The notes under the pieces: generated by a model
Databases searched by the model: none
What the model saw: only the letters and a program-made list of their open reading frames with translations
What the model was told of the DNA's origin: nothing
Shown here: positions 1 through 64,000 of the stretch, piece after piece
How positions within the stretch are numbered: the stretch's first letter is position 1
Layout: the number at the start of each line of letters is the position of its first letter
DNA from: Candidatus Chloroploca sp. Khr17
GTDB lineage: Bacteria > Chloroflexota > Chloroflexia > Chloroflexales > Chloroflexaceae
Assembly (NCBI RefSeq): GCF_004138165.1
Contig: NZ_RYFF01000003.1
Coordinates: forward strand, 186,001-250,000
Length of the DNA: 64,000 nt
Direction: 5' to 3'
Program-made: the position numbers and the translations under genes

Positions 1-648
1 GCCAAGCCGGGGGATGCGCCCTATTCGCTGGCGTTGATGGCGCGGATCTATACGGAGATTATTGAGCAGAGCGGCGTCACCCAGGCGACGCTGATTGGTC
101 ATTCGATGGGGGGCAAATACGCCCTGGCAACAGCGGTGTTGCACCCCGAGCGCGTCAATGGGCTAGTGCTCGTTGCCTCAGATGGCTTTGTTGAAGCATC
201 ACGCTTGACCATGGCGGGAGGATGGCCGCTCGTCGGCCCGGCGATCCTCTGGCTCTCGGCGCAGCCTCGCGTGGTACGGATGCTGCTCACGGCGGCGTTT
301 GCTGATCCCGAACGCCATCTGACCGCCGAGATCCTCGAGCGCGGACGGGCGGCCCTGATCGGGGCAGATAATCGACGTGCCCTGACCGCCTTGAGTCGCC
401 AGTATGCCGCGACTGATCTGGGACTCACCGGCCTGCGTACCCGGCTCGGCGAACTCACGATGCCGACCCTGCTGGTCTGGGGTGAGAGCGACCAGGTCTT
501 TTCGGTCGAAGCGTGCGGCTATGCTGCCCGCAGCGAAATCCCAGAAGCGCACCTGGTCGTCTTGCCCCGCTGCGGACACTTTCCACAGATCGAAAACCCA
601 CGCTTATTTCAAGGGGTACTCACCGGCTTTCTCGCTGGTCTGGGGTGA
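1..648 (+). CDS. Alpha/beta hydrolase, 5'-truncated by window edge
   Basis: The frame is open from base 1, so the gene starts to the left of the window; the first internal ATG at 37 is not taken as the start. The visible part (about 215 residues) carries the nucleophile elbow GHSMGG (catalytic Ser), an acid-residue region VWGESDQVF and a C-terminal RCGHFPQIENP segment with the catalytic His. Together these make a complete alpha/beta-hydrolase triad as in the esterase/haloalkane-dehalogenase-like group. A cap region lies between the elbow and the acid. There is no signal peptide in the visible part. The substrate cannot be read from sequence. It converges on the kelch/clostripain gene across a hairpin. 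Confidence 0.85.
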   Translation, partial: AKPGDAPYSLALMARIYTEIIEQSGVTQATLIGHSMGGKYALATAVLHPERVNGLVLVASDGFVEASRLTMAGGWPLVGPAILWLSAQPRVVRMLLTAAFADPERHLTAEILERGRAALIGADNRRALTALSRQYAATDLGLTGLRTRLGELTMPTLLVWGESDQVFSVEACGYAARSEIPEAHLVVLPRCGHFPQIENPRLFQGVLTGFLAGLG

Positions 649-721
649 GGCGATCCTCGGGGGGGGGCCATACCCACGGCAGGGCGCAGCAGCGCCGGGG
701 CGGGCGGTGTGGTTGATGGGT

Positions 722-750
722 GTAGGGGCAACCGCAAGGGTTGCCCCTAC
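722..750. terminator. Perfect hairpin between convergent genes
   Basis: A 12-bp perfect stem (GTAGGGGCAACC and its complement) encloses a GCAAG loop, between the hydrolase stop and the kelch gene stop. It could terminate transcription from both sides, but there is no good T-run. The same GCAAG-loop arrangement with a GGGTGCCCC stem recurs at 25512-25532, so it is also a dispersed repeat. Confidence 0.55.
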
Positions 751-752
751 TC

Positions 753-3700
753 TTACCGTGTCGTTGCTGCCCGGATCGCCACCGGCAGATAGACGGTATG
801 CTGCGTCGGGCTCACCATGAGCCGCCACTCCGTTGCTGCCATGGGCATCACCTGCCCACGCGCCGTGACCAAACTCTGACCGTGCTCGCCGTCATCCACG
901 AGCGTGATCGCGGTCGCGGCGGTGTCGGTGCGCGCCCGCAACTGGATCTGCGCGAGTCGCACCTGGCCCGTGGGGAGCGGCGATGCGAGGGTGCCCCGCG
1001 CCAGGATGATCCGTCCGGCGATGGGATCGACCACCTGCTGGAGCGGGTGGTCGAGCGTGGCATCACCCGTCACGGCGAGCACTTCGAGCACGGTCGGGTC
1101 AAAGACCAACGTGGCGGCGGCCCCATCAATCCCGGTCGGTGGCGCGTTCACCGCCACCTCCAGGGTCACGCTTGCCCCTGCGGTGAGGTTCGGCACGACC
1201 TGCTGTGCCCACACCGCTGGCCTGCTGGCACGGGGTTCGGCGGGTGGTGCCGCCTCAGCCCCAAGCTTGCCGAAGTGCATGGCGAGCAGCGAGAAGTCAC
1301 GCAGATTGATGATGCTATCACCGTTGAAGTCAGCCCGCCCATCGTAGCCCGCACTGCCGCTGCTGCGCTCGAAGGTGCTGGCGAGCACCGAGAAGTCGAG
1401 CAACGAGACCCGATTGTCATTGTTGGCATCACCCGAGGAGAGCGGCCCGATGGCGATGGTTGCTTCGGTTCCGGTCAACGCCTGCGTCACCTCCACCCGC
1501 AGCGTCTGGGGATGCTTGACGCTCAGGGTATACGACCCCGGGGCGATCCCCGCGATCTGGAAGTATCCGGCCTGGTCAAGGGTCGGGGTCGCCTGATAGA
1601 CGGGCGTGGTGGTTCCAGCCGCACGCAGGCTCACCGTGAGCGGCAGGCTCAGGCGCGGATCCGGAACGCCGGGCTCGCCTTCGAGTTGAACCTCGACGGT
1701 AACGTCCATCCCATCGCTCCCGTCAGAATTTGGCGCAATGAACGGTGGCATCAGCACATCGTTCATCAGCGGCGGTGGATCGTTGCCTTGCTGCGCGAGC
1801 AACCCCTGCGCAAGAAAGCGTGTCCAGCCGTTGTCGCGGGTGATGTGAAAGAGGCGGTGCCCGACGTAGTTCATGAAGGCACTTTCATCCGTGCTACTCG
1901 CACGCGGCGGATAGAAGATCCCCAGGCCATGGGCGTTGTCGAGTTGCACGTTGTAGGTGCGTTCGCCCCCCTCGTAGACATTTACATATTGGAAGGAGCG
2001 ACTCGCACGCGAGGTGTAAGCCACGAAGCGCTGGTTGCTCGGCTCGGCCACCGCCAGCACCCGCTCGGCAGCGGCTTGCACCGCGCCATCCGGTACGCCA
2101 TCGCGTAGCTTGCGCGCTAGATCCACGACATCCACGTAGCTGTCTTCGTTGTCGGGTTCGAAGGGCTGGCCCTGGCCTGATTCGTACTTCTGCACGGTGC
2201 TGCGCAACTCACGCAGCGCCTGGCGGCGTGGCTCGCGATCAGCTTCCACGTAGTTCAACAGGCTCTGGCCGAGCGCACTGAGCGCCGCTTCGAGTTCGGC
2301 AAAATGGCCCAGGTCAAAGGCCGCAATGGTGTAGGGCAGCGCCTCGGCATTGATGGCTGTCGCATAGTGCTGCGCGATCTTGACGGCTGCATCACGCGGG
2401 TCGCTCGCCTGGCCGAGCATCTGGCGGTAGTGGTCGTAGGCAAAGATACCCCAGGCGGTGTTCGCCGACGCGACGACGAAGTCGGCCAGGCCCGCGGCAA
2501 TCGCGGCGTTCTCGAAGAGACCGAACGAACAGGCATCGTAGACGAGCAGGTCGAGTTTGCGTGCGCCATCATCGGTCGCTTCGATCAGGGCGGCCCGCAC
2601 CTCGAGCGAGGTGAGGAAGGGGGATGGGGTGTTCTCCACTTTGCTCGTATCGTCCTGGGCAATGCCAACAATGCCGTTGGCGTGGTTGACGATCGCCAGG
2701 GCGTAGTGATCCGTAGCGGGCAGACTGCTAAAACCCCAGGTGAGCAAGTCGCGCAGGGTGCCAGGCTCATCCATCCGCGCCTCGATGAGATCGGTGCGCG
2801 TCCAGTTGCCCGCGGCATCGAGGGTGTAGCGCCGCGTATCGTTGACCCTCGGCCCGTCATAGAGCACGGCGACCTGCACGTTAGCCTGCGGCCCGGCCTT
2901 CTGCAAGCGGTAGAGCATGCCGTTCAGGGCTGCATTCTCGCCCATCCAGGGGTCGAGGTTATTGTCGGCGGCAGCGTAGATCAGCAATGTCCAGCTCTGG
3001 CTCCCATATCCACCCCCACCACCGTCGCGAATGATGATCTGCTGCTCGACGGTGGGCGACCAGTCGCCCTCGTCGTCTTGCACCGCAAAGCTGATCGTAT
3101 GCACACCCACAGGAAGATCGGCGGCGGCACGACTGAAGCTGCGCTCGGTCGTGATCACGCTACCGTTGAGCATCCAACGATAGGCGCTGATCACATCGGT
3201 CGCATCAGAGTCGGCACCCGTTCCCTCAAAGCGGATGGTATCAACACCCTGCCTGGCATCACGCGGCAAGATGCGGTTGATCGTGGCGACTGGCAAGGGG
3301 CGCACGAGGCTGCCGCTGGCGCGATGGAGCCATACGCCTTCGATGCTGCTCGACGCGCCTTCACCACCGATCGCGACGATCCGATCCATCACCGGGTCGT
3401 AGGTCATCGCCAGGTTCGTCATCGCCGGGAGGGCAGGCACGCTCGCCCGCTCACGCCAGAAGATCCCGTTCCAATCCCAGGTGTCGCTGAGCAGACCGCT
3501 CGGGCCGGTGCCACCCGCGACCACGACGGCGCTGCGGAGGCTGTCGAAGGTAGCAGCGTGACCACTACGGGCAGTGAGGCGCAGCGTCGGCGTGACATCA
3601 ATCCAATTGGTTCCATCCCACTCCCACACGTCATCAAGAAGGCCGCGGCTATTTTGCCCCCCGATCAAGACTGCTCGGCCCCGCGCCGGATCGTAGGTAA

Positions 3701-6506
3701 GCGTGGCTTTGCCCCGCGCTGGTGGACTCGTCGCCGGACTACGCTGCGTCCAGGTCGTCCCGTTGTACTCCCAGGTATCGCCCAGGTAGGCACTGGCATC
3801 CTGCCCGCCAAAGAGCAGCCAGACATTGCGCGTCTGGTCGAAGGTGAGGCCGTAATTGGCGCGGGCCGTGGGACTGGTGGCCGGCGCTTGCACCAGCCAG
3901 TTGGCGGACGCACTCTCCCAGAGCCAGGTGTCATCGAGGTAGTTGTTGCTGTTGCTCAGCCCACCAAAGAGCAGCACCTGCGCACCGTCGCTGTTCCGCG
4001 CCAGGCGATGGCCCGAACGCGTCGTTGGCGGTGCGTTGGTCGGCGCTTGCAGCGTCATCCGCTGCCCATCCCAGAGATAGGTCTGGTCGTCAGCAGTTTT
4101 GCCCCCAAAGAGCAGACTCTCCCCGTTCACGGTATATTCCAGCGCCGCACCAGGGCGTTGTAACGGATGCGAGAGCAACATGCGCCAACGGGTACCGTCC
4201 CATTCCCAGGTATCTTCCAATTGAGTGCCATCGAAGAGGACGATGCGCTGACGGATGGGATCATAGGCCATGGCGTGACGGGAACGTGCGGTGGGACTAA
4301 AAGCCTGGACCTGCTGACTCCAGTTAGTACCGTCCCAAAGCCACATATCATTCAGATTCGTCGTGCCCCGGCCGCCAAAGAGCACGATCTGTTGACGGGC
4401 GCTATCATAAGCCATCGCATGGTCTGATCGGGCGAGGGGCCGTACATCAGCGGTACGCTCCGTCCAATTTGTGCCATCCCATTCCCAAAGGTCATTGTTC
4501 AGGCTGCCGCTATATCCGCCAAAGAGCACGACCCGTTGACGAACAGGATCATAGACCATCGCATGCTCGGTGCGGGCGGTGGGACTCGCAGCAGGAGTCA
4601 TCTGCGTCCAGTTGGTACCATCCCATTCCCAGGTGTCGTTCACGGGCCCAGAGCCTGAAGCTGACCCGCCAAAGAGCACGATGCGCTGGCGGACGGGGTC
4701 GTAGGCCATCGCGTGCTCAGTTCGGGCCGATGGTTGACTGGCAGGCTTGAGCTCGGTCCAAGTACGCCCATCCCAAACCCAGGTGTCATTGCGCCAACTG
4801 CCGCCGAAGAGGAGAACCTGTTGGCGGGCGCTATCGTAAACTATCGCATACTCATCGCGGTTCGGGGGGCTCGTGGCTGGCCAAGCGCGTTGCCAGCTTT
4901 GCCCATTCCAGAGCCAAGTTTCGTAGCCACGAAAGAGCAGCAACTGTTGAGTGCGTGGGTCAAAGACGAGACTATCATCATGAGTACTCGCCGACGGACT
5001 CAGCATTGGTGCGCTGCGCTGCCAGTTAGTGCCATCCCACTGCCAGGTTTCGCTGTTCATGTTGCCGGATTGGCTGATAAAAAGCATCATCTTCTGATGT
5101 GCAATATCATAAGCCATGGCCCCAAGGGTAGCCCCAGGTCTGACCACCGCCGATCGCTCGTGCCAGCTTTCACCATCCCATTCCCAGGTGTCGTAATAAT
5201 TGTTATAGGTGTCGTGACCGCCGAAGAGCACCACACGCTGACGGGCGGCATCGTACGCCAGACTATGATTGCGGCGGGCAGTGGGTTTGTTGATTGGGAA
5301 GAGCTTGAGCCACGTTGTGCCATCCCATTCCCAGAGATCGTTATTATGCGTACCCCCGTTCATACCACCGAAGACAACAACACGCTGACGAACTGCGTCA
5401 TAGGCCATGGCATGGCCCGAATACCCATCGGGACGTGCGGTCGGTGTCTGCACAATCCAGTTGGTGCCATCCCACTCCCATGTGCCTATGTCTATCTTGC
5501 CACTGCCTCCATAAAGGACGGTGCGCTGACGGGCACTGTCGTAGGCCATCTCGTGATCATACCGCGCCGACGGGCTGTCAACCGGGAAACGCTGCGTCCA
5601 ATTTGTCCCGTCCCACTCCCAGGTATCATTGAGGTAGTTCATGCTCGATACGAAGCCACCAAAGAGCACCACACGCTGGCGAGCGGCATCGTAGGCCATG
5701 GCATGGCTATGGCGGGCGGGCGGACTCACCGCCGGGGTCATCCGCAGCCAGCTGGCCCCGTCCCACTCCCAGGTATCGTTGAGCACACCACTCGCGCTAT
5801 TACCGCCAAAAAGGACGATGCGCTGGCGGGCGGCATCGTACACCATGGCATAACTATAACGCCCTGGTATCTCCCCTCGCGTCCAGGCCGATTCTACCGT
5901 ACGCTGGGGCAGCACCACATCAACTTGCTGGCCGCCCTCTTGGGCGATGAAACTGACGCTTTTGCTCTGCCCATCGGCGGTGGCGGTGATCGTCACGGTG
6001 TCGCCCGGTTCAGCCAGGAGTGCATTGGGATCACCAAGGTTATCGCTGAGCAGCGCCGCGAAGAAGGGCAAGCCACCCGCCTCACCGCGCTGGGTCTGGG
6101 TCGTGAGCGTGCGGTCACCGATGCTGATCGTCACCTCGGCCCCGGCAATCGGCACACCGTTCAGGTAGACGTAGCCGCTCACGCAGCAGATCACGGCGGC
6201 GAAGCTGTCGAGCGCCGCCCCACGGATGCACGAGCGCGGCAACGGTGGCGGGGCGAGCGTGGCCGCGAGCGGCATCATCGCCTGATCAGCGGTCGCCGTA
6301 ACCTGCTGATCCACGGCAAGCGGCCCTTCGGGGACACCCTGAGTGGCCGCTAGAGTCAAACTCGCCTCGGCAGCGGGCTGATCCACGGCAAGCGGCCCGT
6401 CTGGGACACCCTGGACAGTGGCGCTCGTGGTGAACGGCGACGACAAGAGCACGATCAGCAACGTGATGAGCAAGAGCAGGTTGGCAGGGTGGGTGAAGCG
6501 CCTCAT
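753..6506 (-). CDS. Giant secreted kelch-repeat/clostripain (C11) protein with dockerin and cohesin-like domains
   Basis: This is a 1917-residue secreted protein. Residues 1-30 form a signal peptide. A short duplicated segment (GVPDGPLAVDQ / GVPEGPLAVDQ) follows, then a Cys-bearing beta domain near residue 100. About 18 kelch-type repeats of roughly 50-58 residues (AMAYDxxRQRxVLFGG ... DTWEWDGTNW) fill about residues 215-1065 and would make beta-propellers. A PKD-like domain leads into a clostripain-family C11 peptidase (start near 1168, WTLLIYAAADNNLD) with catalytic His in IVNHANG (about 1273) and Cys in YDACSFG (about 1325). Next is a type I dockerin-like pair of calcium loops (GDANNDNRVSLLDFS and DFNGDSIINLRDFS, about 1692-1750), then a cohesin-like beta domain to the C terminus. 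ATG 6506 has AAAGGGA just upstream. Domain calls rest on motif recognition; substrate and partner are unknown. Confidence 0.9.
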   Translation of the reverse strand: MRRFTHPANLLLLITLLIVLLSSPFTTSATVQGVPDGPLAVDQPAAEASLTLAATQGVPEGPLAVDQQVTATADQAMMPLAATLAPPPLPRSCIRGAALDSFAAVICCVSGYVYLNGVPIAGAEVTISIGDRTLTTQTQRGEAGGLPFFAALLSDNLGDPNALLAEPGDTVTITATADGQSKSVSFIAQEGGQQVDVVLPQRTVESAWTRGEIPGRYSYAMVYDAARQRIVLFGGNSASGVLNDTWEWDGASWLRMTPAVSPPARHSHAMAYDAARQRVVLFGGFVSSMNYLNDTWEWDGTNWTQRFPVDSPSARYDHEMAYDSARQRTVLYGGSGKIDIGTWEWDGTNWIVQTPTARPDGYSGHAMAYDAVRQRVVVFGGMNGGTHNNDLWEWDGTTWLKLFPINKPTARRNHSLAYDAARQRVVLFGGHDTYNNYYDTWEWDGESWHERSAVVRPGATLGAMAYDIAHQKMMLFISQSGNMNSETWQWDGTNWQRSAPMLSPSASTHDDSLVFDPRTQQLLLFRGYETWLWNGQSWQRAWPATSPPNRDEYAIVYDSARQQVLLFGGSWRNDTWVWDGRTWTELKPASQPSARTEHAMAYDPVRQRIVLFGGSASGSGPVNDTWEWDGTNWTQMTPAASPTARTEHAMVYDPVRQRVVLFGGYSGSLNNDLWEWDGTNWTERTADVRPLARSDHAMAYDSARQQIVLFGGRGTTNLNDMWLWDGTNWSQQVQAFSPTARSRHAMAYDPIRQRIVLFDGTQLEDTWEWDGTRWRMLLSHPLQRPGAALEYTVNGESLLFGGKTADDQTYLWDGQRMTLQAPTNAPPTTRSGHRLARNSDGAQVLLFGGLSNSNNYLDDTWLWESASANWLVQAPATSPTARANYGLTFDQTRNVWLLFGGQDASAYLGDTWEYNGTTWTQRSPATSPPARGKATLTYDPARGRAVLIGGQNSRGLLDDVWEWDGTNWIDVTPTLRLTARSGHAATFDSLRSAVVVAGGTGPSGLLSDTWDWNGIFWRERASVPALPAMTNLAMTYDPVMDRIVAIGGEGASSSIEGVWLHRASGSLVRPLPVATINRILPRDARQGVDTIRFEGTGADSDATDVISAYRWMLNGSVITTERSFSRAAADLPVGVHTISFAVQDDEGDWSPTVEQQIIIRDGGGGGYGSQSWTLLIYAAADNNLDPWMGENAALNGMLYRLQKAGPQANVQVAVLYDGPRVNDTRRYTLDAAGNWTRTDLIEARMDEPGTLRDLLTWGFSSLPATDHYALAIVNHANGIVGIAQDDTSKVENTPSPFLTSLEVRAALIEATDDGARKLDLLVYDACSFGLFENAAIAAGLADFVVASANTAWGIFAYDHYRQMLGQASDPRDAAVKIAQHYATAINAEALPYTIAAFDLGHFAELEAALSALGQSLLNYVEADREPRRQALRELRSTVQKYESGQGQPFEPDNEDSYVDVVDLARKLRDGVPDGAVQAAAERVLAVAEPSNQRFVAYTSRASRSFQYVNVYEGGERTYNVQLDNAHGLGIFYPPRASSTDESAFMNYVGHRLFHITRDNGWTRFLAQGLLAQQGNDPPPLMNDVLMPPFIAPNSDGSDGMDVTVEVQLEGEPGVPDPRLSLPLTVSLRAAGTTTPVYQATPTLDQAGYFQIAGIAPGSYTLSVKHPQTLRVEVTQALTGTEATIAIGPLSSGDANNDNRVSLLDFSVLASTFERSSGSAGYDGRADFNGDSIINLRDFSLLAMHFGKLGAEAAPPAEPRASRPAVWAQQVVPNLTAGASVTLEVAVNAPPTGIDGAAATLVFDPTVLEVLAVTGDATLDHPLQQVVDPIAGRIILARGTLASPLPTGQVRLAQIQLRARTDTAATAITLVDDGEHGQSLVTARGQVMPMAATEWRLMVSPTQHTVYLPVAIRAATTR
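3310..5865 (-). repeat. In-frame tandem repeat encoding about 18 kelch units
   Basis: The DNA repeats at roughly 150-175 bp with strong conservation of the segments encoding YDxxRQRxVLFGG and WEWDGTNW. Divergence is lowest in units 8-12 (about 4300-4850), which suggests recent internal duplication. Units 6, 7, 13 and 14 are the most diverged. Confidence 0.85.
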
Positions 6507-6665
6507 AGGAGTCCCTTTGTTTCAGAGCATGTACTGTTGATCGTGCCGCATTGTTACCCTGAGACAAGGTTTCAGGGTGCTGTACCGTTTACGCTCAAAT
6601 GACCCGCTATGCGTGGCACCGGCTAGACCCGTGAGGTCTAGCGGATTCATTTCTGGAAGACCGTA

Positions 6666-6819
6666 AGTGGTCTGTCAACGACATTTCCCGGTCGCGCCGC
6701 CGACCACGAAGAACCCTCACGAAGACACGAAAACAGGCTTTGTGACGCACATATTCGTTCATTCGTGACCCCCATTCGTGGACGGCTGACGACACCAGAA
6801 AACTTCGTTGACACACTAC
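6666..6819. repeat. MITE-like palindromic element, copy A
   Basis: The 313-bp gap between the kelch and CHAT genes is mostly this element. Its outer ends are imperfect inverted repeats (AGTGGTCTGTCAACGA at the left, complement of AGTAGTGTGTCAACGA at the right). The interior is a degenerate self-complementary segment with the CCACGAA and ATTCGT words seen in copies B, C and D. Its right end lies directly against the stop codon of the CHAT gene. Confidence 0.7.
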
Positions 6820-9678
6820 TCAGCATGGCAATGCAGTTCCTTCAAGTGCCATTGGTATAAGGTAAGGCTCTCCAGCCACCGTCGGCGTTCCCTCTCGCAG
6901 CAACAGTTGAAACGCGGCCCAGTAGTAGGGATGGGCGTAGCCCCTGGCCCGCACCGCCGTACGCGCAGCGCTCAGGGCTTCGGTCGGATTCTGCCCTGCG
7001 GCAAGCCCCTGGTAGAACTGTTCCATCATCAGGCTGGTGGCTTGATCATGCACCGGCCACAAGCTCGCGACGACCGCCCGGGCCCCTGCACTCAAAAAGG
7101 CCCCCGCAAGCGCCAGGGCCACCCCGCCTCGTTCCGGGGTGGTGCCGGTCTCACAGGCGCTGAGCGTCACCAGGGCCGTGCCAGCCAGCGAGAGATTGAG
7201 CACGTCAGCGAGCAAGAGCGGGCCGTCGGCCAGGTTGAGTTGGGAGAGCAAGGGGGCATAGGGGTTGACCTGGCCGTGAACAGCGAGGTGCAGGAAGGTC
7301 GGCGGCGCTTCCCAGTGCAGATCACCCAGGTGCGCTGGGTAGACCTGACGGGCTGACGGGAATTGGCGCTGGATGGCCCCAAGTTCGGCGACGACATAAG
7401 GAAGAGGGGGTTGGCCTTCCCAGCCAAGCAGCAAGGGCGTTCCCGTAGCCTGGGGCAAAGGTGGCATGGCAAGCAGCGCAAGCGAGGGCATCAGGTGCAG
7501 GGCGTACCGCTCGTCGAGGTAGCGCGCCGCAGCCTGGGTGTGGTCGCGCAGCGCCGCCCATGGCACACTGTAGAGCGGCCCATCCGGGGCGATGATCACC
7601 TGGCTCACATCAGCAGCGAAGGTAGCGATGATCGGCGCGATCAGCAGGTGGTAGAGTTCGCCCAATAACCGCTCGCTGGTCGCAAGCTGCCCCGTAGCCA
7701 TGCGCTGCTGTTGCGCGGCCGAGCCACAGTGCCCCAACGCATGGTGCTGAAGCGTCAGCCGACTCAGCAGTTGCGTCACCTGCGCCACCGGACCAAGCTC
7801 CACCTGGCGCACCGCTGCGTCAGCCGTCAGCAGAAACGCCCAGATCTGCCCCTCGGCAACGAGGTACTCGACGCCAACACTGGTGGACGGCAAGCACTGG
7901 TGGATCGACGCCAACGCGGGGAGGGTCTGCGCGGTACGCTGGCGGAGGTGCTGGCGCGCCAGGCGCTGCAAAGTCGTCTCGGCCTGCTTGATCCGCTCGG
8001 CACAGAGGGTCTGGTAGGCGAGCTCGTCCTCGGGATGCATCTGCGCCCGCCAGTAGTCCCACGCGGTCTTGGCACCGAGCCAGGCTGGATCCTGGAGCAG
8101 CGACACGTGCAGTGAGTCGGCGCTCGGCGCGGCGAGCTCAGCCCAGATCCCGCCCTTGGCTTCGAGCAGACTCTGCATGGCTGCCTCGAGGCGACCGGCG
8201 TGCCGATAGCTGCTGATCAGGTGAGCATAGAGCAGAGCCGTGCCTGTCAGATAGCTTGCCTTCAACTCTTCGCTCGGCAGCATCCGCCGGGTTGTCGCGG
8301 CCAGGTCGGCCGCCCGCTGCAGGGGCACCCAGGCTTCGGTGGCAGGCAGCCGACTGGCCTGCTCAACGAGGGCGCGCTGCTCGAGGCCATCGAGCCCATG
8401 CGTACGGGCCACGTCAGCCAGGTGCTGATAACGCCCCACAGCGGCCCTGCCAGACTGGGTCAAGGCTGCCGCCAATAAATCCAGTTCGAGTTGCTCGGCC
8501 AGCACCCCGGCGTCCGCGATGGTCGCCTGAGCCGCCACCACCTGGGCCAGGGCACGGCGACGCTCAACCGAGGTACGCTGGAAGCGCGGGTGAGCCGTGT
8601 ACCCCTGGAGCAAGGCCTGGAGCACCGGCGGCAACGGGGACTGGGTGGCGAGCGCCGTCGCACGCGCAAGATCCTGGCGGGCAAGCGCGTTCTGATCGAG
8701 AGCCAGGGCCAGCCGCACCGCAGACAGCATAGCCTCAACCGCCTCTTGAAGCAACCCGGCCTGCTCAAACATATGGGCCGCCTGAAGCGCGGCGCGGCGG
8801 GCTTCGAGGGGCAATTGCAGGCGCTCGAAGAGCGCCGCTTCTTCGAGCGCGACCGTCGCCTGGTCAAGCTCGATCCGGGCCGTGGCAAAATCGGTACGGG
8901 CCTGATCCAGCAGGCGCAGCGCGGTGAAGAGCTCGCCACGATAGGTGGCGAGCCGCGCCTGATTCACCGCGACGCGCGCACGCAGTTCGGCAGAGCCACA
9001 TGCCTCAGCCACCGCACCTGCACGTTCGAGCGTCGCTTCCGCCAGCGTAAATTGACCCAGGAAGAGCACCGCAAAAGCCTGGTTGATCAGCGCCTCGGCC
9101 TGCGCGGCCGGCTGGTGATGGCTCACCGCCAGCGCCTCGGCCTCGCGGGCCGTCGCGAGCATGGCCTCGTAGTGGCCCATCCGCCCTTCAAGATCAGACC
9201 GGTTCATGTAGAGCGCTGACAAGCGATTCTGGGCGTCTGGTAAGTCTGCCAGGCACTCAGCTGCGCGCCGGATCGCCGCGTGCGCTTCGTCGAGCCGACC
9301 GAGTTGCCCCAACAACCCGGCCCGTCCGATCAGCAGGCGTCCCTGTTCAAGCCGACGATCCTGCACCACAAAGTAGGCATAAGCGGCATCAAGGTGGCTC
9401 AAAGCTGGCCTGGTCTCCCGATTGAGCAGCGCCAACCCATGACACCAGTGGGCAAAGGCCGTCGCCTCGGGGTGCTGCGTCTGCTGCGCGACCGCCCAGG
9501 CACACGCCACCGCCAGTTCAACCTCGGAGACTGCCCCGGCATCGAGCAGGTCAAGCATCGTATCGCGCAACTGCGCCAGGAGCGCCAGTGGCTCGACCTG
9601 ATTAACTGCCAGCCACGCGGCGATCCGGGCTGGCTCACCCTGGGTCGCCCATAGTGCTGGCAGCAGCGCCTCAAGCAT
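6820..9678 (-). CDS. TPR-CHAT protein (caspase-like protease)
   Basis: About 952 residues from ATG 9678. I prefer this start to the open frame reaching 9819 because it overlaps the upstream gene by 8 bp (ATGCTTGA), typical of translational coupling. The first two thirds is a long helical TPR-like solenoid rich in Ala/Leu/Gln. A CHAT domain covers the last 280 residues. The caspase-type dyad is present: His in HLAVHGQVNP (about residue 800) and Cys in TLSACETGTT (about 841). The conserved ASLWPVHDQAT and HPYYWAAFQL segments follow. No signal peptide or membrane segment is seen, so it is probably cytoplasmic. CHAT proteases of this build cleave partner proteins when the TPR senses a trigger; the target here is unknown. 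It is third in a sigma/adaptor/CHAT operon. Confidence 0.9.
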   Translation of the reverse strand: MLEALLPALWATQGEPARIAAWLAVNQVEPLALLAQLRDTMLDLLDAGAVSEVELAVACAWAVAQQTQHPEATAFAHWCHGLALLNRETRPALSHLDAAYAYFVVQDRRLEQGRLLIGRAGLLGQLGRLDEAHAAIRRAAECLADLPDAQNRLSALYMNRSDLEGRMGHYEAMLATAREAEALAVSHHQPAAQAEALINQAFAVLFLGQFTLAEATLERAGAVAEACGSAELRARVAVNQARLATYRGELFTALRLLDQARTDFATARIELDQATVALEEAALFERLQLPLEARRAALQAAHMFEQAGLLQEAVEAMLSAVRLALALDQNALARQDLARATALATQSPLPPVLQALLQGYTAHPRFQRTSVERRRALAQVVAAQATIADAGVLAEQLELDLLAAALTQSGRAAVGRYQHLADVARTHGLDGLEQRALVEQASRLPATEAWVPLQRAADLAATTRRMLPSEELKASYLTGTALLYAHLISSYRHAGRLEAAMQSLLEAKGGIWAELAAPSADSLHVSLLQDPAWLGAKTAWDYWRAQMHPEDELAYQTLCAERIKQAETTLQRLARQHLRQRTAQTLPALASIHQCLPSTSVGVEYLVAEGQIWAFLLTADAAVRQVELGPVAQVTQLLSRLTLQHHALGHCGSAAQQQRMATGQLATSERLLGELYHLLIAPIIATFAADVSQVIIAPDGPLYSVPWAALRDHTQAAARYLDERYALHLMPSLALLAMPPLPQATGTPLLLGWEGQPPLPYVVAELGAIQRQFPSARQVYPAHLGDLHWEAPPTFLHLAVHGQVNPYAPLLSQLNLADGPLLLADVLNLSLAGTALVTLSACETGTTPERGGVALALAGAFLSAGARAVVASLWPVHDQATSLMMEQFYQGLAAGQNPTEALSAARTAVRARGYAHPYYWAAFQLLLREGTPTVAGEPYLIPMALEGTALPC

Positions 9679-10354
9679 GGGAAAGCGTGAGCGGAGGGAG
9701 CAGCACCACCCCCTCGGCAAAATGCACTTGTACCAGATACGTGCCAGCCGCAAGACGCGCAAAGGTAAAGAAGCCGTCGGCATCAGTCGTACGGGGGCGA
9801 GGCCGCGCCTGATCACCACGGAGCCTCACCCGCACATCAGGGGCAGGCTGATCATGGTGCGTCACATAGCCCTCGATCCGCCAGTAATCGTTCTCTGGCG
9901 GCGGAAGGCGGAGCACAATCTGGACGGCAAGTTCACTCGCGTAGAAGGATTGATCGGGCACAACTGGCGCGATACTGCGCATACCAGCGCCAAGCAACTG
10001 CGGCAGCGCCACAAAACGCGGCAACCTGAAGCGGACGGGCCGATCGGCTGGTTGACTCTGGAGCGCCAAGAGTTCGGTGAACGTCGCTTTGGCGCGGGGA
10101 TTAGCGCGCACATAGGCCGCAACGCGAAGCTGTTGCTGCGGCGTCGCCTGACCAGTGGCCACATCAACGAGATCCTGGGGCTCAGGGACAGACAAGCCCT
10201 CCAAGCGTTCGTGGAGATGCTGCACAGTTCGACGCAATTGCGCAAACTCCTGCCGCACCTCGGCTGAGGCCTCCAGAGCCTGTTCAACATGCGGCAGCGC
10301 CACACCATCGAGATACGCCAGCAAATCACCAGGTTCAAGCGGTTTATTATTCAT
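9671..10354 (-). CDS. Anti-sigma-like adaptor with carboxypeptidase-regulatory-like domain
   Basis: 227 residues. The N-terminal 50 residues (PGDLLAYLDGVALPHVEQ...) look like the helical head of zinc-type anti-sigma factors but lack His/Cys zinc ligands. A second similar helical segment (VDVATGQATPQQQLRVAAYV) follows at about 85. The C-terminal 75 residues form a carboxypeptidase-regulatory-like (transthyretin-like) beta domain (IEGYVTHHDQPAPDVRVRLRG ... ADGFFTFARLAAGTYLVQV, in two parts). No transmembrane helix is visible. Lying between a sigma factor and a CHAT protease, with an 8-bp overlap to the latter, it may link the two; that role is inference. Confidence 0.75.
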   Translation of the reverse strand: MNNKPLEPGDLLAYLDGVALPHVEQALEASAEVRQEFAQLRRTVQHLHERLEGLSVPEPQDLVDVATGQATPQQQLRVAAYVRANPRAKATFTELLALQSQPADRPVRFRLPRFVALPQLLGAGMRSIAPVVPDQSFYASELAVQIVLRLPPPENDYWRIEGYVTHHDQPAPDVRVRLRGDQARPRPRTTDADGFFTFARLAAGTYLVQVHFAEGVVLLPPLTLSHA

Positions 10355-10389
10355 ACAAACGTTCCCTACATAAGGTATATAGCAATCCT

Positions 10390-10539
10390 AGTAGTCTGTA
10401 ACCTAAGTTTTCTGGGGTCGTTCGCCGACCACGAATGGGGCCACGAAGAAACGAATACCGCACCGCCCCTATTCGTTTCTTCGTGATCAGTATTCGTGGT
10501 CGGCGGCGCTACCGGGAAATGTAGTTGACACACTACTTA
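10390..10539. repeat. MITE-like palindromic element, copy B
   Basis: This element fills the 301-bp gap between the adaptor and sigma genes together with a degenerate AGACCTGTGAGGTCT unit near 10577. Outer ends are AGTAGTCTGTAACCTAAG (left) and the complement of AGTAGTGTGTCAACTACA (right). The interior, about 10422-10506, folds into a nearly perfect long stem whose outer arms are GCCGACCACGAAT and ATTCGTGGTCGGC. The element sits inside the presumed operon, so it may be transcribed as a stable RNA hairpin. Confidence 0.75.
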
Positions 10540-10655
10540 TGGTCTTCCAGTACATAATTCGGTATGCGCGACACGGGCGAGACCTGTGAGGTCTGGTCTA
10601 CCTAGCGCATCATCCATACTAGCAACATAAACCAGAATCACAACCTATTTCCACA

Positions 10656-11339
10656 TCAATCTTCAAGCATATCACGGATCTCAGGCAACGTACGGAGCAG
10701 CTTAATGCACCGCTCGATCAGGCGATAGACAGCTTTGATCGTCAGCGAAGCATCGCGATCACGGAGCGCCGCCGTGATCGTCGCGGGATCTTCATCGAGC
10801 ACAAAGCGGCGACGAAAGACCTCGCGGTGCAACTCATCAGGCAGCAGTTCGAGGCAACGGTCGTAGAAGGCATAGCGCATCACAGCATCTGTCGCTTCGC
10901 CCTGGCTTGGCTGAACACGCAGCGCCTCGAGATCCACCGTCGGGGCGCGGCGGGGCATTTTGAGGCAGGTGTGGACGACCGTCGTATGCACATACACACG
11001 GTATTCGGCAAACGAACGCGCCTGATACGGCGAGGTCGGATGGCGAAATTTGCGCAGCAGATTGATCGCCACCTCCTGCTGCAGGTCGTCCAGATCTGGA
11101 CGACACTGAACAGGGCACAGCTTGCGGACGAGGGGGATGCTAATCAGCCAGAGCCGCGCAAAGGCAGCCTGGTCGCGGTTGGCCGCACGGCGCAGAATCT
11201 CTTCGCAACTGCGACTATCCTGGCGGTTGTCGCGTGATTGCTGAAAGGCAGCGAGTTGGGCTTCACAGCGGCTATGCAGATCATCAAGCGCAAGCGAACC
11301 CAGCGGGGTATCGGGATCAGAAGAAGAAGTAGCGCCCAT
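10656..11339 (-). CDS. Sigma-70 family (ECF-like) sigma factor linked to CHAT protease
   Basis: About 227 residues from ATG 11339 (GAGGG 9 bases upstream; an open frame extends 7 codons further). The N-terminal half has a region-2-like segment (DLDDLQQEVAINLLRKF) and the C-terminal half a region-4-like helix-turn-helix (LPDELHREVFRRRFVLDED ... IKAVYRLIERCIKLLR). It is shorter and more diverged than housekeeping sigma factors. A perfect TGACGCT-C-AGCGTCA palindrome lies 40 bases upstream. It is first in a three-gene minus-strand series with the adaptor and CHAT protease, so it may control them or respond to them. Confidence 0.75.
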   Translation of the reverse strand: MGATSSSDPDTPLGSLALDDLHSRCEAQLAAFQQSRDNRQDSRSCEEILRRAANRDQAAFARLWLISIPLVRKLCPVQCRPDLDDLQQEVAINLLRKFRHPTSPYQARSFAEYRVYVHTTVVHTCLKMPRRAPTVDLEALRVQPSQGEATDAVMRYAFYDRCLELLPDELHREVFRRRFVLDEDPATITAALRDRDASLTIKAVYRLIERCIKLLRTLPEIRDMLED

Positions 11340-11378
11340 AACGAGAACCCTCAACGACAATGATGTGGTTACGATGGG

Positions 11379-11393
11379 TGACGCTCAGCGTCA
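11379..11393. promoter_or_regulatory. Candidate operator palindrome upstream of sigma gene
   Basis: A perfect 7-bp inverted repeat with one central base (TGACGCTCAGCGTCA) lies 40-54 bases upstream of the sigma gene start. Size and position suit a dimeric regulator site. No convincing -10/-35 pair could be assigned next to it. Confidence 0.4.
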
Positions 11394-11786
11394 TTTTACT
11401 TTATTCGCGCTACCTGAATTGTACTACAAACAGATACGAGGTTCAACTGCTCTGCGGCTGAAACCTTTAACCCCGTCCCTTGGCTGGGCCTCGGCTCGCT
11501 CATATCGGGAGAGGTCGGGCCTGTTGGTGCGAGGGTATGCACATAACAGTTTTGTCATCCTAACATCCGACGAGTCTTAACATTGCTCTGCTATTATCGT
11601 CGCTGATCACACCCTCCGTTTTCATCCCTAGCACGGCTGCACCAAAGCTGTGACATTCTGCGCCCCGAGGCGATTTGTTGCTTGCTCTCGACGTTATGGC
11701 GAGGGTCAGTTTGCTTGTGCTTTGCAAACGTCGGTAATGTGCATTGCACGACACGGGAACTCACCCGAAGAGCGCGCAATGCTCTA
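11394..11786. other. Gene-poor stretch upstream of sigma and nuclease genes
   Basis: Between the divergent sigma and nuclease genes there are 680 bases without a convincing gene. The right part is a MITE-like element (annotated separately). In the rest, frames of 60-100 codons on both strands have no domain pattern and overlap the repeat. I see no RNA gene. Confidence 0.5.
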
Positions 11787-11940
11787 AGTAGTCTGGGAAA
11801 GAAGTTTTCTGGTGTCGTCAGCCGTCCATGAATTGGGGCCACGAAGCAACGAAGAGCGCATGGAGCAGCCCATCTTCGTTGCTTCGTCATCAGTATTCGT
11901 GGTCGGCGGTGCTACCGGGAAACTTAATTCCCAGACTACT
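11787..11940. repeat. MITE-like palindromic element, copy C (perfect 13-bp ends)
   Basis: The ends are a perfect inverted repeat (AGTAGTCTGGGAA and its complement). TA dinucleotides within them directly flank GTCTGGG/CCCAGAC, which would fit a TA target duplication as in IS630/Tc1-type elements. The interior has the CCACGAAGCAACGAAGA / TCTTCGTTGCTTCGT complementary arms shared with copies A, B and D. No coding capacity. Confidence 0.8.
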
Positions 11941-12020
11941 AAGCCAGGATGGTGCCTTTGACATAGGGGTGGATCGATCAGCGTTTGAGGTTTGTATAGC
12001 GATCTGAGGGAGAAAAAGGC

Positions 12021-15000
12021 ATGATGGCTTTGGGTAGACATCGGCGACGTGCTACAGGCATACGCCTAGTGAGTAGTCTTGGGCTATTACTCGCCCTACT
12101 GGTTTCCATCATTGGGTTCGCACCAGCATCGGTTTTTGCGACAACCACGTTCACGCAGTGGACGTTCAATTCGGTACCGCCTGATGGCAGCACAGGAACC
12201 GGAACGCTTGACCCGGCAACAGGTGCCGGTACCACTGCCCTCGTCGGCGGCACTAGCGGTGTTTTTGCCAGTGGCACAGCAGGCAATGGTAGCTCTGATC
12301 CGGCTGCAACTGATAACTCGGGTTGGAATGTCACTACCTTTGCGGCTCAAGGCACCGGCAACGAGACACGTGGGGTGCAGTTTAATGTAAGTACGGTTGG
12401 TCGTCAGAATATTGTTGTGAGCTGGGATCAGCGCCATAGCAATACCGCCTCGCGTTTTGTGCGCTTTCAGTACAGTACCGACGGCACCAACTTTACCAAT
12501 GTCGAGCCTCTCTTTGAGGCCACCGGGGGCGATACCTGGTTCAACGGGCGTAGCGTGAGTCTGGCCGGGTTGCCTGGCGTCAATAATAATCCCAATTTTG
12601 CCTTTCGCATTGTGGCGGCCTTTGCACCTGGAAGCAGTGCCTACGCAGCCTCGAATGCCACCTCAACCTATGGCACAACGGGAACCTGGCGCTTTGATAT
12701 GGTGACGGTGATCGGTGAGCCCCTGGCGAGCGGGCCAGAAGCCCCGGCGATCACGACGGAACCGCAGAGTCAGAGCATCGCTGATGGCACAACCACCACC
12801 CTGACGGTCGCCGCAACTGGCACCGCCCCGCTGAGCTATCAGTGGTACCAGGGCAGTGCACCTGACACAACCAATCCTGTTGGAGACAATAGTCCAACCT
12901 TTACCACGCCGATCCTCAATGCAACCACCAGCTATTGGGTGCGCGTGAGCAACGAGGTGGGCAGTGTTGATAGCCAGACGGCAACGCTGACGGTTACGCC
13001 ACCGACGCCGATCTGCGAACAAGCATTTGTGCCGATCTATGCCATTCAGGGCAACGGCAATAGTGCGGCCGTGACCGGCAGTGTCACCACGCAGGGCATT
13101 GTGGTTGGCGATTTCCAGGGACCATCCCCTGCCCTCCGCGGTTTCTATCTGCAAGATCCGGTTGGCGACGGCGACCCGACAACTTCTGATGGCATCTTTG
13201 TCTTCAATGGCAATGCTGTCACGGTGCAACTCGGCCAACAGGTACGCATCACCGGCACAGCCGGCGAATTCCAGGAGCAAACGCAGATCAGCTCGGTTGC
13301 GAGCATCATTGATTGTGGAATCGCTGCCACCGTCACACCAACTGATGTGATGATGCCCTTCCCCGATGCGGTGAATGGCGTACCCTATCTTGAGCGCTAC
13401 GAGGGCATGCTGGTACAGTTCCCGCAGCAACTCTTTGCCACCGAATTCTTCCAGCTTGGGCGCTTTGGGCAGATCGTGATGTCGTCGGGGGATCGCTTGC
13501 GTCAACCAAGCAATGTGGTTGAACCAGGCGCTGCCACCATTGCGTTGCAGGCCGCCAATAATCTGAATCGCATCATTGTTGACGATAACCTGAACAATCA
13601 GAACCCCGATCCGATCCTCTTCGGACGCGGCGGCCAGCCCCTCAGCGCAAGCAATACGCTGCGCGGTGGCGATAGTATCACTGGCATGGTTGGCGTGATG
13701 ACCTATGGGTGGGCCGGCAATGCGGCAAGCCCGAACAACTACCGCCTGCGCCCCGTGGGTGCGCTCGGTGGGGGCGTCCCTGACTTCCAGCCAACCAATC
13801 CGCGCCCAACGGCCCGACCTGAGGTTGGTGGCTCGCTCAAGGTTTCAGCCTTTAATGTGCTCAATTACTTTTTGACGATTGACACGACGGCCAGTTCAAC
13901 CGTTGGCGACTGCGGTCCGCTGCAGAATGCTGATTGTCGTGGGGCTGATTCGCTGTTGGAGTTCGAGCGCCAGCGCACCAAACTGGTGCAGGCCCTGCTC
14001 AAGCTCGATGCCGATATCCTTGGCCTGATCGAGCTCGAGAATACGCCCGGTGTCTCGCCTGAGGGCGATATTGCCGCTGCACTCAACACCGCCCTGGGAG
14101 CCAATATCTATCGTTATGTCGATACGGGCATCATCGGCACCGACGCCATTCGGGTCGGCTTGCTCTACAAGCCGACCCGCGTCCAGCTCGTAGGTGACTT
14201 TGCGGTGCTTGATGCGGCAGCATTCGTCAATCCTTTCAATGCCGAAACTGACCGCAACCGACCCGCACTTGCCCAGACCTTCCGTGAAATCGCGACAGGC
14301 GGCGAAGTGACGGTCGTGGTCAATCACCTCAAGAGCAAGGGTTCGGCCTGTGGTCCCGGCGATGATGATCTGACCGACGGCCAGGGCAACTGCAATGGTA
14401 CCCGTACCGCCGCTGCGCTCGCCCTGATGGAATGGATCGCGACTGATCCGACCGGCAGCGGCGATACAGATTGGCTCATTATCGGCGATCTGAATGCCTA
14501 TGCCAAAGAAGATCCGATTGCGGTCATTGAGGAGTTTGGCTTTGTCAATCTGATCGAGCGGTTTGGTGGAGTCAATGCCTACTCATACGTCTTCGATGGA
14601 CAATGGGGCTACCTCGACCACGCCCTGGCCTCGCCCGGCCTGGCCGAGCAGGTGACAGGCACCGGCGAGTACCATATCAATGCCGACGAACCAAGCGTGC
14701 TCGATTACAACGTCGAGTTCAAGAGTCCGAATCATATCGAGAGCCTCTTTGCCCCCGACGAGTTCCGCACCTCTGATCACGACCCGGTGCTGATCGGCTT
14801 GAACCTGACGCGGCCCAATAGCGCGCCGGCGCTGTCGGCGCTCGCTACGTACGATACCGGCCTTGGCGACCGTGGGGCCGAGATCATCAGTGTCAGTGGT
14901 GATCGGGCGGTACTCTCGAACGCGGGTGATGGTAGCGTTGATCTACTCGATCTCAGTGCGTTGCCTGACCTCAGCCTGATCCAACGGCTACAGTTCCCCG

Positions 15001-17270
15001 AACTTGCCAACCTGACCTCGGTTGCCATCCACCCGACCAGAGATCTCTTTGTGGCCGTTGCCGGAAACAGCAACCCCCGTTCGGGCCGCGCCTTCGTCTT
15101 CCGTCTTTCGGACGGCATGCCGCTGGTGCAATTCATTGTCGGCCTTGATGCCACCTCGCCTGACGGACGCCAGCCTGACTCGGTGGAAATTTCGCCTGAC
15201 GGACGCTTTGCCGTCATTGCGATCGAAGCCGAGCAGGTCAGCGCAACCGATGATGGTGGCGCAGGTGCGCTCGTGGTGATGGATTTGAGCGCGTTTGACC
15301 CGGCCAACCCTGATGCATCGGCACTGACCGTCAGCACAGTTGAGTTCCCCGACATCGCGGGTGTGCCGGGGGTTAGCATCGGTCGTACGCACGGTGACGC
15401 GAGCGGCGCAGCGATAACCAATGCGCCTGGCACCATCGAGCCAGAAGGGATCGCGTTTGCGCCCGATAGCCAGACGGTTTTCGTGGCCTTGCAAGAGAAC
15501 AACGCCATCGCACGGTTGAGTCTGGCTGAGCCGTTGCCCACGATCATGCCGACCGACAACATCTTCGGGTTGGGCCAGGTTGCGTTGCTGACCGACCGCA
15601 CCAACGACGGCATCTACAACCCGAACGAGCTCCTGGTCGCGTTCCGCGAGCCGGATGGCATCCGTGCGGTAGAAATTGGCGGCACGCTCTATCTGATCAC
15701 CGCCGACGAAGGCGATACGCGCCCCAACCCACGTGGTGGCCGCACGATCAGCATCTTCAATGCCAGCACCGGGGCCTTCATCACCGATCTGAGCAACCAG
15801 TTGGCCGATCTTGCCAACCAATATGGCGTCTACCCGGATAATCGCAGCCCGAATGGTGGCGTCGAGCCCGAAATGCTTGACGTGATCAGGGTGAACGGAC
15901 GCATCCTGGTCGCTGTTGGCCTTGAGCGGGCCAATGCAATGGCTTTTGTTGACATCACCACGCCGACGGCCCCGCAGGCCTTCGGGTTGGTACGAACAGG
16001 CCTGGCCCCTGAAAGCATCAAGCTCATTGAGCGCACGGGGCAACTCTTTGCGCTCAGTGCCAACGAGGTCTCAGGCACCGTGACGATTGCGACGGTTCCG
16101 GTGAACGCCCCGAACATCACGCTAGGCTACACCGAAGCCACGCCGCGCAACTTTGGGCTTGGGGCCATTGACCGTGATCGCAGCGACACCCTGACGCTCG
16201 ATCTGCTGGTGAGCCCGGCCAGTCTCGGCAGCCTCAGCAGCAGCCTCGCCGGGCTAGACGACCTGGGTGGTGGCCTGTATCGGGCAACCGGCAACACCGC
16301 CACGCTGAACACGCTGAGCGCGAATCTCATCTTTACGCCAGCACCAGACGCACGAGACACCGCGACCGTCAGCGCCAGCGTGAGCGACGGCATCAACCCG
16401 GTGGCAACAGGAACAATCAGCTTCGAGGATCGCACTCCTGACGTCACCCCACCCACGACCACAGCCAGCATAAGTGGTGAAAGCAATCCGCTCTGCCCGA
16501 GCGACTGCTTTGCTGGCAGCGCAACCGTGACGCTCAAGGCCGAGGATGATCGTGCTGGGGTGAACACGATCTGGTACCGCATCGGGGAAGCCGACTTCGC
16601 ACCCTACAATGCCCCGATCGTGCTTACCACCGAGGGCACGAACCGGGTCGAGTTCTTTGCCACCGACAATGCTGGCAATCGCGAAGCGGTGCAAAACATC
16701 GTCGTCAAAGTCAGCGACTTCCCTGCCAGGGGCGTCCTCGACAACTTCGACCGAGCCGACGGGAGACTGGGCAACAACTGGCGTGGTGCAACCCAACTCG
16801 ATCAGTACCGTCTCAATGACGGCCTCGTCAGCGTTGGCAAAGGTGGGTTGCTCATGTGGCGCGCACCGGCCTTCGGGCCTGACCAGGAAGCCTTCATGCG
16901 CCTGAGCACGCTCAACCCGACGAGCACGCACTATACACTGGCCTTGAAAGTACGTGGGCAGAGCAGAGCCCTTCTGGTTAGCTACGACGCACCGGGGCAA
17001 CGCATAAGCGTCGAGGCGCTCGTGCCAGGGCGAGGTTGGCGCAGCGTAGCAAGTTATCCGGTGACCCTCCAACCGGGTGCGCTGCTTGGGGCAAGGGCTT
17101 TTGCTGACGGCACAATCGCCGTGTATGCCGACTGCCTGCTGCTTGGCACAGCCGATACACGGACGGTCGCTGGCAATACCTATGTCAGACAGGGTGGTCA
17201 GATTGGCGTCTGGTTTATGAACGCCGCAGGGGCCGCCTTCGATGACTTTGGCGGAGGCAACCTGCCCTAA
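12021..17270 (+). CDS. Secreted multidomain ExeM/NucH-type nuclease with choice-of-anchor-like propeller
   Basis: 1749 residues from ATG 12021 (or 12024), with GAGGGAG upstream. A long signal peptide (about 1-40) is followed by a beta domain, an Ig-like domain (about 242-328) and an OB-like ExeM segment (from about 338). An endonuclease/exonuclease/phosphatase domain spans about 607-928, with SAFNVLNYF, NHLKSKGS, IIGDLNAY and the C-terminal SDHDPVLIG motif carrying metal-binding and catalytic Asp/His. Next comes a propeller-like region (about 934-1354, GAEIISVSGDRAVLSNAGDG) of the choice-of-anchor I kind, then a cadherin-like and a bacterial Ig-like module with a Cys pair (CPSDC), and a LamG/concanavalin-like C-terminal domain. 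It probably degrades extracellular DNA. It is the only gene between two hairpin-bounded gaps. Confidence 0.9.
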   Translation: MMALGRHRRRATGIRLVSSLGLLLALLVSIIGFAPASVFATTTFTQWTFNSVPPDGSTGTGTLDPATGAGTTALVGGTSGVFASGTAGNGSSDPAATDNSGWNVTTFAAQGTGNETRGVQFNVSTVGRQNIVVSWDQRHSNTASRFVRFQYSTDGTNFTNVEPLFEATGGDTWFNGRSVSLAGLPGVNNNPNFAFRIVAAFAPGSSAYAASNATSTYGTTGTWRFDMVTVIGEPLASGPEAPAITTEPQSQSIADGTTTTLTVAATGTAPLSYQWYQGSAPDTTNPVGDNSPTFTTPILNATTSYWVRVSNEVGSVDSQTATLTVTPPTPICEQAFVPIYAIQGNGNSAAVTGSVTTQGIVVGDFQGPSPALRGFYLQDPVGDGDPTTSDGIFVFNGNAVTVQLGQQVRITGTAGEFQEQTQISSVASIIDCGIAATVTPTDVMMPFPDAVNGVPYLERYEGMLVQFPQQLFATEFFQLGRFGQIVMSSGDRLRQPSNVVEPGAATIALQAANNLNRIIVDDNLNNQNPDPILFGRGGQPLSASNTLRGGDSITGMVGVMTYGWAGNAASPNNYRLRPVGALGGGVPDFQPTNPRPTARPEVGGSLKVSAFNVLNYFLTIDTTASSTVGDCGPLQNADCRGADSLLEFERQRTKLVQALLKLDADILGLIELENTPGVSPEGDIAAALNTALGANIYRYVDTGIIGTDAIRVGLLYKPTRVQLVGDFAVLDAAAFVNPFNAETDRNRPALAQTFREIATGGEVTVVVNHLKSKGSACGPGDDDLTDGQGNCNGTRTAAALALMEWIATDPTGSGDTDWLIIGDLNAYAKEDPIAVIEEFGFVNLIERFGGVNAYSYVFDGQWGYLDHALASPGLAEQVTGTGEYHINADEPSVLDYNVEFKSPNHIESLFAPDEFRTSDHDPVLIGLNLTRPNSAPALSALATYDTGLGDRGAEIISVSGDRAVLSNAGDGSVDLLDLSALPDLSLIQRLQFPELANLTSVAIHPTRDLFVAVAGNSNPRSGRAFVFRLSDGMPLVQFIVGLDATSPDGRQPDSVEISPDGRFAVIAIEAEQVSATDDGGAGALVVMDLSAFDPANPDASALTVSTVEFPDIAGVPGVSIGRTHGDASGAAITNAPGTIEPEGIAFAPDSQTVFVALQENNAIARLSLAEPLPTIMPTDNIFGLGQVALLTDRTNDGIYNPNELLVAFREPDGIRAVEIGGTLYLITADEGDTRPNPRGGRTISIFNASTGAFITDLSNQLADLANQYGVYPDNRSPNGGVEPEMLDVIRVNGRILVAVGLERANAMAFVDITTPTAPQAFGLVRTGLAPESIKLIERTGQLFALSANEVSGTVTIATVPVNAPNITLGYTEATPRNFGLGAIDRDRSDTLTLDLLVSPASLGSLSSSLAGLDDLGGGLYRATGNTATLNTLSANLIFTPAPDARDTATVSASVSDGINPVATGTISFEDRTPDVTPPTTTASISGESNPLCPSDCFAGSATVTLKAEDDRAGVNTIWYRIGEADFAPYNAPIVLTTEGTNRVEFFATDNAGNREAVQNIVVKVSDFPARGVLDNFDRADGRLGNNWRGATQLDQYRLNDGLVSVGKGGLLMWRAPAFGPDQEAFMRLSTLNPTSTHYTLALKVRGQSRALLVSYDAPGQRISVEALVPGRGWRSVASYPVTLQPGALLGARAFADGTIAVYADCLLLGTADTRTVAGNTYVRQGGQIGVWFMNAAGAAFDDFGGGNLP

Positions 17271-17315
17271 GACAACCAGGAAACTGGTCGTTAACAAAGA
17301 CGGGCAGCACAACAA

Positions 17316-17360
17316 CCCGCGAGCGCAGAACGAGGCAAAACCTCGTTCTGCGCTCGCGGG
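17316..17360. terminator. Strong bidirectional terminator hairpin
   Basis: A perfect 20-bp stem with a CAAAA loop lies between the nuclease stop and the convergent PAS-STAS stop codon, and abuts the latter. A T-run is lacking on both sides, so termination strength is inferred from the stem alone. Confidence 0.7.
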
Positions 17361-18575
17361 CTAGGTACGTTTCATCGCATACGCAATGCCATGCTGCAAA
17401 CTGCTGCGAGCAACCAACTCACGCAGATCAGCCCCGATATGCACCAGGGTCTGCGCCACCTCAGGGCCAATGCCGGTCAAAACAACCTCGGCCCCGAGCA
17501 TACGCGCCGCCTGGGCCGCACGGATCATCGCTGCGGCAACCTGGGTATCAACCACGCGCACCCCGGTAATATCGAGAATCGCAAAGGTCGCATTGTGGGC
17601 AGCAATCCCTTCAAGCAGCGTCTCCATAATCATCTGTGCCCGCATTTGATCAATGCTGCCAATAATTGGCATCACCACCACCTTATCGGCAATCGGCATC
17701 AACGGGGTCGAAAGTTCGCGCAGGGCAGCCTGTTGGGCCTGGATCACTTCTTCCTGCAACGCCCGTCGCTCTTGCTCGGCCTGCAACTGATCAGTCAGAT
17801 CACGGTTGATCGAAGCAAACCCAATCGGCTCATCGGTCGCATCCCGCAGGATCATCCCCGACACCTGAGCCACAAAAACCTCGCCATTAGCCCGGCAATA
17901 CCGCACTTCGCCAATCACGGTGCCACAGGTACGCGCGGTCTCGGCGAATAGTGCAAGTTGATCCAGATCTTCGGAAAAAATCAACTCGGTGAGGGGGCGC
18001 CCAATCAGGGTCTGCTGATAGCCAAACATCGCTTCAAACGCAGGATTGGCATACGTAATGCGCAGATCCGTATCAGAGAGGGCAATGCCATCTGGTGCAT
18101 TGTCAACCAGCAACTTGAAGATGCGTAACTGCCCTTCTTGCTCTTTCTGCTCTCGCAGGTCATGGGCAAAACCAACCACCGCATAAGGCTTGCCATCACT
18201 ATCACGCAGCACGCTGGCCGTCAGCAAAGCCGGGATTGGGGCACCATCTTTATGGCAATAGCGCAATTCACCCTGCCACGAGCCCTCGGCAACACACTGG
18301 CGAAAAAGATGCTGGATATAGTCTGGTTCTTCGGCAAAAACCTTGGCGAGCGGCAGGCCCATAAGCTCTTCGAGATCATAGCCAAGAAGACTCGCAAACG
18401 CTGGATTGCCATAGTCAACCAGTTCAGTCTCGACTGATGCAACAGCCACTGCCACCGGGGTTGACAGAATAATGTCGCGAAACCGGGTGGTCTTTTTGCG
18501 TAACTCCGCTATCTGCGTACGGAGTTGCCGATTCTCTGCTTCGAGCGAGGCAAGACGTTCTTCTAAGGTCGGCAT
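17361..18575 (-). CDS. PAS-PAS-STAS protein (RsbR-like stressosome component)
   Basis: About 404 residues from ATG 18575 (MPTLEERLASLEAEN); the frame is open to 18641 but that extension looks non-coding. A short coiled coil (3-30) leads to two PAS domains (about 32-150 and 155-275, each with a NPAFxxLxGY-type core), a linker coil rich in Gln/Glu, and a C-terminal STAS domain (about 295-404). The STAS segment has DITGVRVVDTQ, where the Thr residues correspond to those phosphorylated in RsbR-type stressosome proteins. It lacks a kinase domain. No RsbS/RsbT partner lies in the window. The sensory ligand of the PAS domains is not evident. Confidence 0.85.
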   Translation of the reverse strand: MPTLEERLASLEAENRQLRTQIAELRKKTTRFRDIILSTPVAVAVASVETELVDYGNPAFASLLGYDLEELMGLPLAKVFAEEPDYIQHLFRQCVAEGSWQGELRYCHKDGAPIPALLTASVLRDSDGKPYAVVGFAHDLREQKEQEGQLRIFKLLVDNAPDGIALSDTDLRITYANPAFEAMFGYQQTLIGRPLTELIFSEDLDQLALFAETARTCGTVIGEVRYCRANGEVFVAQVSGMILRDATDEPIGFASINRDLTDQLQAEQERRALQEEVIQAQQAALRELSTPLMPIADKVVVMPIIGSIDQMRAQMIMETLLEGIAAHNATFAILDITGVRVVDTQVAAAMIRAAQAARMLGAEVVLTGIGPEVAQTLVHIGADLRELVARSSLQHGIAYAMKRT

Positions 18576-18688
18576 AGGGCAACTTTCTTGATGAAACGCG
18601 TCACCTTCATCAAGCTTAAGTATACTCCCTTCTTGCAACATCAGGGTAGGTGCCCTCAGGGCTAATGCAAAGTCATTCTGATCGTTCG

Positions 18689-18728
18689 CAGATGACGCAG
18701 ATTATAACTTCCGCATCTGCGTCATCTG
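18689..18728. repeat. 13-bp inverted repeat
   Basis: CAGATGACGCAGA and its perfect complement are separated by 14 bases. It lies just upstream of the short orphan frame at 18744 and may have been inserted there, cutting off that gene's front end. Confidence 0.55.
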
Positions 18729-18743
18729 GGCCAACTTGGGGGC

Positions 18744-19058
18744 TTGCCAAAAGCCACCGAGCGCCTGATCTTCTCCTTACGCAACTGGGGCATCCTGCAG
18801 GCAACCGCACAGCGCTCGAGCTACGCTCTGCAGCGACACACCGCAACCAGCCCAGCGCTCGAACAATGGATGCTCGAAGCAGCCTTTGCCGCCCATCCCG
18901 CGCACGATCTCCCCTTTGCCGACCTCATCCACCTCCCCGAACTCTTGCCCTTCCGCTTTACCCTTACCATTGACGACCTGCGCCGCACTGAACGCTTTGA
19001 AGTCCAGCGTCAAGGCATGGGCTGGGACATGGTGCGGCTTAAGGTTGATCCGTATTGA
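18744..19058 (+). CDS. Short unrecognised protein, possibly a 3' gene remnant
   Basis: About 104 residues from TTG 18744; the frame is only open from 18708, so no long upstream part exists here. I do not recognise the family. The composition looks coding: a helical start (RLIFSLRNWGILQATAQR), an acidic/hydrophobic middle, and a C-terminal beta-rich segment (LPFRFTLTIDDLRRTERFEV). There is a GGGGG run but no proper ribosome site. It starts just after a palindromic repeat and ends before an AGACCT repeat, so it may be the surviving C-terminal part of a longer gene. Confidence 0.4.
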   Translation: MPKATERLIFSLRNWGILQATAQRSSYALQRHTATSPALEQWMLEAAFAAHPAHDLPFADLIHLPELLPFRFTLTIDDLRRTERFEVQRQGMGWDMVRLKVDPY

Positions 19059-19078
19059 CGCAAAGGCAGAAAATGGGT

Positions 19079-19113
19079 AAGACCTCACAGGTCTTGAAGA
19101 CCTGTGAGGTCTT
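19079..19113. repeat. AGACCTCACAGGTCT-family palindromic repeat
   Basis: Two 17-base arms (AAGACCTCACAGGTCTT and its complement) are separated by one base. Each arm is itself nearly palindromic. Related units occur near 6620 and 10577 and four times at 24457-24572. Confidence 0.75.
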
Positions 19114-19188
19114 AGGCAGTCCGCGCTCCTAGGGGGAGCATGAACACTTGTATCACAAGAGATATTGAAATTATATAAGGATTCATTG

Positions 19189-20733
19189 GTGAAAATTGCC
19201 ATGCCAACCGTCTGGATCTTGGGCGATCAGTTGCTCGATCCGCATCCTGCGCTTGTTGCGGCTGCGTCTGTGGCGGGGACGTCGTCCGTACACGTGGTGT
19301 TGCTTGAGAGTACCGCTCGCCTCAACCAGCAGCCCTACCAGCGCAAAAAGCTGGTGTTGTTGCTCAGTGCGATGCGTCACTATGTGGCCATGCTGCGGGC
19401 GCAAGGGTATGCGGTTGAGTATCTGCACGCCCCCGATTTTCTTAGCGGGTTGCGTGAGCATTGTCAGCGTACGCAGCCGGGCCACCTCTTCACCATGGCC
19501 GCCGCCGAATATGCGACCCGTCAGTTCCAACAGACCCTTGCCGATGCGCTCGGTCTCCCCGTGACGATCCTGCCCAATGCGCAGTTCCTCGTCGGCCAGT
19601 TCGACCCGTTCCCCGACGCCCCGCCCACACGCACCGTGATGATGGCGACCTTCTACCGTGCCATGCGGCGTCATTTTGCGGTTTTGTTGGAAAAAGATGG
19701 CGCCCCTATCGGGCAAAAGTGGAGTTTTGACGCCGAGAATCGCAAGCCTTTGCCACGCGCCCTGACCCCGCCCGAGCCTCTGGTGCACGAGCCTGATGCC
19801 CTTACGCAGCAGGTTATGGAAGAGGTCGCCCGGAGGCCCGGTGGCATCGGCGACGTGACCGGTTTCAACCTGGCTGTCACGCATACCGAGGCGGCGCAGT
19901 TGCTCGCAACGTTTCTTGCCGAGCGCCTGGCGGACTTTGGCCCGTACGAAGACGCGATGACGATGCGCTCAGCGCTGCTCTACCACTCGGGGCTTTCGCC
20001 TTATCTCAACCTGGGCCTGCTCGAACCTATGCACCTCATCCGGGCCGCCGAGCAAGCGTATCACGACGGCAAGGCACCGCTCAATTCAGTGGAAGGCTTT
20101 GTGCGGCAGGTGCTCGGTTGGCGCGAGTATATGTACTGGCAATACTGGCGTCAGATGCCCGCGTTGGCGACCAAAAATGCCTGGAACGCCACCCGCACCT
20201 TGCCCGCTTGGTTCTGGACGGGCGCAACCGACCTGAACTGCCTGCACCACGCGATCACCCGCGCCTTGCAGACCGGCTACACGCATCACATCGAACGCCT
20301 GATGCTGCTGAGCAATCTCTGCTTGCTGGCCGGAGTGCAGCCGCACGAGGTCAACACATGGTTCCTGGCGGCCTACCTTGACGCCTACGACTGGGTGATG
20401 GTGCCCAACGTCTTTGGCATGGGCCTCAACGCCGACGGGGGCGGCATCGCCACGAAGCCCTACATCGCCTCGGCCAACTACATCAACAAGATGAGCGACT
20501 ATTGCGCCAGTTGCCGCTACAACGCCAAACAGCGCACCGGCCCTGACGCCTGCCCGTTCAACCTGCTCTACTGGAATTTCCTGATCACCCATGAAGAAGC
20601 CCTGCGCGCCAACCCACGGCTCGGGCCGGCGGTACTGGGCCTCAATCGGCTCACGGCGGAAGAACGAACCGTGATCCAGCAAGAAGCCCGGCTCGTTCTG
20701 GAACGGCTCGGCTTTCAGCAGGCAGCGACCTGA
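19189..20733 (+). CDS. FeS-type photolyase/cryptochrome (FeS-BCP, PhrB-like)
   Basis: About 514 residues. I choose GTG 19189 because AAGGA lies 7 bases upstream; ATG 19201 is the alternative. The N-terminal Rossmann-like domain begins PTVWILGDQLLDPHP, as in the deoxyribodipyrimidine photolyase-related group. The helical FAD-binding domain follows (FVRQVLGWREYMYW, NVFGMGLNADGG). Cys residues that should bind a 4Fe-4S cluster are visible: one in SNLCLLAG and three in DYCASCRYNAKQRTGPDAC. This group repairs UV-induced (6-4) photoproducts with FAD and a ribolumazine antenna. It converges on a universal stress protein gene 25 bases away and neighbours a PAS-STAS sensor, suiting a light/stress setting. 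Confidence 0.9.
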   Translation: MKIAMPTVWILGDQLLDPHPALVAAASVAGTSSVHVVLLESTARLNQQPYQRKKLVLLLSAMRHYVAMLRAQGYAVEYLHAPDFLSGLREHCQRTQPGHLFTMAAAEYATRQFQQTLADALGLPVTILPNAQFLVGQFDPFPDAPPTRTVMMATFYRAMRRHFAVLLEKDGAPIGQKWSFDAENRKPLPRALTPPEPLVHEPDALTQQVMEEVARRPGGIGDVTGFNLAVTHTEAAQLLATFLAERLADFGPYEDAMTMRSALLYHSGLSPYLNLGLLEPMHLIRAAEQAYHDGKAPLNSVEGFVRQVLGWREYMYWQYWRQMPALATKNAWNATRTLPAWFWTGATDLNCLHHAITRALQTGYTHHIERLMLLSNLCLLAGVQPHEVNTWFLAAYLDAYDWVMVPNVFGMGLNADGGGIATKPYIASANYINKMSDYCASCRYNAKQRTGPDACPFNLLYWNFLITHEEALRANPRLGPAVLGLNRLTAEERTVIQQEARLVLERLGFQQAAT

Positions 20734-20758
20734 GCGTGTCGAGGCCTTCATTCAGGTT

Positions 20759-21181
20759 TCATTTCATCACCAGCACCGGACATGGCGCACGCTGCGTCAG
20801 GGCCAAACTCACACTGCCCAAGATTCGATCGCGCCACGGGTGTTCTCCATGGGCCCCGATCACAAGCAAAGTGGCGCGCCATTGCGCGATCTGTTCAAGG
20901 ATGGCTTCGGCAGGAGGGCCTTCAAGAACCACCATCTCAACCTCGACGACGCCCAGGGCGCGCAGGCGCTCGCGTGTTCCGTCGACACACGCGGCGGCTT
21001 GTTGGCGTCTGGACTGCAAGGCATGATGGAGGTAGGGTTCACTCATCGCAACTGGTGGGGCGGCGGCAACGTTCAATACCAGGACATGCGCGGCATAACA
21101 ATGCGCTAATGAGGCAACATAGTCGAGCGCTCGCTCACACACTGCCGAACCGTCGGTCGCGAAGGCAATACGTTCAAACAT
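20759..21181 (-). CDS. Universal stress protein (UspA family)
   Basis: 140 residues from ATG 21181 (MFERIAFATDGSAVCERAL), typical length for a single-domain UspA. The ATP-binding motif G-x2-G-x9-G-S is present as GAHGEHPWRDRILGS, so it is probably of the nucleotide-binding type. The N-terminal DGS motif is intact. The CNNM gene at 21265 lies 83 bases upstream on the same strand, so the two may be co-transcribed. Confidence 0.92.
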   Translation of the reverse strand: MFERIAFATDGSAVCERALDYVASLAHCYAAHVLVLNVAAAPPVAMSEPYLHHALQSRRQQAAACVDGTRERLRALGVVEVEMVVLEGPPAEAILEQIAQWRATLLVIGAHGEHPWRDRILGSVSLALTQRAPCPVLVMK

Positions 21182-21264
21182 CGTGAACCTCCTCATACGT
21201 CTGGCGCAACGCATCCAATCGATGTGGCGAAACGTCTGCCTCTGTACGGCGATCGCTCACCGCA

Positions 21265-22302
21265 TCAGGTGTCGGATGGTTGGTCAAAGCGATTCTGATT
21301 CTTCCGGCGTGCCTCGGCTTGGAGGTCGGCGACCCGGTCGGTTTCGTCCACAATTTCACCGGTGAGCACCTCGAGCACATCTTCAAGCGAGACCACACCG
21401 GCAAGACCGCCATACTCATCAATGACGACCGAGAGGTGTTGACGTGTCTGGCGGAAGACTTCCAGCAGTTTGTCGGCCCGTATACTGGCGGGCACGAAGT
21501 TTGCCGGGCGCATCAGCGCTGCGACGGCCTGCTGTTCATGCCCGGCTAACAACGCCGCGAGCAGTTCACTCCGTAACGCGATGCCACGCACTTCGTCAAT
21601 GGAATCACCGATGACGACCAGCCGCGAATGTTCAGCACTGAGCATAGTCGCGCGTGCCGCCGCGAGCGTATCATCGGCGTGGAGATAGGTGATACTGACC
21701 CGCGGCGTCATAATATGCCCGGCGACCGTATCGTTGAGGCGGAAGACGCGCTCGATCATCTCTGACTCGTCATGCTCGATGACCCCTTCCTGTTGACCGA
21801 TCCGCGCCAGCAGGCGAATTTCGGCTTCATTGGTCGTGGGGGCCCGATTCGTTGTGACAATCGGGGCAACGATGCGTTCGATGAGCCAGACAATCGGCGT
21901 AAAGAGGATCGTCAAGAACTGGACAGGCCTGGCCACAATTGGCGCGATCGTCGCGGCATAACGCTCGCCAAGCGTCTTTGGGATAATCTCACTAAAAATG
22001 ATCACGGCGAGCGTGAGTGAAGTTGAAAAGACGCCAATCCACTGACTGCCAAAGACTTCAGTCGCCAGGTTACCGATCACCAGGCTCCCGCCGATATTCG
22101 CGACATTGTTCAGCACCACAATCGTGCTGATCGGACGCGCCATGTTTTCGCGGATGTGCAGCAAGGCCTTCGCTGAGGCCCCACCGCCTTCGGCGAGTTG
22201 GCGTACCCGCACCATGCTGACCGAGAAGAGGGCCGCTTCGGCCCCAGAACAAACGGCTGAGACACTTAACGTCAGGAAGATGATGAAAAAGAGTAAACTC
22301 AT
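21265..22302 (-). CDS. CNNM/CBS membrane protein without CorC_HlyC domain
   Basis: 345 residues. Residues 1-150 form the CNNM (DUF21) transmembrane domain with four helices and the SGAEAALFS and IFSEIIPKTLGERYA motifs. Two CBS repeats follow (about 185-310: HIMTPRVSITYLHADDTLAA, then VVIDEYGGLAGVVSLEDVLE). The usual C-terminal CorC_HlyC domain is missing; the protein ends in a short charged tail. Family members are linked to Mg2+/Co2+ transport or tolerance. The start has no clear ribosome site. A second, full-length CNNM gene lies at 23006-24301. Confidence 0.88.
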   Translation of the reverse strand: MSLLFFIIFLTLSVSAVCSGAEAALFSVSMVRVRQLAEGGGASAKALLHIRENMARPISTIVVLNNVANIGGSLVIGNLATEVFGSQWIGVFSTSLTLAVIIFSEIIPKTLGERYAATIAPIVARPVQFLTILFTPIVWLIERIVAPIVTTNRAPTTNEAEIRLLARIGQQEGVIEHDESEMIERVFRLNDTVAGHIMTPRVSITYLHADDTLAAARATMLSAEHSRLVVIGDSIDEVRGIALRSELLAALLAGHEQQAVAALMRPANFVPASIRADKLLEVFRQTRQHLSVVIDEYGGLAGVVSLEDVLEVLTGEIVDETDRVADLQAEARRKNQNRFDQPSDT

Positions 22303-22354
22303 ATGTTTTATAAGCGCTGTAGCGCTACGAAAATACGATGCTTCGAGCCACTGT

Positions 22355-22801
22355 TTATGAGCGGTGATACCTAGCGCTTATGTTGCGGAGCATCGGTCTG
22401 ATCTGCGCACGCATACGTTGAATATGTCGATACGCAAACTGTGCGGCCCGCCCAAGCAGTCCAGGACGTTGGCCCAAGCGACGCAGGGACAACCGCAACA
22501 AGACCCAACTCCGGCGGATCAGATGATGCCGCCGCCCAACGAGCAACACCCCAAGGACGAAGAACGGGATGCCTGGCCCAGGGAGGATCATGCCCAGGAG
22601 GCCGATGATGATCAACAGCCAACCTACGATCTGACGAAGCACCAACCAGGCATGGTAAAGGTTGAAGGTAAACAACCGATGGGCCAAAATGAGCAAGATA
22701 GCAGCGAGCAAGCTGCTTAATACGACAAGAGTAGCATCAAAAAGCGGATCCGAAAAAATATATACGATATCAAGTTCAGCCAGCATCCAGAGACTCTCCA
22801 T
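22355..22801 (-). CDS. Small membrane protein with PGPG motif
   Basis: 148 residues. Two or three hydrophobic helices (about 20-45 and 58-90), the second built around ILPGPGIPFFVLGVLLV, which matches the PGPGW-type transmembrane family. The C-terminal third is strongly basic (RRHHLIRRSWVLLRLSLRR), probably cytoplasmic. M6 is an alternative start. It lies 52 bases upstream of the CNNM gene on the same strand. The function of this family is unknown to me. Confidence 0.7.
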   Translation of the reverse strand: MESLWMLAELDIVYIFSDPLFDATLVVLSSLLAAILLILAHRLFTFNLYHAWLVLRQIVGWLLIIIGLLGMILPGPGIPFFVLGVLLVGRRHHLIRRSWVLLRLSLRRLGQRPGLLGRAAQFAYRHIQRMRAQIRPMLRNISARYHRS

Positions 22802-22897
22802 GCTTTATATGATACCAGCAAAAGCTTGCACCGTGATGAAGATAGCAGTCCTAGACAATTTGTATCTGAGGAGTGTCGGCTAATGGTTTTACAGGAA

Positions 22898-22988
22898 ATG
22901 TAACGTACGGTTTCTTGCTATGATACGCCCCTGGGTGCGCGGGCGGGCCGCCCACGCACCCAGGGGTCGCAGAAAACGTAGGTTACAT
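22898..22988. repeat. Palindromic element with TGTAAC-type ends and GC-rich core
   Basis: Outer arms ATGTAACGTACGGTTTCT (left) and the complement of ATGTAACCTACGTTTTCT (right) enclose a 12-bp perfect stem (CCCCTGGGTGCG) with a GGGCGGGCCGCCC centre. The ends match those of the element at 31710-31843 and the left end of copy B, but the core is different. It fills the gap between two minus-strand genes. Confidence 0.75.
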
Positions 22989-23005
22989 ACTAAAAGGTAT
23001 TGCCC

Positions 23006-24301
23006 CTACGTGTGCTTGCTCAACAAGATGCGGTCAATGCGCCGCCCGTCCATATCGACGACCTCGAACCGCCAGCGATCCCACTCCACATGATCGCCTG
23101 TGGTGGGAATATGGCCGAGCAATGTGATGACCAGGCCAGCGAGCGTATCATAACGATAGATTGTTTCGTCTGGCAGTTCGTCCACCTCCAAGAGGGCTTT
23201 CAGATCATCCGTGGGCAGACGCCCATCAATGAGCCATGAACCATCCTCGCGACTCACAATGAATTCGGGTTCAGGTTCATCAAATTCATCTTCAATGTTG
23301 CCCACAATCTCTTCGAGCACATCTTCCAGCGTGACCAGGCCTTCCACTCCCCCTTCTTCGCCAACGACAATCGCCATATGCCGCTGCTGTTTCCGAAACG
23401 TCGCCAGGAGCTGGGCGGCCAGACTATGTTCGGCGACATAGAGGGGCGGGCTGATGACGCTCCGCACCAGCGCAGCTTCGCCTTCGCGGTGATAGAGCAT
23501 CAGCAAATCACGGACATGAACGATACCAATGATCTGGTCAGGCGTATCCTGATAGATCGGAAAGCGCGAGTAGCCATCCTCCAGCACCTGAGGCATGATC
23601 TGACCCAGGGTTGCCTCAGCCTCGATCATAACGATGTCGCGCCGCGGGGTCATAATCTGACGCACTTGCTGATCGCTAAACTCGAAAATACTCTCAATAA
23701 GTTGCTGCTCGTGCAATGTGACCTCGCCTCCAGAGGCACCTTCACGAACCAGAGCCTGGATATCTTCTTCCGTCACCTGCGCCGGGAGGGTTTTATCGAG
23801 ACCGAGGAGGCGCAGCACGAGTTGGGTGGAGAAGGCAAGCAGGCTGACTACCGGGCTACTCAACCGGGCAATGAAGGTCATTGGGGTGGCAATCAGCATG
23901 GCATACTGCTCAGCCTTGAGCAACGCAAGCCGCTTGGGCACCAGTTCGCCAAAAACCAGGGTGAAGAAGGTGATCACCACAACCACAATGCCGAACGCGA
24001 GTTGGGTCGCATACGGCCCAACCACAGGCAGGCTGCTTAGCGACGGCGACAGACGAGCGGCAATGCTGGCACCGCCAAACGCGCCGGTGAGAATACCAAT
24101 TAGGGTAATGCCAACCTGGACAGCGGAGAGAAAGCGATTGGGATCGTCTTGTAAGCGGAGAGCCGCCGCCGCACCGGCACTTCCATCAGCCGCGTGCTGC
24201 TCTAACCGTCCCCGTTTTGCTCCCAGGATGGCCAGTTCTGTTCCTGCAAAGATCCCATTGGCTAAAATCAACACCAAAATGATAGTAATTTCAATGGTCA
24301 T
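23006..24301 (-). CDS. CNNM/CBS/CorC_HlyC membrane protein (hemolysin-C family)
   Basis: About 431 residues from ATG 24301 (MTIEITIILVLILANGIFAG); the frame is open to 24379, but MTIEITI begins the first helix as expected. Order: CNNM transmembrane domain (1-200, with FAGTELAILGAKRGRLEQ and FGELVPKRLALLKAEQYA), paired CBS domains (about 210-335, IMTPRRDIVMIEAEATLG and IVVGEEGGVEGLVTLEDVLE), and a CorC_HlyC domain (about 350-431, DGSWLIDGRLPTDDLKALL). A probable role is Mg2+/Co2+ transport or its regulation. Confidence 0.92.
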   Translation of the reverse strand: MTIEITIILVLILANGIFAGTELAILGAKRGRLEQHAADGSAGAAAALRLQDDPNRFLSAVQVGITLIGILTGAFGGASIAARLSPSLSSLPVVGPYATQLAFGIVVVVITFFTLVFGELVPKRLALLKAEQYAMLIATPMTFIARLSSPVVSLLAFSTQLVLRLLGLDKTLPAQVTEEDIQALVREGASGGEVTLHEQQLIESIFEFSDQQVRQIMTPRRDIVMIEAEATLGQIMPQVLEDGYSRFPIYQDTPDQIIGIVHVRDLLMLYHREGEAALVRSVISPPLYVAEHSLAAQLLATFRKQQRHMAIVVGEEGGVEGLVTLEDVLEEIVGNIEDEFDEPEPEFIVSREDGSWLIDGRLPTDDLKALLEVDELPDETIYRYDTLAGLVITLLGHIPTTGDHVEWDRWRFEVVDMDGRRIDRILLSKHT

Positions 24302-24429
24302 ATTGATTGTGTTACCTTCTCGTGTGTTATGCTGATCATATCTGGAGCACATGCCACCGGCGTATTGGTTGACACCCATTCAAGCCAAAGGCAATGGAAG
24401 CAATTATAGCAGTTCTGCTTGGCTAGACC

Positions 24430-24575
24430 CAATACCTTGCAAAGAAGCACGAGAAGAGACCTCACAGGTCTTGATGATGGCGTCCCAATGCGGACGAGCA
24501 GACCTGTGAGGTCTTCTTTGCAGGTATTGTGGCCAGACCAGACCTCACAAGTCTCGAAGACCTGTGAGGTCTCAG
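24430..24575. repeat. Cluster of four AGACCTCACAGGTCT-family units
   Basis: Units lie at 24457-24472, 24500-24515, 24540-24554 and 24557-24572. The first two are arms of a larger imperfect inverted repeat that also pairs AATACCTTGCAAAGAAG with CTTCTTTGCAGGTATT. This fills the gap between the CNNM and ABC ATPase genes. Confidence 0.7.
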
Positions 24576-24671
24576 GCGGGTTTTGCTGCTTAGGAGCGCG
24601 AACCGATGGGGCACCAGTTCATTTCACCCTGACCGACCAGTGCCCCAATAGCGCTACGTTTGCGACCCTAA

Positions 24672-25424
24672 TCACTCATCAAGCAACGCAACTTCATCGG
24701 GGTCACCAGTGAGGCTCAGGAAGATATCTTCGAGACTAGCGTCGCCGCCGGCGCGCAGTTGATCGAGGGTGCCCGAGGCAATGATGGCCCCTTTGTTGAT
24801 GATAAAGACCCGGTCGCACATGCGCTCGGCGATCTCAAGGATATGCGTTGACATGAAGACAGCGGTGCCCTGGGCCGCGACCTCACGCAGGAGATCCTTG
24901 ATCAACCGGGCGCTGCGCGGATCGAGGCCAACGGTTGGTTCGTCGAGAAAAAAGGCGCGTGGCTGGTGCAGCAGTGCCCCGGTGAGCGCGGCCTTCTGGC
25001 GCATACCGTGGCTATAGCCGCCGAGCAATTCATTGCCACGGTCGGTCAACCCAAAGAGGCGCAACAGATGCTCGCCGCGGTCACGGGCGATCTTTGGGTC
25101 AAGACGGTAGAGCCCGCCCATAAACTGGATATATTCGCGGGCGGTGAGCTTTTCGGGTAAAAAGGGCTGATCAGGCACATAGCCAAGCAGCGCCTTGGCG
25201 CGCAAAGGGGCTTTTTGCAGATCAAACCCGCCGATGCGGGCCACCCCAGTACTTGGGCGCAGCAAGCCGATCAACATCTTGATCGTCGTCGTCTTGCCCG
25301 CCCCGTTTGGCCCCAGAAAGCCCACAATCTCACCAGGATAGATGCTGAGATCGACGTTCTGGACCGCGACGGTATCACCAAAGCGTTTTTGCAGGCCCAC
25401 GGCCTCAATGATTGGTTCGTTCAT
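24672..25424 (-). CDS. ABC transporter ATP-binding protein (no permease alongside)
   Basis: 250 residues from ATG 25424 (MNEPIIEAVGLQKRFGD). Walker A GPNGAGKTT, Q-loop region YVPDQPFLPEKLTARE, signature GYSHGMRQKAALTGAL (degenerate LSGGQ), Walker B FFLDEPTVGLD and a switch His in STHILE are all present. The DRA/CcmA-type layout (QKRFGDTVAVQNVDLSIYPG) suits an exporter whose permease is a separate protein, but no permease gene is adjacent. TATAAT lies only 3 bases before the start codon, too close to count as its promoter. Confidence 0.92.
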   Translation of the reverse strand: MNEPIIEAVGLQKRFGDTVAVQNVDLSIYPGEIVGFLGPNGAGKTTTIKMLIGLLRPSTGVARIGGFDLQKAPLRAKALLGYVPDQPFLPEKLTAREYIQFMGGLYRLDPKIARDRGEHLLRLFGLTDRGNELLGGYSHGMRQKAALTGALLHQPRAFFLDEPTVGLDPRSARLIKDLLREVAAQGTAVFMSTHILEIAERMCDRVFIINKGAIIASGTLDQLRAGGDASLEDIFLSLTGDPDEVALLDE

Positions 25425-25434
25425 AGGATTATAC

Positions 25435-25467
25435 TCGCTGCGTGGCGGCTTCGCCGCCACGCAGCGA
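25435..25467. repeat. Perfect 15-bp stem hairpin
   Basis: TCGCTGCGTGGCGGC and its complement around a 3-base TTC loop, 11 bases upstream of the ABC ATPase start. It could act on that gene's leader or be another dispersed palindrome. The remaining 25468-25722 holds the GCAAG-loop hairpin at 25512-25532 and the phrase GGGCGATTGCATCTTCCGT (also at 50752); I see no gene there. Confidence 0.6.
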
Positions 25468-25722
25468 GATGAGGGCAGGGCGATTGCATCTTCCGTGCAT
25501 GCACCCCACCAGGGCACCCGCAAGGGGTGCCCCTACAGGGCCGGGGGCCGCCGTTTGCGCTGCTGGTTGCATGCACATGCTGCCACATAGAGCGTATTTT
25601 TATCCGGTTTCGTATGATGCGATCGCCCTAGAGATGAGGGCAAGGGTTTCACTAGGCAGCACGCCGGAGGCATTGTAGCATGAGTTGGGGCACAGGTGGC
25701 GTTGGTGGCGGCGGGGCAGTGC

Positions 25723-25728
25723 TACAAT
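25723..25728 (+). promoter_or_regulatory. -10 box placing a leaderless start
   Basis: TACAAT ends exactly 6 bases before ATG 25735, so transcription would begin at or next to the A of the start codon. A weak -35 (TTGGTG) lies 15 bases further upstream. No ribosome site precedes the ATG. Confidence 0.5.
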
Positions 25729-25734
25729 CAGGCT

Positions 25735-28700
25735 ATGCGAATTCAGCTTCTGGGTGGGTGTCGGGTGACATGGCAGGGAGAGCCGCTGGTGTTGCCACGA
25801 CGACGGGTGCGTGCATTGTTGTACCGGTTGGCGGCGCAGCTTCAGCCGCTGCCGCGTGATCGGCTGGCCTTTCTCTTCTGGCCTGATGCGCCCGATCACA
25901 TGGCACGACGCCATATGACGCGCTTGCTTTCGAGTCTGCGTGCGGCATTGCCGACACCACGCCTGGTGCTGGTTGATGAGGAGATGGTGGCCCTCGCTGC
26001 CGCGCTGGTTGAGGTTGATTGCCATGCGTTTGTGCGTGGCACGGCTGCCCCCGATCTGGCTGGCCTCGCTGAGGCGCTGGCGCTCTATCGGGGTCCGTTT
26101 ATGGATGGCTTTGCGTTGCCTGATGCGCCTGAATATGAGCTGTGGCAGGCGGCGACGGCCCGCGAGTTTCACGCACGTTACCTCGGTGGACTCGAAGTGG
26201 CAACTGAGCGCGCCGTTGCCCTGGGCGATCTGACGGCAGCGATCCAGTTTACCCAACGGTATCTCGCAGGCGATGAACTCGCTGAACCAATGCACCGTCG
26301 GTTGATCGAGCTCTTTATGGCTGTCGGCGATCGGGCGGCTGCATGGCGGCAGTTTGAGCTGTGCTGCCGGGTGCTCGAACGTGAGTTGGGCGTTGGGCCG
26401 TTGCCGTCAACGCGTGCGGTGTTGCAACCAGGAGCACAACGATCACGCCTTGACGCGCCGCCTGACGGCGTTTCGTTGCCCCCAACGCAGACACTGTCGG
26501 GGCAACAAAGCCTATTTGATACAGTGTCAATTGTGCCAATTTTACCTTCACTGGAGGTGCCGCTGGTTGGGCGCACTGAGGAGCTTGGGCGTTTGCAGGT
26601 AGCCTATGCGCGTTTTATGATGGAGCAGCCGCAACGGGGCGGCTTCATGCTCATCAGCGGTGAGTCGGGGATGGGCAAGTCGCGCCTGATGCGTGACTAT
26701 GTGGCGCGTCAAGCGGGGCTTGTGCTGACGGGCATCTGCCATATTGATGGGCAGCATATGCCGTATGCCGTGTTGATCCAGATGTTGCGTCAGACGTTGC
26801 ATACGCCGGCGTTGTGGCAGACAGTTCCGGCCCACTGGCGCAGCGAGTTGCTGCCGTTGCTACCCGAGTTGCGCCAGCACTTCCCCGATCTCCCACTGCC
26901 GATCGGGGTCGCGACGGCCTTTGCGCAACAGCACCTCTATACGGCGCTGACCGAGGTGCTGGGCACATTTGCGGCCCAACAACCGCTGCTACTCTGCTTC
27001 GATGATCTGCCGTTTGCCGATGAAGCGACGCTGGGATGGTTGCGCTCGCTGGTGACCAATTGGGGCGCTACCCCGCTGGTTGTGGTGGCGACGGCCACCA
27101 CGGTAACGCCTAGACTTGACCAGTTGCGCAAGCGGCTACGGCGTGCCGGGCGGCTGGCCGAGGTCGACGTTGGGCCGTTGGACATCACGGCAACCCAGCA
27201 GTTGCTTGGCTCGCTCTCACCGCCGCCACCCGTTGCACTGGTGCCCCAGATCCATCAGGAGACCGGGGGCAATCCCTTCTTTATGCTCGAAATCGTGCGC
27301 GCACTGCAAGAGCGCACGCAACCACATCCCTCTCCAGCCACGCTCCCACTCCCTGTAACGGTGCGCGAGGCGATCCTGGCGCGGATCAGCCACCTGAGCG
27401 ACTTGGCCCGTGAGGTGCTGGAAGCGGCGGTGATCCTCGACCCTCACCTCGATGAGCGCCTGCTCGCAACGGTGGCGGCGCGGTCAGCGGCGGCGATCGG
27501 TGAAGGCCTCGAAGAACTGACGACACACCAGGTGCTTGGGATACACACCGCAGACGCAACCGTAGCGCGGCTCGCCTTTGCGCACCCGTTGCTGCGCAGC
27601 GCCGTGCTCGAGCAGCTCTCGCCGTGGCGACGGATGGTCTTGCATCGGCGGGCTGGGCAAGCCTTCGCCCAGGCATACCCGGATCAGCCAGCGCTCGTGG
27701 CGCCTCACTTTGCCAAAGCGGGGCTTGGGGAGGCGGCGCTCAGCGCCTATCAGCAGGCAGCCGCGCAAGCCTCGGCGCTCTATGCCTATGGGGTTGCCCT
27801 AACAAATCTTGAGGCTGCGTGCGGACTGCTCCCCCAGATCAAACAACCGACAACCCGGCACCTGACCCTGCTACGCCAACGCCTCGCGCTCCACCGCACC
27901 CTGTTGCACCTTGAGGCCTGGGCCAGCGACGCTGCGCAGGTGCTGGCGATGGCGCACGAGCTTGGTGAGTCAGGGGCGCAACTTGAGGCGCTTGAGGCGC
28001 AGATGAGCCTGGCGGTGTTGCAAGGGCGGGCCGCAGAGGTTGACGTGACCGCGACCGAAGCGCTGGCGCTGGCGACGGCGACCGGCGATCAGGTCGCGGC
28101 AGCGCGCCTTCACCAGACGCTCGGGTGGCACCTGGCCGATGCGTTGGGGCGTTCGCGGGAAGGCCTGACGCATCTCCAGACGGCGTGTCGGCTGGCCGAG
28201 GCAGCTGAGGCGACATCGGTGCTCTATCAGGCGCTGTGTCATTGCGCCTTTGCCCAGCGCGCCGAAGGCCAGTGCAACGAGGCGCTTGCCAGTGCGCAGC
28301 GGGCGCTCGCGTTGACCCCGTACCAGCCACATTGCCCGCCGCACCCGGCGTGGGCCGACGCTCTGCGCGAGCTTGGTGAAGCGAACGCCTACCTTGCGCA
28401 TTGGGAAGCGGCGCGTAGCTACCTGCGCCCCCTGCTACCCTTGTATCGCACCCTGGATGACCCCTGGGCGTATGGGGCCTTACTCTACAACTACGGCCTC
28501 TACAGCAGCAACATGGGGCAACACAGCGACGCAATCGCCGCCATGCGCCAACTCGTCGTCTTGAGTGAACGCGTCGGCCTACCGGCAGACTCTGCGTATG
28601 GCATCTGGCACCGTGCCGGACTTGCGCGGGTACTGATCGCGGCAGGCGAACATGATGAAGCCGACGCAGTGTTGCGGCACCTGCACCCGACTGATTTGAC

Positions 28701-29118
28701 CTCGGGACGGCCGTATCTCGCCTGGGCACGAGCGTGGGCGGAATACGACCTGGCGACCACTGCAACAAGCGACACCCTGGCAAGATTGATGCCAGCCATC
28801 GCCTGGTGGCGCGAGCATGCAAGCCCACACGATGCCGACATCCTCATCTTGCTTGCGCAGGTCGCCCTGGCGACGGGGGATCGCACCCTGGCCGAGGCAG
28901 CGCTGAACGAAGCAACAGCGCACCTGGCGAAAACCGACCTTGAGCGCTACAGCCTGCGCCTCCTCATCGTACAGTACCAGATCTCCGGCACGCTGCACGA
29001 CCGCGACGCAGCCCGGCAAGCCCTACAGCGCCAGGCCGCACGGTTCACCGACAGCGCCTTGCGGGAAGCCTTTGTGCGTGAGGTGGCCTTGAGAACACTT
29101 ATCAGGTCGGCGCATTGA
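25735..29118 (+). CDS. SARP/BTAD-AAA-TPR transcriptional regulator
   Basis: 1127 residues from ATG 25735 (MRIQLLGGCRVTWQGEPL). The N-terminal winged-helix segment (about 1-90) and bacterial transcriptional activator (BTAD) domain (about 95-235, ALYRGPFMDGFALPDAPEYE) are those of SARP regulators. A STAND-type AAA module follows with Walker A SGESGMGKSR (about 307) and Walker B LLLCFDDLPFADE. The C-terminal half (about 600-1127) is a TPR solenoid. The arrangement matches AfsR/MalT-like signal-integrating activators; target and ligand are unknown. The gene ends at the exact point where a methyltransferase remnant begins. Confidence 0.88.
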   Translation: MRIQLLGGCRVTWQGEPLVLPRRRVRALLYRLAAQLQPLPRDRLAFLFWPDAPDHMARRHMTRLLSSLRAALPTPRLVLVDEEMVALAAALVEVDCHAFVRGTAAPDLAGLAEALALYRGPFMDGFALPDAPEYELWQAATAREFHARYLGGLEVATERAVALGDLTAAIQFTQRYLAGDELAEPMHRRLIELFMAVGDRAAAWRQFELCCRVLERELGVGPLPSTRAVLQPGAQRSRLDAPPDGVSLPPTQTLSGQQSLFDTVSIVPILPSLEVPLVGRTEELGRLQVAYARFMMEQPQRGGFMLISGESGMGKSRLMRDYVARQAGLVLTGICHIDGQHMPYAVLIQMLRQTLHTPALWQTVPAHWRSELLPLLPELRQHFPDLPLPIGVATAFAQQHLYTALTEVLGTFAAQQPLLLCFDDLPFADEATLGWLRSLVTNWGATPLVVVATATTVTPRLDQLRKRLRRAGRLAEVDVGPLDITATQQLLGSLSPPPPVALVPQIHQETGGNPFFMLEIVRALQERTQPHPSPATLPLPVTVREAILARISHLSDLAREVLEAAVILDPHLDERLLATVAARSAAAIGEGLEELTTHQVLGIHTADATVARLAFAHPLLRSAVLEQLSPWRRMVLHRRAGQAFAQAYPDQPALVAPHFAKAGLGEAALSAYQQAAAQASALYAYGVALTNLEAACGLLPQIKQPTTRHLTLLRQRLALHRTLLHLEAWASDAAQVLAMAHELGESGAQLEALEAQMSLAVLQGRAAEVDVTATEALALATATGDQVAAARLHQTLGWHLADALGRSREGLTHLQTACRLAEAAEATSVLYQALCHCAFAQRAEGQCNEALASAQRALALTPYQPHCPPHPAWADALRELGEANAYLAHWEAARSYLRPLLPLYRTLDDPWAYGALLYNYGLYSSNMGQHSDAIAAMRQLVVLSERVGLPADSAYGIWHRAGLARVLIAAGEHDEADAVLRHLHPTDLTSGRPYLAWARAWAEYDLATTATSDTLARLMPAIAWWREHASPHDADILILLAQVALATGDRTLAEAALNEATAHLAKTDLERYSLRLLIVQYQISGTLHDRDAARQALQRQAARFTDSALREAFVREVALRTLIRSAH

Positions 29119-29892
29119 CGATTGATGCAGTCCATTTTGTGCCACAATCTCGCCCACGCTTGTTTTTTGTAGCGGTGAAGCATGCTGTGCAAATCCCGAG
29201 CCATCTGATGCACCCGTCACCACAACCTTCCTGGCACAATCAAGCGCTCATGAAAGCCTATGCTGATTTACCTCTTTTTTTGAAACATAATTGGACATGG
29301 TGGAATGTACCTGCGGCACCTGTTGGGCGACAATCATTGCTTGATCTGATCGATACTGAATCGACAGAGATAGAATGGCACAGCGAAGCCGAAACAATGC
29401 GCCTCTTATCCATGATGTCTCCGCAAAATCTCGCGAAAGTTCGGCAAGCTCAATTCATGCAAGACTTACAGATTGGCACGATTTACAAACGCACACGAAC
29501 CCAGGATGGAAAAAACCCAGCGCGCAGAAGTTCGCTTTGATGGGATTAGTGGCTGCCTGAGAACACCTGCCGGTGGGTCAAGCAGGCAAACACTCCTCAT
29601 TGTAGAAGGTGAACGTATTCGCTCACGCTTACTCTCGGTACGTGAGGCGGCCCGACTCATGGGTTTGCCTGACTCTTACACTTTGCCTGCTAGCTACAAT
29701 GAAGGCTATCACGTCATGGGTGACGCAGTCGTTGTTCCGGTCGTCTCCTGGCTTGAAAGGCACCTCTTACGGCCTCTTGCAGAAGTTGTGGAAGTCCAGA
29801 TTGAAGCACAAATGGATAAAAACGATGTCATCCGCAGAACGCTGTATGTTCGGGAGGGGTTCAGTTCAAAGCATCAAAGTGGACAAAGCTGA
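29115..29892 (+). pseudogene. C5 cytosine DNA methyltransferase remnant (frameshifted, 5'-deleted)
   Basis: The remnant starts at methyltransferase motif VIII (FVPQSRPRLFFVAV) and lacks motifs I-VII, including the catalytic Pro-Cys. The first frame (29115-29540) reads to YKRTRTQDGK. A shift in the A6 run at 29510-29515 moves to the second frame (used to 29892), which continues KTQRAEVRFDGISGCLRTP, then VREAARLMGLPDSYTLP (motif IX/X region) and GYHVMGDAVVVPVVSWL (motif X). Removing one A restores a continuous protein. It cannot be active. No restriction enzyme gene is adjacent. Confidence 0.85.
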
Positions 29893-29907
29893 GAAGAGCA
29901 ACCTAAG

Positions 29908-30008
29908 GCAGATGGGGACGGGCAGGGCACGGGCAAGCCGTGTCCCTACGGCGGGGCACGGCGGTGGGGGCACGGCGGTGGGGGCACGGCGGCGCCGTGC
30001 CCGTACAG
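29908..30008. repeat. GC-rich GGGGCACGGCG repeat tract
   Basis: Repeated GGGGCACGGCGGTGG units and the palindrome CACGGCGGCGCCGTG lie between the methyltransferase remnant and the next gene. The same vocabulary fills 56518-56645. No coding signal; the frame open to 29940 ahead of the next gene is an artefact of this tract. Confidence 0.65.
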
Positions 30009-30080
30009 TTGCAATTCTGTGGCATAATTCACCTAAGGCGTGTGCATTGGTGCCTGCCTGATGCTTTCTTGTCTAGCCCG

Positions 30081-31703
30081 ATGGGGTGCCGTGTGAACAA
30101 CGATCTGTTACATGTTCCTTATGCTGCTCGCCGGGTGCCGTTGATCGCGGGGAATGGCGTTGTGGCGACGAGCCATCCGCTGGCGTCGCAGGCTGGCCTT
30201 GCGATGTTGCAGGCCGGGGGGACGGCGGTTGATGCGGCGCTCGCCGCTGCGGCGTGTTTGACGGTCCTTGAGCCAACCTCGAATGGGCTTGGGGGCGATG
30301 GCTTTGCGCTGATCTGGGATGGGGCTAAACTGCACGGGATCAATGGGTCGGGGCGGGCGCCGGCTGCGTTGAGTGTGGAGGCGCTTGGGCGTGCGGGACA
30401 CGGTACGATGCCGACCTTTGGCTGGTTGCCGGTGACGGTGCCCGGGGTGGTGCAGCTCTGGGGGGATATGCATAGCCGCTTTGGGGCGCTGCCGCTGGCC
30501 CAGGTGTTGGGTCCAGCGCTTGCCTATGCCGAACAGGGCGCACCGGTGGCCGCAATGGTGAGCCATTTCTGGGCGAAGGGGGTCGCTGCGGCGCACGACC
30601 GTGTGAGCCCTGAGTTTGCCGGTTTTCTCAAGACGTTTGCCCTCGATGGTCGTGCGCCACGGGCCGGTGAGCGTTTCCGTAGCCTTGGGCACGCACGGAC
30701 GTTGCGGATGCTCGCTGAGGTTGGGCCGCGTGCCTTCTACGAGGGTGAGATCGCTGAGGCGATCGCGCGCTTCAGTCAGGCAACCGGTGGTCTGCTGACG
30801 GCAGATGATCTCGCGGCGCATCGTTCCGAGTGGGTTGAACCGCTTACGATGGAGTATGGTGGTTATACGGTGGCCGAGATTCCGCCGAATGGGCAGGGCA
30901 TCGCGGCGTTGCTGGCGCTCGGTATCCTTGATGGCGTCGATCTGGCGCGCCATCCGCGTGACTCGGCGGCGAGCTTCCATCTGCAGATCGAGGCGATGAA
31001 GCTGGCCTTTGCTGATATTTTTGCGTATGTTGGCGATCCGGCGATGGCCGAGGTGCCGGTAGCGGCGATGCTTGACCGTGAACGCCTGGCTGCACGGCGC
31101 AGCCTGATTGGTGACCAGGCCCAAGATTTTGGCCCCGGTGAATTGCCACAAGGTGGTACAGTCTATTTTTGTGCTGCCGACCGCGAAGGGCGGATGGTCA
31201 GCATGATCCAGTCAACCTATATGGGCTTTGGTTCGGGGGTGGTAGTGCCCGATTGGGGCATTGCGCTGCATAATCGTGGCTGTGGTTTTGTCACGACCCC
31301 TGGGCATCCCAATATGCTCGTGCCCGGCAAACGCCCCTTCCACACGATCATTCCCGGTTTTCTGCTGAAAGATGGGCAGGGCATCGGGCCGTTTGGCGTC
31401 ATGGGTGCCCATATGCAGCCGCAAGGCCATGCCCAGGTGATCGTCAACAGCCTCACCTATGGGATGCATCCCCAGGCAGCCCTTGATGCACCGCGCTGGC
31501 GCTGGGAACGGGATGGCAGCGTGCGCGTTGAGCTTGAGACACCCCGCCATGTTATCGAGGGGTTGATGGCCCGTGGGCATCAGGTGATCGCGGAAGCCGA
31601 AGTCGGTGGCTTTGGGCGTGGTCAGATTATCTGGCGGCGCGACTCGGGCGAGTATGTGGCCGGCACTGAAACACGCTGCGATGGGGTCGCCGTCGGTTGG
31701 TAA
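30081..31703 (+). CDS. Gamma-glutamyltransferase family protein
   Basis: About 540 residues from ATG 30081 (GTG 30093 is possible; both have poor ribosome sites). This is a Ntn-hydrolase precursor: large-subunit features GGTAVDAALAAAACLTVLEP and NGLGGDGFALI, the substrate region NGSGRAP, and the autocleavage site before the nucleophile Thr at GGTVYFCAAD (about residue 353). The small subunit follows (STYMGFGSGVVVP, then NMLVPGKRPFHTIIP). No signal peptide, so it is probably cytoplasmic, unlike periplasmic GGT. The usual Thr-Thr at the cleavage site is a single Thr here, as in some acylase-like members. The true substrate (glutathione or other gamma-glutamyl/acyl amide) is unclear. Confidence 0.88.
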   Translation: MGCRVNNDLLHVPYAARRVPLIAGNGVVATSHPLASQAGLAMLQAGGTAVDAALAAAACLTVLEPTSNGLGGDGFALIWDGAKLHGINGSGRAPAALSVEALGRAGHGTMPTFGWLPVTVPGVVQLWGDMHSRFGALPLAQVLGPALAYAEQGAPVAAMVSHFWAKGVAAAHDRVSPEFAGFLKTFALDGRAPRAGERFRSLGHARTLRMLAEVGPRAFYEGEIAEAIARFSQATGGLLTADDLAAHRSEWVEPLTMEYGGYTVAEIPPNGQGIAALLALGILDGVDLARHPRDSAASFHLQIEAMKLAFADIFAYVGDPAMAEVPVAAMLDRERLAARRSLIGDQAQDFGPGELPQGGTVYFCAADREGRMVSMIQSTYMGFGSGVVVPDWGIALHNRGCGFVTTPGHPNMLVPGKRPFHTIIPGFLLKDGQGIGPFGVMGAHMQPQGHAQVIVNSLTYGMHPQAALDAPRWRWERDGSVRVELETPRHVIEGLMARGHQVIAEAEVGGFGRGQIIWRRDSGEYVAGTETRCDGVAVGW

Positions 31704-31709
31704 GGGGCT

Positions 31710-31843
31710 GTGACGTAAGCTTGCTAATATTTTGTCACCCTGAGCGAAGCGAAGGGTCTTAGGCGTCCAGACGGCAAAGATGCTTCGCTGCGCTCAGCAT
31801 GACAAGGCGGTGAGCCTGGCAGAAAAAGTACGTTACATACTAG
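31710..31843. repeat. Palindromic element with TGTAAC-type ends
   Basis: The left end CTGTGACGTAAGCTTGCT pairs loosely (12 of 17) with the right end, which is the complement of TATGTAACGTACTTTTTCT. The interior holds a second inverted pair, GTCACCCTGAGCGAAGCGAA and TTCGCTGCGCTCAGCATGAC. The right end is almost identical to that of 22898-22988. Confidence 0.6.
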
Positions 31844-31858
31844 GACAAGGGACCACTT

Positions 31859-31933
31859 TACAGTTCGAAGGCATGCATCGCTTCCCGATGCGCTTGGCTA
31901 TTTCCTATTTGCTATCTTCTAAATCCTTGTCTA
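31859..31933. repeat. 75-bp dispersed repeat, copy 1
   Basis: Nearly identical (about 7 differences) and co-oriented with 40381-40454: both start TACAGTTC, contain GGCATGCAT and end ATCTTCTAAATCCTTGTC. Not palindromic as a whole. Copy 1 lies 32 bases before an acyl-CoA synthetase start, copy 2 just after the HPPD stop. Confidence 0.8.
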
Positions 31934-31965
31934 GTAAGTCAATGTGATCCAAGGGGGTTGTATCA

Positions 31966-33495
31966 ATGGCGCTGATTGATAATGATATACAGAAAACCTT
32001 GCTTGACCTGTTGCAACAGGGCGACGCTGAAGCTGCCGCCCTTGTTGCTCCGGAGTACCCAGGGTTGAACTATGAAGGCTTGCGCACCTCGGTGGTCGCG
32101 ATGGCGGCCCAGTTGCAGTCATTCGGGCTGGGCCGTGGTGATCGGGTCGCCATTGCGATGGGCAATGGCCCGGCGATGGTGGTCACCTTTCTCGCCACGG
32201 CTACGGCCGCCACCGCTGCGCCGCTCAACCCGAAGTATCGGCAAGAGGAGTTTGCCTTCTATTTTGAGGATACCCAGGCCAAGGCGCTCGTGGTGTTGCC
32301 GGAGACCCAGGCCGAGGCGCGGGCGGCGCTCTTGCCGGGCATGTTTGTGCTGGAAGTGGTGGCGGCCGATGACGGCACGTTTACGCTTCAGCCGGGGGGC
32401 GCTACGCCTGCGCCGCAGCCACGAGATGCGGCGTTCGCAACCCCTGATGATGTTGCGATGATCCTGCACACCAGCGGCACCACGAGTCGGCCCAAGCGCG
32501 TGCCGATCCGTCACCGCAATCTGGCGGCTTCGGCAGCCCATATTGGCGCGACCTACAACCTCAATGGCGAGGATCGGGCACTCTGCGTGATGCCCCTCTT
32601 TCACATCCACGGCATTGTCGCCTCGCTGCTGAGTACCCTGGCAACCGGGGGTACGGTGATCTGTCCGGCGGGCTTTGATGGCCTGAAATTCTGGAACTGG
32701 GTCGAGCAGTTCCGTCCGACCTGGTATTCGGCGGTGCCGACGATGCACCAGTTGCTGCTGGCGCGCGCCGAACGCAACCTCGACCTGATTCGGGCCAATC
32801 CGTTCCGCTTTATCCGTTCGAGTAGCGCACCTCTGCCACCGGTGGTGATGGAGCGCCTCGAGACCGTCTTTGGGGCACCGGTGCTCGAGAGCTATGGCAT
32901 GACCGAGGCGAGCCACCAGATGACGTCGAACCCGTTGCCACCGGCCCCGCGCAAGGCTGGCTCGGTGGGCATCGGGTTTGGCGTCGAGGTTGGGATTATG
33001 GATGAGCACGGGGCACTGTTGCCCCAGGGTGAACGCGGCGAGGTCGTGGTGCGCGGAACAAATGTGGTTGATGGGTACGAAAATAACCCCGAAGCCAATG
33101 CCACCGCGTTTGTGGAAGGATGGTTTCGCACGGGCGACCAGGGGATGCTTGATGGTGACGGCTATCTGCATCTGACAGGACGGCTGAAAGAACTGATCAA
33201 CCGTGGCGGCGAAAAGATCTCGCCACTCGAGATCGACGACGTGCTCTTGCGGCATCCTGCGGTGACCGAAGCGCTCGCGTTTGCCGTGCCCCACCCAACG
33301 CTGGGCGAGGAAGTCCATGCGGCGGTTGTGCTCAAAGAAGAGGTGAGCGAACAGACGTTACGGGACTATTGTGCCGCAACCCTGGCCGACTTCAAAGTGC
33401 CACGGCGCATCCATATGCTCGAAAGCCTGCCCCGTGGGGCGACCGGCAAACTGCAGCGGATCACGATGGCCAAGGCGCTCGGGTTGAGTCAATAG
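31966..33495 (+). CDS. AMP-forming acyl-CoA synthetase (oxalate--CoA ligase-like)
   Basis: 509 residues from ATG 31966, with AAGGGGG upstream. ANL-superfamily motifs in order: the ATP loop ILHTSGTTSRPKRVP (A3), MPLFHIHGIVASLLSTL (A4), ESYGMTEASHQMTSNPLPP (A5), WFRTGDQGMLDGDGYLHLTG (A7), GRLKELINRGGEKISPLEI (A8) and the C-terminal catalytic Lys in PRGATGKLQR (A10). The compact length and the H-Q-M-T-S-N segment resemble the Pcs60/AAE3 oxalyl-CoA synthetase group, but substrate choice is an inference. It is flanked by repeats and seems to be a single-gene unit. Confidence 0.88.
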   Translation: MALIDNDIQKTLLDLLQQGDAEAAALVAPEYPGLNYEGLRTSVVAMAAQLQSFGLGRGDRVAIAMGNGPAMVVTFLATATAATAAPLNPKYRQEEFAFYFEDTQAKALVVLPETQAEARAALLPGMFVLEVVAADDGTFTLQPGGATPAPQPRDAAFATPDDVAMILHTSGTTSRPKRVPIRHRNLAASAAHIGATYNLNGEDRALCVMPLFHIHGIVASLLSTLATGGTVICPAGFDGLKFWNWVEQFRPTWYSAVPTMHQLLLARAERNLDLIRANPFRFIRSSSAPLPPVVMERLETVFGAPVLESYGMTEASHQMTSNPLPPAPRKAGSVGIGFGVEVGIMDEHGALLPQGERGEVVVRGTNVVDGYENNPEANATAFVEGWFRTGDQGMLDGDGYLHLTGRLKELINRGGEKISPLEIDDVLLRHPAVTEALAFAVPHPTLGEEVHAAVVLKEEVSEQTLRDYCAATLADFKVPRRIHMLESLPRGATGKLQRITMAKALGLSQ

Positions 33496-33519
33496 TCGTT
33501 CAGCATCGTTTGCTGATGA

Positions 33520-33590
33520 TTTGACGCAAAGACGCAAAGGCGCAAAGAACCTTCTTCGGAAGGAGAAGCGGGCGGGCCGCCCGCGCTCCC
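33520..33590. repeat. GACGCAAAGGCGCAAAG-type repeat with GC palindrome
   Basis: A GACGCAAAGACGCAAAGGCG string is followed by a small CCTTC-TTC-GGAAGG hairpin and a GCGGGCGG-G-CCGCCCGC palindrome at 33568-33584. Similar GACGCAAAGGCGCAA strings occur at 35808 and as the two arms of 60549-60655. Confidence 0.6.
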
Positions 33591-33646
33591 GGGAAGACCG
33601 GAAGACTCTGTTGACAGATGAGTAACAAGTTATGAGAGGAAGCGTG

Positions 33647-34606
33647 ATGGCATCTATGCTCGCTGCCAAGCGACGTTGTAGCCCGTATCTCATCTTTTCC
33701 CGTGACGAATGGGCACGTCTGCGCGAGGGGGTGCCACTGCCGATCTACGCTGAAGAACTGGATACCCTAGTTAGCCTGAACGATACGGTCTCGCTCGAAG
33801 ATGTTGCCGATATCTATTTGCCCCTCGTCCGTTTGCTGCAACTCTATTATGATGCCTCGCAGCAGCTCTATCAGGTGACAAATGTCTTTCTGGGCAACCC
33901 GACGGCCAATCGGGTGCCGTATGTCATCGGCATCGCCGGGAGTGTGGCGGTGGGCAAGAGCAGTACAGCCCGTATTCTCCAGGCCTTGCTCTCACGCTAT
34001 CACGGTGATCTCAAGGTTGAATTGATCACCACCGATGGCTTTCTTTATCCAAATACGGTGCTGCAACAGCGCAAGATCATGCACCGCAAGGGCTTCCCGC
34101 AGAGCTACGACCGGCGGCGGTTACTGCAATTTATGTCAGATGTCAAATCGGGGGTGCCACGCCTTGAGGTACCGATCTATTCACACCTGGTGTACGATAT
34201 TGTGCCGGATCGGACGATGGTGATTGATCGCCCTGATATCCTGATTGTCGAAGGGTTGAACGTGCTGCAACGTGGGGGAAGGGTCGCCCAGGCTCCTCAG
34301 AATTTTGTCTCGGATTTCTTTGACTTTTCGATCTATGTTGATGCCGACGAACACCTGCTCGATCAGTGGTATATCGAACGCTTCTTGCGTCTGCGGCGGA
34401 CGGCCTTCCGCGATCCGACGTCCTATTTTCGACGCTATGCGGATCTGAGTGAAGCCGAAGCGGTTGCGACAGCGCAGCGGATTTGGCGTGAGATCAATTA
34501 TGTCAACCTTAAACAGAATATTGAGCCAACGCGTGAGCGGGCCGACTTGATCCTGGAAAAAGGGGTACGTCATACGCTGGAGCAAGTCTATCTGCGGAAG
34601 TTGTAG
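33647..34606 (+). CDS. coaA: Type I pantothenate kinase
   Basis: 319 residues from ATG 33647 (AGAGGA 6 bases upstream; the frame is open from 33632). Catalyses ATP-dependent phosphorylation of pantothenate, the first step of CoA synthesis. Walker A is [12 protein letters not shown] (about 101), followed by [28 protein letters not shown] and [13 protein letters not shown], and a C-terminal [14 protein letters not shown] region, all typical of bacterial CoaA. Length is normal. The ketopantoate reductase gene 205 bases downstream on the same strand belongs to the same pathway. Confidence 0.97.
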
Positions 34607-34623
34607 CACGCAGTTCTTCTTGG

Positions 34624-34647
34624 AACGAGGGCGAGGATGCCCTCGTT
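34624..34647. terminator. Hairpin after coaA
   Basis: AACGAGGGC-GAGGAT-GCCCTCGTT, a 9-bp perfect stem 18 bases after the coaA stop. AGGGCG-AGA-CGCCCT follows at once. There is no T-run, so this may be a repeat rather than a true terminator. Confidence 0.4.
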
Positions 34648-34811
34648 CGGCGTTCCAGGGCGAGACGCCCTCGCGCCCAGGGACATCGCGGAGACCCTCG
34701 TGCCCAGGGGCAGATGGAGAGTCCAACGCTCAGGGCGATTGCACGTTGGAGCTTGCTTGCGGGAAAGCGTGGTAGGATGGGGTGCCAGGTAGCGTGGAAG
34801 GAGGTTTGCGT

Positions 34812-35792
34812 ATGCGTATATGCATTGTGGGCGCGGGGGCGATTGGTGGTCTGCTGGGGGTCAAATTAGCGCTGGCGGGAGCCGAGGTGACGCTAATTGC
34901 GCGAGGGGCGCATCTGGCGGCGATCCAGCGCGATGGGTTGGCGTTGACCTATGATGATGGCAGGCGCGAGGTGGCTCACCCGGTGCTGGCGACTGATGAT
35001 ATGCGTGCGGCAGGGGCGCAAGATTATGTTATTGTTGCTGTGAAGGCCCAGAGTCTCGCGGGGTTGGTCGAACCGATGCGCGTGCTCTATGGGCCAGATA
35101 CGGCGGTCGTCTATGCGCAAAATGGCATTCCGTGGTGGTATTTTCAGCAGCACGGTGGGCCATACGAAGGCCGCCGGATCGCGACGGTTGATCCGGGGGG
35201 CGTCATCGCTGCCGCCACCGAGATCGAGCGGGTGATTGGCTGTGTCGTCTACCCTGCCGCCGAAATCACGCGCCCCGGGGTGATCCGACATATCGAGGGC
35301 AATCGCTTTACGCTTGGTGAGCCAAATGGCGAGCGGAGCGAACGGGTCATCCGCCTGTCGCGCCTGATGACCGAGGCTGGCCTCAAGGCGCCGCCGCGCC
35401 CCGATATTCGCAACGAACTCTGGTTGAAACTCTGGGGCAATCTCTCATTTAATCCGATCAGTGCGTTGACGCGGGCGACGGTTGATCGCATTATTGCCGA
35501 TCCGCTTGCCCGCACGCTCGCCGAGCGCATGATGGCCGAAGCCCAGACCGTGGCGGAAACCCTCGGCATCCGTTTCCCAGTTTCGATCGAACGGCGCATC
35601 AAGATGGCCGAAGATATCGGTGCCCACAAGACCTCGATGTTGCAGGATATCGAGGCCGGGCGGCGCACCGAGATTGATGCGCTGGTGGGGGCAGTCGCTG
35701 AACTTGGCCGCCTGACCGACACGCCGACGCCGCACATTGATGCAGTCTATGCGAATGTGAAGCTGCTTGAGCAGGTCGTCATCACCAGGTAA
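34812..35792 (+). CDS. panE: 2-dehydropantoate 2-reductase
   Basis: 326 residues from ATG 34812, set by a textbook AAGGAGG 7 bases upstream. Reduces ketopantoate to pantoate with NADPH. N-terminal Rossmann motif ICIVGAGAIGGLLGVKLA, AVKAQSLAGLVEP in the cofactor domain, and the catalytic Lys/Asn region ELWLKLWGNLSFNPISALT near residue 200. The C-terminal helical domain (HKTSMLQDIEAGRRTEIDAL) is also typical. With coaA it makes a pantothenate/CoA pair, although the 205-bp gap with hairpins suggests separate transcripts. Confidence 0.94.
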   Translation: MRICIVGAGAIGGLLGVKLALAGAEVTLIARGAHLAAIQRDGLALTYDDGRREVAHPVLATDDMRAAGAQDYVIVAVKAQSLAGLVEPMRVLYGPDTAVVYAQNGIPWWYFQQHGGPYEGRRIATVDPGGVIAAATEIERVIGCVVYPAAEITRPGVIRHIEGNRFTLGEPNGERSERVIRLSRLMTEAGLKAPPRPDIRNELWLKLWGNLSFNPISALTRATVDRIIADPLARTLAERMMAEAQTVAETLGIRFPVSIERRIKMAEDIGAHKTSMLQDIEAGRRTEIDALVGAVAELGRLTDTPTPHIDAVYANVKLLEQVVITR

Positions 35793-35867
35793 GGAGTCTG
35801 ATGATGTGACGCAAAGGCGCAACGGCGCAACGTTTTTCATGTACGTTAGAGACTAGTAAGCAACTTT

Positions 35868-37205
35868 GTGATTGTTTCACGTGAACAAAAAGGAATTCGG
35901 CGGCGGGTCTTTGACCTCGCTGTGCCGGTTATTGGCGAAAACCTGCTCCAGACTTTGATGGGTGTCGTGGATACGCTGCTGGTGGCCGGTCTCGGCGTGG
36001 CAGCGCTCGCCGGGGTCGGGGCGTCGCTGCAGGTGGTGTTTGTCCTGCTGGCCGCCATGAGCGCCCTGGCTGTTGGGGCGTCGGTGCTGGTGGCCCAGGC
36101 CGTTGGCGCAGGCAACCTGGTTGAAGCAAGCTGCATTGCCCGCCAGACGCTGATCTGGAGCGTGGTGATTGCGGTGCCACTCTCGCTGCTCGGTCTTGCC
36201 CTGAGTCCCGTGCTGATGGGATTCTTTGGGCTTGAACCAGAGGTTGCGGCGATTGGTACCGAGTATCTGATGGTCACGATGGGTGCGCTTGCGACGCTGA
36301 CGATCATGTTGCTGGCGAGTGCCGTGCTGCGTGGGGCTGGCGATGCGCAGACCCCTATGCAGATCACGGCCATGGCGAACCTGGTGAATCTCATTTTGTC
36401 CTGGGCGCTGATCTATGGGCACCTGGGGATGCCAGAGCTCGGGGCGGTGGGGAGTGCCTGGGGCACCGTGTTATCGCGAGGGATGGGGGCGATACTCCTT
36501 GTGCTGGTGCTTGTCCGAGGGCGCAACGGGGTAAAGATAGGTGGCGCAGGGAGTTGGCGTCCTGAGCGCACGGCGTTTGGGTCGGTGATGCACATTGGGC
36601 TCCCTGCGGCGCTCGAAGAGGTGCTGGTGATCACCGCGCTGGCAGCGTTGACCCCGATTGTGGCAATGCTCGGCACCATCGATCTGGCGGCGCACCGCAT
36701 CACCTTCAACATTCTCTCGCTCTCTTTTTTGCCGGGGCTCGGGTTTGGGTTGGCGGCAACCGCCCTGGTGGGGCAGGCTGTTGGAAGGGGCAGGATGGAT
36801 GAAGCACAGGCATATACCAGGGTCGCCTTGCGCTGGGCGGTGCTCTGGATGAGCGCCCTGGGCCTGATCTTCATCTTCTTTGCCGGCCCACTGATCCGGC
36901 TCTTCAACGACGATCCGGATCTTGTCGCGCACGGCACCGCAGCGATCATTGCCGTCGCCCTGGCCCAACCACTCTGGGCAGCAACCTTTGTCTATGCTGG
37001 CGCGTTACGGGGAACCGGCGACACACGTACGCCGCTGATCATCACCGGTATCATCAACTGGCTCGCCGTTGTCATCGCCTTTATTGGCGTCCTCTTCGTA
37101 CCTGCGCTCTGGATTGTCTGGGGGGCCTTTTTAATCAGCGGGCCAATCGAAACCTACTTGCTGTGGCGGGCGTGGCGCAGCGTGGTGAGGGCATGGGAAG
37201 CCTGA
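35868..37205 (+). CDS. MATE family multidrug/metabolite exporter
   Basis: 445 residues from GTG 35868. Twelve hydrophobic helices in two homologous halves; N-terminal half begins RVFDLAVPVIGENLLQTLMG with DTLLVAGLGVAALAGVG, second half repeats the pattern (HIGLPAALEEVLVITALAAL). GTGDTRTP, a C-terminal MATE signature, is at about 393. Family members exchange cations for organic cations or drugs; substrate unknown. The upstream gap (35793-35867) contains a GACGCAAAGGCGCAACGGCG string. Confidence 0.9.
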   Translation: MIVSREQKGIRRRVFDLAVPVIGENLLQTLMGVVDTLLVAGLGVAALAGVGASLQVVFVLLAAMSALAVGASVLVAQAVGAGNLVEASCIARQTLIWSVVIAVPLSLLGLALSPVLMGFFGLEPEVAAIGTEYLMVTMGALATLTIMLLASAVLRGAGDAQTPMQITAMANLVNLILSWALIYGHLGMPELGAVGSAWGTVLSRGMGAILLVLVLVRGRNGVKIGGAGSWRPERTAFGSVMHIGLPAALEEVLVITALAALTPIVAMLGTIDLAAHRITFNILSLSFLPGLGFGLAATALVGQAVGRGRMDEAQAYTRVALRWAVLWMSALGLIFIFFAGPLIRLFNDDPDLVAHGTAAIIAVALAQPLWAATFVYAGALRGTGDTRTPLIITGIINWLAVVIAFIGVLFVPALWIVWGAFLISGPIETYLLWRAWRSVVRAWEA

Positions 37206-37314
37206 GAGGCTGTCTGAAACGTCGACGGGTTACTCCGGAGTGCCGGCTTTAGCCGGCTAAAGCCGGCACTCCACGTGGTGGCGAACGATGCTGACACCCT
37301 TTTCAGACAGCCTC
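37206..37314. repeat. Palindromic element 1 with GAGGCTGTCTGAAA ends and 36-bp core
   Basis: Perfect 14-bp terminal inverted repeats (37206-37219 and 37301-37314) surround a 36-bp palindrome (37237-37272) built on AGTGCCGGCTTTAGCC and its complement. The identical 36-bp core recurs at 50672-50707 between different ends. Confidence 0.85.
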
Positions 37315-37329
37315 ACAGGGTAACTCTGG

Positions 37330-37335
37330 TATAAT
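37330..37335 (+). promoter_or_regulatory. -10 box upstream of ECF sigma/anti-sigma genes
   Basis: A consensus TATAAT lies 40 bases before the ATG at 37376. No good -35 is visible at normal spacing; the place where it should be is at the end of the palindromic element. Confidence 0.5.
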
Positions 37336-37375
37336 ACGGGCCGGAAATGCGCCCGCGAGCAGTCGATCTGGTGTT

Positions 37376-37978
37376 ATGGAGCATGAAGAGCAGCGGCTGG
37401 TGCAAGCCAGTCAACGAGGTGATGCCGAGGCGTACAATCAGCTTGTGCGGCTCTACGAGCGCCGTGTCTTCAACCTCTGTTACCGGATGCTTGGCGAAGC
37501 TGAGGCTGCTGCTGACGTAACCCAGGAGACCTTCATCACCGCGTACCGCAAGCTCAACCAGTTCCGTGGCGGGTTTTTTCGTTCGTGGTTGCTGCGCATT
37601 GCGACGAATGCCTGTTACGATGTGCTGCGCACCCAGAAACGCCGCCCGAGCATCTCGCTGGAAGCGGCTACGCAGAGCGAAGAGGGCGGGCCAGTGCTAG
37701 AACTGGCCGACGCCGGTGAGTTGCCCGAAGAGACGGCGTTGCGCCATGAACTGGCGGCCGCAATCCAACAAGCGATGGCAAAACTCCCCGAGGATCAGCG
37801 CGTTGTGCTGATCCTCAGTGATGTTCAAGGGCTGGCCTATGAAGAGATTGCCGTGATCACTAGCACGAACCTGGGTACGGTCAAATCGCGTTTGAGCCGC
37901 GCCCGAGCGCGGATGCGCGATCTGCTCCGCGCAGGGGAACTTCTGCCAGCGCAATTCCGTCATGATGATGATAGCTAG
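37376..37978 (+). CDS. ECF RNA polymerase sigma factor (sigma-E type)
   Basis: 200 residues. Region 2 (NQLVRLYERRVFNLCYRML, then EAAADVTQETFITAYRKL and FRSWLLRIATNACYD) and region 4 (LPEDQRVVLILSDVQGLAYE followed by LGTVKSRLSRARARMRDLL) are both well conserved. Length is normal for the group. The next gene, 71 bases on, has an anti-sigma-type N terminus and membrane segments, so the pair should respond to an envelope or outside signal. Confidence 0.95.
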   Translation: MEHEEQRLVQASQRGDAEAYNQLVRLYERRVFNLCYRMLGEAEAAADVTQETFITAYRKLNQFRGGFFRSWLLRIATNACYDVLRTQKRRPSISLEAATQSEEGGPVLELADAGELPEETALRHELAAAIQQAMAKLPEDQRVVLILSDVQGLAYEEIAVITSTNLGTVKSRLSRARARMRDLLRAGELLPAQFRHDDDS

Positions 37979-38049
37979 CTGATACAGCTTGCCCTGGCCT
38001 TGCACCATCTCCCGAGGTGCCCATCTGTCCGGTTGATGACCTGACAGCC

Positions 38050-38778
38050 ATGACGATGAATCACGCATCTAAAGCGAATCTCTCTGAACACGATGAGCTC
38101 TTGCTCTCGGCCTATCTTGATCAGCAACTGACCGTGGCCGAGCGGGTCAACCTCGAGCGTCGGCTCGAACGTGAGCCGCCACTTAAAGCCGAGCTTGAAG
38201 CATTACGGGCAACGGTGGCGAGTCTGCGCGAGCTTGAAACGGTCGTGCCGCCGCGGTCGTTCACGCTTGACCCAGCGACAACCGTGCGCCCCAGGTTTGC
38301 CTGGCCGCTCGCCTGGGTGATGCAGTTTGGCAGTGGCCTCGTCGGGCTGCTGCTCGTCGTGTTTGCCAGTGTCCAGTTGCTCGGGATGGGCAACCAAGCG
38401 ATGGCCGATACCGCCATGTTCGAGCCAATGAGTGCGATGATTGAACAAGAGGCCCAGGCTAGCCCTGAGGCAGGCGTAGGGTATGCTGGCGGCCTAGAGA
38501 CTCCCGAGGTCGCAAGCGTCCCGACCGAGGCATCGGCCAGAGCGGCAGCAACCCCTGAAGCGAGGGTTGACCCAGTAGCGCCAATGGCCCCGATGATGGC
38601 GGCTGAACCTGCGCCCGAGGCTGACGCGCTGCCGAACAACGAGGCTCGCTCAGCCGAGGCGCAACCTGCTGAGGGTGGACGTTCGCCGGTGGCAGCACAA
38701 GTTTTGCTTGGGGTAGGCATCTTGCTGATGGGGGGCGCGGTAGGTTGGTATGTGGTCTGGCGACGGCGTTATGGGTAG
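38050..38778 (+). CDS. Membrane anti-sigma factor without zinc ligands
   Basis: About 242 residues from ATG 38050. The N terminus (EHDELLLSAYLDQQLTVAER, about 10-30) is an anti-sigma head without the His/Cys zinc site. One transmembrane helix at about 87-110 (FGSGLVGLLLVVFASVQLLG), an Ala/Pro/Glu-rich low-complexity stretch, and a second helix at the end (LLGVGILLMGGAVGWYVVW). The loop between the helices would be outside the membrane. It is expected to hold the preceding sigma factor. Start choice is uncertain because there is no clear ribosome site. Confidence 0.75.
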   Translation: MTMNHASKANLSEHDELLLSAYLDQQLTVAERVNLERRLEREPPLKAELEALRATVASLRELETVVPPRSFTLDPATTVRPRFAWPLAWVMQFGSGLVGLLLVVFASVQLLGMGNQAMADTAMFEPMSAMIEQEAQASPEAGVGYAGGLETPEVASVPTEASARAAATPEARVDPVAPMAPMMAAEPAPEADALPNNEARSAEAQPAEGGRSPVAAQVLLGVGILLMGGAVGWYVVWRRRYG

Positions 38779-38810
38779 GCGAACACCCTAAAACTCTTGC
38801 TTGCAGGCGT

Positions 38811-38837
38811 ACAAAAACCGGCATAGCCGGTTTTTGT
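38811..38837 (+). terminator. Rho-independent terminator after anti-sigma gene
   Basis: ACAAAAACCGGC-ATA-GCCGGTTTTTGT: a 12-bp perfect stem with the U-rich side TTTTT in the right arm. Placed 33 bases after the anti-sigma stop. The ABC exporter remnant starts right at its end. Confidence 0.8.
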
Positions 38838-39198
38838 GCTGCTTATCACCTCGGTGCTGCTCAGCGCCCTGCTGCCCTACCTAATGGGGCGCGCCGTGGA
38901 TCTGATCGGTGCCAGGGGCGATCTTGACGAGCTTGCCACTATCGCGCTCATCACCGTCGGTGCGGCGGGTCTCTACTGGATCTGTGCCTGGCAGAGCAAC
39001 CGCAACATCCAGTTAGTTCCTGGCCCAAGACGCGCTCTTCCGTCTGCGTACCGAGCTCTTCGATCACATCCAGACGCTCTCGCTCAACTTCTATGACCTC
39101 CAGCCGATTGGCGAGATGAGGAACTGATGGCGCACAAGGGTCTTTACTACGATCTGTATATGGCCCAGTTCCGCGTACGACCAGAGGCGGCGGGGTGA
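38838..39198 (+). pseudogene. ABC exporter remnant with internal deletion
   Basis: The first part (38836-39020) reads as transmembrane helix 1 and following loop of an ABC exporter (LLITSVLLSALLPYLMGRAVD ... LYWICAWQSNRNIQ, in parts). After a frameshift near 39021 it continues QDALFRLRTELFDHIQTLS and LNFYDLQPIGEM, the characteristic intracellular helix. At 39118 it jumps to EELMAHKGLYYDLYMAQFR, the C-terminal end that normally follows the nucleotide-binding domain. About 400 codons covering the rest of the membrane domain and the whole ATPase are missing. Confidence 0.85.
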
Positions 39199-39215
39199 GG
39201 CATGCGTGAGGCACT

Positions 39216-39347
39216 AGGCGTCCTCAGCCGTCCACCAATTGGGGCCACGAATGACCGAATAGCGCATGGAGCAGCCCATATTCGTTTATTCGTTATCAGC
39301 ATTCGTTGACGGCGGTGCTGGCAGAAAACTTAAGTTACAGACCAATA
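39216..39347. repeat. MITE-like palindromic element, copy D (left end worn)
   Basis: The interior GGGGCCACGAATGACCGAAT...AGCGCATGGAGCAGCCCAT (in two parts) closely matches copy C. The right end is the complement of TTATTGGTCTGTAACTTAAG. The left terminal repeat is not recognisable, as if cut by the deletion that also damaged the ABC exporter gene. Confidence 0.7.
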
Positions 39348-40338
39348 AGTCGGCACTGCGATGAGCGTACATTGGAAGGCATCCTGACACCTTACTACAG
39401 GCGCAAAGCTGTCGAGAAGACGTAGGTTCACAGCCGACATAAGGAACACGATGAGCGCAAGAACAAGCTACACCCCCGAGGAACTCGATCTGCTGAGTCG
39501 CCTGCCGGCTCACCTCGGCTTCGCAGTGATGATTGCCGAACGGGCATCCTGGCGTGGTCGGCGGACGGAGATCCGTGAACTGCGGGCGGCAGCGACAAAG
39601 ACGGCCCCACAGTACGCCGACAACGCCGATGGCACCATCAAGCAGTTGCTGGAGAGCCTGACGTAACGCGGTCGATCGCGTCGCAGCATCCGGGGCGGCG
39701 GTGAGCATCGTCAGCGAGGCGTTGGCAAGGGCCTGTTGATAGCGGGTATAGCGAGCGAGTTGATCCTCGACCCAGACACGGCTGCCAATCTGATTCATCG
39801 GCGAGGCAATCATTACCCCGATGGGCAGGTACTCAATAGCCCGCTGAAACAGCGCGGCAGGAACCGACGCTTGGCGATGAGCACCCGCATGGGCTGGCGC
39901 CTCCGACGGCTGTGGAGAGGAACTAGACGCTTGCTGCGTAGCCCGCTGATATGCCCCGCGCCGCAACGCCAGATCCACCCGCGCCACTATCGCCTCGCTG
40001 TACAAAGGCCCCACCAGATAATCGCCAGATGCAACGGCGATGAGCTTGATCAGCGCTGCCGCCGGCTCCTCATCCAACAGCAGGATCGGCACACATTCCA
40101 GCACTGAACGAGACTCAGCCATCGCCAGGATCCCCCGAGCCTGCGGCAGATCGGCGCGCGCATCAATGACCAGGACATCAGGCGTTGCGGTCAAGGTCTC
40201 AGCGAGCATGCCCAGATCAGCTACTGCCGACACAGCGTGGCCCTGGTTCGACAACAGTTCGGTAAGCCATCGGGTTGTTTCGTCAACCCCGCTAACGATG
40301 CATACTTGGCCCACAACCGTGAGGCTCGTTGTGTCCAC
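39286..40338 (-). pseudogene. Truncated receiver/GAF signalling gene
   Basis: Start at GTG 40338 with AAAGGA 7 bases upstream. Residues 1-115 are a receiver-like domain (VCIVSGVDETTRWLTELL, phosphoacceptor-like Asp in DVLVIDARADLP), but the usual Lys near the end is replaced (YLVGPLYSEA). A PAS/GAF-type beginning follows (LFQRAIEYLPIGVMIASP, then RYTRYQQALANASLTMLTAA). After about residue 235 (near 39640) the frame stays open but reads as unrelated Cys/Arg-rich sequence, opposite the small plus-strand gene. The output domain (kinase or GGDEF) has been lost. The recognisable part is about 39640-40338. Confidence 0.6.
39451..39666 (+). CDS. Small unrecognised protein, 71 residues
   Basis: ATG 39451 has an excellent AAGGA ribosome site 5 bases upstream. 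The protein begins MSARTSYTPEELDLLSRLPA and has an amphipathic helical look (HLGFAVMIAERASWRGRRTE). It ends KQLLESLT. I do not recognise its function. It lies antisense to the 3' part of the receiver frame (39286-40338); its own start signals are much better, so the antisense C-terminal extension is probably spurious. Confidence 0.65.
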   Translation: MSARTSYTPEELDLLSRLPAHLGFAVMIAERASWRGRRTEIRELRAAATKTAPQYADNADGTIKQLLESLT

Positions 40339-40380
40339 GCGGATGTCCTTTCTGCGAGAAGACAAGGTTTCAGGCTAGTT

Positions 40381-40454
40381 TACAGTTCAAAGGCATGCAT
40401 TGCTTCCTGATGCGTTTCGGCTATTTCCTATTTTCTATCTTCTAAATCCTTGTC
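40381..40454. repeat. 75-bp dispersed repeat, copy 2
   Basis: Co-oriented near-copy of 31859-31933. It occupies the gap between the receiver remnant and the HPPD stop codon. Confidence 0.8.
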
Positions 40455-40461
40455 CAAGAAG

Positions 40462-41562
40462 CTACAGATTGCCCCGACGATCTTGTTCACGTTCAATCGC
40501 CTCGAAGAGCGCCTTGAAATTGCCTTTGCCAAAGCCACGACTGCCTTTGCGCTGGATCACTTCGACAAAGAGCGTGGGCCGATCCTGCAGTGGCTGGCTA
40601 AAGATCTGGAGCATGTAGCCCTCTTCGTCGCGGTCAACGAGCACGTTGTATTCGCGTAACGTCGCGAGATTCTCGTCGAGCGGGCCGACTCGTTCATTCA
40701 GGTCGTCATAGTAGGTCGCGGGTACCGTAATAAAGCGCAGCCCGGCGGTGCGCAGGGTTGCGACGGTGGCGCAGATGTCGTTGGTTTCCAGGGCGATGTG
40801 CTGCACCCCTGGGCCACCAAAGTAGTCGAGAAATTCGGCAATCTGACTCTTTTTGCGCCCTTTGGCGGGTTCGTTGATCGGGAGTTTGATGCGCCCGGTG
40901 CCATTCTGCATCACTTTGCTCATCAGGGCACTATACTCCGTGCTGATGGCTTCATCATCAAAATGGTGCAACTGGCGAAAGCCAAGCACGTCGCGATAGT
41001 ACGCAACCCAGCGATCCATCATCCCCGTTTCGACGTTGGCAACAATATGGTCAATGCCCACAATGCCCGTATCGAGGTCTGCTCCTGGTGGCGTCAGCGC
41101 CGTGAACCCAGGCATAAAGGGGCCGGTGTAGGCTTTGCGTTCAATGAAACTATGCACAACATCGCCATACGCGGCAATCGTGGCCTTGATGATCTGCCCG
41201 TGCTGATCTTCATAGACCGTCGGTTCGAGCAGACCGACGGCACCAGCCCCTAAGGCAGCCTGGTAAGCAGCCGTGGCATCAGGAACCCGCAGCGCAATAT
41301 CCTTGACGCCATCGCCGTGACGCGCCACAAAGGCCCCGATCGGGTGATCAGGCAACAACGGTGCCGTCAAGACCAGGCGCACGCCCTCGCGAGCCACCAC
41401 ATACGAGCAGCGATCGCGCACACCAGTTTCGAGACCAGCATAAGCCACGGGGAGTAACCCGAGGATGCTGCGATAAAAATGAGCCGCCTGACGGGCATTG
41501 CTTACATAAAATTCGAGATAATCAATGCCGTCAAGCGTCTGCTCAACCTCGTGCGTAAACAT
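40462..41562 (-). CDS. hppD: 4-hydroxyphenylpyruvate dioxygenase
   Basis: 366 residues from ATG 41562, fixed by AAGGAGG 6 bases upstream. Converts 4-hydroxyphenylpyruvate to homogentisate in tyrosine breakdown or quinone/tocopherol routes. Two vicinal-oxygen-chelate halves: N-terminal GIDYLEFYVSNARQAAHFYR, C-terminal GIVGIDHIVANVETG. Iron ligands visible: His in GIDHIVA, His in GPGVQHIAL and Glu in LFVEVIQRKGS. The C-terminal FGKGNFKALFEAIE helix is present. It lies 13 bases after a giant kinase gene on the same strand, so it is probably co-transcribed, an unusual partner. Confidence 0.96.
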   Translation of the reverse strand: MFTHEVEQTLDGIDYLEFYVSNARQAAHFYRSILGLLPVAYAGLETGVRDRCSYVVAREGVRLVLTAPLLPDHPIGAFVARHGDGVKDIALRVPDATAAYQAALGAGAVGLLEPTVYEDQHGQIIKATIAAYGDVVHSFIERKAYTGPFMPGFTALTPPGADLDTGIVGIDHIVANVETGMMDRWVAYYRDVLGFRQLHHFDDEAISTEYSALMSKVMQNGTGRIKLPINEPAKGRKKSQIAEFLDYFGGPGVQHIALETNDICATVATLRTAGLRFITVPATYYDDLNERVGPLDENLATLREYNVLVDRDEEGYMLQIFSQPLQDRPTLFVEVIQRKGSRGFGKGNFKALFEAIEREQDRRGNL

Positions 41563-41575
41563 AGATGGGCCTCCT

Positions 41576-44500
41576 TCAGATCGTCGTCCACTCAGAGAGC
41601 TTGAAGCCAGCTTCGCGCAGCATCCGGAACACGGTAGCGGTATAGGTGCCAATAAACTCCTGCGGTGCCTGAGCCTGAGTCAGCATCTCCATCGCGGCCA
41701 TCGCCATCTGGCGGCGCATTTTGGGGTAGTAACAGCACGAATGCACAACTTGATTGTAGAGCCCGAGCCAATAAATATAGCGGCGCACGAGTTCGGTATC
41801 GGTCGCAGCGACGACCTGCCGTTGGAAGTCGTCACTCAGACTGTGCTGCGCCATAAAGACATCGGCTGCATCAAGGTGGAGCGTGCGCAAGGTCGCCAGG
41901 GTATGAATCAGGGTCGCAGGCAGGTTGTGCTCACTGGCGGTCAGGACATTGCCGAGCAAGCGGAGCACCGGCTCGGGGTAGTAGAAACCAACGGCGGCGA
42001 GACCGGCGACAACGCGGTTGACCTGCCGGGCATCGTCGCGGAGCAGGCCATCCTGGAGCATCAACTCGATCAGGGGCATCGTCTGGCCGACTTTGCCATA
42101 GGCCAGGCCGAGCGGCAAAAGCAGCAGATCCTCGAGGCGCTGCAGGATGCCCGGCGTTTCGCCGTAGACCAGATCGGGGTGATCGCGAAAGAGTTGCTCG
42201 GTCAACCACTCGATCAGTGGCGTCCAGGTCGGCGGCGTCGTCGGCAGCAGCACACAGAAACTGAGCAACAGCCAGAGTCGCCCCTCACCGGGGAGCCGGG
42301 TATAGAGCGTGCGGATAAAGGTCTCGGTCGAGCGAAAATCGGTCGTCGCGTGAATGGCAAGTTGAGCAATCGCCACCAGGTTGAAAAAGACATTCTCGGC
42401 CTGCAGTAGCAGTTCGAGTTCATGCTGATAGCGTTGGAGTGGCGTCGCAGGATCAAAGAGCGGGGCAACCGTCACCAGCAACGAGCGCCGCTCCTTGGGA
42501 ATCGCAAAAAACTCCTCAACCGGCACCACTTCAGTCAGCAGCATCGTATCGAGAATCGGCTGTGAAAAAGCACTAGCAACCGCCTGAAAAATAAGATCTT
42601 CAATCGTCTTGCCAAACATCCCGGTATTGAGCAGATCGAGATGCAAGCGCTGACGGGCCAGTTCATAATAGAGTTCGACGGTCGTATCGCGAACATCCTC
42701 ACGTTCAGGATGGTTGATATAGATGACCACCGAGAGTTCAAAGAAGAATTCGATAATATTGCGCAGATCACGGATCGCCGCTGGCCTGACGCGGGCGACC
42801 AGTTCGCGCAGCAGATCATAGGTAAACCCAGGATCGGAATGCCAGGTCAGATAGAGCGTATCACGCGCCACGCGCCGCAGGGCGGTGCTGCCCCGACTGG
42901 CCGCCCAGAGAAAGAGGTCACGCGCCTGCGGGCCGATGTAGTAGGCCGCCTTGAGCGCGGTGCGCCGGCTCTCGTCGGCCTCATGCTCGCAGAGCCGCTT
43001 CATCAACTCGAGGCCGCGGGCGGGCTCGTCGGCATAGAGTTCAACGAGACTCTGGACGACCAGTTCACGCAACTCGATATCGGAAGACTGCGCCAGCGCC
43101 GCGAAGGTCTCGGGCTGCCCGGCGATCAGCAGGGTTGTGCGGGCAATATCAAAGGCGAGCGGAAAGCTGCGCGCCCGCTCCATCAAGCCATTGAGCAGCG
43201 TCGGCAAACTGGTGCGCGTCGCGGGATTGCGCAGCAGGTGCCTGGCGAGCACATATGCGCCCAGCTCGGCATAAGCAAAACTCACCATCTCGCCGGCAAA
43301 CAGATCGCCACTCAATTCGGTCAGAATGCCATCATCAAGCAGGCGGATATAGGTCGAGTCGGGCTCATCGCTGAGCAAGGCCTCGCGGAGCAACTCGTTG
43401 CGAGCGAGGTCGCGCAGGGGCAGCGCCGTCTGGCCCTGACGCAACAATTGCTCGGCGAGTTCTTCGACAAAAAGCTGGTCGCGGCGCTGGCGCACCCGTT
43501 CATCATAGAAGCGCCGAAAGAGGCCCAGATGCAAGCCACGCGCCGCAAACGCCACCGGGCCACCACGCGAACTTTCGGCGACGAGGCGCAACATCAACGG
43601 GCGCGCCAGCCGCTCGCAGAGCGCCGGGGGCAGTCGATCGAAGGGCGTCTGCAACTGAAAAAAAGCCTGATAACGGGCATACGCCGCAGTCAACTCGGCT
43701 TCGGAAAAGAGACCGGGATAGAGCGCATGATTTCCATCGGCATCATGATAATAGGCGCTCCAGAAGAGGCGCGTCGCACCAGCACGTTCCAATTGCCCCC
43801 AGGTCGCCGTATTGCAACTGACGACCACCCTGAGCCACAGCCCAGCGACACGGCCAACGAGACTATCAATCTGCTTGAGCAACCCTTCGGGGCCGACGGT
43901 TCCATCGCCGCGATACTCATTCAGCGCATCAAAAATAAGCACGAGGCGACGTTGTGCAACCTGGGCCAGGTGCGCAATCTGGCTAAGATCGTGGAGCACC
44001 AAATCAACATGGTCGCGTCCGAGATCACGCGCCAACTCGCGGTCAAGTTCAGGGCCAAGCGAGCCACCACAGCGATAGAAGAGCACCGCATCGCCAGCCT
44101 TGCGCAGCGCTACCGCCCAATCGGCCAGCAAACAGGTCTTGCCAACACCGGCATCACCGAGGATCAGCAACGCACCGACAGACTCAGCAAGGAACGAGGT
44201 CAGTTCCGCCTCGATCGCCTCACGAGGCACATAGAGCTCGGGGAGATACGGCCCAGGGCGGCGGGGCGTCCCGATCAACTCACGGAGCGCAGGCTCGGCC
44301 TGGGCATTCGCCGCGTCGCGCACCTGTTGCCAACCAACGCTAATTGGTTGCCCCTGATCTGGCGAAGCCTCGGGGAGACCGGGCATCGCCTGCGCCGAAG
44401 AAGAGCCGGCAATTATGACCGTATGGGTCGCCTGCGACGCAAGCTCGCGCAGATGCCTCCGCGCCATCGTCGCCGAGGCAAAACGTTCTTCGCGGTGAAC

Positions 44501-45247
44501 AGCAACCAGTTGGGCCAAAAACTGGGCGACTTCGAGCGACACAGCCGCATTAACGTGATGGGCAGGAACAAGCGGATCGTCGTGGCCGCCAAGCAACGCA
44601 TCAGCGCGGGTCAGCGCACTTGGCGGCGGGCGATTCGTCAACAGATGATACAGCGTCGCCCCAAACGCATAGAGATCCGAGCGCGGATCGGTGCCCGACG
44701 CCTCGATCTGCTCGAGCGGCGCATACTGCAACGTATACCCAAACAGGCTAGCTGAGCGTCCGGGGGCGGATCGTTTTGCCAGGCCAAAATCGAGCAACAC
44801 CACTTGAGCTTCGGGGGTCAACTTAATATTCTGAGGCTTAATATCGCGGTGGAGCACCGGCGGCTGACGGGAATGGAGATATTCGAGCGCACGGAGCAAC
44901 TGATCAGCCCAGCCGAGCACCTCATCAAGGGGAAAAGGCTCACCGCGGCGGGCAAGCAGCGCCGCGAGATCCGCGCCCGGAAAAAACTCCATCACCAGAA
45001 AAAGCCCGGCAGGATCGCGGAAATAGTCAATCACCTTGGGCAGCGCAGTATGGCGGAGGCCAGCAAGGATCTGCGCCTCGTGCTCAAACGCCTCGGCATT
45101 CTCAGCATTATCGCCAAGCATCTGCTTGAGCGCGACCGTATTGCGGAGCCGTCGGTCAAGCGCCTCATAGACTGCACCCATCCCGCCACGCCCAATCAGG
45201 CGCACCAGCTGATAGCGTTGCAAAATGAGAGAGCCGGGCTCGAGCAT
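41576..45247 (-). CDS. Ser/Thr protein kinase fused to NACHT-like ATPase and helical repeats
   Basis: 1223 residues. Residues 12-270 form a Hanks-type kinase: GRGGMGAVYEAL, VALKQML, HRDIKPQNI (about 128), DFGLAKR (about 150), APLEQ and SDLYAFGATLYHLL. A linker leads to a NACHT/STAND ATPase with Walker A LGDAGVGKTCLL (about 360) and Walker B LVLIFDALNEYRG. From about 600 onward the sequence is helical, HEAT-like repeats with no identified domain, probably a sensor or partner surface. No transmembrane helix. Divergent from the acetyltransferase-phn operon. The fusion suggests signal-dependent kinase activation; the substrate is unknown. Confidence 0.85.
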   Translation of the reverse strand: MLEPGSLILQRYQLVRLIGRGGMGAVYEALDRRLRNTVALKQMLGDNAENAEAFEHEAQILAGLRHTALPKVIDYFRDPAGLFLVMEFFPGADLAALLARRGEPFPLDEVLGWADQLLRALEYLHSRQPPVLHRDIKPQNIKLTPEAQVVLLDFGLAKRSAPGRSASLFGYTLQYAPLEQIEASGTDPRSDLYAFGATLYHLLTNRPPPSALTRADALLGGHDDPLVPAHHVNAAVSLEVAQFLAQLVAVHREERFASATMARRHLRELASQATHTVIIAGSSSAQAMPGLPEASPDQGQPISVGWQQVRDAANAQAEPALRELIGTPRRPGPYLPELYVPREAIEAELTSFLAESVGALLILGDAGVGKTCLLADWAVALRKAGDAVLFYRCGGSLGPELDRELARDLGRDHVDLVLHDLSQIAHLAQVAQRRLVLIFDALNEYRGDGTVGPEGLLKQIDSLVGRVAGLWLRVVVSCNTATWGQLERAGATRLFWSAYYHDADGNHALYPGLFSEAELTAAYARYQAFFQLQTPFDRLPPALCERLARPLMLRLVAESSRGGPVAFAARGLHLGLFRRFYDERVRQRRDQLFVEELAEQLLRQGQTALPLRDLARNELLREALLSDEPDSTYIRLLDDGILTELSGDLFAGEMVSFAYAELGAYVLARHLLRNPATRTSLPTLLNGLMERARSFPLAFDIARTTLLIAGQPETFAALAQSSDIELRELVVQSLVELYADEPARGLELMKRLCEHEADESRRTALKAAYYIGPQARDLFLWAASRGSTALRRVARDTLYLTWHSDPGFTYDLLRELVARVRPAAIRDLRNIIEFFFELSVVIYINHPEREDVRDTTVELYYELARQRLHLDLLNTGMFGKTIEDLIFQAVASAFSQPILDTMLLTEVVPVEEFFAIPKERRSLLVTVAPLFDPATPLQRYQHELELLLQAENVFFNLVAIAQLAIHATTDFRSTETFIRTLYTRLPGEGRLWLLLSFCVLLPTTPPTWTPLIEWLTEQLFRDHPDLVYGETPGILQRLEDLLLLPLGLAYGKVGQTMPLIELMLQDGLLRDDARQVNRVVAGLAAVGFYYPEPVLRLLGNVLTASEHNLPATLIHTLATLRTLHLDAADVFMAQHSLSDDFQRQVVAATDTELVRRYIYWLGLYNQVVHSCCYYPKMRRQMAMAAMEMLTQAQAPQEFIGTYTATVFRMLREAGFKLSEWTTI

Positions 45248-45425
45248 AGGAACACCCTTGAATATACGTTATCAGCTCCTATTGTAGCACGAAGTAGGGG
45301 CGCAGCAGCCCATGCGCGTCATCTGAAGCGGCGGTGCATTGCCAAAATGGCCATCCAAGTTTGCGCGTGGGGACTCGGAATCGAGATATTATATGGGGAC
45401 ACTAGAAAGCAGCAGGAGCCTGGCT

Positions 45426-46076
45426 ATGCATACGATTGAGCAGTTTCCCGAACGACCGGCGGCGCTAGTTGAACCGCAGCTGAGTGAACGCCCGAGCATT
45501 CACCCGAGCGCCCGCATACGGGCTTGTCGTCTCGGCAGTTGGACTGAGATTGGGCCGGAGAGTGAATTGGTTGAGAGCGAATTTGGCGACTATAGCTACT
45601 GTGCGGGCGACAACCAGATTATCTATGCGACGATTGGGCGCTTCTGCTCGATCGCCTCGCATGTGCGGATCAATCCTGGCAACCACCCGGTCGAGCGGGT
45701 GACTCAGCATCATTTGACCTACCGGCGTGCCCAGTACGGTTTTGCCGAGCGCGATGATGCCGACTTCTTCGCTTGGCGGCGGGCGCATCACTGCCTGGTT
45801 GGCCACGATGTCTGGATTGGTCACGGTGCGATCATCTTGCCGGGGGTCACCGTTGGCATCGGGGCCGTGATTGGCGCAGGTGCGGTGGTGAGCCGCGATG
45901 TCGAAGCGTACATGATCGTGGGAGGCGTCCCGGCTCGGCCCATCCGGCGACGTTTTCCCGAGATGATCGCGGCGCGGTTGCTCGCGATCGCCTGGTGGGA
46001 TTGGGATCGCGCAACACTCGAAGCCCGTTTCGATGACCTCCGCGACGTTGAGCGGTTCATTGAACGCTACAGCTAG
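45426..46076 (+). CDS. Hexapeptide-repeat acetyltransferase (phosphonate-associated, phn_thr-like)
   Basis: 216 residues from ATG 45426 (GGAG 6 bases upstream; the open frame to 45339 is not used). Left-handed beta-helix transferase: hexapeptide runs [20 protein letters not shown] and [20 protein letters not shown], and the CatB/XAT-type loop [19 protein letters not shown], with the catalytic His in that region. It ends [20 protein letters not shown], as in the TIGR03308-type proteins found with phosphonate genes. It lies 137 bases before a PhnD-like lipoprotein. Its substrate is unknown; C-P lyase genes are absent here. Confidence 0.8.
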
Positions 46077-46212
46077 CAGGGTACTCCTACGAAAACATAG
46101 CAAACGGTTAATCAACAGCAAACACAAACTTAAGGTCGGCATAACAGAAGCCAGGTACACTCTGTCTGTTCCACTGTGGGAATAAACAGATGTCTATGCC
46201 TTGGAGGAAGCT

Positions 46213-47289
46213 ATGCGTGTGTTCCTTGGTTTGCTCGTGCTCGTGATGGCCCTGGCGGGGTGTGCGCAGGCTCCGGCGGCTACCACAACGGGTGGTAATG
46301 CCCCGGCTGCGGCCCCCACCGCCCCTGCTGCTGCGACTGGCCCACTTGTGATGGCCTGGTATCCCAATGAGTCCGGTGCCGATCTGAAAGATGCTCGTGA
46401 TGCCTTTGGGACGCTGATCAGCGACACTCTTGGTCGCCCAGTTGAGCATCGTACCACCACTGATTATATTATTGCCATTGAGGCGGTTGCCAACAACACC
46501 GCCCACCTGGCCTGGTTTGGTGCCGAGGGCTATGTGCAGGCCAACGAGCGGAATAGCAGTGTTATTCCGCTGGTCATCCCGAGCGGTTCCAATGGCTCGG
46601 TCGAGAGTGCCGTCTATTATAGCTGGCTGGCCGTGCCCCGCGGTGAAGAGGATCAGTACCGCGATGGCGACGGTTTTTCTATCGAGAATATCCAGGGCAA
46701 GCGCTTCTCGTTTGTCTCGAATAGCTCAACCTCGGGCTTCCGGGTGCCGTCTTCCAATATTGTCACCTACTTTGGGGAAAAGCCAGAGTGGCAGAATCTC
46801 GAGACCGAGGATCTGCTCGAGGGTGGCCCGAATAACTTCTTTGCCGATGTGCAGTTCGGCGGCTCGCACCAGGGCTCGGCCGTGAACCTGATTACTGACC
46901 GGGTCGATGTGGCTGCGTTCTGCGATACCTGTGTTAGCAACTATGTCTCGCTGGTCGAGGGCACCGAAAATCAGGTCGGCGCAGTCTACCGGGTCAACGA
47001 CGATGCCGACGAGCCTTTCAACCAGTTTCCCGGGGCCGAGTTTGTGCTGATCGCTGCGGTGCCAGTGCTCAACGCACCGTTCGTCGCCAACAGCAGCATG
47101 CTGACGGCCGAAGAGATCCAGAAGCTTCAGGAGGTATTGACCTCCGACGAAGTTGCGAATAACGACAAGATCTTCGCCACCCAGGCCGTGATTGACGCCG
47201 GGTTCCGGCCTTTCTTCCGCAAGACCGATGCCGAGCGCTTCCTGGTCGTGCCTGACTCATTCTTTGACCCGATCCGGGCGATGCGTTAG
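46213..47289 (+). CDS. phnD: Phosphonate/phosphate-type ABC substrate-binding lipoprotein
   Basis: 358 residues from ATG 46213 (GGAGGA 4 bases upstream). Signal peptide with lipobox LAGC at about 17-20, then a Thr/Ala/Pro-rich linker. Mature part is a type II periplasmic-binding fold of the PhnD family: WYPNESGADLKDARDAFG, TTTDYIIAIEAVANNTAHLA, WFGAEGYVQANERN and SNSSTSGFRVPSS. It would capture phosphonate, phosphite or a related oxyanion outside the cell. A strong hairpin follows it before the ATPase gene. Confidence 0.9.
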   Translation: MRVFLGLLVLVMALAGCAQAPAATTTGGNAPAAAPTAPAAATGPLVMAWYPNESGADLKDARDAFGTLISDTLGRPVEHRTTTDYIIAIEAVANNTAHLAWFGAEGYVQANERNSSVIPLVIPSGSNGSVESAVYYSWLAVPRGEEDQYRDGDGFSIENIQGKRFSFVSNSSTSGFRVPSSNIVTYFGEKPEWQNLETEDLLEGGPNNFFADVQFGGSHQGSAVNLITDRVDVAAFCDTCVSNYVSLVEGTENQVGAVYRVNDDADEPFNQFPGAEFVLIAAVPVLNAPFVANSSMLTAEEIQKLQEVLTSDEVANNDKIFATQAVIDAGFRPFFRKTDAERFLVVPDSFFDPIRAMR

Positions 47290-47291
47290 GG

Positions 47292-47333
47292 ATATGCCAG
47301 GGGCGGCGTATGTGCCGCCCCTGGCATATTTTT
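47292..47333 (+). terminator. Intra-operon terminator/attenuator between phnD and phnC
   Basis: A perfect 16-bp stem (ATATGCCAGGGGCGGC and complement) with a GTATGT loop and then TTTT. It should stop part of the transcripts, giving more binding protein than transporter, as often seen in ABC uptake operons. It may also act as an mRNA 3' end protecting the phnD message. Confidence 0.85.
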
Positions 47334-47367
47334 ACATTTGTTTTTATACATGGAGATGGAGCTACGC

Positions 47368-48156
47368 ATGGCCCTACTAGAGGTTGAGTCACTGGTCAAG
47401 CGGTATGGGACGGAGACTCTGGCGCTCGATCAGGTTTCGTTCACCATGGAAGCAGGCGAGTTCGCGGCGATCATTGGGCGCTCGGGAGCGGGGAAATCCA
47501 CCTTGCTACGCTGCATCAATCGGCTGATTGATATTTCGAGCGGCGAACTGCGCTTCGATGGGGTCAGTGTGCCAGGTTTGCGTGGTACAGCGTTGCGCCG
47601 CCACCGTACCCAGATCGGGATGATCTTCCAACACTACAATCTGGTCAACCGTCTGAGCGTGATCGAAAATGTGTTGCACGGGCGACTCGGCTACAAAGGG
47701 TTGGTGCAGGGCGTCCTTGGGATCTACAGCGAAGAAGAGAAGCGTGAGGCGGTGCGGATCATCGAGAGTCTGGGCCTCGGCGAGCAGATCTACAAACGCT
47801 GTGACCAGCTCAGTGGGGGTCAGAAACAGCGGGTCGGGATCGCTCGCGCCCTGATTCAGCAGCCCAAGCTCTTGCTCTGCGATGAGCCGATCGCTTCGCT
47901 TGACCCGAACGCAGCCAAGATTATTATGGACACCTTGCGCGAGATCAACCGTGAGATGGGCATTACCGTGCTGGTCAACCTGCACCAGGTGGATGTGGCG
48001 CTGCGTTATGCCGAACGCATCATCGGGGTCAAGGGCGGCACCATCGTCTACGATGGCGCACCCGACCGGCTGAGTAGCGAGCAGATCCATCAGATCTACG
48101 GCTCTGAAGCTGGCGATCTGATCCTCGACCTGAGTGAGCAGCAGTATGCAGTATGA
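47368..48156 (+). CDS. phnC: Phosphonate-type ABC transporter ATP-binding protein
   Basis: 262 residues from ATG 47368 (GGAG 6 bases upstream). Walker A GRSGAGKSTLLR, the PhnC-family insertion LGYKGLVQGVLGIYSEEEK, signature QLSGGQKQRVGIAR, Walker B LLLCDEPIASLDP and switch His in VNLHQVDVAL all intact. Energises phosphonate-type uptake together with the two permeases. Its end overlaps the next gene by 11 bases. Confidence 0.94.
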   Translation: MALLEVESLVKRYGTETLALDQVSFTMEAGEFAAIIGRSGAGKSTLLRCINRLIDISSGELRFDGVSVPGLRGTALRRHRTQIGMIFQHYNLVNRLSVIENVLHGRLGYKGLVQGVLGIYSEEEKREAVRIIESLGLGEQIYKRCDQLSGGQKQRVGIARALIQQPKLLLCDEPIASLDPNAAKIIMDTLREINREMGITVLVNLHQVDVALRYAERIIGVKGGTIVYDGAPDRLSSEQIHQIYGSEAGDLILDLSEQQYAV

Positions 48157-48931
48157 TGTTTTTCGTCAGCGCCGCAACCAGCGCCTGATCTTCTTCGGTG
48201 TGCTGATCGCCCTAACCTATGGTTCGATGGTGCTGACCGCCTTCGACCCGGTGGCTGGGCTCGCGGCGATTCCACGCGCCTTCATCTGGGGTGCCAGTAA
48301 CTTTATTCCCGACGAGTCCGCCATGCGCCGTCTGCCGCGCATCCTCGAGCGGCTCCAGGAGACGGTGCTGGTCTCGATTTCATCGGCAACGGTCGCCTCG
48401 GCGTTGGGGCTGGTGGTGGCGGTGCTGGGGGCGAATACGACCCGCCCGCATCCCTGGTTCAGCATACCAACACGGGCGATTGCGAGCATCTTCCGCAACG
48501 TGGATGTCTCGGTCTGGGCACTCGTGCTGCTCTTCTCATTTGGTCAGAGCGGCTATACCGGTTTCTTTGCGCTCTTCTTTGTCACCTTCGGTTTCATCGT
48601 TCGCGTGATGATCGAGACGATTGATGAAGTTGGCACCGAGCCGGTTGAGGCCTTGCGCGCGAGTGGGGCCAGTTACATGGCGACGATCAGCCAGAGCGTG
48701 ATCCCGGCCTGTCTGCCCCAGCTGATCAGCTGGGTGCTCTATATGATCGAGACCAATATCCGCAGCGCTACGCTGATCGGCATTCTCACCGGCACCGGGA
48801 TTGGGTTCGCTTTCGACCTCTACTTCAAGAGCTTCAACTATGGCGCAGCCGGCCTGGTGGTCTTTGTCATCGTGATTACCGTCCTCCTGATCGAGGCGCT
48901 CTCGAATACGATCCGAAGGAGCATCCTGTGA
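48146..48931 (+). CDS. phnE: Phosphonate-type ABC transporter permease, first copy
   Basis: 261 residues from ATG 48146, overlapping phnC by 11 bases. Binding-protein-dependent permease fold with about six membrane helices (start LIFFGVLIALTYGSMVL) and an EAA loop EALRASGASYMATISQSVIP. The SIFRNVDVSVWALVLLFSFG segment is typical of PhnE. Overlaps the second permease by 4 bases (GTGA). Confidence 0.92.
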   Translation: MQYDVFRQRRNQRLIFFGVLIALTYGSMVLTAFDPVAGLAAIPRAFIWGASNFIPDESAMRRLPRILERLQETVLVSISSATVASALGLVVAVLGANTTRPHPWFSIPTRAIASIFRNVDVSVWALVLLFSFGQSGYTGFFALFFVTFGFIVRVMIETIDEVGTEPVEALRASGASYMATISQSVIPACLPQLISWVLYMIETNIRSATLIGILTGTGIGFAFDLYFKSFNYGAAGLVVFVIVITVLLIEALSNTIRRSIL

Positions 48932-49758
48932 CGACAAATACCCGTCCAGTAGCGCAGCGCATCCGCGTACGTCCGCGCAACAAAGCTAATCTTATCATTC
49001 AGGCCACGCTAATCGGGCTGCTTCTGCTGACGCTCTACCACCTGGCGACTTTCGATAGTCGCGGGATCAGCCCCATCGAGGGCATCGCCAAGACGCTGGA
49101 GAGCTTCCGCACCCTCTTCTTCGAGCCGCGCCTGAAAAACGTGAGCTTGGGCGAGATGCTCTATGCCCTCTCGATCACGGTAGCGATGGGACTGCTGACC
49201 ACAATCTTCGGGGCGGTAATCGCCTTCTTCCTGGCCCTCGGGGCGGCGCGCAACCTGGCCCCGCGCTGGCTGAACAACCTGATCACCGGGGGGACAGCCT
49301 TTATCCGTGCGGTGCCCACGGTGCTCTGGGTGCTCTTCTTTGCGGTTGCGGCGGGCCTGGGCAGTGTGGCCGCCGTGGTCGGCATGACGTTCCACTCAGT
49401 TGGTTACCTGATCAAAGCCTACGCCGAGTCGTTCGAGGAGCTTGATGCGGGCGTGCTTGAGGCGCTACGGGCCAGTGGGGCAAGTTGGTGGCAGACCATC
49501 TTTCAGGCGGTGGTGCCAACCTCGGCAAGTGCGCTGCTCTCGTGGACGTTCGTGCGCTTCGAGATTAACTTCTCGACGGCGATTGCGATGGGGGCGGTGG
49601 CGGGTGCGGGCGGGATCGGCTTCGATATGTTTATGGCCAGCACTTTCTACCTTGACCTGCGCGAGCTTGGGGCCTTCACGTATGCCGTGCTGATCTTCGC
49701 AATCGCGTTGGAGTGGTTCGCCACTCGGCTGAAGGGTGGCTTAGGGGCACGCGTGTGA
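48928..49758 (+). CDS. phnE2: Phosphonate-type ABC transporter permease, second copy
   Basis: 276 residues from GTG 48928, coupled to the preceding stop. N-terminal helix (LIIQATLIGLLLLTLYHLAT), then the permease core (SITVAMGLLTTIFGAVIAFF, FIRAVPTVLWVLFF) and EAA loop EALRASGASWWQTIFQAVVP. It is clearly a diverged relative of the first copy, so they should form a heterodimer. Operon end; no C-P lyase or phosphonatase gene follows. Confidence 0.92.
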   Translation: MTTNTRPVAQRIRVRPRNKANLIIQATLIGLLLLTLYHLATFDSRGISPIEGIAKTLESFRTLFFEPRLKNVSLGEMLYALSITVAMGLLTTIFGAVIAFFLALGAARNLAPRWLNNLITGGTAFIRAVPTVLWVLFFAVAAGLGSVAAVVGMTFHSVGYLIKAYAESFEELDAGVLEALRASGASWWQTIFQAVVPTSASALLSWTFVRFEINFSTAIAMGAVAGAGGIGFDMFMASTFYLDLRELGAFTYAVLIFAIALEWFATRLKGGLGARV

Positions 49759-49850
49759 GCAGCGCGGTCTGGTCTCGCTGGTCAACAGCAACCAGATGCT
49801 GTTGAACGTTGCCCACGCTCACAGCGACGGGGAATGGCTCCGCCATCACC

Positions 49851-50612
49851 TCAACGCGCCGTATACCCGCCATCCACCACCAGCGCTTCGCCCGTGACAA
49901 ACGAGGCCGCATCTGAGCAGAGATAGAGCACCGCGCCGGCGATCTCTTCGGGGCGACCCAGCCGGCGCATCGCATGCAATTCGGCGATCATGGCCTCGCG
50001 CTCAGGGTTAGTCGTGACGCCGGCACGATCGAGCATGGGGGTGGCGATGAAGCCAGGGCAAACGGCGTTGACCCGAATGCCGCGGGTGGCGTATTCAAGC
50101 GCCGCCGTCTTCGTCAGGCCGATCACGCCGTGCTTGGCCGCCACATAGGCCGCCGCGCCGGCGAAACCAACCAACCCCAGGGCCGAAGCCATATTCACGA
50201 TAGCGCCACCCCCACTGGCGCGCATCGCAGTGATCTCCGCCCGCATACAATAGAAGACCCCACTCAGATTGACGGCCAGCGTCCGTTCCCAGGTCGCCAG
50301 CGGCAAACGCGCCAACCCCTCTTGCGACGCCTCGATGCCCGCATTGTTCACGGCGCAATCGAGGCGACCTAGCCGCTCCAGGGTCGCTTGCACAAGCGCC
50401 TCGACCGGTACGGGATCGGCGACATCGCACTGAAACACGTGCGCCTCACCTCCCGCCTCCATCACCAAGCGAGCTGTCTCTTCCGCCGCCGCACGATCGA
50501 GGTCACCAAGCATCAGGCGCGCCCCAGCCTCGGCAAACGCGAGCGCGGTCGCCCGCCCAATCCCGCCTCCGCCCCCAGTGATCAGCACGGCTTTGTCGTG
50601 AAAACTACTCAT
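49851..50612 (-). CDS. Short-chain dehydrogenase/reductase (SDR)
   Basis: 253 residues from ATG 50612 (AAGGAGA 6 bases upstream; the longer open frame to 50828 runs through a repeat and is rejected). Classical SDR: cofactor motif ITGGGGGIGRATAL, CDVAD, NNAG, catalytic Ser in NMASALG, Tyr/Lys in YVAAKHG, then PGFIATPM and the C-terminal GEALVVDGGYTAR. The Asp after strand 2 (GDLDRA) suggests NAD(H). Substrate unknown. Converges with the phn operon. Confidence 0.93.
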   Translation of the reverse strand: MSSFHDKAVLITGGGGGIGRATALAFAEAGARLMLGDLDRAAAEETARLVMEAGGEAHVFQCDVADPVPVEALVQATLERLGRLDCAVNNAGIEASQEGLARLPLATWERTLAVNLSGVFYCMRAEITAMRASGGGAIVNMASALGLVGFAGAAAYVAAKHGVIGLTKTAALEYATRGIRVNAVCPGFIATPMLDRAGVTTNPEREAMIAELHAMRRLGRPEEIAGAVLYLCSDAASFVTGEALVVDGGYTAR

Positions 50613-50643
50613 GAGAATCTCCTTGCTCCTCTTCTGTCGAACA

Positions 50644-50736
50644 TATAGCAGTCCTGTTTGGATTGTAAACAGGAGTGCCGGCTTTAGCCGGCTAAAGCCG
50701 GCACTCCGTAGACACAAGCCTGTTAGGACTGCTATA
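50644..50736. repeat. Palindromic element 2 with TATAGCAGTCCT ends and the same 36-bp core
   Basis: Perfect 12-bp ends (TATAGCAGTCCT, 50644-50655, and its complement 50725-50736) around the same 36-bp palindrome (50672-50707) as in 37206-37314. Related single ends (TAGCAGTCCT or TAGCAATCCT) occur at 22841 and 10379. It lies in the SDR leader region. Confidence 0.85.
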
Positions 50737-50819
50737 GCTACGCTCAGTATAGGGCGATTGCATCTTCCGTATAAAAACCGTTGGGCATGTTTCAGCATGG
50801 GGTATGCTTGCTTGGCCGT

Positions 50820-50846
50820 TTGAAACATGCCTTACAGTGGTATAGT
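50820..50846 (+). promoter_or_regulatory. Candidate promoter of diguanylate cyclase gene
   Basis: TTGAAA (50820-50825) and TATAGT (50841-50846) with 15-base spacing, 40 bases before the ATG at 50887. The short spacing makes it tentative. Confidence 0.45.
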
Positions 50847-50886
50847 GGCAATGATACGTTCATTCTGCCACCACAGGACTTACAGT

Positions 50887-52068
50887 ATGGTAGCTCGCCT
50901 CAAACAGTGGTTCGCGCCTCCCGTCTTTGAAGGCGATCTCCAGCGAACGCACCGAGCCAATCTCCTGAACATGATGATGATCGCTGCTTTATTTCTTATT
51001 GTCATGACGTTTTTTGCTAATTTTTCAGATCCGCAAACACCAATAAGAAATTTTGTTATTGATATTATCATCATGGTCATAATATTCTATCTGCGCTCCA
51101 GGCTTTCTCGTGGTAGCGTTACCTTCGTTGCGTGTTCAGCTTTGATTTTTGGGTTTCTTTTTATTATCATTACAATTATCAGTGATGGCACCATTCGCAC
51201 CCCCGCAACCTCTCTCTTTTTGTTGTGGGTGGTTATGTCAAGTATCCTATTTGAACTGCGGGGATTTGTGCTCGCAACGATCGCAACCTCACTTGCCATC
51301 ATCGGCTTAATTCTGGCCCAACATGCGAACATGATGCCTCCACCCGTGTACACGGTTGGTCTGATCCACTGGCTTGTCCTCACCATCACCACAGGGATTA
51401 CGGGTGGGTTAACCTATCTTGCGTACCAAAACACCCAACAGGCCCTGACGCGTGCCGAGCAGGAAGTGACCAAGCGCGAGCGGAATGAGCAATTGCTGGA
51501 AGCCGCGAACGACGATTTACGCCGCTATGTGCATGAAATTGAACACCTCCAGGCCGAACTCCGTGCGCAATCCCTAAGCGATCCGCTGACTGGTCTGCAC
51601 AACCGCCGCTATTTGAACGAAATCCTGGCGCGGGAACTTGTGCGAACTGAGCGTGAGCAGACCCGGTTGAGCATCATCGTCGCCGATATTGACCACTTCA
51701 AAATAATCAACGACACCCATGGGCATCAAGTCGGTGATACCGTCTTGGTATCAGTTGCCAGTCTCCTTCAAAAATACGTCCGTGGATCGGATATTGCCTG
51801 TCGGTATGGGGGCGAAGAATTCCTTCTTGTCCTTTTCAATACCACACCGGACAATGCGGCGAAACGTGCGGAGGAAATCAGGCAAGCGTCTGCAGCCCTT
51901 TGCACCCAATCCGAACACGGAACGGTGATGTTAACGATCTCCTTTGGCATCGCAACCTATCCTGATCACGGAAACAATGTCGAAGAACTGATCAGCAAAG
52001 CGGATCAGGCCATGTACCAAGCGAAACGCGCTGGGCGCAACCGGGTAACGATCTGGCAGGGCGAGTAA
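50887..52068 (+). CDS. Membrane diguanylate cyclase (GGDEF)
   Basis: 393 residues from ATG 50887 (AGGA 9 bases upstream; frame open from 50827). About six membrane helices in residues 25-205 in three pairs, with little loop, a short coiled coil (about 215-250, QALTRAEQEVTKRERNEQLL), and a GGDEF domain to the end: DPLTGLHNRRYLNEIL, ADIDHFKIINDTHGHQVGD, active-site RYGGEEFLLV. The inhibitory I-site RGSD lies five residues before GGEEF, so product feedback is likely. Makes c-di-GMP. Local AT content is higher than in its neighbours. Confidence 0.93.
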   Translation: MVARLKQWFAPPVFEGDLQRTHRANLLNMMMIAALFLIVMTFFANFSDPQTPIRNFVIDIIIMVIIFYLRSRLSRGSVTFVACSALIFGFLFIIITIISDGTIRTPATSLFLLWVVMSSILFELRGFVLATIATSLAIIGLILAQHANMMPPPVYTVGLIHWLVLTITTGITGGLTYLAYQNTQQALTRAEQEVTKRERNEQLLEAANDDLRRYVHEIEHLQAELRAQSLSDPLTGLHNRRYLNEILARELVRTEREQTRLSIIVADIDHFKIINDTHGHQVGDTVLVSVASLLQKYVRGSDIACRYGGEEFLLVLFNTTPDNAAKRAEEIRQASAALCTQSEHGTVMLTISFGIATYPDHGNNVEELISKADQAMYQAKRAGRNRVTIWQGE

Positions 52069-52114
52069 GCCCGACGATACTGCCGCATGTGAAAAGGTAG
52101 TCGAAGGCGCTAGG

Positions 52115-53959
52115 TCAGCCCTCGTCGGTTTCAATGTCAACAATGTGCGCTTCAAAGATGTTCATCGCGGCCCGCACAAGGTCATCTTTGCGCGCTTCGC
52201 GGATTTTTCCCCGCAGATCTTGGACCTCGGCACGCGCCTCGATGGTACAACGGATCGCATAGGTGCCACCGAGTTGGCGGCTAATGACGTCTTCGACAAG
52301 GCGCCGATTGGCGATTTTCTCGAGATTCTCTTTGTGAAAGGCCGACGACGCGAGCAAGACAATCGTTGAGCCTTCGACATCAACCGGGCGCACGCTATGC
52401 AACAGCGCCTGCACCGTGGGGCTCTTGGGGCGCACGTCACGTTTGATCTCTTCCCAGGCATGCTCGATCTGTTCGAGCACGCTGAAATCGGCATTGGCTG
52501 CTGCCGCCTCATCCGGTGAACGCGGCGCACGCGCTGGACGAGGGGCCGTGGGCGGAGGATCAGACTCGGTGCGCGTACTTTCGTGCGGGATCTCATCGGG
52601 GGCCGCATGTTGTGCTGGGACTGCTTGCGGGAGTGCCTGGGCAGAAGCTTCCCCATGCTCGGCTGCGGCAACCACAGACAGAGGCGGTGGCTGCTCGACA
52701 GGTGGCGTCACATGGTGCGACGGGGCCTCGTGGCGCGGTGGCGCAGGGCGTGGGGCTGGAGGCGGCGCATCGAGGGGCGGCGCGGCCGGGCGTGGCCGAG
52801 CCGGGGGAGGCGTCGCACGCGGGGCCGACGGAGTTGCCGTAGCGCGGGGCGGAGCAGGGGTCGCAGCGACGGCAGGCGTCACGAGCGCTTCCACAACGGC
52901 CAGTTCGAGCGGCAGGTGACCGTAGGGCGTTGTGCGCAACTGATAATCGAGGCCACTGAAAAGTTTGATCCAGTGCAACAGACGCGGGATATCTGCGCGC
53001 GGTGCCCAGGAGGCGAGCAACTGCACCTCATCAGCGCCAACATCGGCGAGCGCCTGATCACCCGAGGCGAGCAGAAGAAGCAACGCCCGCAGGCGCTCCA
53101 CCAGATCGCGGGCAAATTGGCGCAGATCGGCCCCCTGGTCGGCGACCCCATTGATCGCCCGCAGCGCCTCGGCCATGGAAGCATCGAGCAACGCCTCGAT
53201 CAGCGCATAGACCTCGGCGGCCGAGGTCATGCCCAGCAGACTATGCACCTCAGCGAGCCCGATGGTGCCAGTGGTGAACGACGCCAGTTGCTCGAGCACC
53301 CCGAGCGCATCACGCATACTGCCGGTAGAGGCGCGGGCAATCGCCTCGGGCACGCCTTCTTCGAGCGCAAGCGCCTCGGCCTCGGCGACGCGGCGGAGAT
53401 GGGCGGCGGTACTGGCAATGCCGTGGCGGGTAAAGGTGAAACGCTGACAGCGCGACAGGATCGTCGCGGGAACCTTATGCACCTCGGTGGTTGCCAGGAT
53501 AAAGATCGCGTGGTCGGGCGGCTCCTCAAGCGTCTTGAGCAGCGCATTAAATGCCGCGGTCGAGAGCATATGGCACTCATCGATCGTATAGACCTTGGTG
53601 CGCAACTCGGCGGGGCGAAACTGCACCCGCTCGATCAACTCGCGTGCGTCCTCAACCGACGTATTGGAGGCAGCGTCCATCTCGATCACATCAACCGCAC
53701 GCCCCTCGGCAATCGACACACATGCATGGCACTGACCACACGGACGGAGGGCCGGCTCAGGCGCAAGGCAATTGACCGCCTTCGAGAGCAAACGAGCCAT
53801 GCTCGTCTTGCCGACGCCACGCGGCCCGGTAAAAAGATAGGCATGGGCAACCCGCTCCTCAACAAGCGCATTGCGGAGCGTCTGCACCACGTGTTCTTGC
53901 CCCACGAGTTCATCGAAGGTTTGCGAGCGCCACTTACGATAGAGTGACTGAGCGGCCAT
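52115..53959 (-). CDS. dnaX: DNA polymerase III subunits gamma/tau
   Basis: 614 residues from ATG 53959 (MAAQSLYRKWRSQTFDELVG). Clamp-loader AAA+ ATPase: Walker A FTGPRGVGKTSMARLL, zinc-binding CGQCHAC with an earlier Cys, Walker B TIDECHMLS, sensor 1 FILATTEVHKVP and arginine-finger region ILSRCQRFTF. Domain III about 230-360; then a long Pro/Ala/Arg-rich linker (about 370-510) and a C-terminal tau-like domain (IEHAWEEIKRDVRPKSPTVQ). Core DNA replication. Converges with the GGDEF gene, 46 bases apart. Confidence 0.97.
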   Translation of the reverse strand: MAAQSLYRKWRSQTFDELVGQEHVVQTLRNALVEERVAHAYLFTGPRGVGKTSMARLLSKAVNCLAPEPALRPCGQCHACVSIAEGRAVDVIEMDAASNTSVEDARELIERVQFRPAELRTKVYTIDECHMLSTAAFNALLKTLEEPPDHAIFILATTEVHKVPATILSRCQRFTFTRHGIASTAAHLRRVAEAEALALEEGVPEAIARASTGSMRDALGVLEQLASFTTGTIGLAEVHSLLGMTSAAEVYALIEALLDASMAEALRAINGVADQGADLRQFARDLVERLRALLLLLASGDQALADVGADEVQLLASWAPRADIPRLLHWIKLFSGLDYQLRTTPYGHLPLELAVVEALVTPAVAATPAPPRATATPSAPRATPPPARPRPAAPPLDAPPPAPRPAPPRHEAPSHHVTPPVEQPPPLSVVAAAEHGEASAQALPQAVPAQHAAPDEIPHESTRTESDPPPTAPRPARAPRSPDEAAAANADFSVLEQIEHAWEEIKRDVRPKSPTVQALLHSVRPVDVEGSTIVLLASSAFHKENLEKIANRRLVEDVISRQLGGTYAIRCTIEARAEVQDLRGKIREARKDDLVRAAMNIFEAHIVDIETDEG

Positions 53960-54002
53960 AAGCATCCAGAGAGTAGGTGAGCGACTACCAGAAGGTAGAG
54001 CC

Positions 54003-54008
54003 AGTATA
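54003..54008 (-). promoter_or_regulatory. Candidate dnaX -10 box
   Basis: On the minus strand TGGTATACT gives an extended -10 about 44 bases before the dnaX ATG. A -35 is not convincing. Confidence 0.45.
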
Positions 54009-54049
54009 CCATAGAGCGCTTCGCACGTTTGGGCGTAGGGGGTATGTTA

Positions 54050-54085
54050 TGATACGTTCGAGGCCGTGCGGCCTCGAACGTATCA
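54050..54085. promoter_or_regulatory. Perfect 16-bp hairpin upstream of MFS gene
   Basis: TGATACGTTCGAGGCC-GTGC-GGCCTCGAACGTATCA lies in the divergent dnaX/MFS gap, 68 bases before the MFS start. It could be a regulator site or an mRNA leader structure; TTATGAT overlaps its left side and could be a -10 element. Confidence 0.5.
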
Positions 54086-54153
54086 GCGAGGGCTGCAGCC
54101 GCAGGTTTTCGCACACTACACGAGGAAGGTGGGGGCTGGAGGCCCAGCAGCCT

Positions 54154-55788
54154 ATGCAAAACCAGCAGATCGATCGTGTCAGGCGCAATCTAGAGGATGA
54201 GACGGGGATCAAAGTCGCTGCTGATGATCGGCGACGCTGGTGGATTCTGGCGGCGTGTTGTCTGGTAGCCTTTGCGCAGACGGCTGAGCCGCAGCTGTTG
54301 ATGCTCGTCTTTGATACGCCTGCAGAAGCGTTTACGACCGAGTGGGCCTGGTTGCGCATCATCACCAATATCGGGGTGGTGCTCTTTGTTGCCTTCCAGT
54401 TAATCGGTGGGGTGCTGGGGGATCTGCTGGGGCGACGGCGGATCTTTTTGTTGGGGGCGGGCGGCTTTTTACTTGGCAACCTGCTAACCGCGTTCACAAC
54501 GAATGCCCCAATGCTGCTGGTAACGCGCACCATCACCGGCGTGATGGGAGCCCTCGCCTTCCCGCTCACCGTCGGGATCATCCGGCTGATCTTCACCGGC
54601 CCGGCCCGGCCACGGGCCTTTTTGATCTACACGGCGGCAACGGGTTTGGGCACGCTCGCAAGCCTGCTCGCCCTCTTGATCAACGACTGGGTTGGCCTGC
54701 GGGCGACGCTGATCATCCCGACCGTGATTGGCAGCATCGGCCTCTGGCTTGCCTGGCGCTACCTACCCGAGAGCCGCGCCAGGGGCGGGTTTGGGCGAAC
54801 CGAAGCGATCGTCGCCGCCTCGTGGACACTCGTCTTTTTAGCGCTGATCTTTGCGATAGGGGTCAGTCGTGCGCTTGGCTCGCTCTTCAACCCGATCACG
54901 CTCAGCGCGTTGCTGATCAGCGGACTTGGCACGTGGGTGATGCTCGTCTGGTCACAGCGCTCGCTCTACCGAGGGCTGCGCGGGCGATCCAACCGGGTTT
55001 CGCGGCAATTTCTCTCGTTGATGCTGCTCATCTCGGCCACGCTGAGCTTTGCGCTGAGCGGATACATCCTGCAACTCTACGGCTTCTTTGCCACCGTCCA
55101 GCAAAACTCGGCCATCGTCAGCGGCATGATGCTCAGCCCGATCCTACTCGTGCCGATCCTCGCCCTGCGGCAGGTTGATCGCTTTGCACGCGACAAACCG
55201 GGGTATCTCGTAGTCGCAACCGGGCTTCTGTGCATGGCAGCCGCCATCTTGCTCACCGCCCTGGCACGCCCAGGGTTGCCTTACATCTTGCTCATCCCGA
55301 TCATGGGGCTCTTTGGCGTCGGCTTTTTTCTGGCCTCAACCTCGTGGAACAACATCTACCTCAGCGTCTTACCGCCCGATCTGGTAGGGGCGAGCTCAGG
55401 CATCAGCAAAGCCGCAGGGTTGGTTGGCGGGGGCCTAGCCGGTGTCATCCTGACGACAGCGGCGCAACTGACGGGTTTGCTTGATTTTCAGCGGCGGCTC
55501 GAAGCCCTAGGGGTCGCGAGCGAGCAACAAGAGCAAGCACTCGCGATCTTGAATGAGGTCTTGTGGAGTGGGGTCATCATTGACGAAGAGGCCCCCGAAG
55601 CCATCATCCAACTCGGCCTGCTCGAATTTTACCGCGAAGCCTTTGCGGTCGGCATTGCTTCGGCGCTCATTACTGCCGCTCTGGTCTGCCTGGTGACAGG
55701 GTTGATCGCCTGGATCTGGCTAAGCCGCTGGGCGCGCAACATCAAGGGACGCGCCCTTGAGGCGGAGGATCTGGCTGAACTAATGTGA
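54154..55788 (+). CDS. MFS transporter (DHA2-like, about 14 helices)
   Basis: 544 residues from ATG 54154 (MQNQQIDRVRRNLEDETGIK); the open frame to 53977 runs through a hairpin and is not used. Soluble N-terminal 40 residues, then about fourteen helices. MFS motif A-like GGVLGDLLGRRRIFLLGAGG after helix 2 and a motif C-like region. Loop with YLPESRARGGFG after helix 6. A short soluble insert (about 490-515, RRLEALGVASEQQEQALAIL) near the end is outside the usual pattern. Probably exports drugs or metabolites. Confidence 0.9.
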   Translation: MQNQQIDRVRRNLEDETGIKVAADDRRRWWILAACCLVAFAQTAEPQLLMLVFDTPAEAFTTEWAWLRIITNIGVVLFVAFQLIGGVLGDLLGRRRIFLLGAGGFLLGNLLTAFTTNAPMLLVTRTITGVMGALAFPLTVGIIRLIFTGPARPRAFLIYTAATGLGTLASLLALLINDWVGLRATLIIPTVIGSIGLWLAWRYLPESRARGGFGRTEAIVAASWTLVFLALIFAIGVSRALGSLFNPITLSALLISGLGTWVMLVWSQRSLYRGLRGRSNRVSRQFLSLMLLISATLSFALSGYILQLYGFFATVQQNSAIVSGMMLSPILLVPILALRQVDRFARDKPGYLVVATGLLCMAAAILLTALARPGLPYILLIPIMGLFGVGFFLASTSWNNIYLSVLPPDLVGASSGISKAAGLVGGGLAGVILTTAAQLTGLLDFQRRLEALGVASEQQEQALAILNEVLWSGVIIDEEAPEAIIQLGLLEFYREAFAVGIASALITAALVCLVTGLIAWIWLSRWARNIKGRALEAEDLAELM

Positions 55789-55804
55789 ACCTAGCAGGAA
55801 ATCA

Positions 55805-56365
55805 TTAGTCTTTTGGTTCAATTTTCACGTCCGCGACGGCGATTTTTTCATAAGTCAGAATATCATGGCGAAAGGGCCAGTGATCATAGAGCAGAATTTC
55901 GGCTGGTCGCCAGAGGGAGACCCAGCCGATAATAATGAAACTGTCGCTGAGAATATAAAAAAGGCGTTCGACCCAGAGACTTGTAGCCGTCTCGGAGAGA
56001 CCAGCGAAGAGGGTGGCGAGCAAGAGGCTTGTAACGAGGATCGCCAGACCATAGAGCACAGCGCGTTGCCCATCGCGGCGCAGCGCCACGAGTGAGCGTT
56101 CAAGGCGCTGGATATTCCAGCGGCAATAGCGTTCAAGCGCCTGCTTGGTCTCGGCTTCAAGCGTTGGCGTGATCTGGTCAGCGGGCAATCTGATCCTGAG
56201 TGCGCAGGGATCCATAAGCGGGCGGGCCTCGAGATCGACAATGATCGTCTCGATGCCCGCCTCGAAGGGGCCATCGCCGGCGAACGGATCAATCTCGGGT
56301 TCCTCAAAAAGTTCATAAATCGCATTGAGCGAGAGCACTGCGGTATAGAGTTGCGGCTCGGCCAT
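55805..56365 (-). CDS. Unknown two-helix membrane protein
   Basis: 186 residues from ATG 56365 (GAGGTGAT just upstream). No family recognised. Residues 1-85 are soluble (AIYELFEEPEIDPFAGDGPF, with a beta-like VDLEARPLMDPCALRIRLPA), about 85-105 basic helical, two membrane helices at about 107-128 and 135-155, and a short soluble tail. Converges with the MFS gene, 16 bases apart. The plus-strand gene at 56658 starts 293 bases away across a GC-rich repeat. Confidence 0.7.
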   Translation of the reverse strand: MAEPQLYTAVLSLNAIYELFEEPEIDPFAGDGPFEAGIETIIVDLEARPLMDPCALRIRLPADQITPTLEAETKQALERYCRWNIQRLERSLVALRRDGQRAVLYGLAILVTSLLLATLFAGLSETATSLWVERLFYILSDSFIIIGWVSLWRPAEILLYDHWPFRHDILTYEKIAVADVKIEPKD

Positions 56366-56517
56366 GATCACCTCGCATTAGACAGATCGCACGCATAAAT
56401 TATATGTTATATTGGGGCACGTTGGATCACATTGCAGTCAATAATTTGATCAAGACCCCGTCTGGTCTGATGCTGGCACCTGCGCTACGTGCGCACGTTG
56501 CCTATGTCGGAAGGGCG

Positions 56518-56645
56518 GAGCGTGGGGCACGGCGGCGCGGGCCGGGCGCAACGGCGCGGGCCGGGCACGGCGCCGCCGTGCCCCTACGGGGCGGGCGGGC
56601 CGGGCACGGCGCCGCCGTAGGGGCACGGCGCCGCTGTGCCCCCAC
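56518..56645. repeat. GC-rich GGGCACGGCGCCG repeat tract before PqqD gene
   Basis: Repeated GGCACGGCGCCGCCGTGCCC palindromes and GCGGGCCGGGC words, same family as 29908-30008. The open frame across it (56404-56661) reads as low-complexity Arg/Gly/Ala and is not counted as a gene or precursor peptide. Confidence 0.7.
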
Positions 56646-56657
56646 AGGAGAAATATC

Positions 56658-57104
56658 ATGAAAAAGCATCCACATTTACGTCTGAATCAGCCAGCAGTCA
56701 TTAGTGAAATCGTTGACGGTGAGGCGATTGTCGTTAATCTCGACAGCGGTGCATACTATAGTATGCGTGATAGTGCCGGGGTGATCTGGGCGGCGCTGCT
56801 GCATGGCAATGATGCGCAGGCGATTGGAACCTTGCTCAGTGAGGTCTATGGTATGTCGGCAGAAACGGTTGCAGGTGAGGTAGATACGTTCCTTGATCAA
56901 TTGCTTGCTGAGCAACTGGTTGTTCCCGCCGTGAACCCGCCTGAGGCCTTGCCCCCTTTATTGATCGATCTCCCACCTGATGAAACCTTCACTTCTCCTC
57001 TGCTTGAGAAATATACCGATATGGCCGATCTGCTCTTGCTTGACCCAATCCATGAAGTTGATGCGGAAACTGGCTGGCCACAGCCAGCGCCAAAGCGGCC
57101 TTGA
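56658..57104 (+). CDS. PqqD family protein (RiPP-recognition-element fold)
   Basis: 148 residues from ATG 56658, with AGGAG 8 bases upstream. Residues 8-95 match the PqqD winged-helix fold: NQPAVISEIVDGEAIVVNLD, GAYYSMRDSAGVIWAALLHG, then two helices ending FLDQLLAEQLVVP. In RiPP pathways this domain binds the leader peptide for the modifying enzymes. A further 50 residues (LPPLLIDLPPDETFTSPLLE, then a DLLLLDPIHEVD helix) are an acidic tail. It leads a plus-strand cluster with a nucleotidyltransferase, ABC exporter and sugar enzymes. Confidence 0.85.
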   Translation: MKKHPHLRLNQPAVISEIVDGEAIVVNLDSGAYYSMRDSAGVIWAALLHGNDAQAIGTLLSEVYGMSAETVAGEVDTFLDQLLAEQLVVPAVNPPEALPPLLIDLPPDETFTSPLLEKYTDMADLLLLDPIHEVDAETGWPQPAPKRP

Positions 57105-57222
57105 GGTAGGAGGTAGGAGGTAGGAGGTAGGAGGTAGGGGGTAGGAGCTAGGAGGTAGGAGGTAGGAGCTAGGAGCTAGGAGCTAGGAAAGAGGAAAGAG
57201 GAAAGAGGAAAGAGGAAAGAGG
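57105..57222 (+). repeat. Heptamer tandem repeat: GGTAGGA x12 then AAGAGGA x5
   Basis: Directly after the PqqD stop codon there are 12 units of G(G/C)TAGG(A/G) (57105-57188), then 4.9 units of AAGAGGA (57189-57222). Both have a 7-base period and join in register, so the second probably arose from the first. It is not coding (period not a multiple of 3). Copy number could change by slippage. Confidence 0.95.
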
Positions 57223-57300
57223 CCGTGTGCATCGGGATGTGATGCGCAACTCGGAGGTGTCGAGAAGTTTCAAACATCACTCGCTCAACGGAGCCTTATT

Positions 57301-58458
57301 GTGCAACGTAGCTTAAACCCCGGTTTGACCTGGCCCGCTTGGTTGGTTCCGCAAGAGGATGATCGCCACGTTGTGGCATCACTGGAGTCCCTGACGCCCG
57401 AGGACTGGTCGGCATTGCTCGCTGCGGCGACCCGGCATAACCTGGTTGGCATGCTCGCCTGGCGCCTCAAACAGCCCTCGCTGATCGGCTGTGTGCCCGA
57501 GAGGGTGCAGGCGCAATTGAGCCAGATCCAGCGTACAGCGGCGGTGCGAGGCCTTGTTCATCAGGCTGAGTTGCACCGAGTCTTGCGTGCCCTCGGCGCA
57601 GTCGGGGTGCAACCGGTCGTCTACAAAGGGGCCTTGGTCGCACACACGCTCTATCCTGAGCCGGGTTGTCGCCCGATGGGGGATATTGATCTCTGGATTG
57701 CTGACGATGAGGTTCCGCGTGCATGGCAAGCAATGGAGGGGCTGGGCTATCAGCAGCGCTCGAAGTCGCGGCGTCCGTTGGCGTTGCAGCGCGAGCGTGA
57801 TGGCGAGATCCAGTTTTATAGCGATGCGCCAGGGCACGGGCTGATCGAGTTGCATTGGGGCGTCTTTGCGGGCGAGTGGCTGCGCTGGGCCTCGTCGGTC
57901 GATCGGGCGGGCGTACGCGAAAGGATTGAGCCGATCGATCTACTCGGCCATCCGGTCTACCGGCTTGCCCACGAAGATGCGTTGATCCAACTGGCGGTGC
58001 ATGCCGCGATCAATCATCAACTCTCGGGCAATGCCCTGCGCTCGCTGCTTGATGTAGCCTTGCTGGCGCAGCAGAGGCTTGACTGGGCTACCGTTGCGCA
58101 ACGGGTGCAGGCTTGGGGGTTGGCAACAGCGGTCAGCCTCGTCTTCGCCCTTGTCGCTGAGATCTACCGTGTTCCCGCGATCTTGTCGGGGCTAGCACTC
58201 TTGCCACTGCCGGTACACCGCTACAAATTGGTGACGCACTTTATTGATGCACAACGCATCATCGAAGGCTACGATCTTTCCGCTTCGCCACGGCGCCTCC
58301 TCTACCAGTTGACCTTGATCGACCGACCAGGTGATACGTTCCGACTACTGCACGGAGCACTCTGGCCTGAGGTTAGCTGGATCCATCGGCGGTATGGGTC
58401 GAGTGATCTGCGAACGCGGTTGCAGCATACGCTTGGGGTGTTGCAGGGCAAAGTGTAG
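57301..58458 (+). CDS. Nucleotidyltransferase family protein (NTP_transf_5-like)
   Basis: 385 residues from GTG 57301 (GGAG 8 bases upstream). A helical N-terminal part (about 1-95), then a nucleotidyltransferase core: VQPVVYKGALVAHTLYPEPG and the metal-binding PMGDIDLWIADDEVP (Asp-x-Asp), a later IELHWGVF segment, and a helical C-terminal half. This family occurs in several RiPP (lasso peptide-like) and glycan clusters, where it modifies an unknown acceptor. It follows the PqqD gene across 196 bases with a tandem repeat. Confidence 0.82.
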   Translation: MQRSLNPGLTWPAWLVPQEDDRHVVASLESLTPEDWSALLAAATRHNLVGMLAWRLKQPSLIGCVPERVQAQLSQIQRTAAVRGLVHQAELHRVLRALGAVGVQPVVYKGALVAHTLYPEPGCRPMGDIDLWIADDEVPRAWQAMEGLGYQQRSKSRRPLALQRERDGEIQFYSDAPGHGLIELHWGVFAGEWLRWASSVDRAGVRERIEPIDLLGHPVYRLAHEDALIQLAVHAAINHQLSGNALRSLLDVALLAQQRLDWATVAQRVQAWGLATAVSLVFALVAEIYRVPAILSGLALLPLPVHRYKLVTHFIDAQRIIEGYDLSASPRRLLYQLTLIDRPGDTFRLLHGALWPEVSWIHRRYGSSDLRTRLQHTLGVLQGKV

Positions 58459-58462
58459 GGAG

Positions 58463-58592
58463 GCGGGGGAACCCGGTTCCCCCGCACCCCCGCCTGAGGA
58501 TACCACGATAACCCGGCCACGGACGTCCCGTAGGGGCGCAGCAGCACCTGGCACCCCCGGCGCAAAAACGCCACCCCATGGCTGCTGCGCCC
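58463..58592. repeat. Palindromes between nucleotidyltransferase and ABC exporter genes
   Basis: GCGGGGGAACC-C-GGTTCCCCCGC (58463-58485) and a larger pair GGGCGCAGCAGC (58534-58545) / GCTGCTGCGCCC (58581-58592). The GGCGCAGCAGC word is also found at 45299 and 684. Confidence 0.7.
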
Positions 58593-58682
58593 ACCGGTGT
58601 GTCGGTGCAAACACGGCACCTCTACCGGCACAGGCGCGGGGATGGTTACGAAGATGATCATAATGGCAGGAATTCAGCGAAT

Positions 58683-60548
58683 ATGCACCGACATCGGATC
58701 AGGCCTGTACAGGATCAGCGTTTGAAGCGGTTGCTCAGTGTGCGCAGTCAGATGCGGCAGGTGCGCTATGTGCCCCAGGCCTTGCGCCTCGTCTGGCAGG
58801 CGGCGCGGGGCTGGACGATCGCTTCGACGGTGTTGCTGGTGATCCAGGGCGTGCTGCCGGTGGTGACGGTCTATCTGACGCGTGAACTGGTCAATGGCCT
58901 GGTCGCAGTAGTAGAGCGTGGCGGCACGTCTGAGGCGATCCAGGCGGTGGTGCCAATCTTTGTGCTGATGGGGTTGGTGCTGGTGACCGGGGAATTGCTG
59001 GGCAGTGTGCAGGAGTATGTGCGCATGTTGCTAGCCCAACGGACGCGCGATCATATGAATCACCTGATCCACGGCAAAGCGCTCAGCCTCGATCTCCATT
59101 TCTACGAGTCGCCGACCTACTATGACCAGTTGCAACGGGCAAGTGTGGATGCGATTGATCGTCCATTGGCGTTGCTGGAAAACATCAATGGCCTGTTGCA
59201 GAACACGATCACCCTGGTTGCGATGGGCGGCGTGCTCTTCATCTTTGCATGGTGGATGCCGCTGGTTTTGCTGGGGGGGACATTGCCGGCGCTCTGGGTA
59301 GCGCTACGCTCGACCTGGATCTTTCATCGCTGGCGGCAGAAGAATACGATGCATCAGCGTCGGTTGAGCTACTTTCAGCGGGTGGTGACGCTGGTGAATG
59401 CGGCGATGGAGTTGCGCATCTTTGGGCTGGGTGATTATTTCAAGCAGTCGTACGATCAACTGAGTCGGCGATTGCATGAAGAACGCCTAGGGCTAGCGCG
59501 GCAGCAGATGCTGGCCCAGATTGGCGCATCACTCGTTGGCCTAATGGCCCTAGCAGGTGCCCTCGGTTGGATGGGCTTGCAAACGATGCGCGGGCGCTTT
59601 AACCTGGGCGACCTAGCGATGTTCTGGCAAGCCATGAACCAGGGTCTCCGTCTGATGCGCAGCTTGCTCACCGGGGTCGGCGACATCTATCGCAACCTGC
59701 TCTTCCTGGAAGATCTCTTCACCTTTCTCGAACTCGAGCCTCAGATCGTCGATCCGGCGGTACCAACGACGCTGGCACCAGGTTTAGGTGAAGGCATTCG
59801 GATGGAAGAGGTGACTTTTCGCTATGAGGATAGCGAGCGAAACGCGCTGGAGCAGTTCAACCTGACGATCCCGGCGGGTCAGATTGTAGCGATTGTGGGG
59901 GAGAACGGGGCGGGCAAGAGCACCTTGATCAAATTGCTCTGCCGTTTTTATGATCCGCAGGAGGGTCGGATTACCTGGGATGGCGTTGACTTGCGCGAAC
60001 TCGCCCAGGACGAGCTACGCCGACGAATCAGTGTCCTTTTTCAACAGCCCTTCCCATACCACGACACGGCAGGCGACAATATCCGTTTTGGTGACATGGG
60101 GAGCGCGCCTACGCAAGCGGAGATCGAGGCAGCGGCACGGGCAGGCGGGGCCGCCGAGATCATTGACAAGCTACCCGAGGGGTACGCAACGATCCTAGGG
60201 CGCTGGTTTGGGTACACCGAATTGAGCATCGGCGAATGGCAGCGCCTTGCGTTGGCGCGGGCCTTTGTACGCCAGGCCGACCTGGTGATCCTTGATGAAC
60301 CAACCAGCGCAATGGATAGCTGGGCCGAGCATGCGTGGATGGCACGCTTTCGGGATTTGATTGCCGGGCGTACCGCCCTGATCATTACGCACCGCTTCAC
60401 CACCGCGATGCAGGCCGACATCATCCATGTGATGGTCGGCGGGCGAGTGATCGAAGCGGGGACACATAGCGAACTTGTGGCGCTGGGCGGGCACTATGCG
60501 AGCTCGTGGAATATGCAGATGCGGGAGGTGTCGGCGGAGGGGGTTTGA
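58683..60548 (+). CDS. ABC exporter (fused membrane and ATPase domains)
   Basis: 621 residues from ATG 58683. Six membrane helices (about 35-330), including FYESPTYYDQLQRASVDAID, a hallmark segment of exporters of the peptide/lantibiotic type. ATPase domain about 370-610: VTFRYEDSERNALEQFNLTI, Walker A GENGAGKSTLIKL, Q-loop VLFQQPFPYHDTAGDN, signature LSIGEWQRLALARAF (one change from LSGGE), Walker B LVILDEPTSAMD, switch His in ITHRF. Has no peptidase C39 domain. Probably exports the product of the cluster. Confidence 0.92.
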   Translation: MHRHRIRPVQDQRLKRLLSVRSQMRQVRYVPQALRLVWQAARGWTIASTVLLVIQGVLPVVTVYLTRELVNGLVAVVERGGTSEAIQAVVPIFVLMGLVLVTGELLGSVQEYVRMLLAQRTRDHMNHLIHGKALSLDLHFYESPTYYDQLQRASVDAIDRPLALLENINGLLQNTITLVAMGGVLFIFAWWMPLVLLGGTLPALWVALRSTWIFHRWRQKNTMHQRRLSYFQRVVTLVNAAMELRIFGLGDYFKQSYDQLSRRLHEERLGLARQQMLAQIGASLVGLMALAGALGWMGLQTMRGRFNLGDLAMFWQAMNQGLRLMRSLLTGVGDIYRNLLFLEDLFTFLELEPQIVDPAVPTTLAPGLGEGIRMEEVTFRYEDSERNALEQFNLTIPAGQIVAIVGENGAGKSTLIKLLCRFYDPQEGRITWDGVDLRELAQDELRRRISVLFQQPFPYHDTAGDNIRFGDMGSAPTQAEIEAAARAGGAAEIIDKLPEGYATILGRWFGYTELSIGEWQRLALARAFVRQADLVILDEPTSAMDSWAEHAWMARFRDLIAGRTALIITHRFTTAMQADIIHVMVGGRVIEAGTHSELVALGGHYASSWNMQMREVSAEGV

Positions 60549-61643
<1,095 letters not shown>

Positions 61644-61667
61644 GATGCCACATTGCTTTGTCAGGGA

Positions 61668-61947
61668 GCCAACCCGATCTACCGCGAGATCCTGCTACAG
61701 GAGATGATCTCTTAACCGACAGCATCAACACCAGGAGACGGGTCGAACGGGAGGACGGCCTGGGCCGACGGCGGACGGACTTGCTCGTGCTCTGGCCGTT
61801 TGGGGGCGAAGTATTGCACAAGTCGCTGGACGCCACCCTGATGAAGGGTTTGGCGCAGACGTGGGAATACGCCGACCGCTGCACCGCAGAGCGGCGCACC
61901 TGGTGGTCTTCGACTGGCGCACGGGACGGACGCGGGCGGAGCAGTAG
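61668..61947 (+). pseudogene. Remnant of AAA-ATPase / PD-(D/E)XK protein
   Basis: Broken pieces in two or more frames match the end of the common AAA_34-type protein: ANPIYREILLQEMIS, then stop TAA; RRVEREDGLGRRRTDLLVLWP; LHKSLDATLMKGLAQTWEYA; and, after a shift, AHLVVFDWRTGRTRAEQ, stop TAG 61945. The central ELK part of the nuclease domain is deleted. This covers most of the 339-bp gap between the epimerase and methyltransferase genes. Confidence 0.8.
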
Positions 61948-61982
61948 GATGGGTTGGCGATCATGGTGTGGGGAATGTAAAT

Positions 61983-62852
61983 ATGATGGTTTTAAATGCT
62001 CTTGTTGTAGCGCTGCGGGCGCGGGCAGCACGATCTTCCAAGCGCGCCGCCCATTTCATCTCTTTGCTGCGCCAATACATGCGATGGTTTGGCCGGCGTG
62101 AAGGGCTGCGTGTTTTTGTCGCTTCGCTGTTGAACCCTCGGGGTGAGGTGACCGTCCATCCCCGTCAGCTTCGTGCGCCCCTCACCTTGCGCCTGGGGAC
62201 ATCAGATTTTCGGATCTACGGTCAGGTTATCGCGCGGGAAGAGTATACTTTACCTTTGAGCCGCCCACCCGGGGTGATCATTGATGCGGGCGCCAATATT
62301 GGCTTGACGACGATCTATTATGCCAATCGCTACCCGGCGGCGCGCATTTTGGCCCTGGAACCAGAAGCCTCCAATTTCAGCCAGCTACGCAAAAATGTCG
62401 CCGCTTATCCCCAGATCATCCCCCTCCAGGCGGCGCTGTGGGATACACCCATTATACTGGCGTTAGCTAACCCGGCCAAACGTTCTGGGATCTATGGCGT
62501 TTTTTGCGTTCAACCTCACGAAGCGGATGGCCGTTTCCCGGTTGTTGGACAGGTGAATTCTGTTACCGTGCCCCAACTGTTGACCGATTACAACCTTGAT
62601 GTTGTGGATCTGTTGAAAGTGGACATCGAAGGTGCAGAAAGGGAGGTGTTCGCCTCGCCGGCAGCGTGGATTGAACGCGTCGGAGTCATCATCATCGAAT
62701 TACATGATCGTTTGGTGCGGGGCTGCGCCTTGAATTTCTACACCGCGACACACGGCTTTGAGTGTGAATGGCATTCCGGAGAGCACGTTATTGTAGCCCG
62801 CCGGGGTTTGATAGAAAATGCACCCTGGCAATCGCAAAGGTTTTCGAGATGA
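61983..62852 (+). CDS. FkbM family methyltransferase
   Basis: 289 residues from ATG 61983 (or 61986). A basic N-terminal helix region (1-75), then a class I SAM-dependent methyltransferase: motif I IIDAGANIGLTTIYYANRYP, LALEPEASNFSQLRKNVAAY, later LLKVDIEGAEREVF (post-motif Asp, typical of FkbM) and VIIIELHDRL. FkbM enzymes O-methylate sugars or polyketides. Its stop overlaps the glycosyltransferase start (ATGA), so the two are coupled. Confidence 0.92.
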   Translation: MMVLNALVVALRARAARSSKRAAHFISLLRQYMRWFGRREGLRVFVASLLNPRGEVTVHPRQLRAPLTLRLGTSDFRIYGQVIAREEYTLPLSRPPGVIIDAGANIGLTTIYYANRYPAARILALEPEASNFSQLRKNVAAYPQIIPLQAALWDTPIILALANPAKRSGIYGVFCVQPHEADGRFPVVGQVNSVTVPQLLTDYNLDVVDLLKVDIEGAEREVFASPAAWIERVGVIIIELHDRLVRGCALNFYTATHGFECEWHSGEHVIVARRGLIENAPWQSQRFSR

Positions 62853-64000
62853 ATGCTGAAACTGATACAACACATGTTGGCCGGGTCGCCATCCTGATCG
62901 TCAATGGCGGCCAGACACCCAGGGACGACTTCTGGATACGTCTGTGCCTGGATCGCATCGCCAGGTATACCGACTATCCGGATTATCACATTTATCTTTG
63001 GAATAACCGGCTTGGCGCGCCGGAATTGGAAGCGTGGCTCCTGGCGCAGCCCCGCTTGACCTTGCTGTCGGCAGCCGCTTATGAACAGTTGCATCACCCG
63101 CACCGGACGCCTCTCCAAAGACTCTATCACCTGGCCAGAGAAGAAGGGGCAAAGTACGTCGTTACCCTGGACAGCGATGCCCACCCCCTATGTTCCGGTT
63201 GGCTGACCACTTTACTGGCCGCGTTGGAGGCGGGAGCAGCCCTGGCCGGGGTCTGGCGCGACGAGAATGTTTCGGCCACCCGTCCTTATGTTCACCCCAG
63301 TTGTCTCTGCACGACTCTGGATTTCATCGAGCGCTACCAACTCCGCTTTGACTTCGACAATACCCACAGCCAGGAGCGCACCGACACCCTGTCCCACTTC
63401 ACCTTGGTAGCCGAGGCCCAGGGGCTGCCCATCCACAGGTTGACGCGCAGCAATCAGCGCGCGTTCCACTACTTGATGGGCGGTATATACGGCGATCTGA
63501 TCTATCATCACGTGGCGGCCAGCCGGGAGCGGGTGGTCTTTCACAACAGTCCGAAAGGATTTATGCAGAGCGATCAGCATCGTCAGCTGCGGGATGAAAC
63601 CGCGGAACTTCTGTTCAGCCAATACGATGCCTATATTGAATGGCTGCAGGGACGGGCAGTTGAGAGCGCTTTTGAACAAGAGATGTGGCAGTTGATGGAA
63701 CGGGCGAAAGATACTCGCAGCCTTGCCTGGTGGTTGCGGCGGGCGCGGTCAGGCTATGTGCGCGCAGGCCTGTGGCAGCGCATCAAGGAACGGCTCGGAG
63801 TTGTATCAAAACGGCACCCACTCATCACCAAGGTTGTACAAAGGGTGAGGAAGCTGACGCGTTCCGTGCATCCCGGCCGCAAAGTGGACGAAATATTCCC
63901 ATGTCGAACTTTGGCGCACGCCTTCTGCCCGCAGAATCTTTACCCTGCGGCAGCGCATGGCTGGAAGGTTAAGCCCCCCGATTTTGTGGGCATCGGCGCG
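62849..64000 (+). CDS. Glycosyltransferase (GT-A type), cut by right window edge
   Basis: ATG 62849 overlaps the FkbM stop by 4 bases. The frame stays open for 384 codons to base 64000 with no stop, so the C terminus is missing. The N-terminal part (RVAILIVNGGQTPRDDFWIR, then ITDYPDYHIY-like RYTDYPDYHIYLWNN) and the DxD segment VTLDSDAHPLCSG (about residue 110) identify a GT-A glycosyltransferase. From about residue 270 it is basic and helical (RSLAWWLRRARSGYVRAGLW), a linker to an unseen further domain. It is the last visible gene of the cluster. Confidence 0.8.
   Translation, partial: MNAETDTTHVGRVAILIVNGGQTPRDDFWIRLCLDRIARYTDYPDYHIYLWNNRLGAPELEAWLLAQPRLTLLSAAAYEQLHHPHRTPLQRLYHLAREEGAKYVVTLDSDAHPLCSGWLTTLLAALEAGAALAGVWRDENVSATRPYVHPSCLCTTLDFIERYQLRFDFDNTHSQERTDTLSHFTLVAEAQGLPIHRLTRSNQRAFHYLMGGIYGDLIYHHVAASRERVVFHNSPKGFMQSDQHRQLRDETAELLFSQYDAYIEWLQGRAVESAFEQEMWQLMERAKDTRSLAWWLRRARSGYVRAGLWQRIKERLGVVSKRHPLITKVVQRVRKLTRSVHPGRKVDEIFPCRTLAHAFCPQNLYPAAAHGWKVKPPDFVGIGA

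Follow-up and report, generated by a model that had tools for sequence, protein, structure and literature searches.

A conserved sigma factor, anti-sigma-like adaptor and TPR-CHAT protease unit of Chloroflexota as a candidate CRISPR-free protease-gated switch

In type III-E CRISPR systems, the protease Csx29 cuts Csx30 and relieves CASP-sigma (PMC10028731). The CalpL-CalpT-CalpS system of type III CRISPR is described as a protease that cuts an anti-sigma factor and so releases an ECF sigma factor (PMC11417357, PMC11229360). ECF54 sigma factors of Actinobacteria have carboxypeptidase, subtilase and CHAT neighbours, and PMC8999054, which reports this, proposes proteolysis without an anti-sigma factor for them. 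A non-CRISPR module of sigma factor, anti-sigma factor and CHAT protease from Chloroflexota was not found in the open-licence literature, which leaves its absence unproven.

Here we describe such a locus in a window of 64,000 nucleotides from Candidatus Chloroploca sp. Khr17, and read it, with slightly more confidence than doubt, as a CRISPR-free protease-gated sigma switch in which the CHAT protease cuts an adaptor and frees the sigma factor. The locus has in common with type III-E CASP/Craspase an ECF-type sigma factor, its likely inhibitor and a TPR-CHAT protease. CalpL-CalpT-CalpS differs from the window in that its cA4-activated protease belongs to the Lon family and carries a SAVED sensor, and it has no CHAT. 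The EACC2-caspase neighbourhoods resemble the window in that an ECF sigma factor adjoins a caspase-fold protease, whereas the partner there is a DUF1822 TPR protein and the protease is of another family (PMC8195603).

The three genes lie on the minus strand in the order sigma factor (10656..11339, 227 aa from ATG), adaptor (9671..10354, 227 aa) and TPR-CHAT protease (6820..9678, 952 aa from ATG), which confirms the one-strand order of the original prediction and adds the strand missing from it. The 8-bp overlap claimed for the last two genes is also present, with the adaptor stop and the CHAT start sharing 9671-9678. A longer version of the CHAT frame, with GTG start, runs from 9819. The sigma and adaptor genes are 301 bp apart, and this spacer (10355..10655) contains, at about 10408-10540, a copy of a dispersed repeat with 78 partial matches in the genome. 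Sequence of this repeat is also found in the spacer downstream of the CHAT gene (6507..6819), which is 15 nt in the relatives L044 and L045. The sigma-adaptor spacer is shorter in L045 and longer in L044, with another insert, and the open frames of sigma factor and adaptor abut in some relatives, with 4 nt between the frame ends in L047 and L071. The sequence TTGAAC - 17 nt - TACAAT (11418..11446, minus strand) is a possible promoter of the sigma gene; it is the sole promoter-like site in 6400-12100, where 1.1 were expected by shuffling, and it lines up with its counterparts in both other genomes from this genus. As judged from its letters it looks like the housekeeping type, so self-activation by the sigma factor is unsupported here, and nothing in its favour was found at the locus.

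The sigma factor had been called diverged, and the comparisons agree. Its family profile A2, built from 21 relatives, finds solved ECF sigma factors, the best with E=6e-9 over profile positions 32-208, an alignment that places it along the ECF regions sigma2 and sigma4. Single-sequence matches are weak: the window protein alone is below the curated cut-offs (TIGR02937, 18.9 bits, cut-off 42.9), and as a single query against the PDB it matched no sigma chain. In the type-B relative L181, Sigma70_r2 is above the cut-off and r4 below.

The adaptor was predicted as an anti-sigma-like protein without zinc ligands, fused to a beta domain. It has no Cys at all, and its residues 160-211 match CarboxypepD_reg with a score of 32.3 bits, exactly the Pfam cut-off. 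Two degenerate ZAS-type modules are followed by a linker and the C-terminal CarboxypepD_reg-like beta domain (residues 141-224, 9683..9934, minus strand, delimited from Pfam and the structure model). At the six zinc-ligand columns the window adaptor reads A, S, V and Y, N, A, and thus has lost the ligands that many relatives keep: HxxxCxxC is present twice in 41 of 84 adaptor relatives, once in 16 and not in 27, compared with 10 of 1932 background ORFs, and the aligned zinc-ligand columns agree with these motif counts. The zf-HC2 domain exceeds its cut-off in Pfam in L072, L144 and L151, and falls short of it in L154. A profile of 20 of 32 adaptor stretches plus the window adaptor (A1) matches the solved anti-sigma chains DdvA (best, 1.1e-3), 3hug (which we take to be RslA), ChrR and RsiW, with E from 1.1e-3 to 0.31; its best PDB match is NOMO2, through the beta domain (1.4e-14), which is not an anti-sigma factor. 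The profile matches and the relatives that keep HxxxCxxC indicate descent from the ZAS / zf-HC2 anti-sigma domain, and by sequence the adaptor is a diverged descendant of zinc-binding anti-sigma factors with an added beta domain.

As a ZAS-type anti-sigma protein of 227 aa, the adaptor is shorter than the type III-E Csx30, to which PMC10028731 assigns 565 residues. No Csx30 chain was returned at E<=10 by the adaptor profile against solved chains, in a comparison of sequence and not of fold. A likeness exists to DdvA (8rlz, 8rot, 8rw5), the partner of DdvS in Myxococcus xanthus, where a ZAS module and CHAT are likewise in one system. We infer that 8rot is DdvA, because the aligned letters of its N-terminus are identical to those of the anti-sigma DdvA 8rlz. 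In 8rot, which matches the CHAT-domain profile with 5.9e-12, the ZAS module is fused to CHAT in one 991-aa chain, whereas the window has separate genes and an adaptor with two modules, zinc lost, and a beta domain.

It could be argued that CHAT acts on the sigma factor itself, as published for group ECF54 as a proposal, and that the adaptor serves as scaffold or specificity factor instead of substrate. The ECF54 context, with sigma factor, carboxypeptidase-type protein, CHAT and subtilase, is alike in gene context, and PMC8999054 describes it as regulated without an anti-sigma factor. A subtilase, a sigma factor, an adaptor relative and CHAT stand in a row in the Nonomuraea locus L173, whose sigma factor and adaptor match the type-B profiles with 5e-42 and 6e-7, and in the fusions any cleavage between sigma factor and adaptor would fall within the sigma chain. 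Against this stand the clear anti-sigma zinc modules of the adaptor family, which make regulation without an anti-sigma factor unlikely for the members that have them; the type B and Nonomuraea adaptors are without these modules. We consider sigma as the CHAT target improbable.

The last gene was predicted to encode a TPR-CHAT protease with an intact His/Cys dyad, and this is confirmed by the Pfam match to PF12770 (E=4.1e-52, 177.9 bits, cut-off 24) and by two motifs, HLAVHG (residue 797) and SACETG (residue 840). The TPR part is recognized by weak Pfam matches and the family profile A7. The catalytic Cys placed at about 841 exists, but its number is Cys842 (7153..7155, minus strand), since SACETG starts at 840; the catalytic His is, by its place in the motif, probably His801 (7276..7278, minus strand). 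Both are invariant in 22 rows, and in a larger alignment His801 is kept in 71 of 74 rows and Cys842 in 69. Five rows depart from this: L133 and L147, whose frames are incomplete, L187, and two unlinked ones, L083 and L175. His797 of CHAT is likewise conserved. A signal on TPR-CHAT might instead pull the adaptor off the sigma factor without any cleavage, with the dyad serving another substrate or none, and the sigma-adaptor fusions could act as single-chain allosteric switches; the keeping of the dyad in nearly all members argues against such a conformational switch, to which we give very little probability.

The window CHAT matches the NCBIfam model of Csx29 (NF041237) with E=2.4e-13 and 49.8 bits, short of the 300-bit cut-off. 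Eight solved sequences are matched by the CHAT-domain profile at E<=0.01, namely one Csx29, one TPR-CHAT, 8rot and five named only 'CHAT domain protein', which are presumably type III-E entries; Csx29 is among the solved CHATs nearest to the window family. A search for Cas7-11 at the locus gave no RAMP match on contig C92, and the 15 of the genome are on C60, C93, C142 and C146. Type III-E membership was rejected on the missed Csx29 cut-off and the lack of a RAMP match on C92.

The original prediction had suggested looking for the same gene order in other Chloroflexota, and the order recurs across the phylum, which makes the neighbourhood more than chance. Among close CHAT matches, defined by a self-chosen cut of >=590 bits, the adaptor is adjacent in 47 of 49 informative loci. 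At least 57 such matches were found in 82 genomes of the order, a lower bound because at most 10 candidates were scored per genome; eight were set aside because their contig stops short of where the adaptor would lie, and in one of these (L178) the sigma factor adjoins CHAT. For seven of the 47 the adaptor was assigned from coordinates alone, and three are contig-end fragments (G018:C288, G019:C53, G023:C104). The other two of the 49, L180 and L186, have no adaptor. CHAT genes regularly lacking the adaptor and sigma gene had been named as evidence against the model; this pattern fails for the close CHATs and holds superfamily-wide. No sigma or adaptor match lies near ten other CHATs of this genome (13 CHAT matches, with the C138 and C90 matches outside the count). 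A plasmid search with the fused-type adaptor gave no match, and the plasmid CHAT relatives of Caballeronia (L174) and Nostoc (L175) have no sigma or adaptor match. One relative with a version of the module is, we assume, Chloroflexus aurantiacus.

CHATs without an adaptor are not countable in loci found via the adaptor, hence the CHAT-centred count. The adaptor-centred count covers 84 loci, with the sigma factor beside or fused in 75, CHAT behind on the same strand in 59 and nearby on the opposite strand in 6. It leaves out L174, L175 and those adaptor-profile matches of >=420 aa that have no sigma part, which are secreted repeat proteins, and includes L067, with a broken gene, and L173, whose sigma factor the count missed because the frames overlap; gaps are measured between open frames, not start codons, and L054, L055 and L057 end at a contig edge. 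In L046, L064, L183 and L193 the adaptor and CHAT have no adjacent sigma factor, and no contig end accounts for this. The same arrangement in L051 has a run of N. Taken with the CHAT-centred count, these data support the sigma factor, the anti-sigma-like adaptor and CHAT as one conserved unit by gene order, and chance neighbourhood is ruled out by the linkage counts.

CHAT is nearby in 65 of 75 loci with a beta-bearing adaptor vs none of the five beta-less loci (L068, L072, L073, L076, L150), a difference with Fisher p=1.2e-4 among loci that are related to one another and so not independent. The ten beta-bearing adaptors without a nearby CHAT, in all of which the contig continues, are L059, L074, L139, L143, L145, L148, L162, L166, L168 and L169. 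That the beta domain goes with CHAT would also suit a reversed arrangement, in which the adaptor restrains CHAT, CHAT is an effector of protein degradation or cell death that the sigma factor helps to express, and the output is something other than release of the sigma factor. PMC8195603 links proteases of the caspase fold with systems of conflict and cell death, and PADLOC BovA gives a weak match to the window CHAT (E=4.3e-6). The adaptor modules are nevertheless of the sigma-binding type and are fused to the sigma factor, not to CHAT, in eight loci, and we regard the reversed arrangement as unlikely.

Behind CHAT, a gene on the same strand (753..6506, 1917 aa) encodes a protein with a Kelch propeller, clostripain (C11), CarboxypepD_reg, dockerin and cohesin by Pfam and a hydrophobic N-terminus, and its C11 His and Cys align with those of relatives. 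A counterpart is directly behind CHAT in L044 and L045, and a peptidase gene is often found there in relatives, which makes the Kelch-clostripain gene a probable fourth gene of the unit by position. The genes behind CHAT were counted for 44 CHAT frames, a figure that includes both halves of a split CHAT (L147); in one case the following gene is L133's fused sigma-adaptor gene. A polysaccharide-synthesis type protein follows in L132 and an amidohydrolase cluster in six loci, so a peptidase target is not general.

In the favoured reading, cleavage of the adaptor by CHAT, the two helical modules of the adaptor would hold the sigma factor in the resting state while its beta domain is docked on the TPR-CHAT protease. 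A signal sensed by the TPR part would activate CHAT, which would then cut the adaptor, with the linker near Arg126 as the likeliest place. Once damaged, the anti-sigma factor would let the sigma factor go, perhaps only when it has been degraded further, a step proposed for CalpT and Csx30. The freed sigma factor would turn on its target genes, perhaps including the peptidase gene behind CHAT (here Kelch-clostripain). Residue 126 (codon 9977..9979, minus strand), in the linker before the beta domain, is Arg in 66 and Lys in 6 of 76 rows, which makes 72 basic rows, and is a candidate cleavage position, although its conservation may be structural since it adjoins the beta domain. The adaptor model (pTM 0.37, mean pLDDT 60, residues 100-140 under 50) gives, at low confidence, two three-helix units and then beta strands. 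Its structure search was dominated by the beta domain, with a best Z of 8.3 hardly above noise, and no anti-sigma fold was among the matches listed. A natural sigma-adaptor fusion modelled as a stand-in for the complex was poor (pTM 0.26, 4 rows used), and Foldseek of it returned nothing at E<=0.001, with sigma-E 1or7 second at 7e-3. Both models are poor and carry no word on the predicted interfaces.

The locus suggests that bacteria use the protease-cut switch of one CRISPR system without any CRISPR. A wider proposal, which we hold as possible and rather doubtful, is a general CRISPR-independent protease-gated sigma switch of TPR-CHAT and anti-sigma factor that, itself or through its kin, was the source of the type III-E Csx29-sigma branch, with DdvA related. 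An input, RNA-guided in Csx29, would lead to an adaptor cut near a conserved basic residue, and in Chloroflexota a two-compartment protease relay would follow, from CHAT in the cytosol to an exported peptidase induced by the sigma factor, either a subtilase or propeller-clostripain. If true, this would give the Csx29-type switch a natural CRISPR-free setting, raise the question of what the module senses without a guide RNA, and turn the ECF54 'carboxypeptidase' neighbour into a testable anti-sigma factor. Fused, split and zinc-less versions, e.g. in Candidatus Viridilinea mediisalina, are ready comparisons of how a protease could free a sigma factor.

The eight loci with sigma factor and adaptor in one frame indicate that the two belong together. 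They also make simple cut-and-release harder, since a cut before the beta domain leaves the fused sigma factor tied to the anti-sigma helices. In the CHAT tree, the row L133_4106, tagged 'fused' by its locus, is the second CHAT of L133, whose true fusion-partner CHAT is truncated and outside the tree. A Met stands just before the adaptor start motif in all eight fused frames by reading and in seven by strict pattern, and AGGA, GGAG or GAGG occurs in the 22 nt before the internal Met in 5 of 7 fused frames, a lead taken without a control. As a further lead, six of the eight rows show, by eye, a basic stretch in the fused linker ahead of SL or FL.

The sigma factor gene (10656-11339), the adaptor gene (9671-10354) and the TPR-CHAT gene (6820-9678) all lie on the minus strand of the window, running from 11339 down to 6820. 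The gene order of the original prediction was thereby confirmed, together with the overlap of 8 bp between the adaptor and CHAT genes. By profile, the sigma gene product is assigned to the ECF-type sigma factors. The CHAT identity of the protease is unmistakable (Pfam CHAT, E=4.1e-52), and the His/Cys dyad is intact as had been claimed, with His801 and Cys842 present. The adaptor, described as free of zinc ligands, indeed has zero cysteines and no HxxxCxxC motif, and its C-terminus matches CarboxypepD_reg only just at the cut-off. A total of 13 CHAT matches were found in the window's genome (6.38 Mb, 171 contigs). Divergently from the sigma gene, 12021-17270 encodes a large protein carrying Exo_endo_phos and choice-of-anchor domains.

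The sigma-adaptor-CHAT unit is conserved. Weak and partial matches included, a single-sequence search detected the adaptor in 25 of 100 related genomes, and a 21-row profile matched in 78 of the 158 genomes of the class and in 102 of 400 genomes drawn from the phylum. Regions around the better adaptor matches were retrieved and their open frames labelled with profiles. The gene order proposed from the window recurs elsewhere in Chloroflexota: among 84 adaptor loci, the sigma factor lies beside the adaptor or is fused to it in 75, and 59 have CHAT downstream in the same orientation. CHAT is nearby on the opposite strand in 6 loci, a contig end intervenes in 3, and no CHAT was found nearby in the other 16. 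Counting from CHAT in 82 genomes of the order gave at least 57 matches of at least 590 bits, with 8 cut by contig ends. Homologous CHAT genes were expected not to occur regularly without the adaptor and sigma gene, and in 47 of the 49 close CHAT loci (at least 590 bits, among the matches listed, contig-end cases aside) the adaptor adjoins CHAT; it is absent in two of these, L180 and L186.

HxxxCxxC occurs twice in 41 of the 84 adaptors, once in 16, and is absent from 27, against a background of 10 in 1932 other frames of similar size. An alignment-based motif count agrees and places the window adaptor in the zero-motif class. The adaptor profile matches the solved anti-sigma chains DdvA, 3hug, ChrR and RsiW with modest E values (1.1e-3 to 0.31). 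Judged by these resemblances, the adaptor descends from anti-sigma factors and lacks the zinc; since many of its relatives carry the motif and the profile matches anti-sigma chains, the window copy is read as two anti-sigma modules in tandem, neither of which retains its zinc site. Relatives with short frames (136-158 aa) consist of two zinc modules only and lie behind a related sigma factor, with a VWA protein next in three of four tested. CHAT is nearby in 0 of 5 whole short, beta-less loci and in 65 of 75 loci with a beta-domain adaptor. We infer that the helices face the sigma factor and the beta domain faces CHAT. The window's own genome also encodes a sigma factor with a 157-aa tandem zinc anti-sigma (L150, contig C8, 1-8000), with no beta domain and no CHAT nearby. 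Large proteins divergent from sigma at three loci (L054, 2132-6841; L055, 423-8126; L057, 808-3444) contain CarboxypepD_reg-type stretches and domains like the adaptor's beta domain, with a CAP domain in one.

Sigma and adaptor form one frame of 487-565 aa, with CHAT next, in eight loci (L066, L070, L075, L131, L132, L133, L134 and L138). In the PDB entry 8rot, whose 991-aa chain bears the name CHAT domain-containing protein, the first aligned letters are identical to those of the anti-sigma factor DdvA in 8rlz, and a CHAT domain forms the end. Because both sigma-to-anti-sigma and anti-sigma-to-CHAT fusions exist, together they argue for one functional unit. All eight fused frames, for example L075:3796-5256, have an internal Met just ahead of the adaptor portion, often preceded by a stretch that resembles a ribosome site; this Met may be a second start yielding free adaptor.

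In the model we favour, TPR-CHAT would sense a signal and cut the adaptor, and the cut would free the sigma factor. Residues 100-140 of the adaptor, linking helices to beta domain, have low confidence in the predicted structure; within this linker, 72 of 76 aligned rows have a basic residue at position 126. Position 126 is a candidate cut site, and conservation of this residue for a structural role instead is a fair alternative. The main difficulty for cut-and-release comes from the fusions, because a cut at 126 would leave sigma joined to the helices of the anti-sigma part. Any one of three routes would overcome this: breakdown of the remaining stump, another cleavage within the linker, or a release that needs no cleavage. 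The promoter-like site ahead of sigma resembles the housekeeping type, so it gives no sign of sigma self-activation.

Only eight solved sequences were matched by the CHAT-domain profile at E<=0.01: Csx29, one TPR-CHAT, 8rot, and five named only 'CHAT domain protein', which we take to be type III-E. In type III-E systems, Csx30 is described as cut by Csx29, relieving CASP-sigma (PMC10028731), and cleavage of CalpT by CalpL is described as leading to CalpS release (PMC11417357, PMC11229360). We regard the Csx29 and CalpL systems as parallels to the window unit, not proof; that the unit may work like the Csx29 switch is a functional proposal. The window locus as a type III-E system was rejected. 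RAMP (type III CRISPR-like) matches lie on four other contigs of the genome (C60, C93, C142 and C146), the one on C142 about 15 kb from another CHAT gene.

A tree of the CHAT part was built from 76 rows, leaving out the truncated partner CHAT of L133. Four of the five rows from unlinked CHATs of the window's genome are set apart on long branches, and the fifth, L078, pairs with the second CHAT of L133, which lies directly upstream of the fused frame on the same strand (L133:2317-5845). Adaptor-less rows also fall inside linked clades, including L180, L186 and the plasmid rows L174 and L175. The seven fused-locus partner CHATs belong to one supported 11-row clade, together with three of the split type and L186, an orphan. 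By eye, this lone CHAT (L186:8083-10077) lies beside histidine-kinase- or PAS-like frames, as does an adaptor-CHAT pair without sigma at L193:4113-5825.

A second branch of loci, type B (L181, L182, L183, L187 and L190-L195), has a zinc-less adaptor and CHAT, and its sigma, where found, is more canonical. Its profiles match a Nonomuraea locus (sigma 5e-42, adaptor 6e-7) with subtilase, sigma, adaptor and CHAT in a row. The published ECF54 context of carboxypeptidase, subtilase and CHAT, interpreted there as proteolytic regulation without an anti-sigma factor (PMC8999054), resembles this locus.

The same-strand gene behind CHAT was compiled for 44 CHAT frames of adaptor-CHAT loci. Seventeen form one cluster (subtilase in 9 of 9 scanned), eleven a second (propeller-type repeats in 9 of 9 scanned, clostripain in 6, CAP in 1) and six a third (amidohydrolase in 2 of 2 scanned); ten are unclustered, one of them (L132) encoding a protein of polysaccharide-synthesis type. 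The Kelch-clostripain protein of the window (753-6506), the product of a probable fourth gene of the unit, has counterparts in L044 and L045, the two other genomes of its genus, and these belong to the second cluster. A hydrophobic, signal-like N-terminal stretch suggests that the window protein is exported. Only 15 nt separate CHAT from the counterpart in L044 and L045; in the window, dispersed-repeat sequence sits between the two genes, and the last CHAT residues next to it are unlike those of L044 and L045. The repeat is about 130 bp with inverted halves and has 78 partial matches genome-wide. Of its four window copies (6639-6823, 10408-10540, 11811-11943 and 39217-39349), two fall within the sigma-adaptor-CHAT-clostripain unit.
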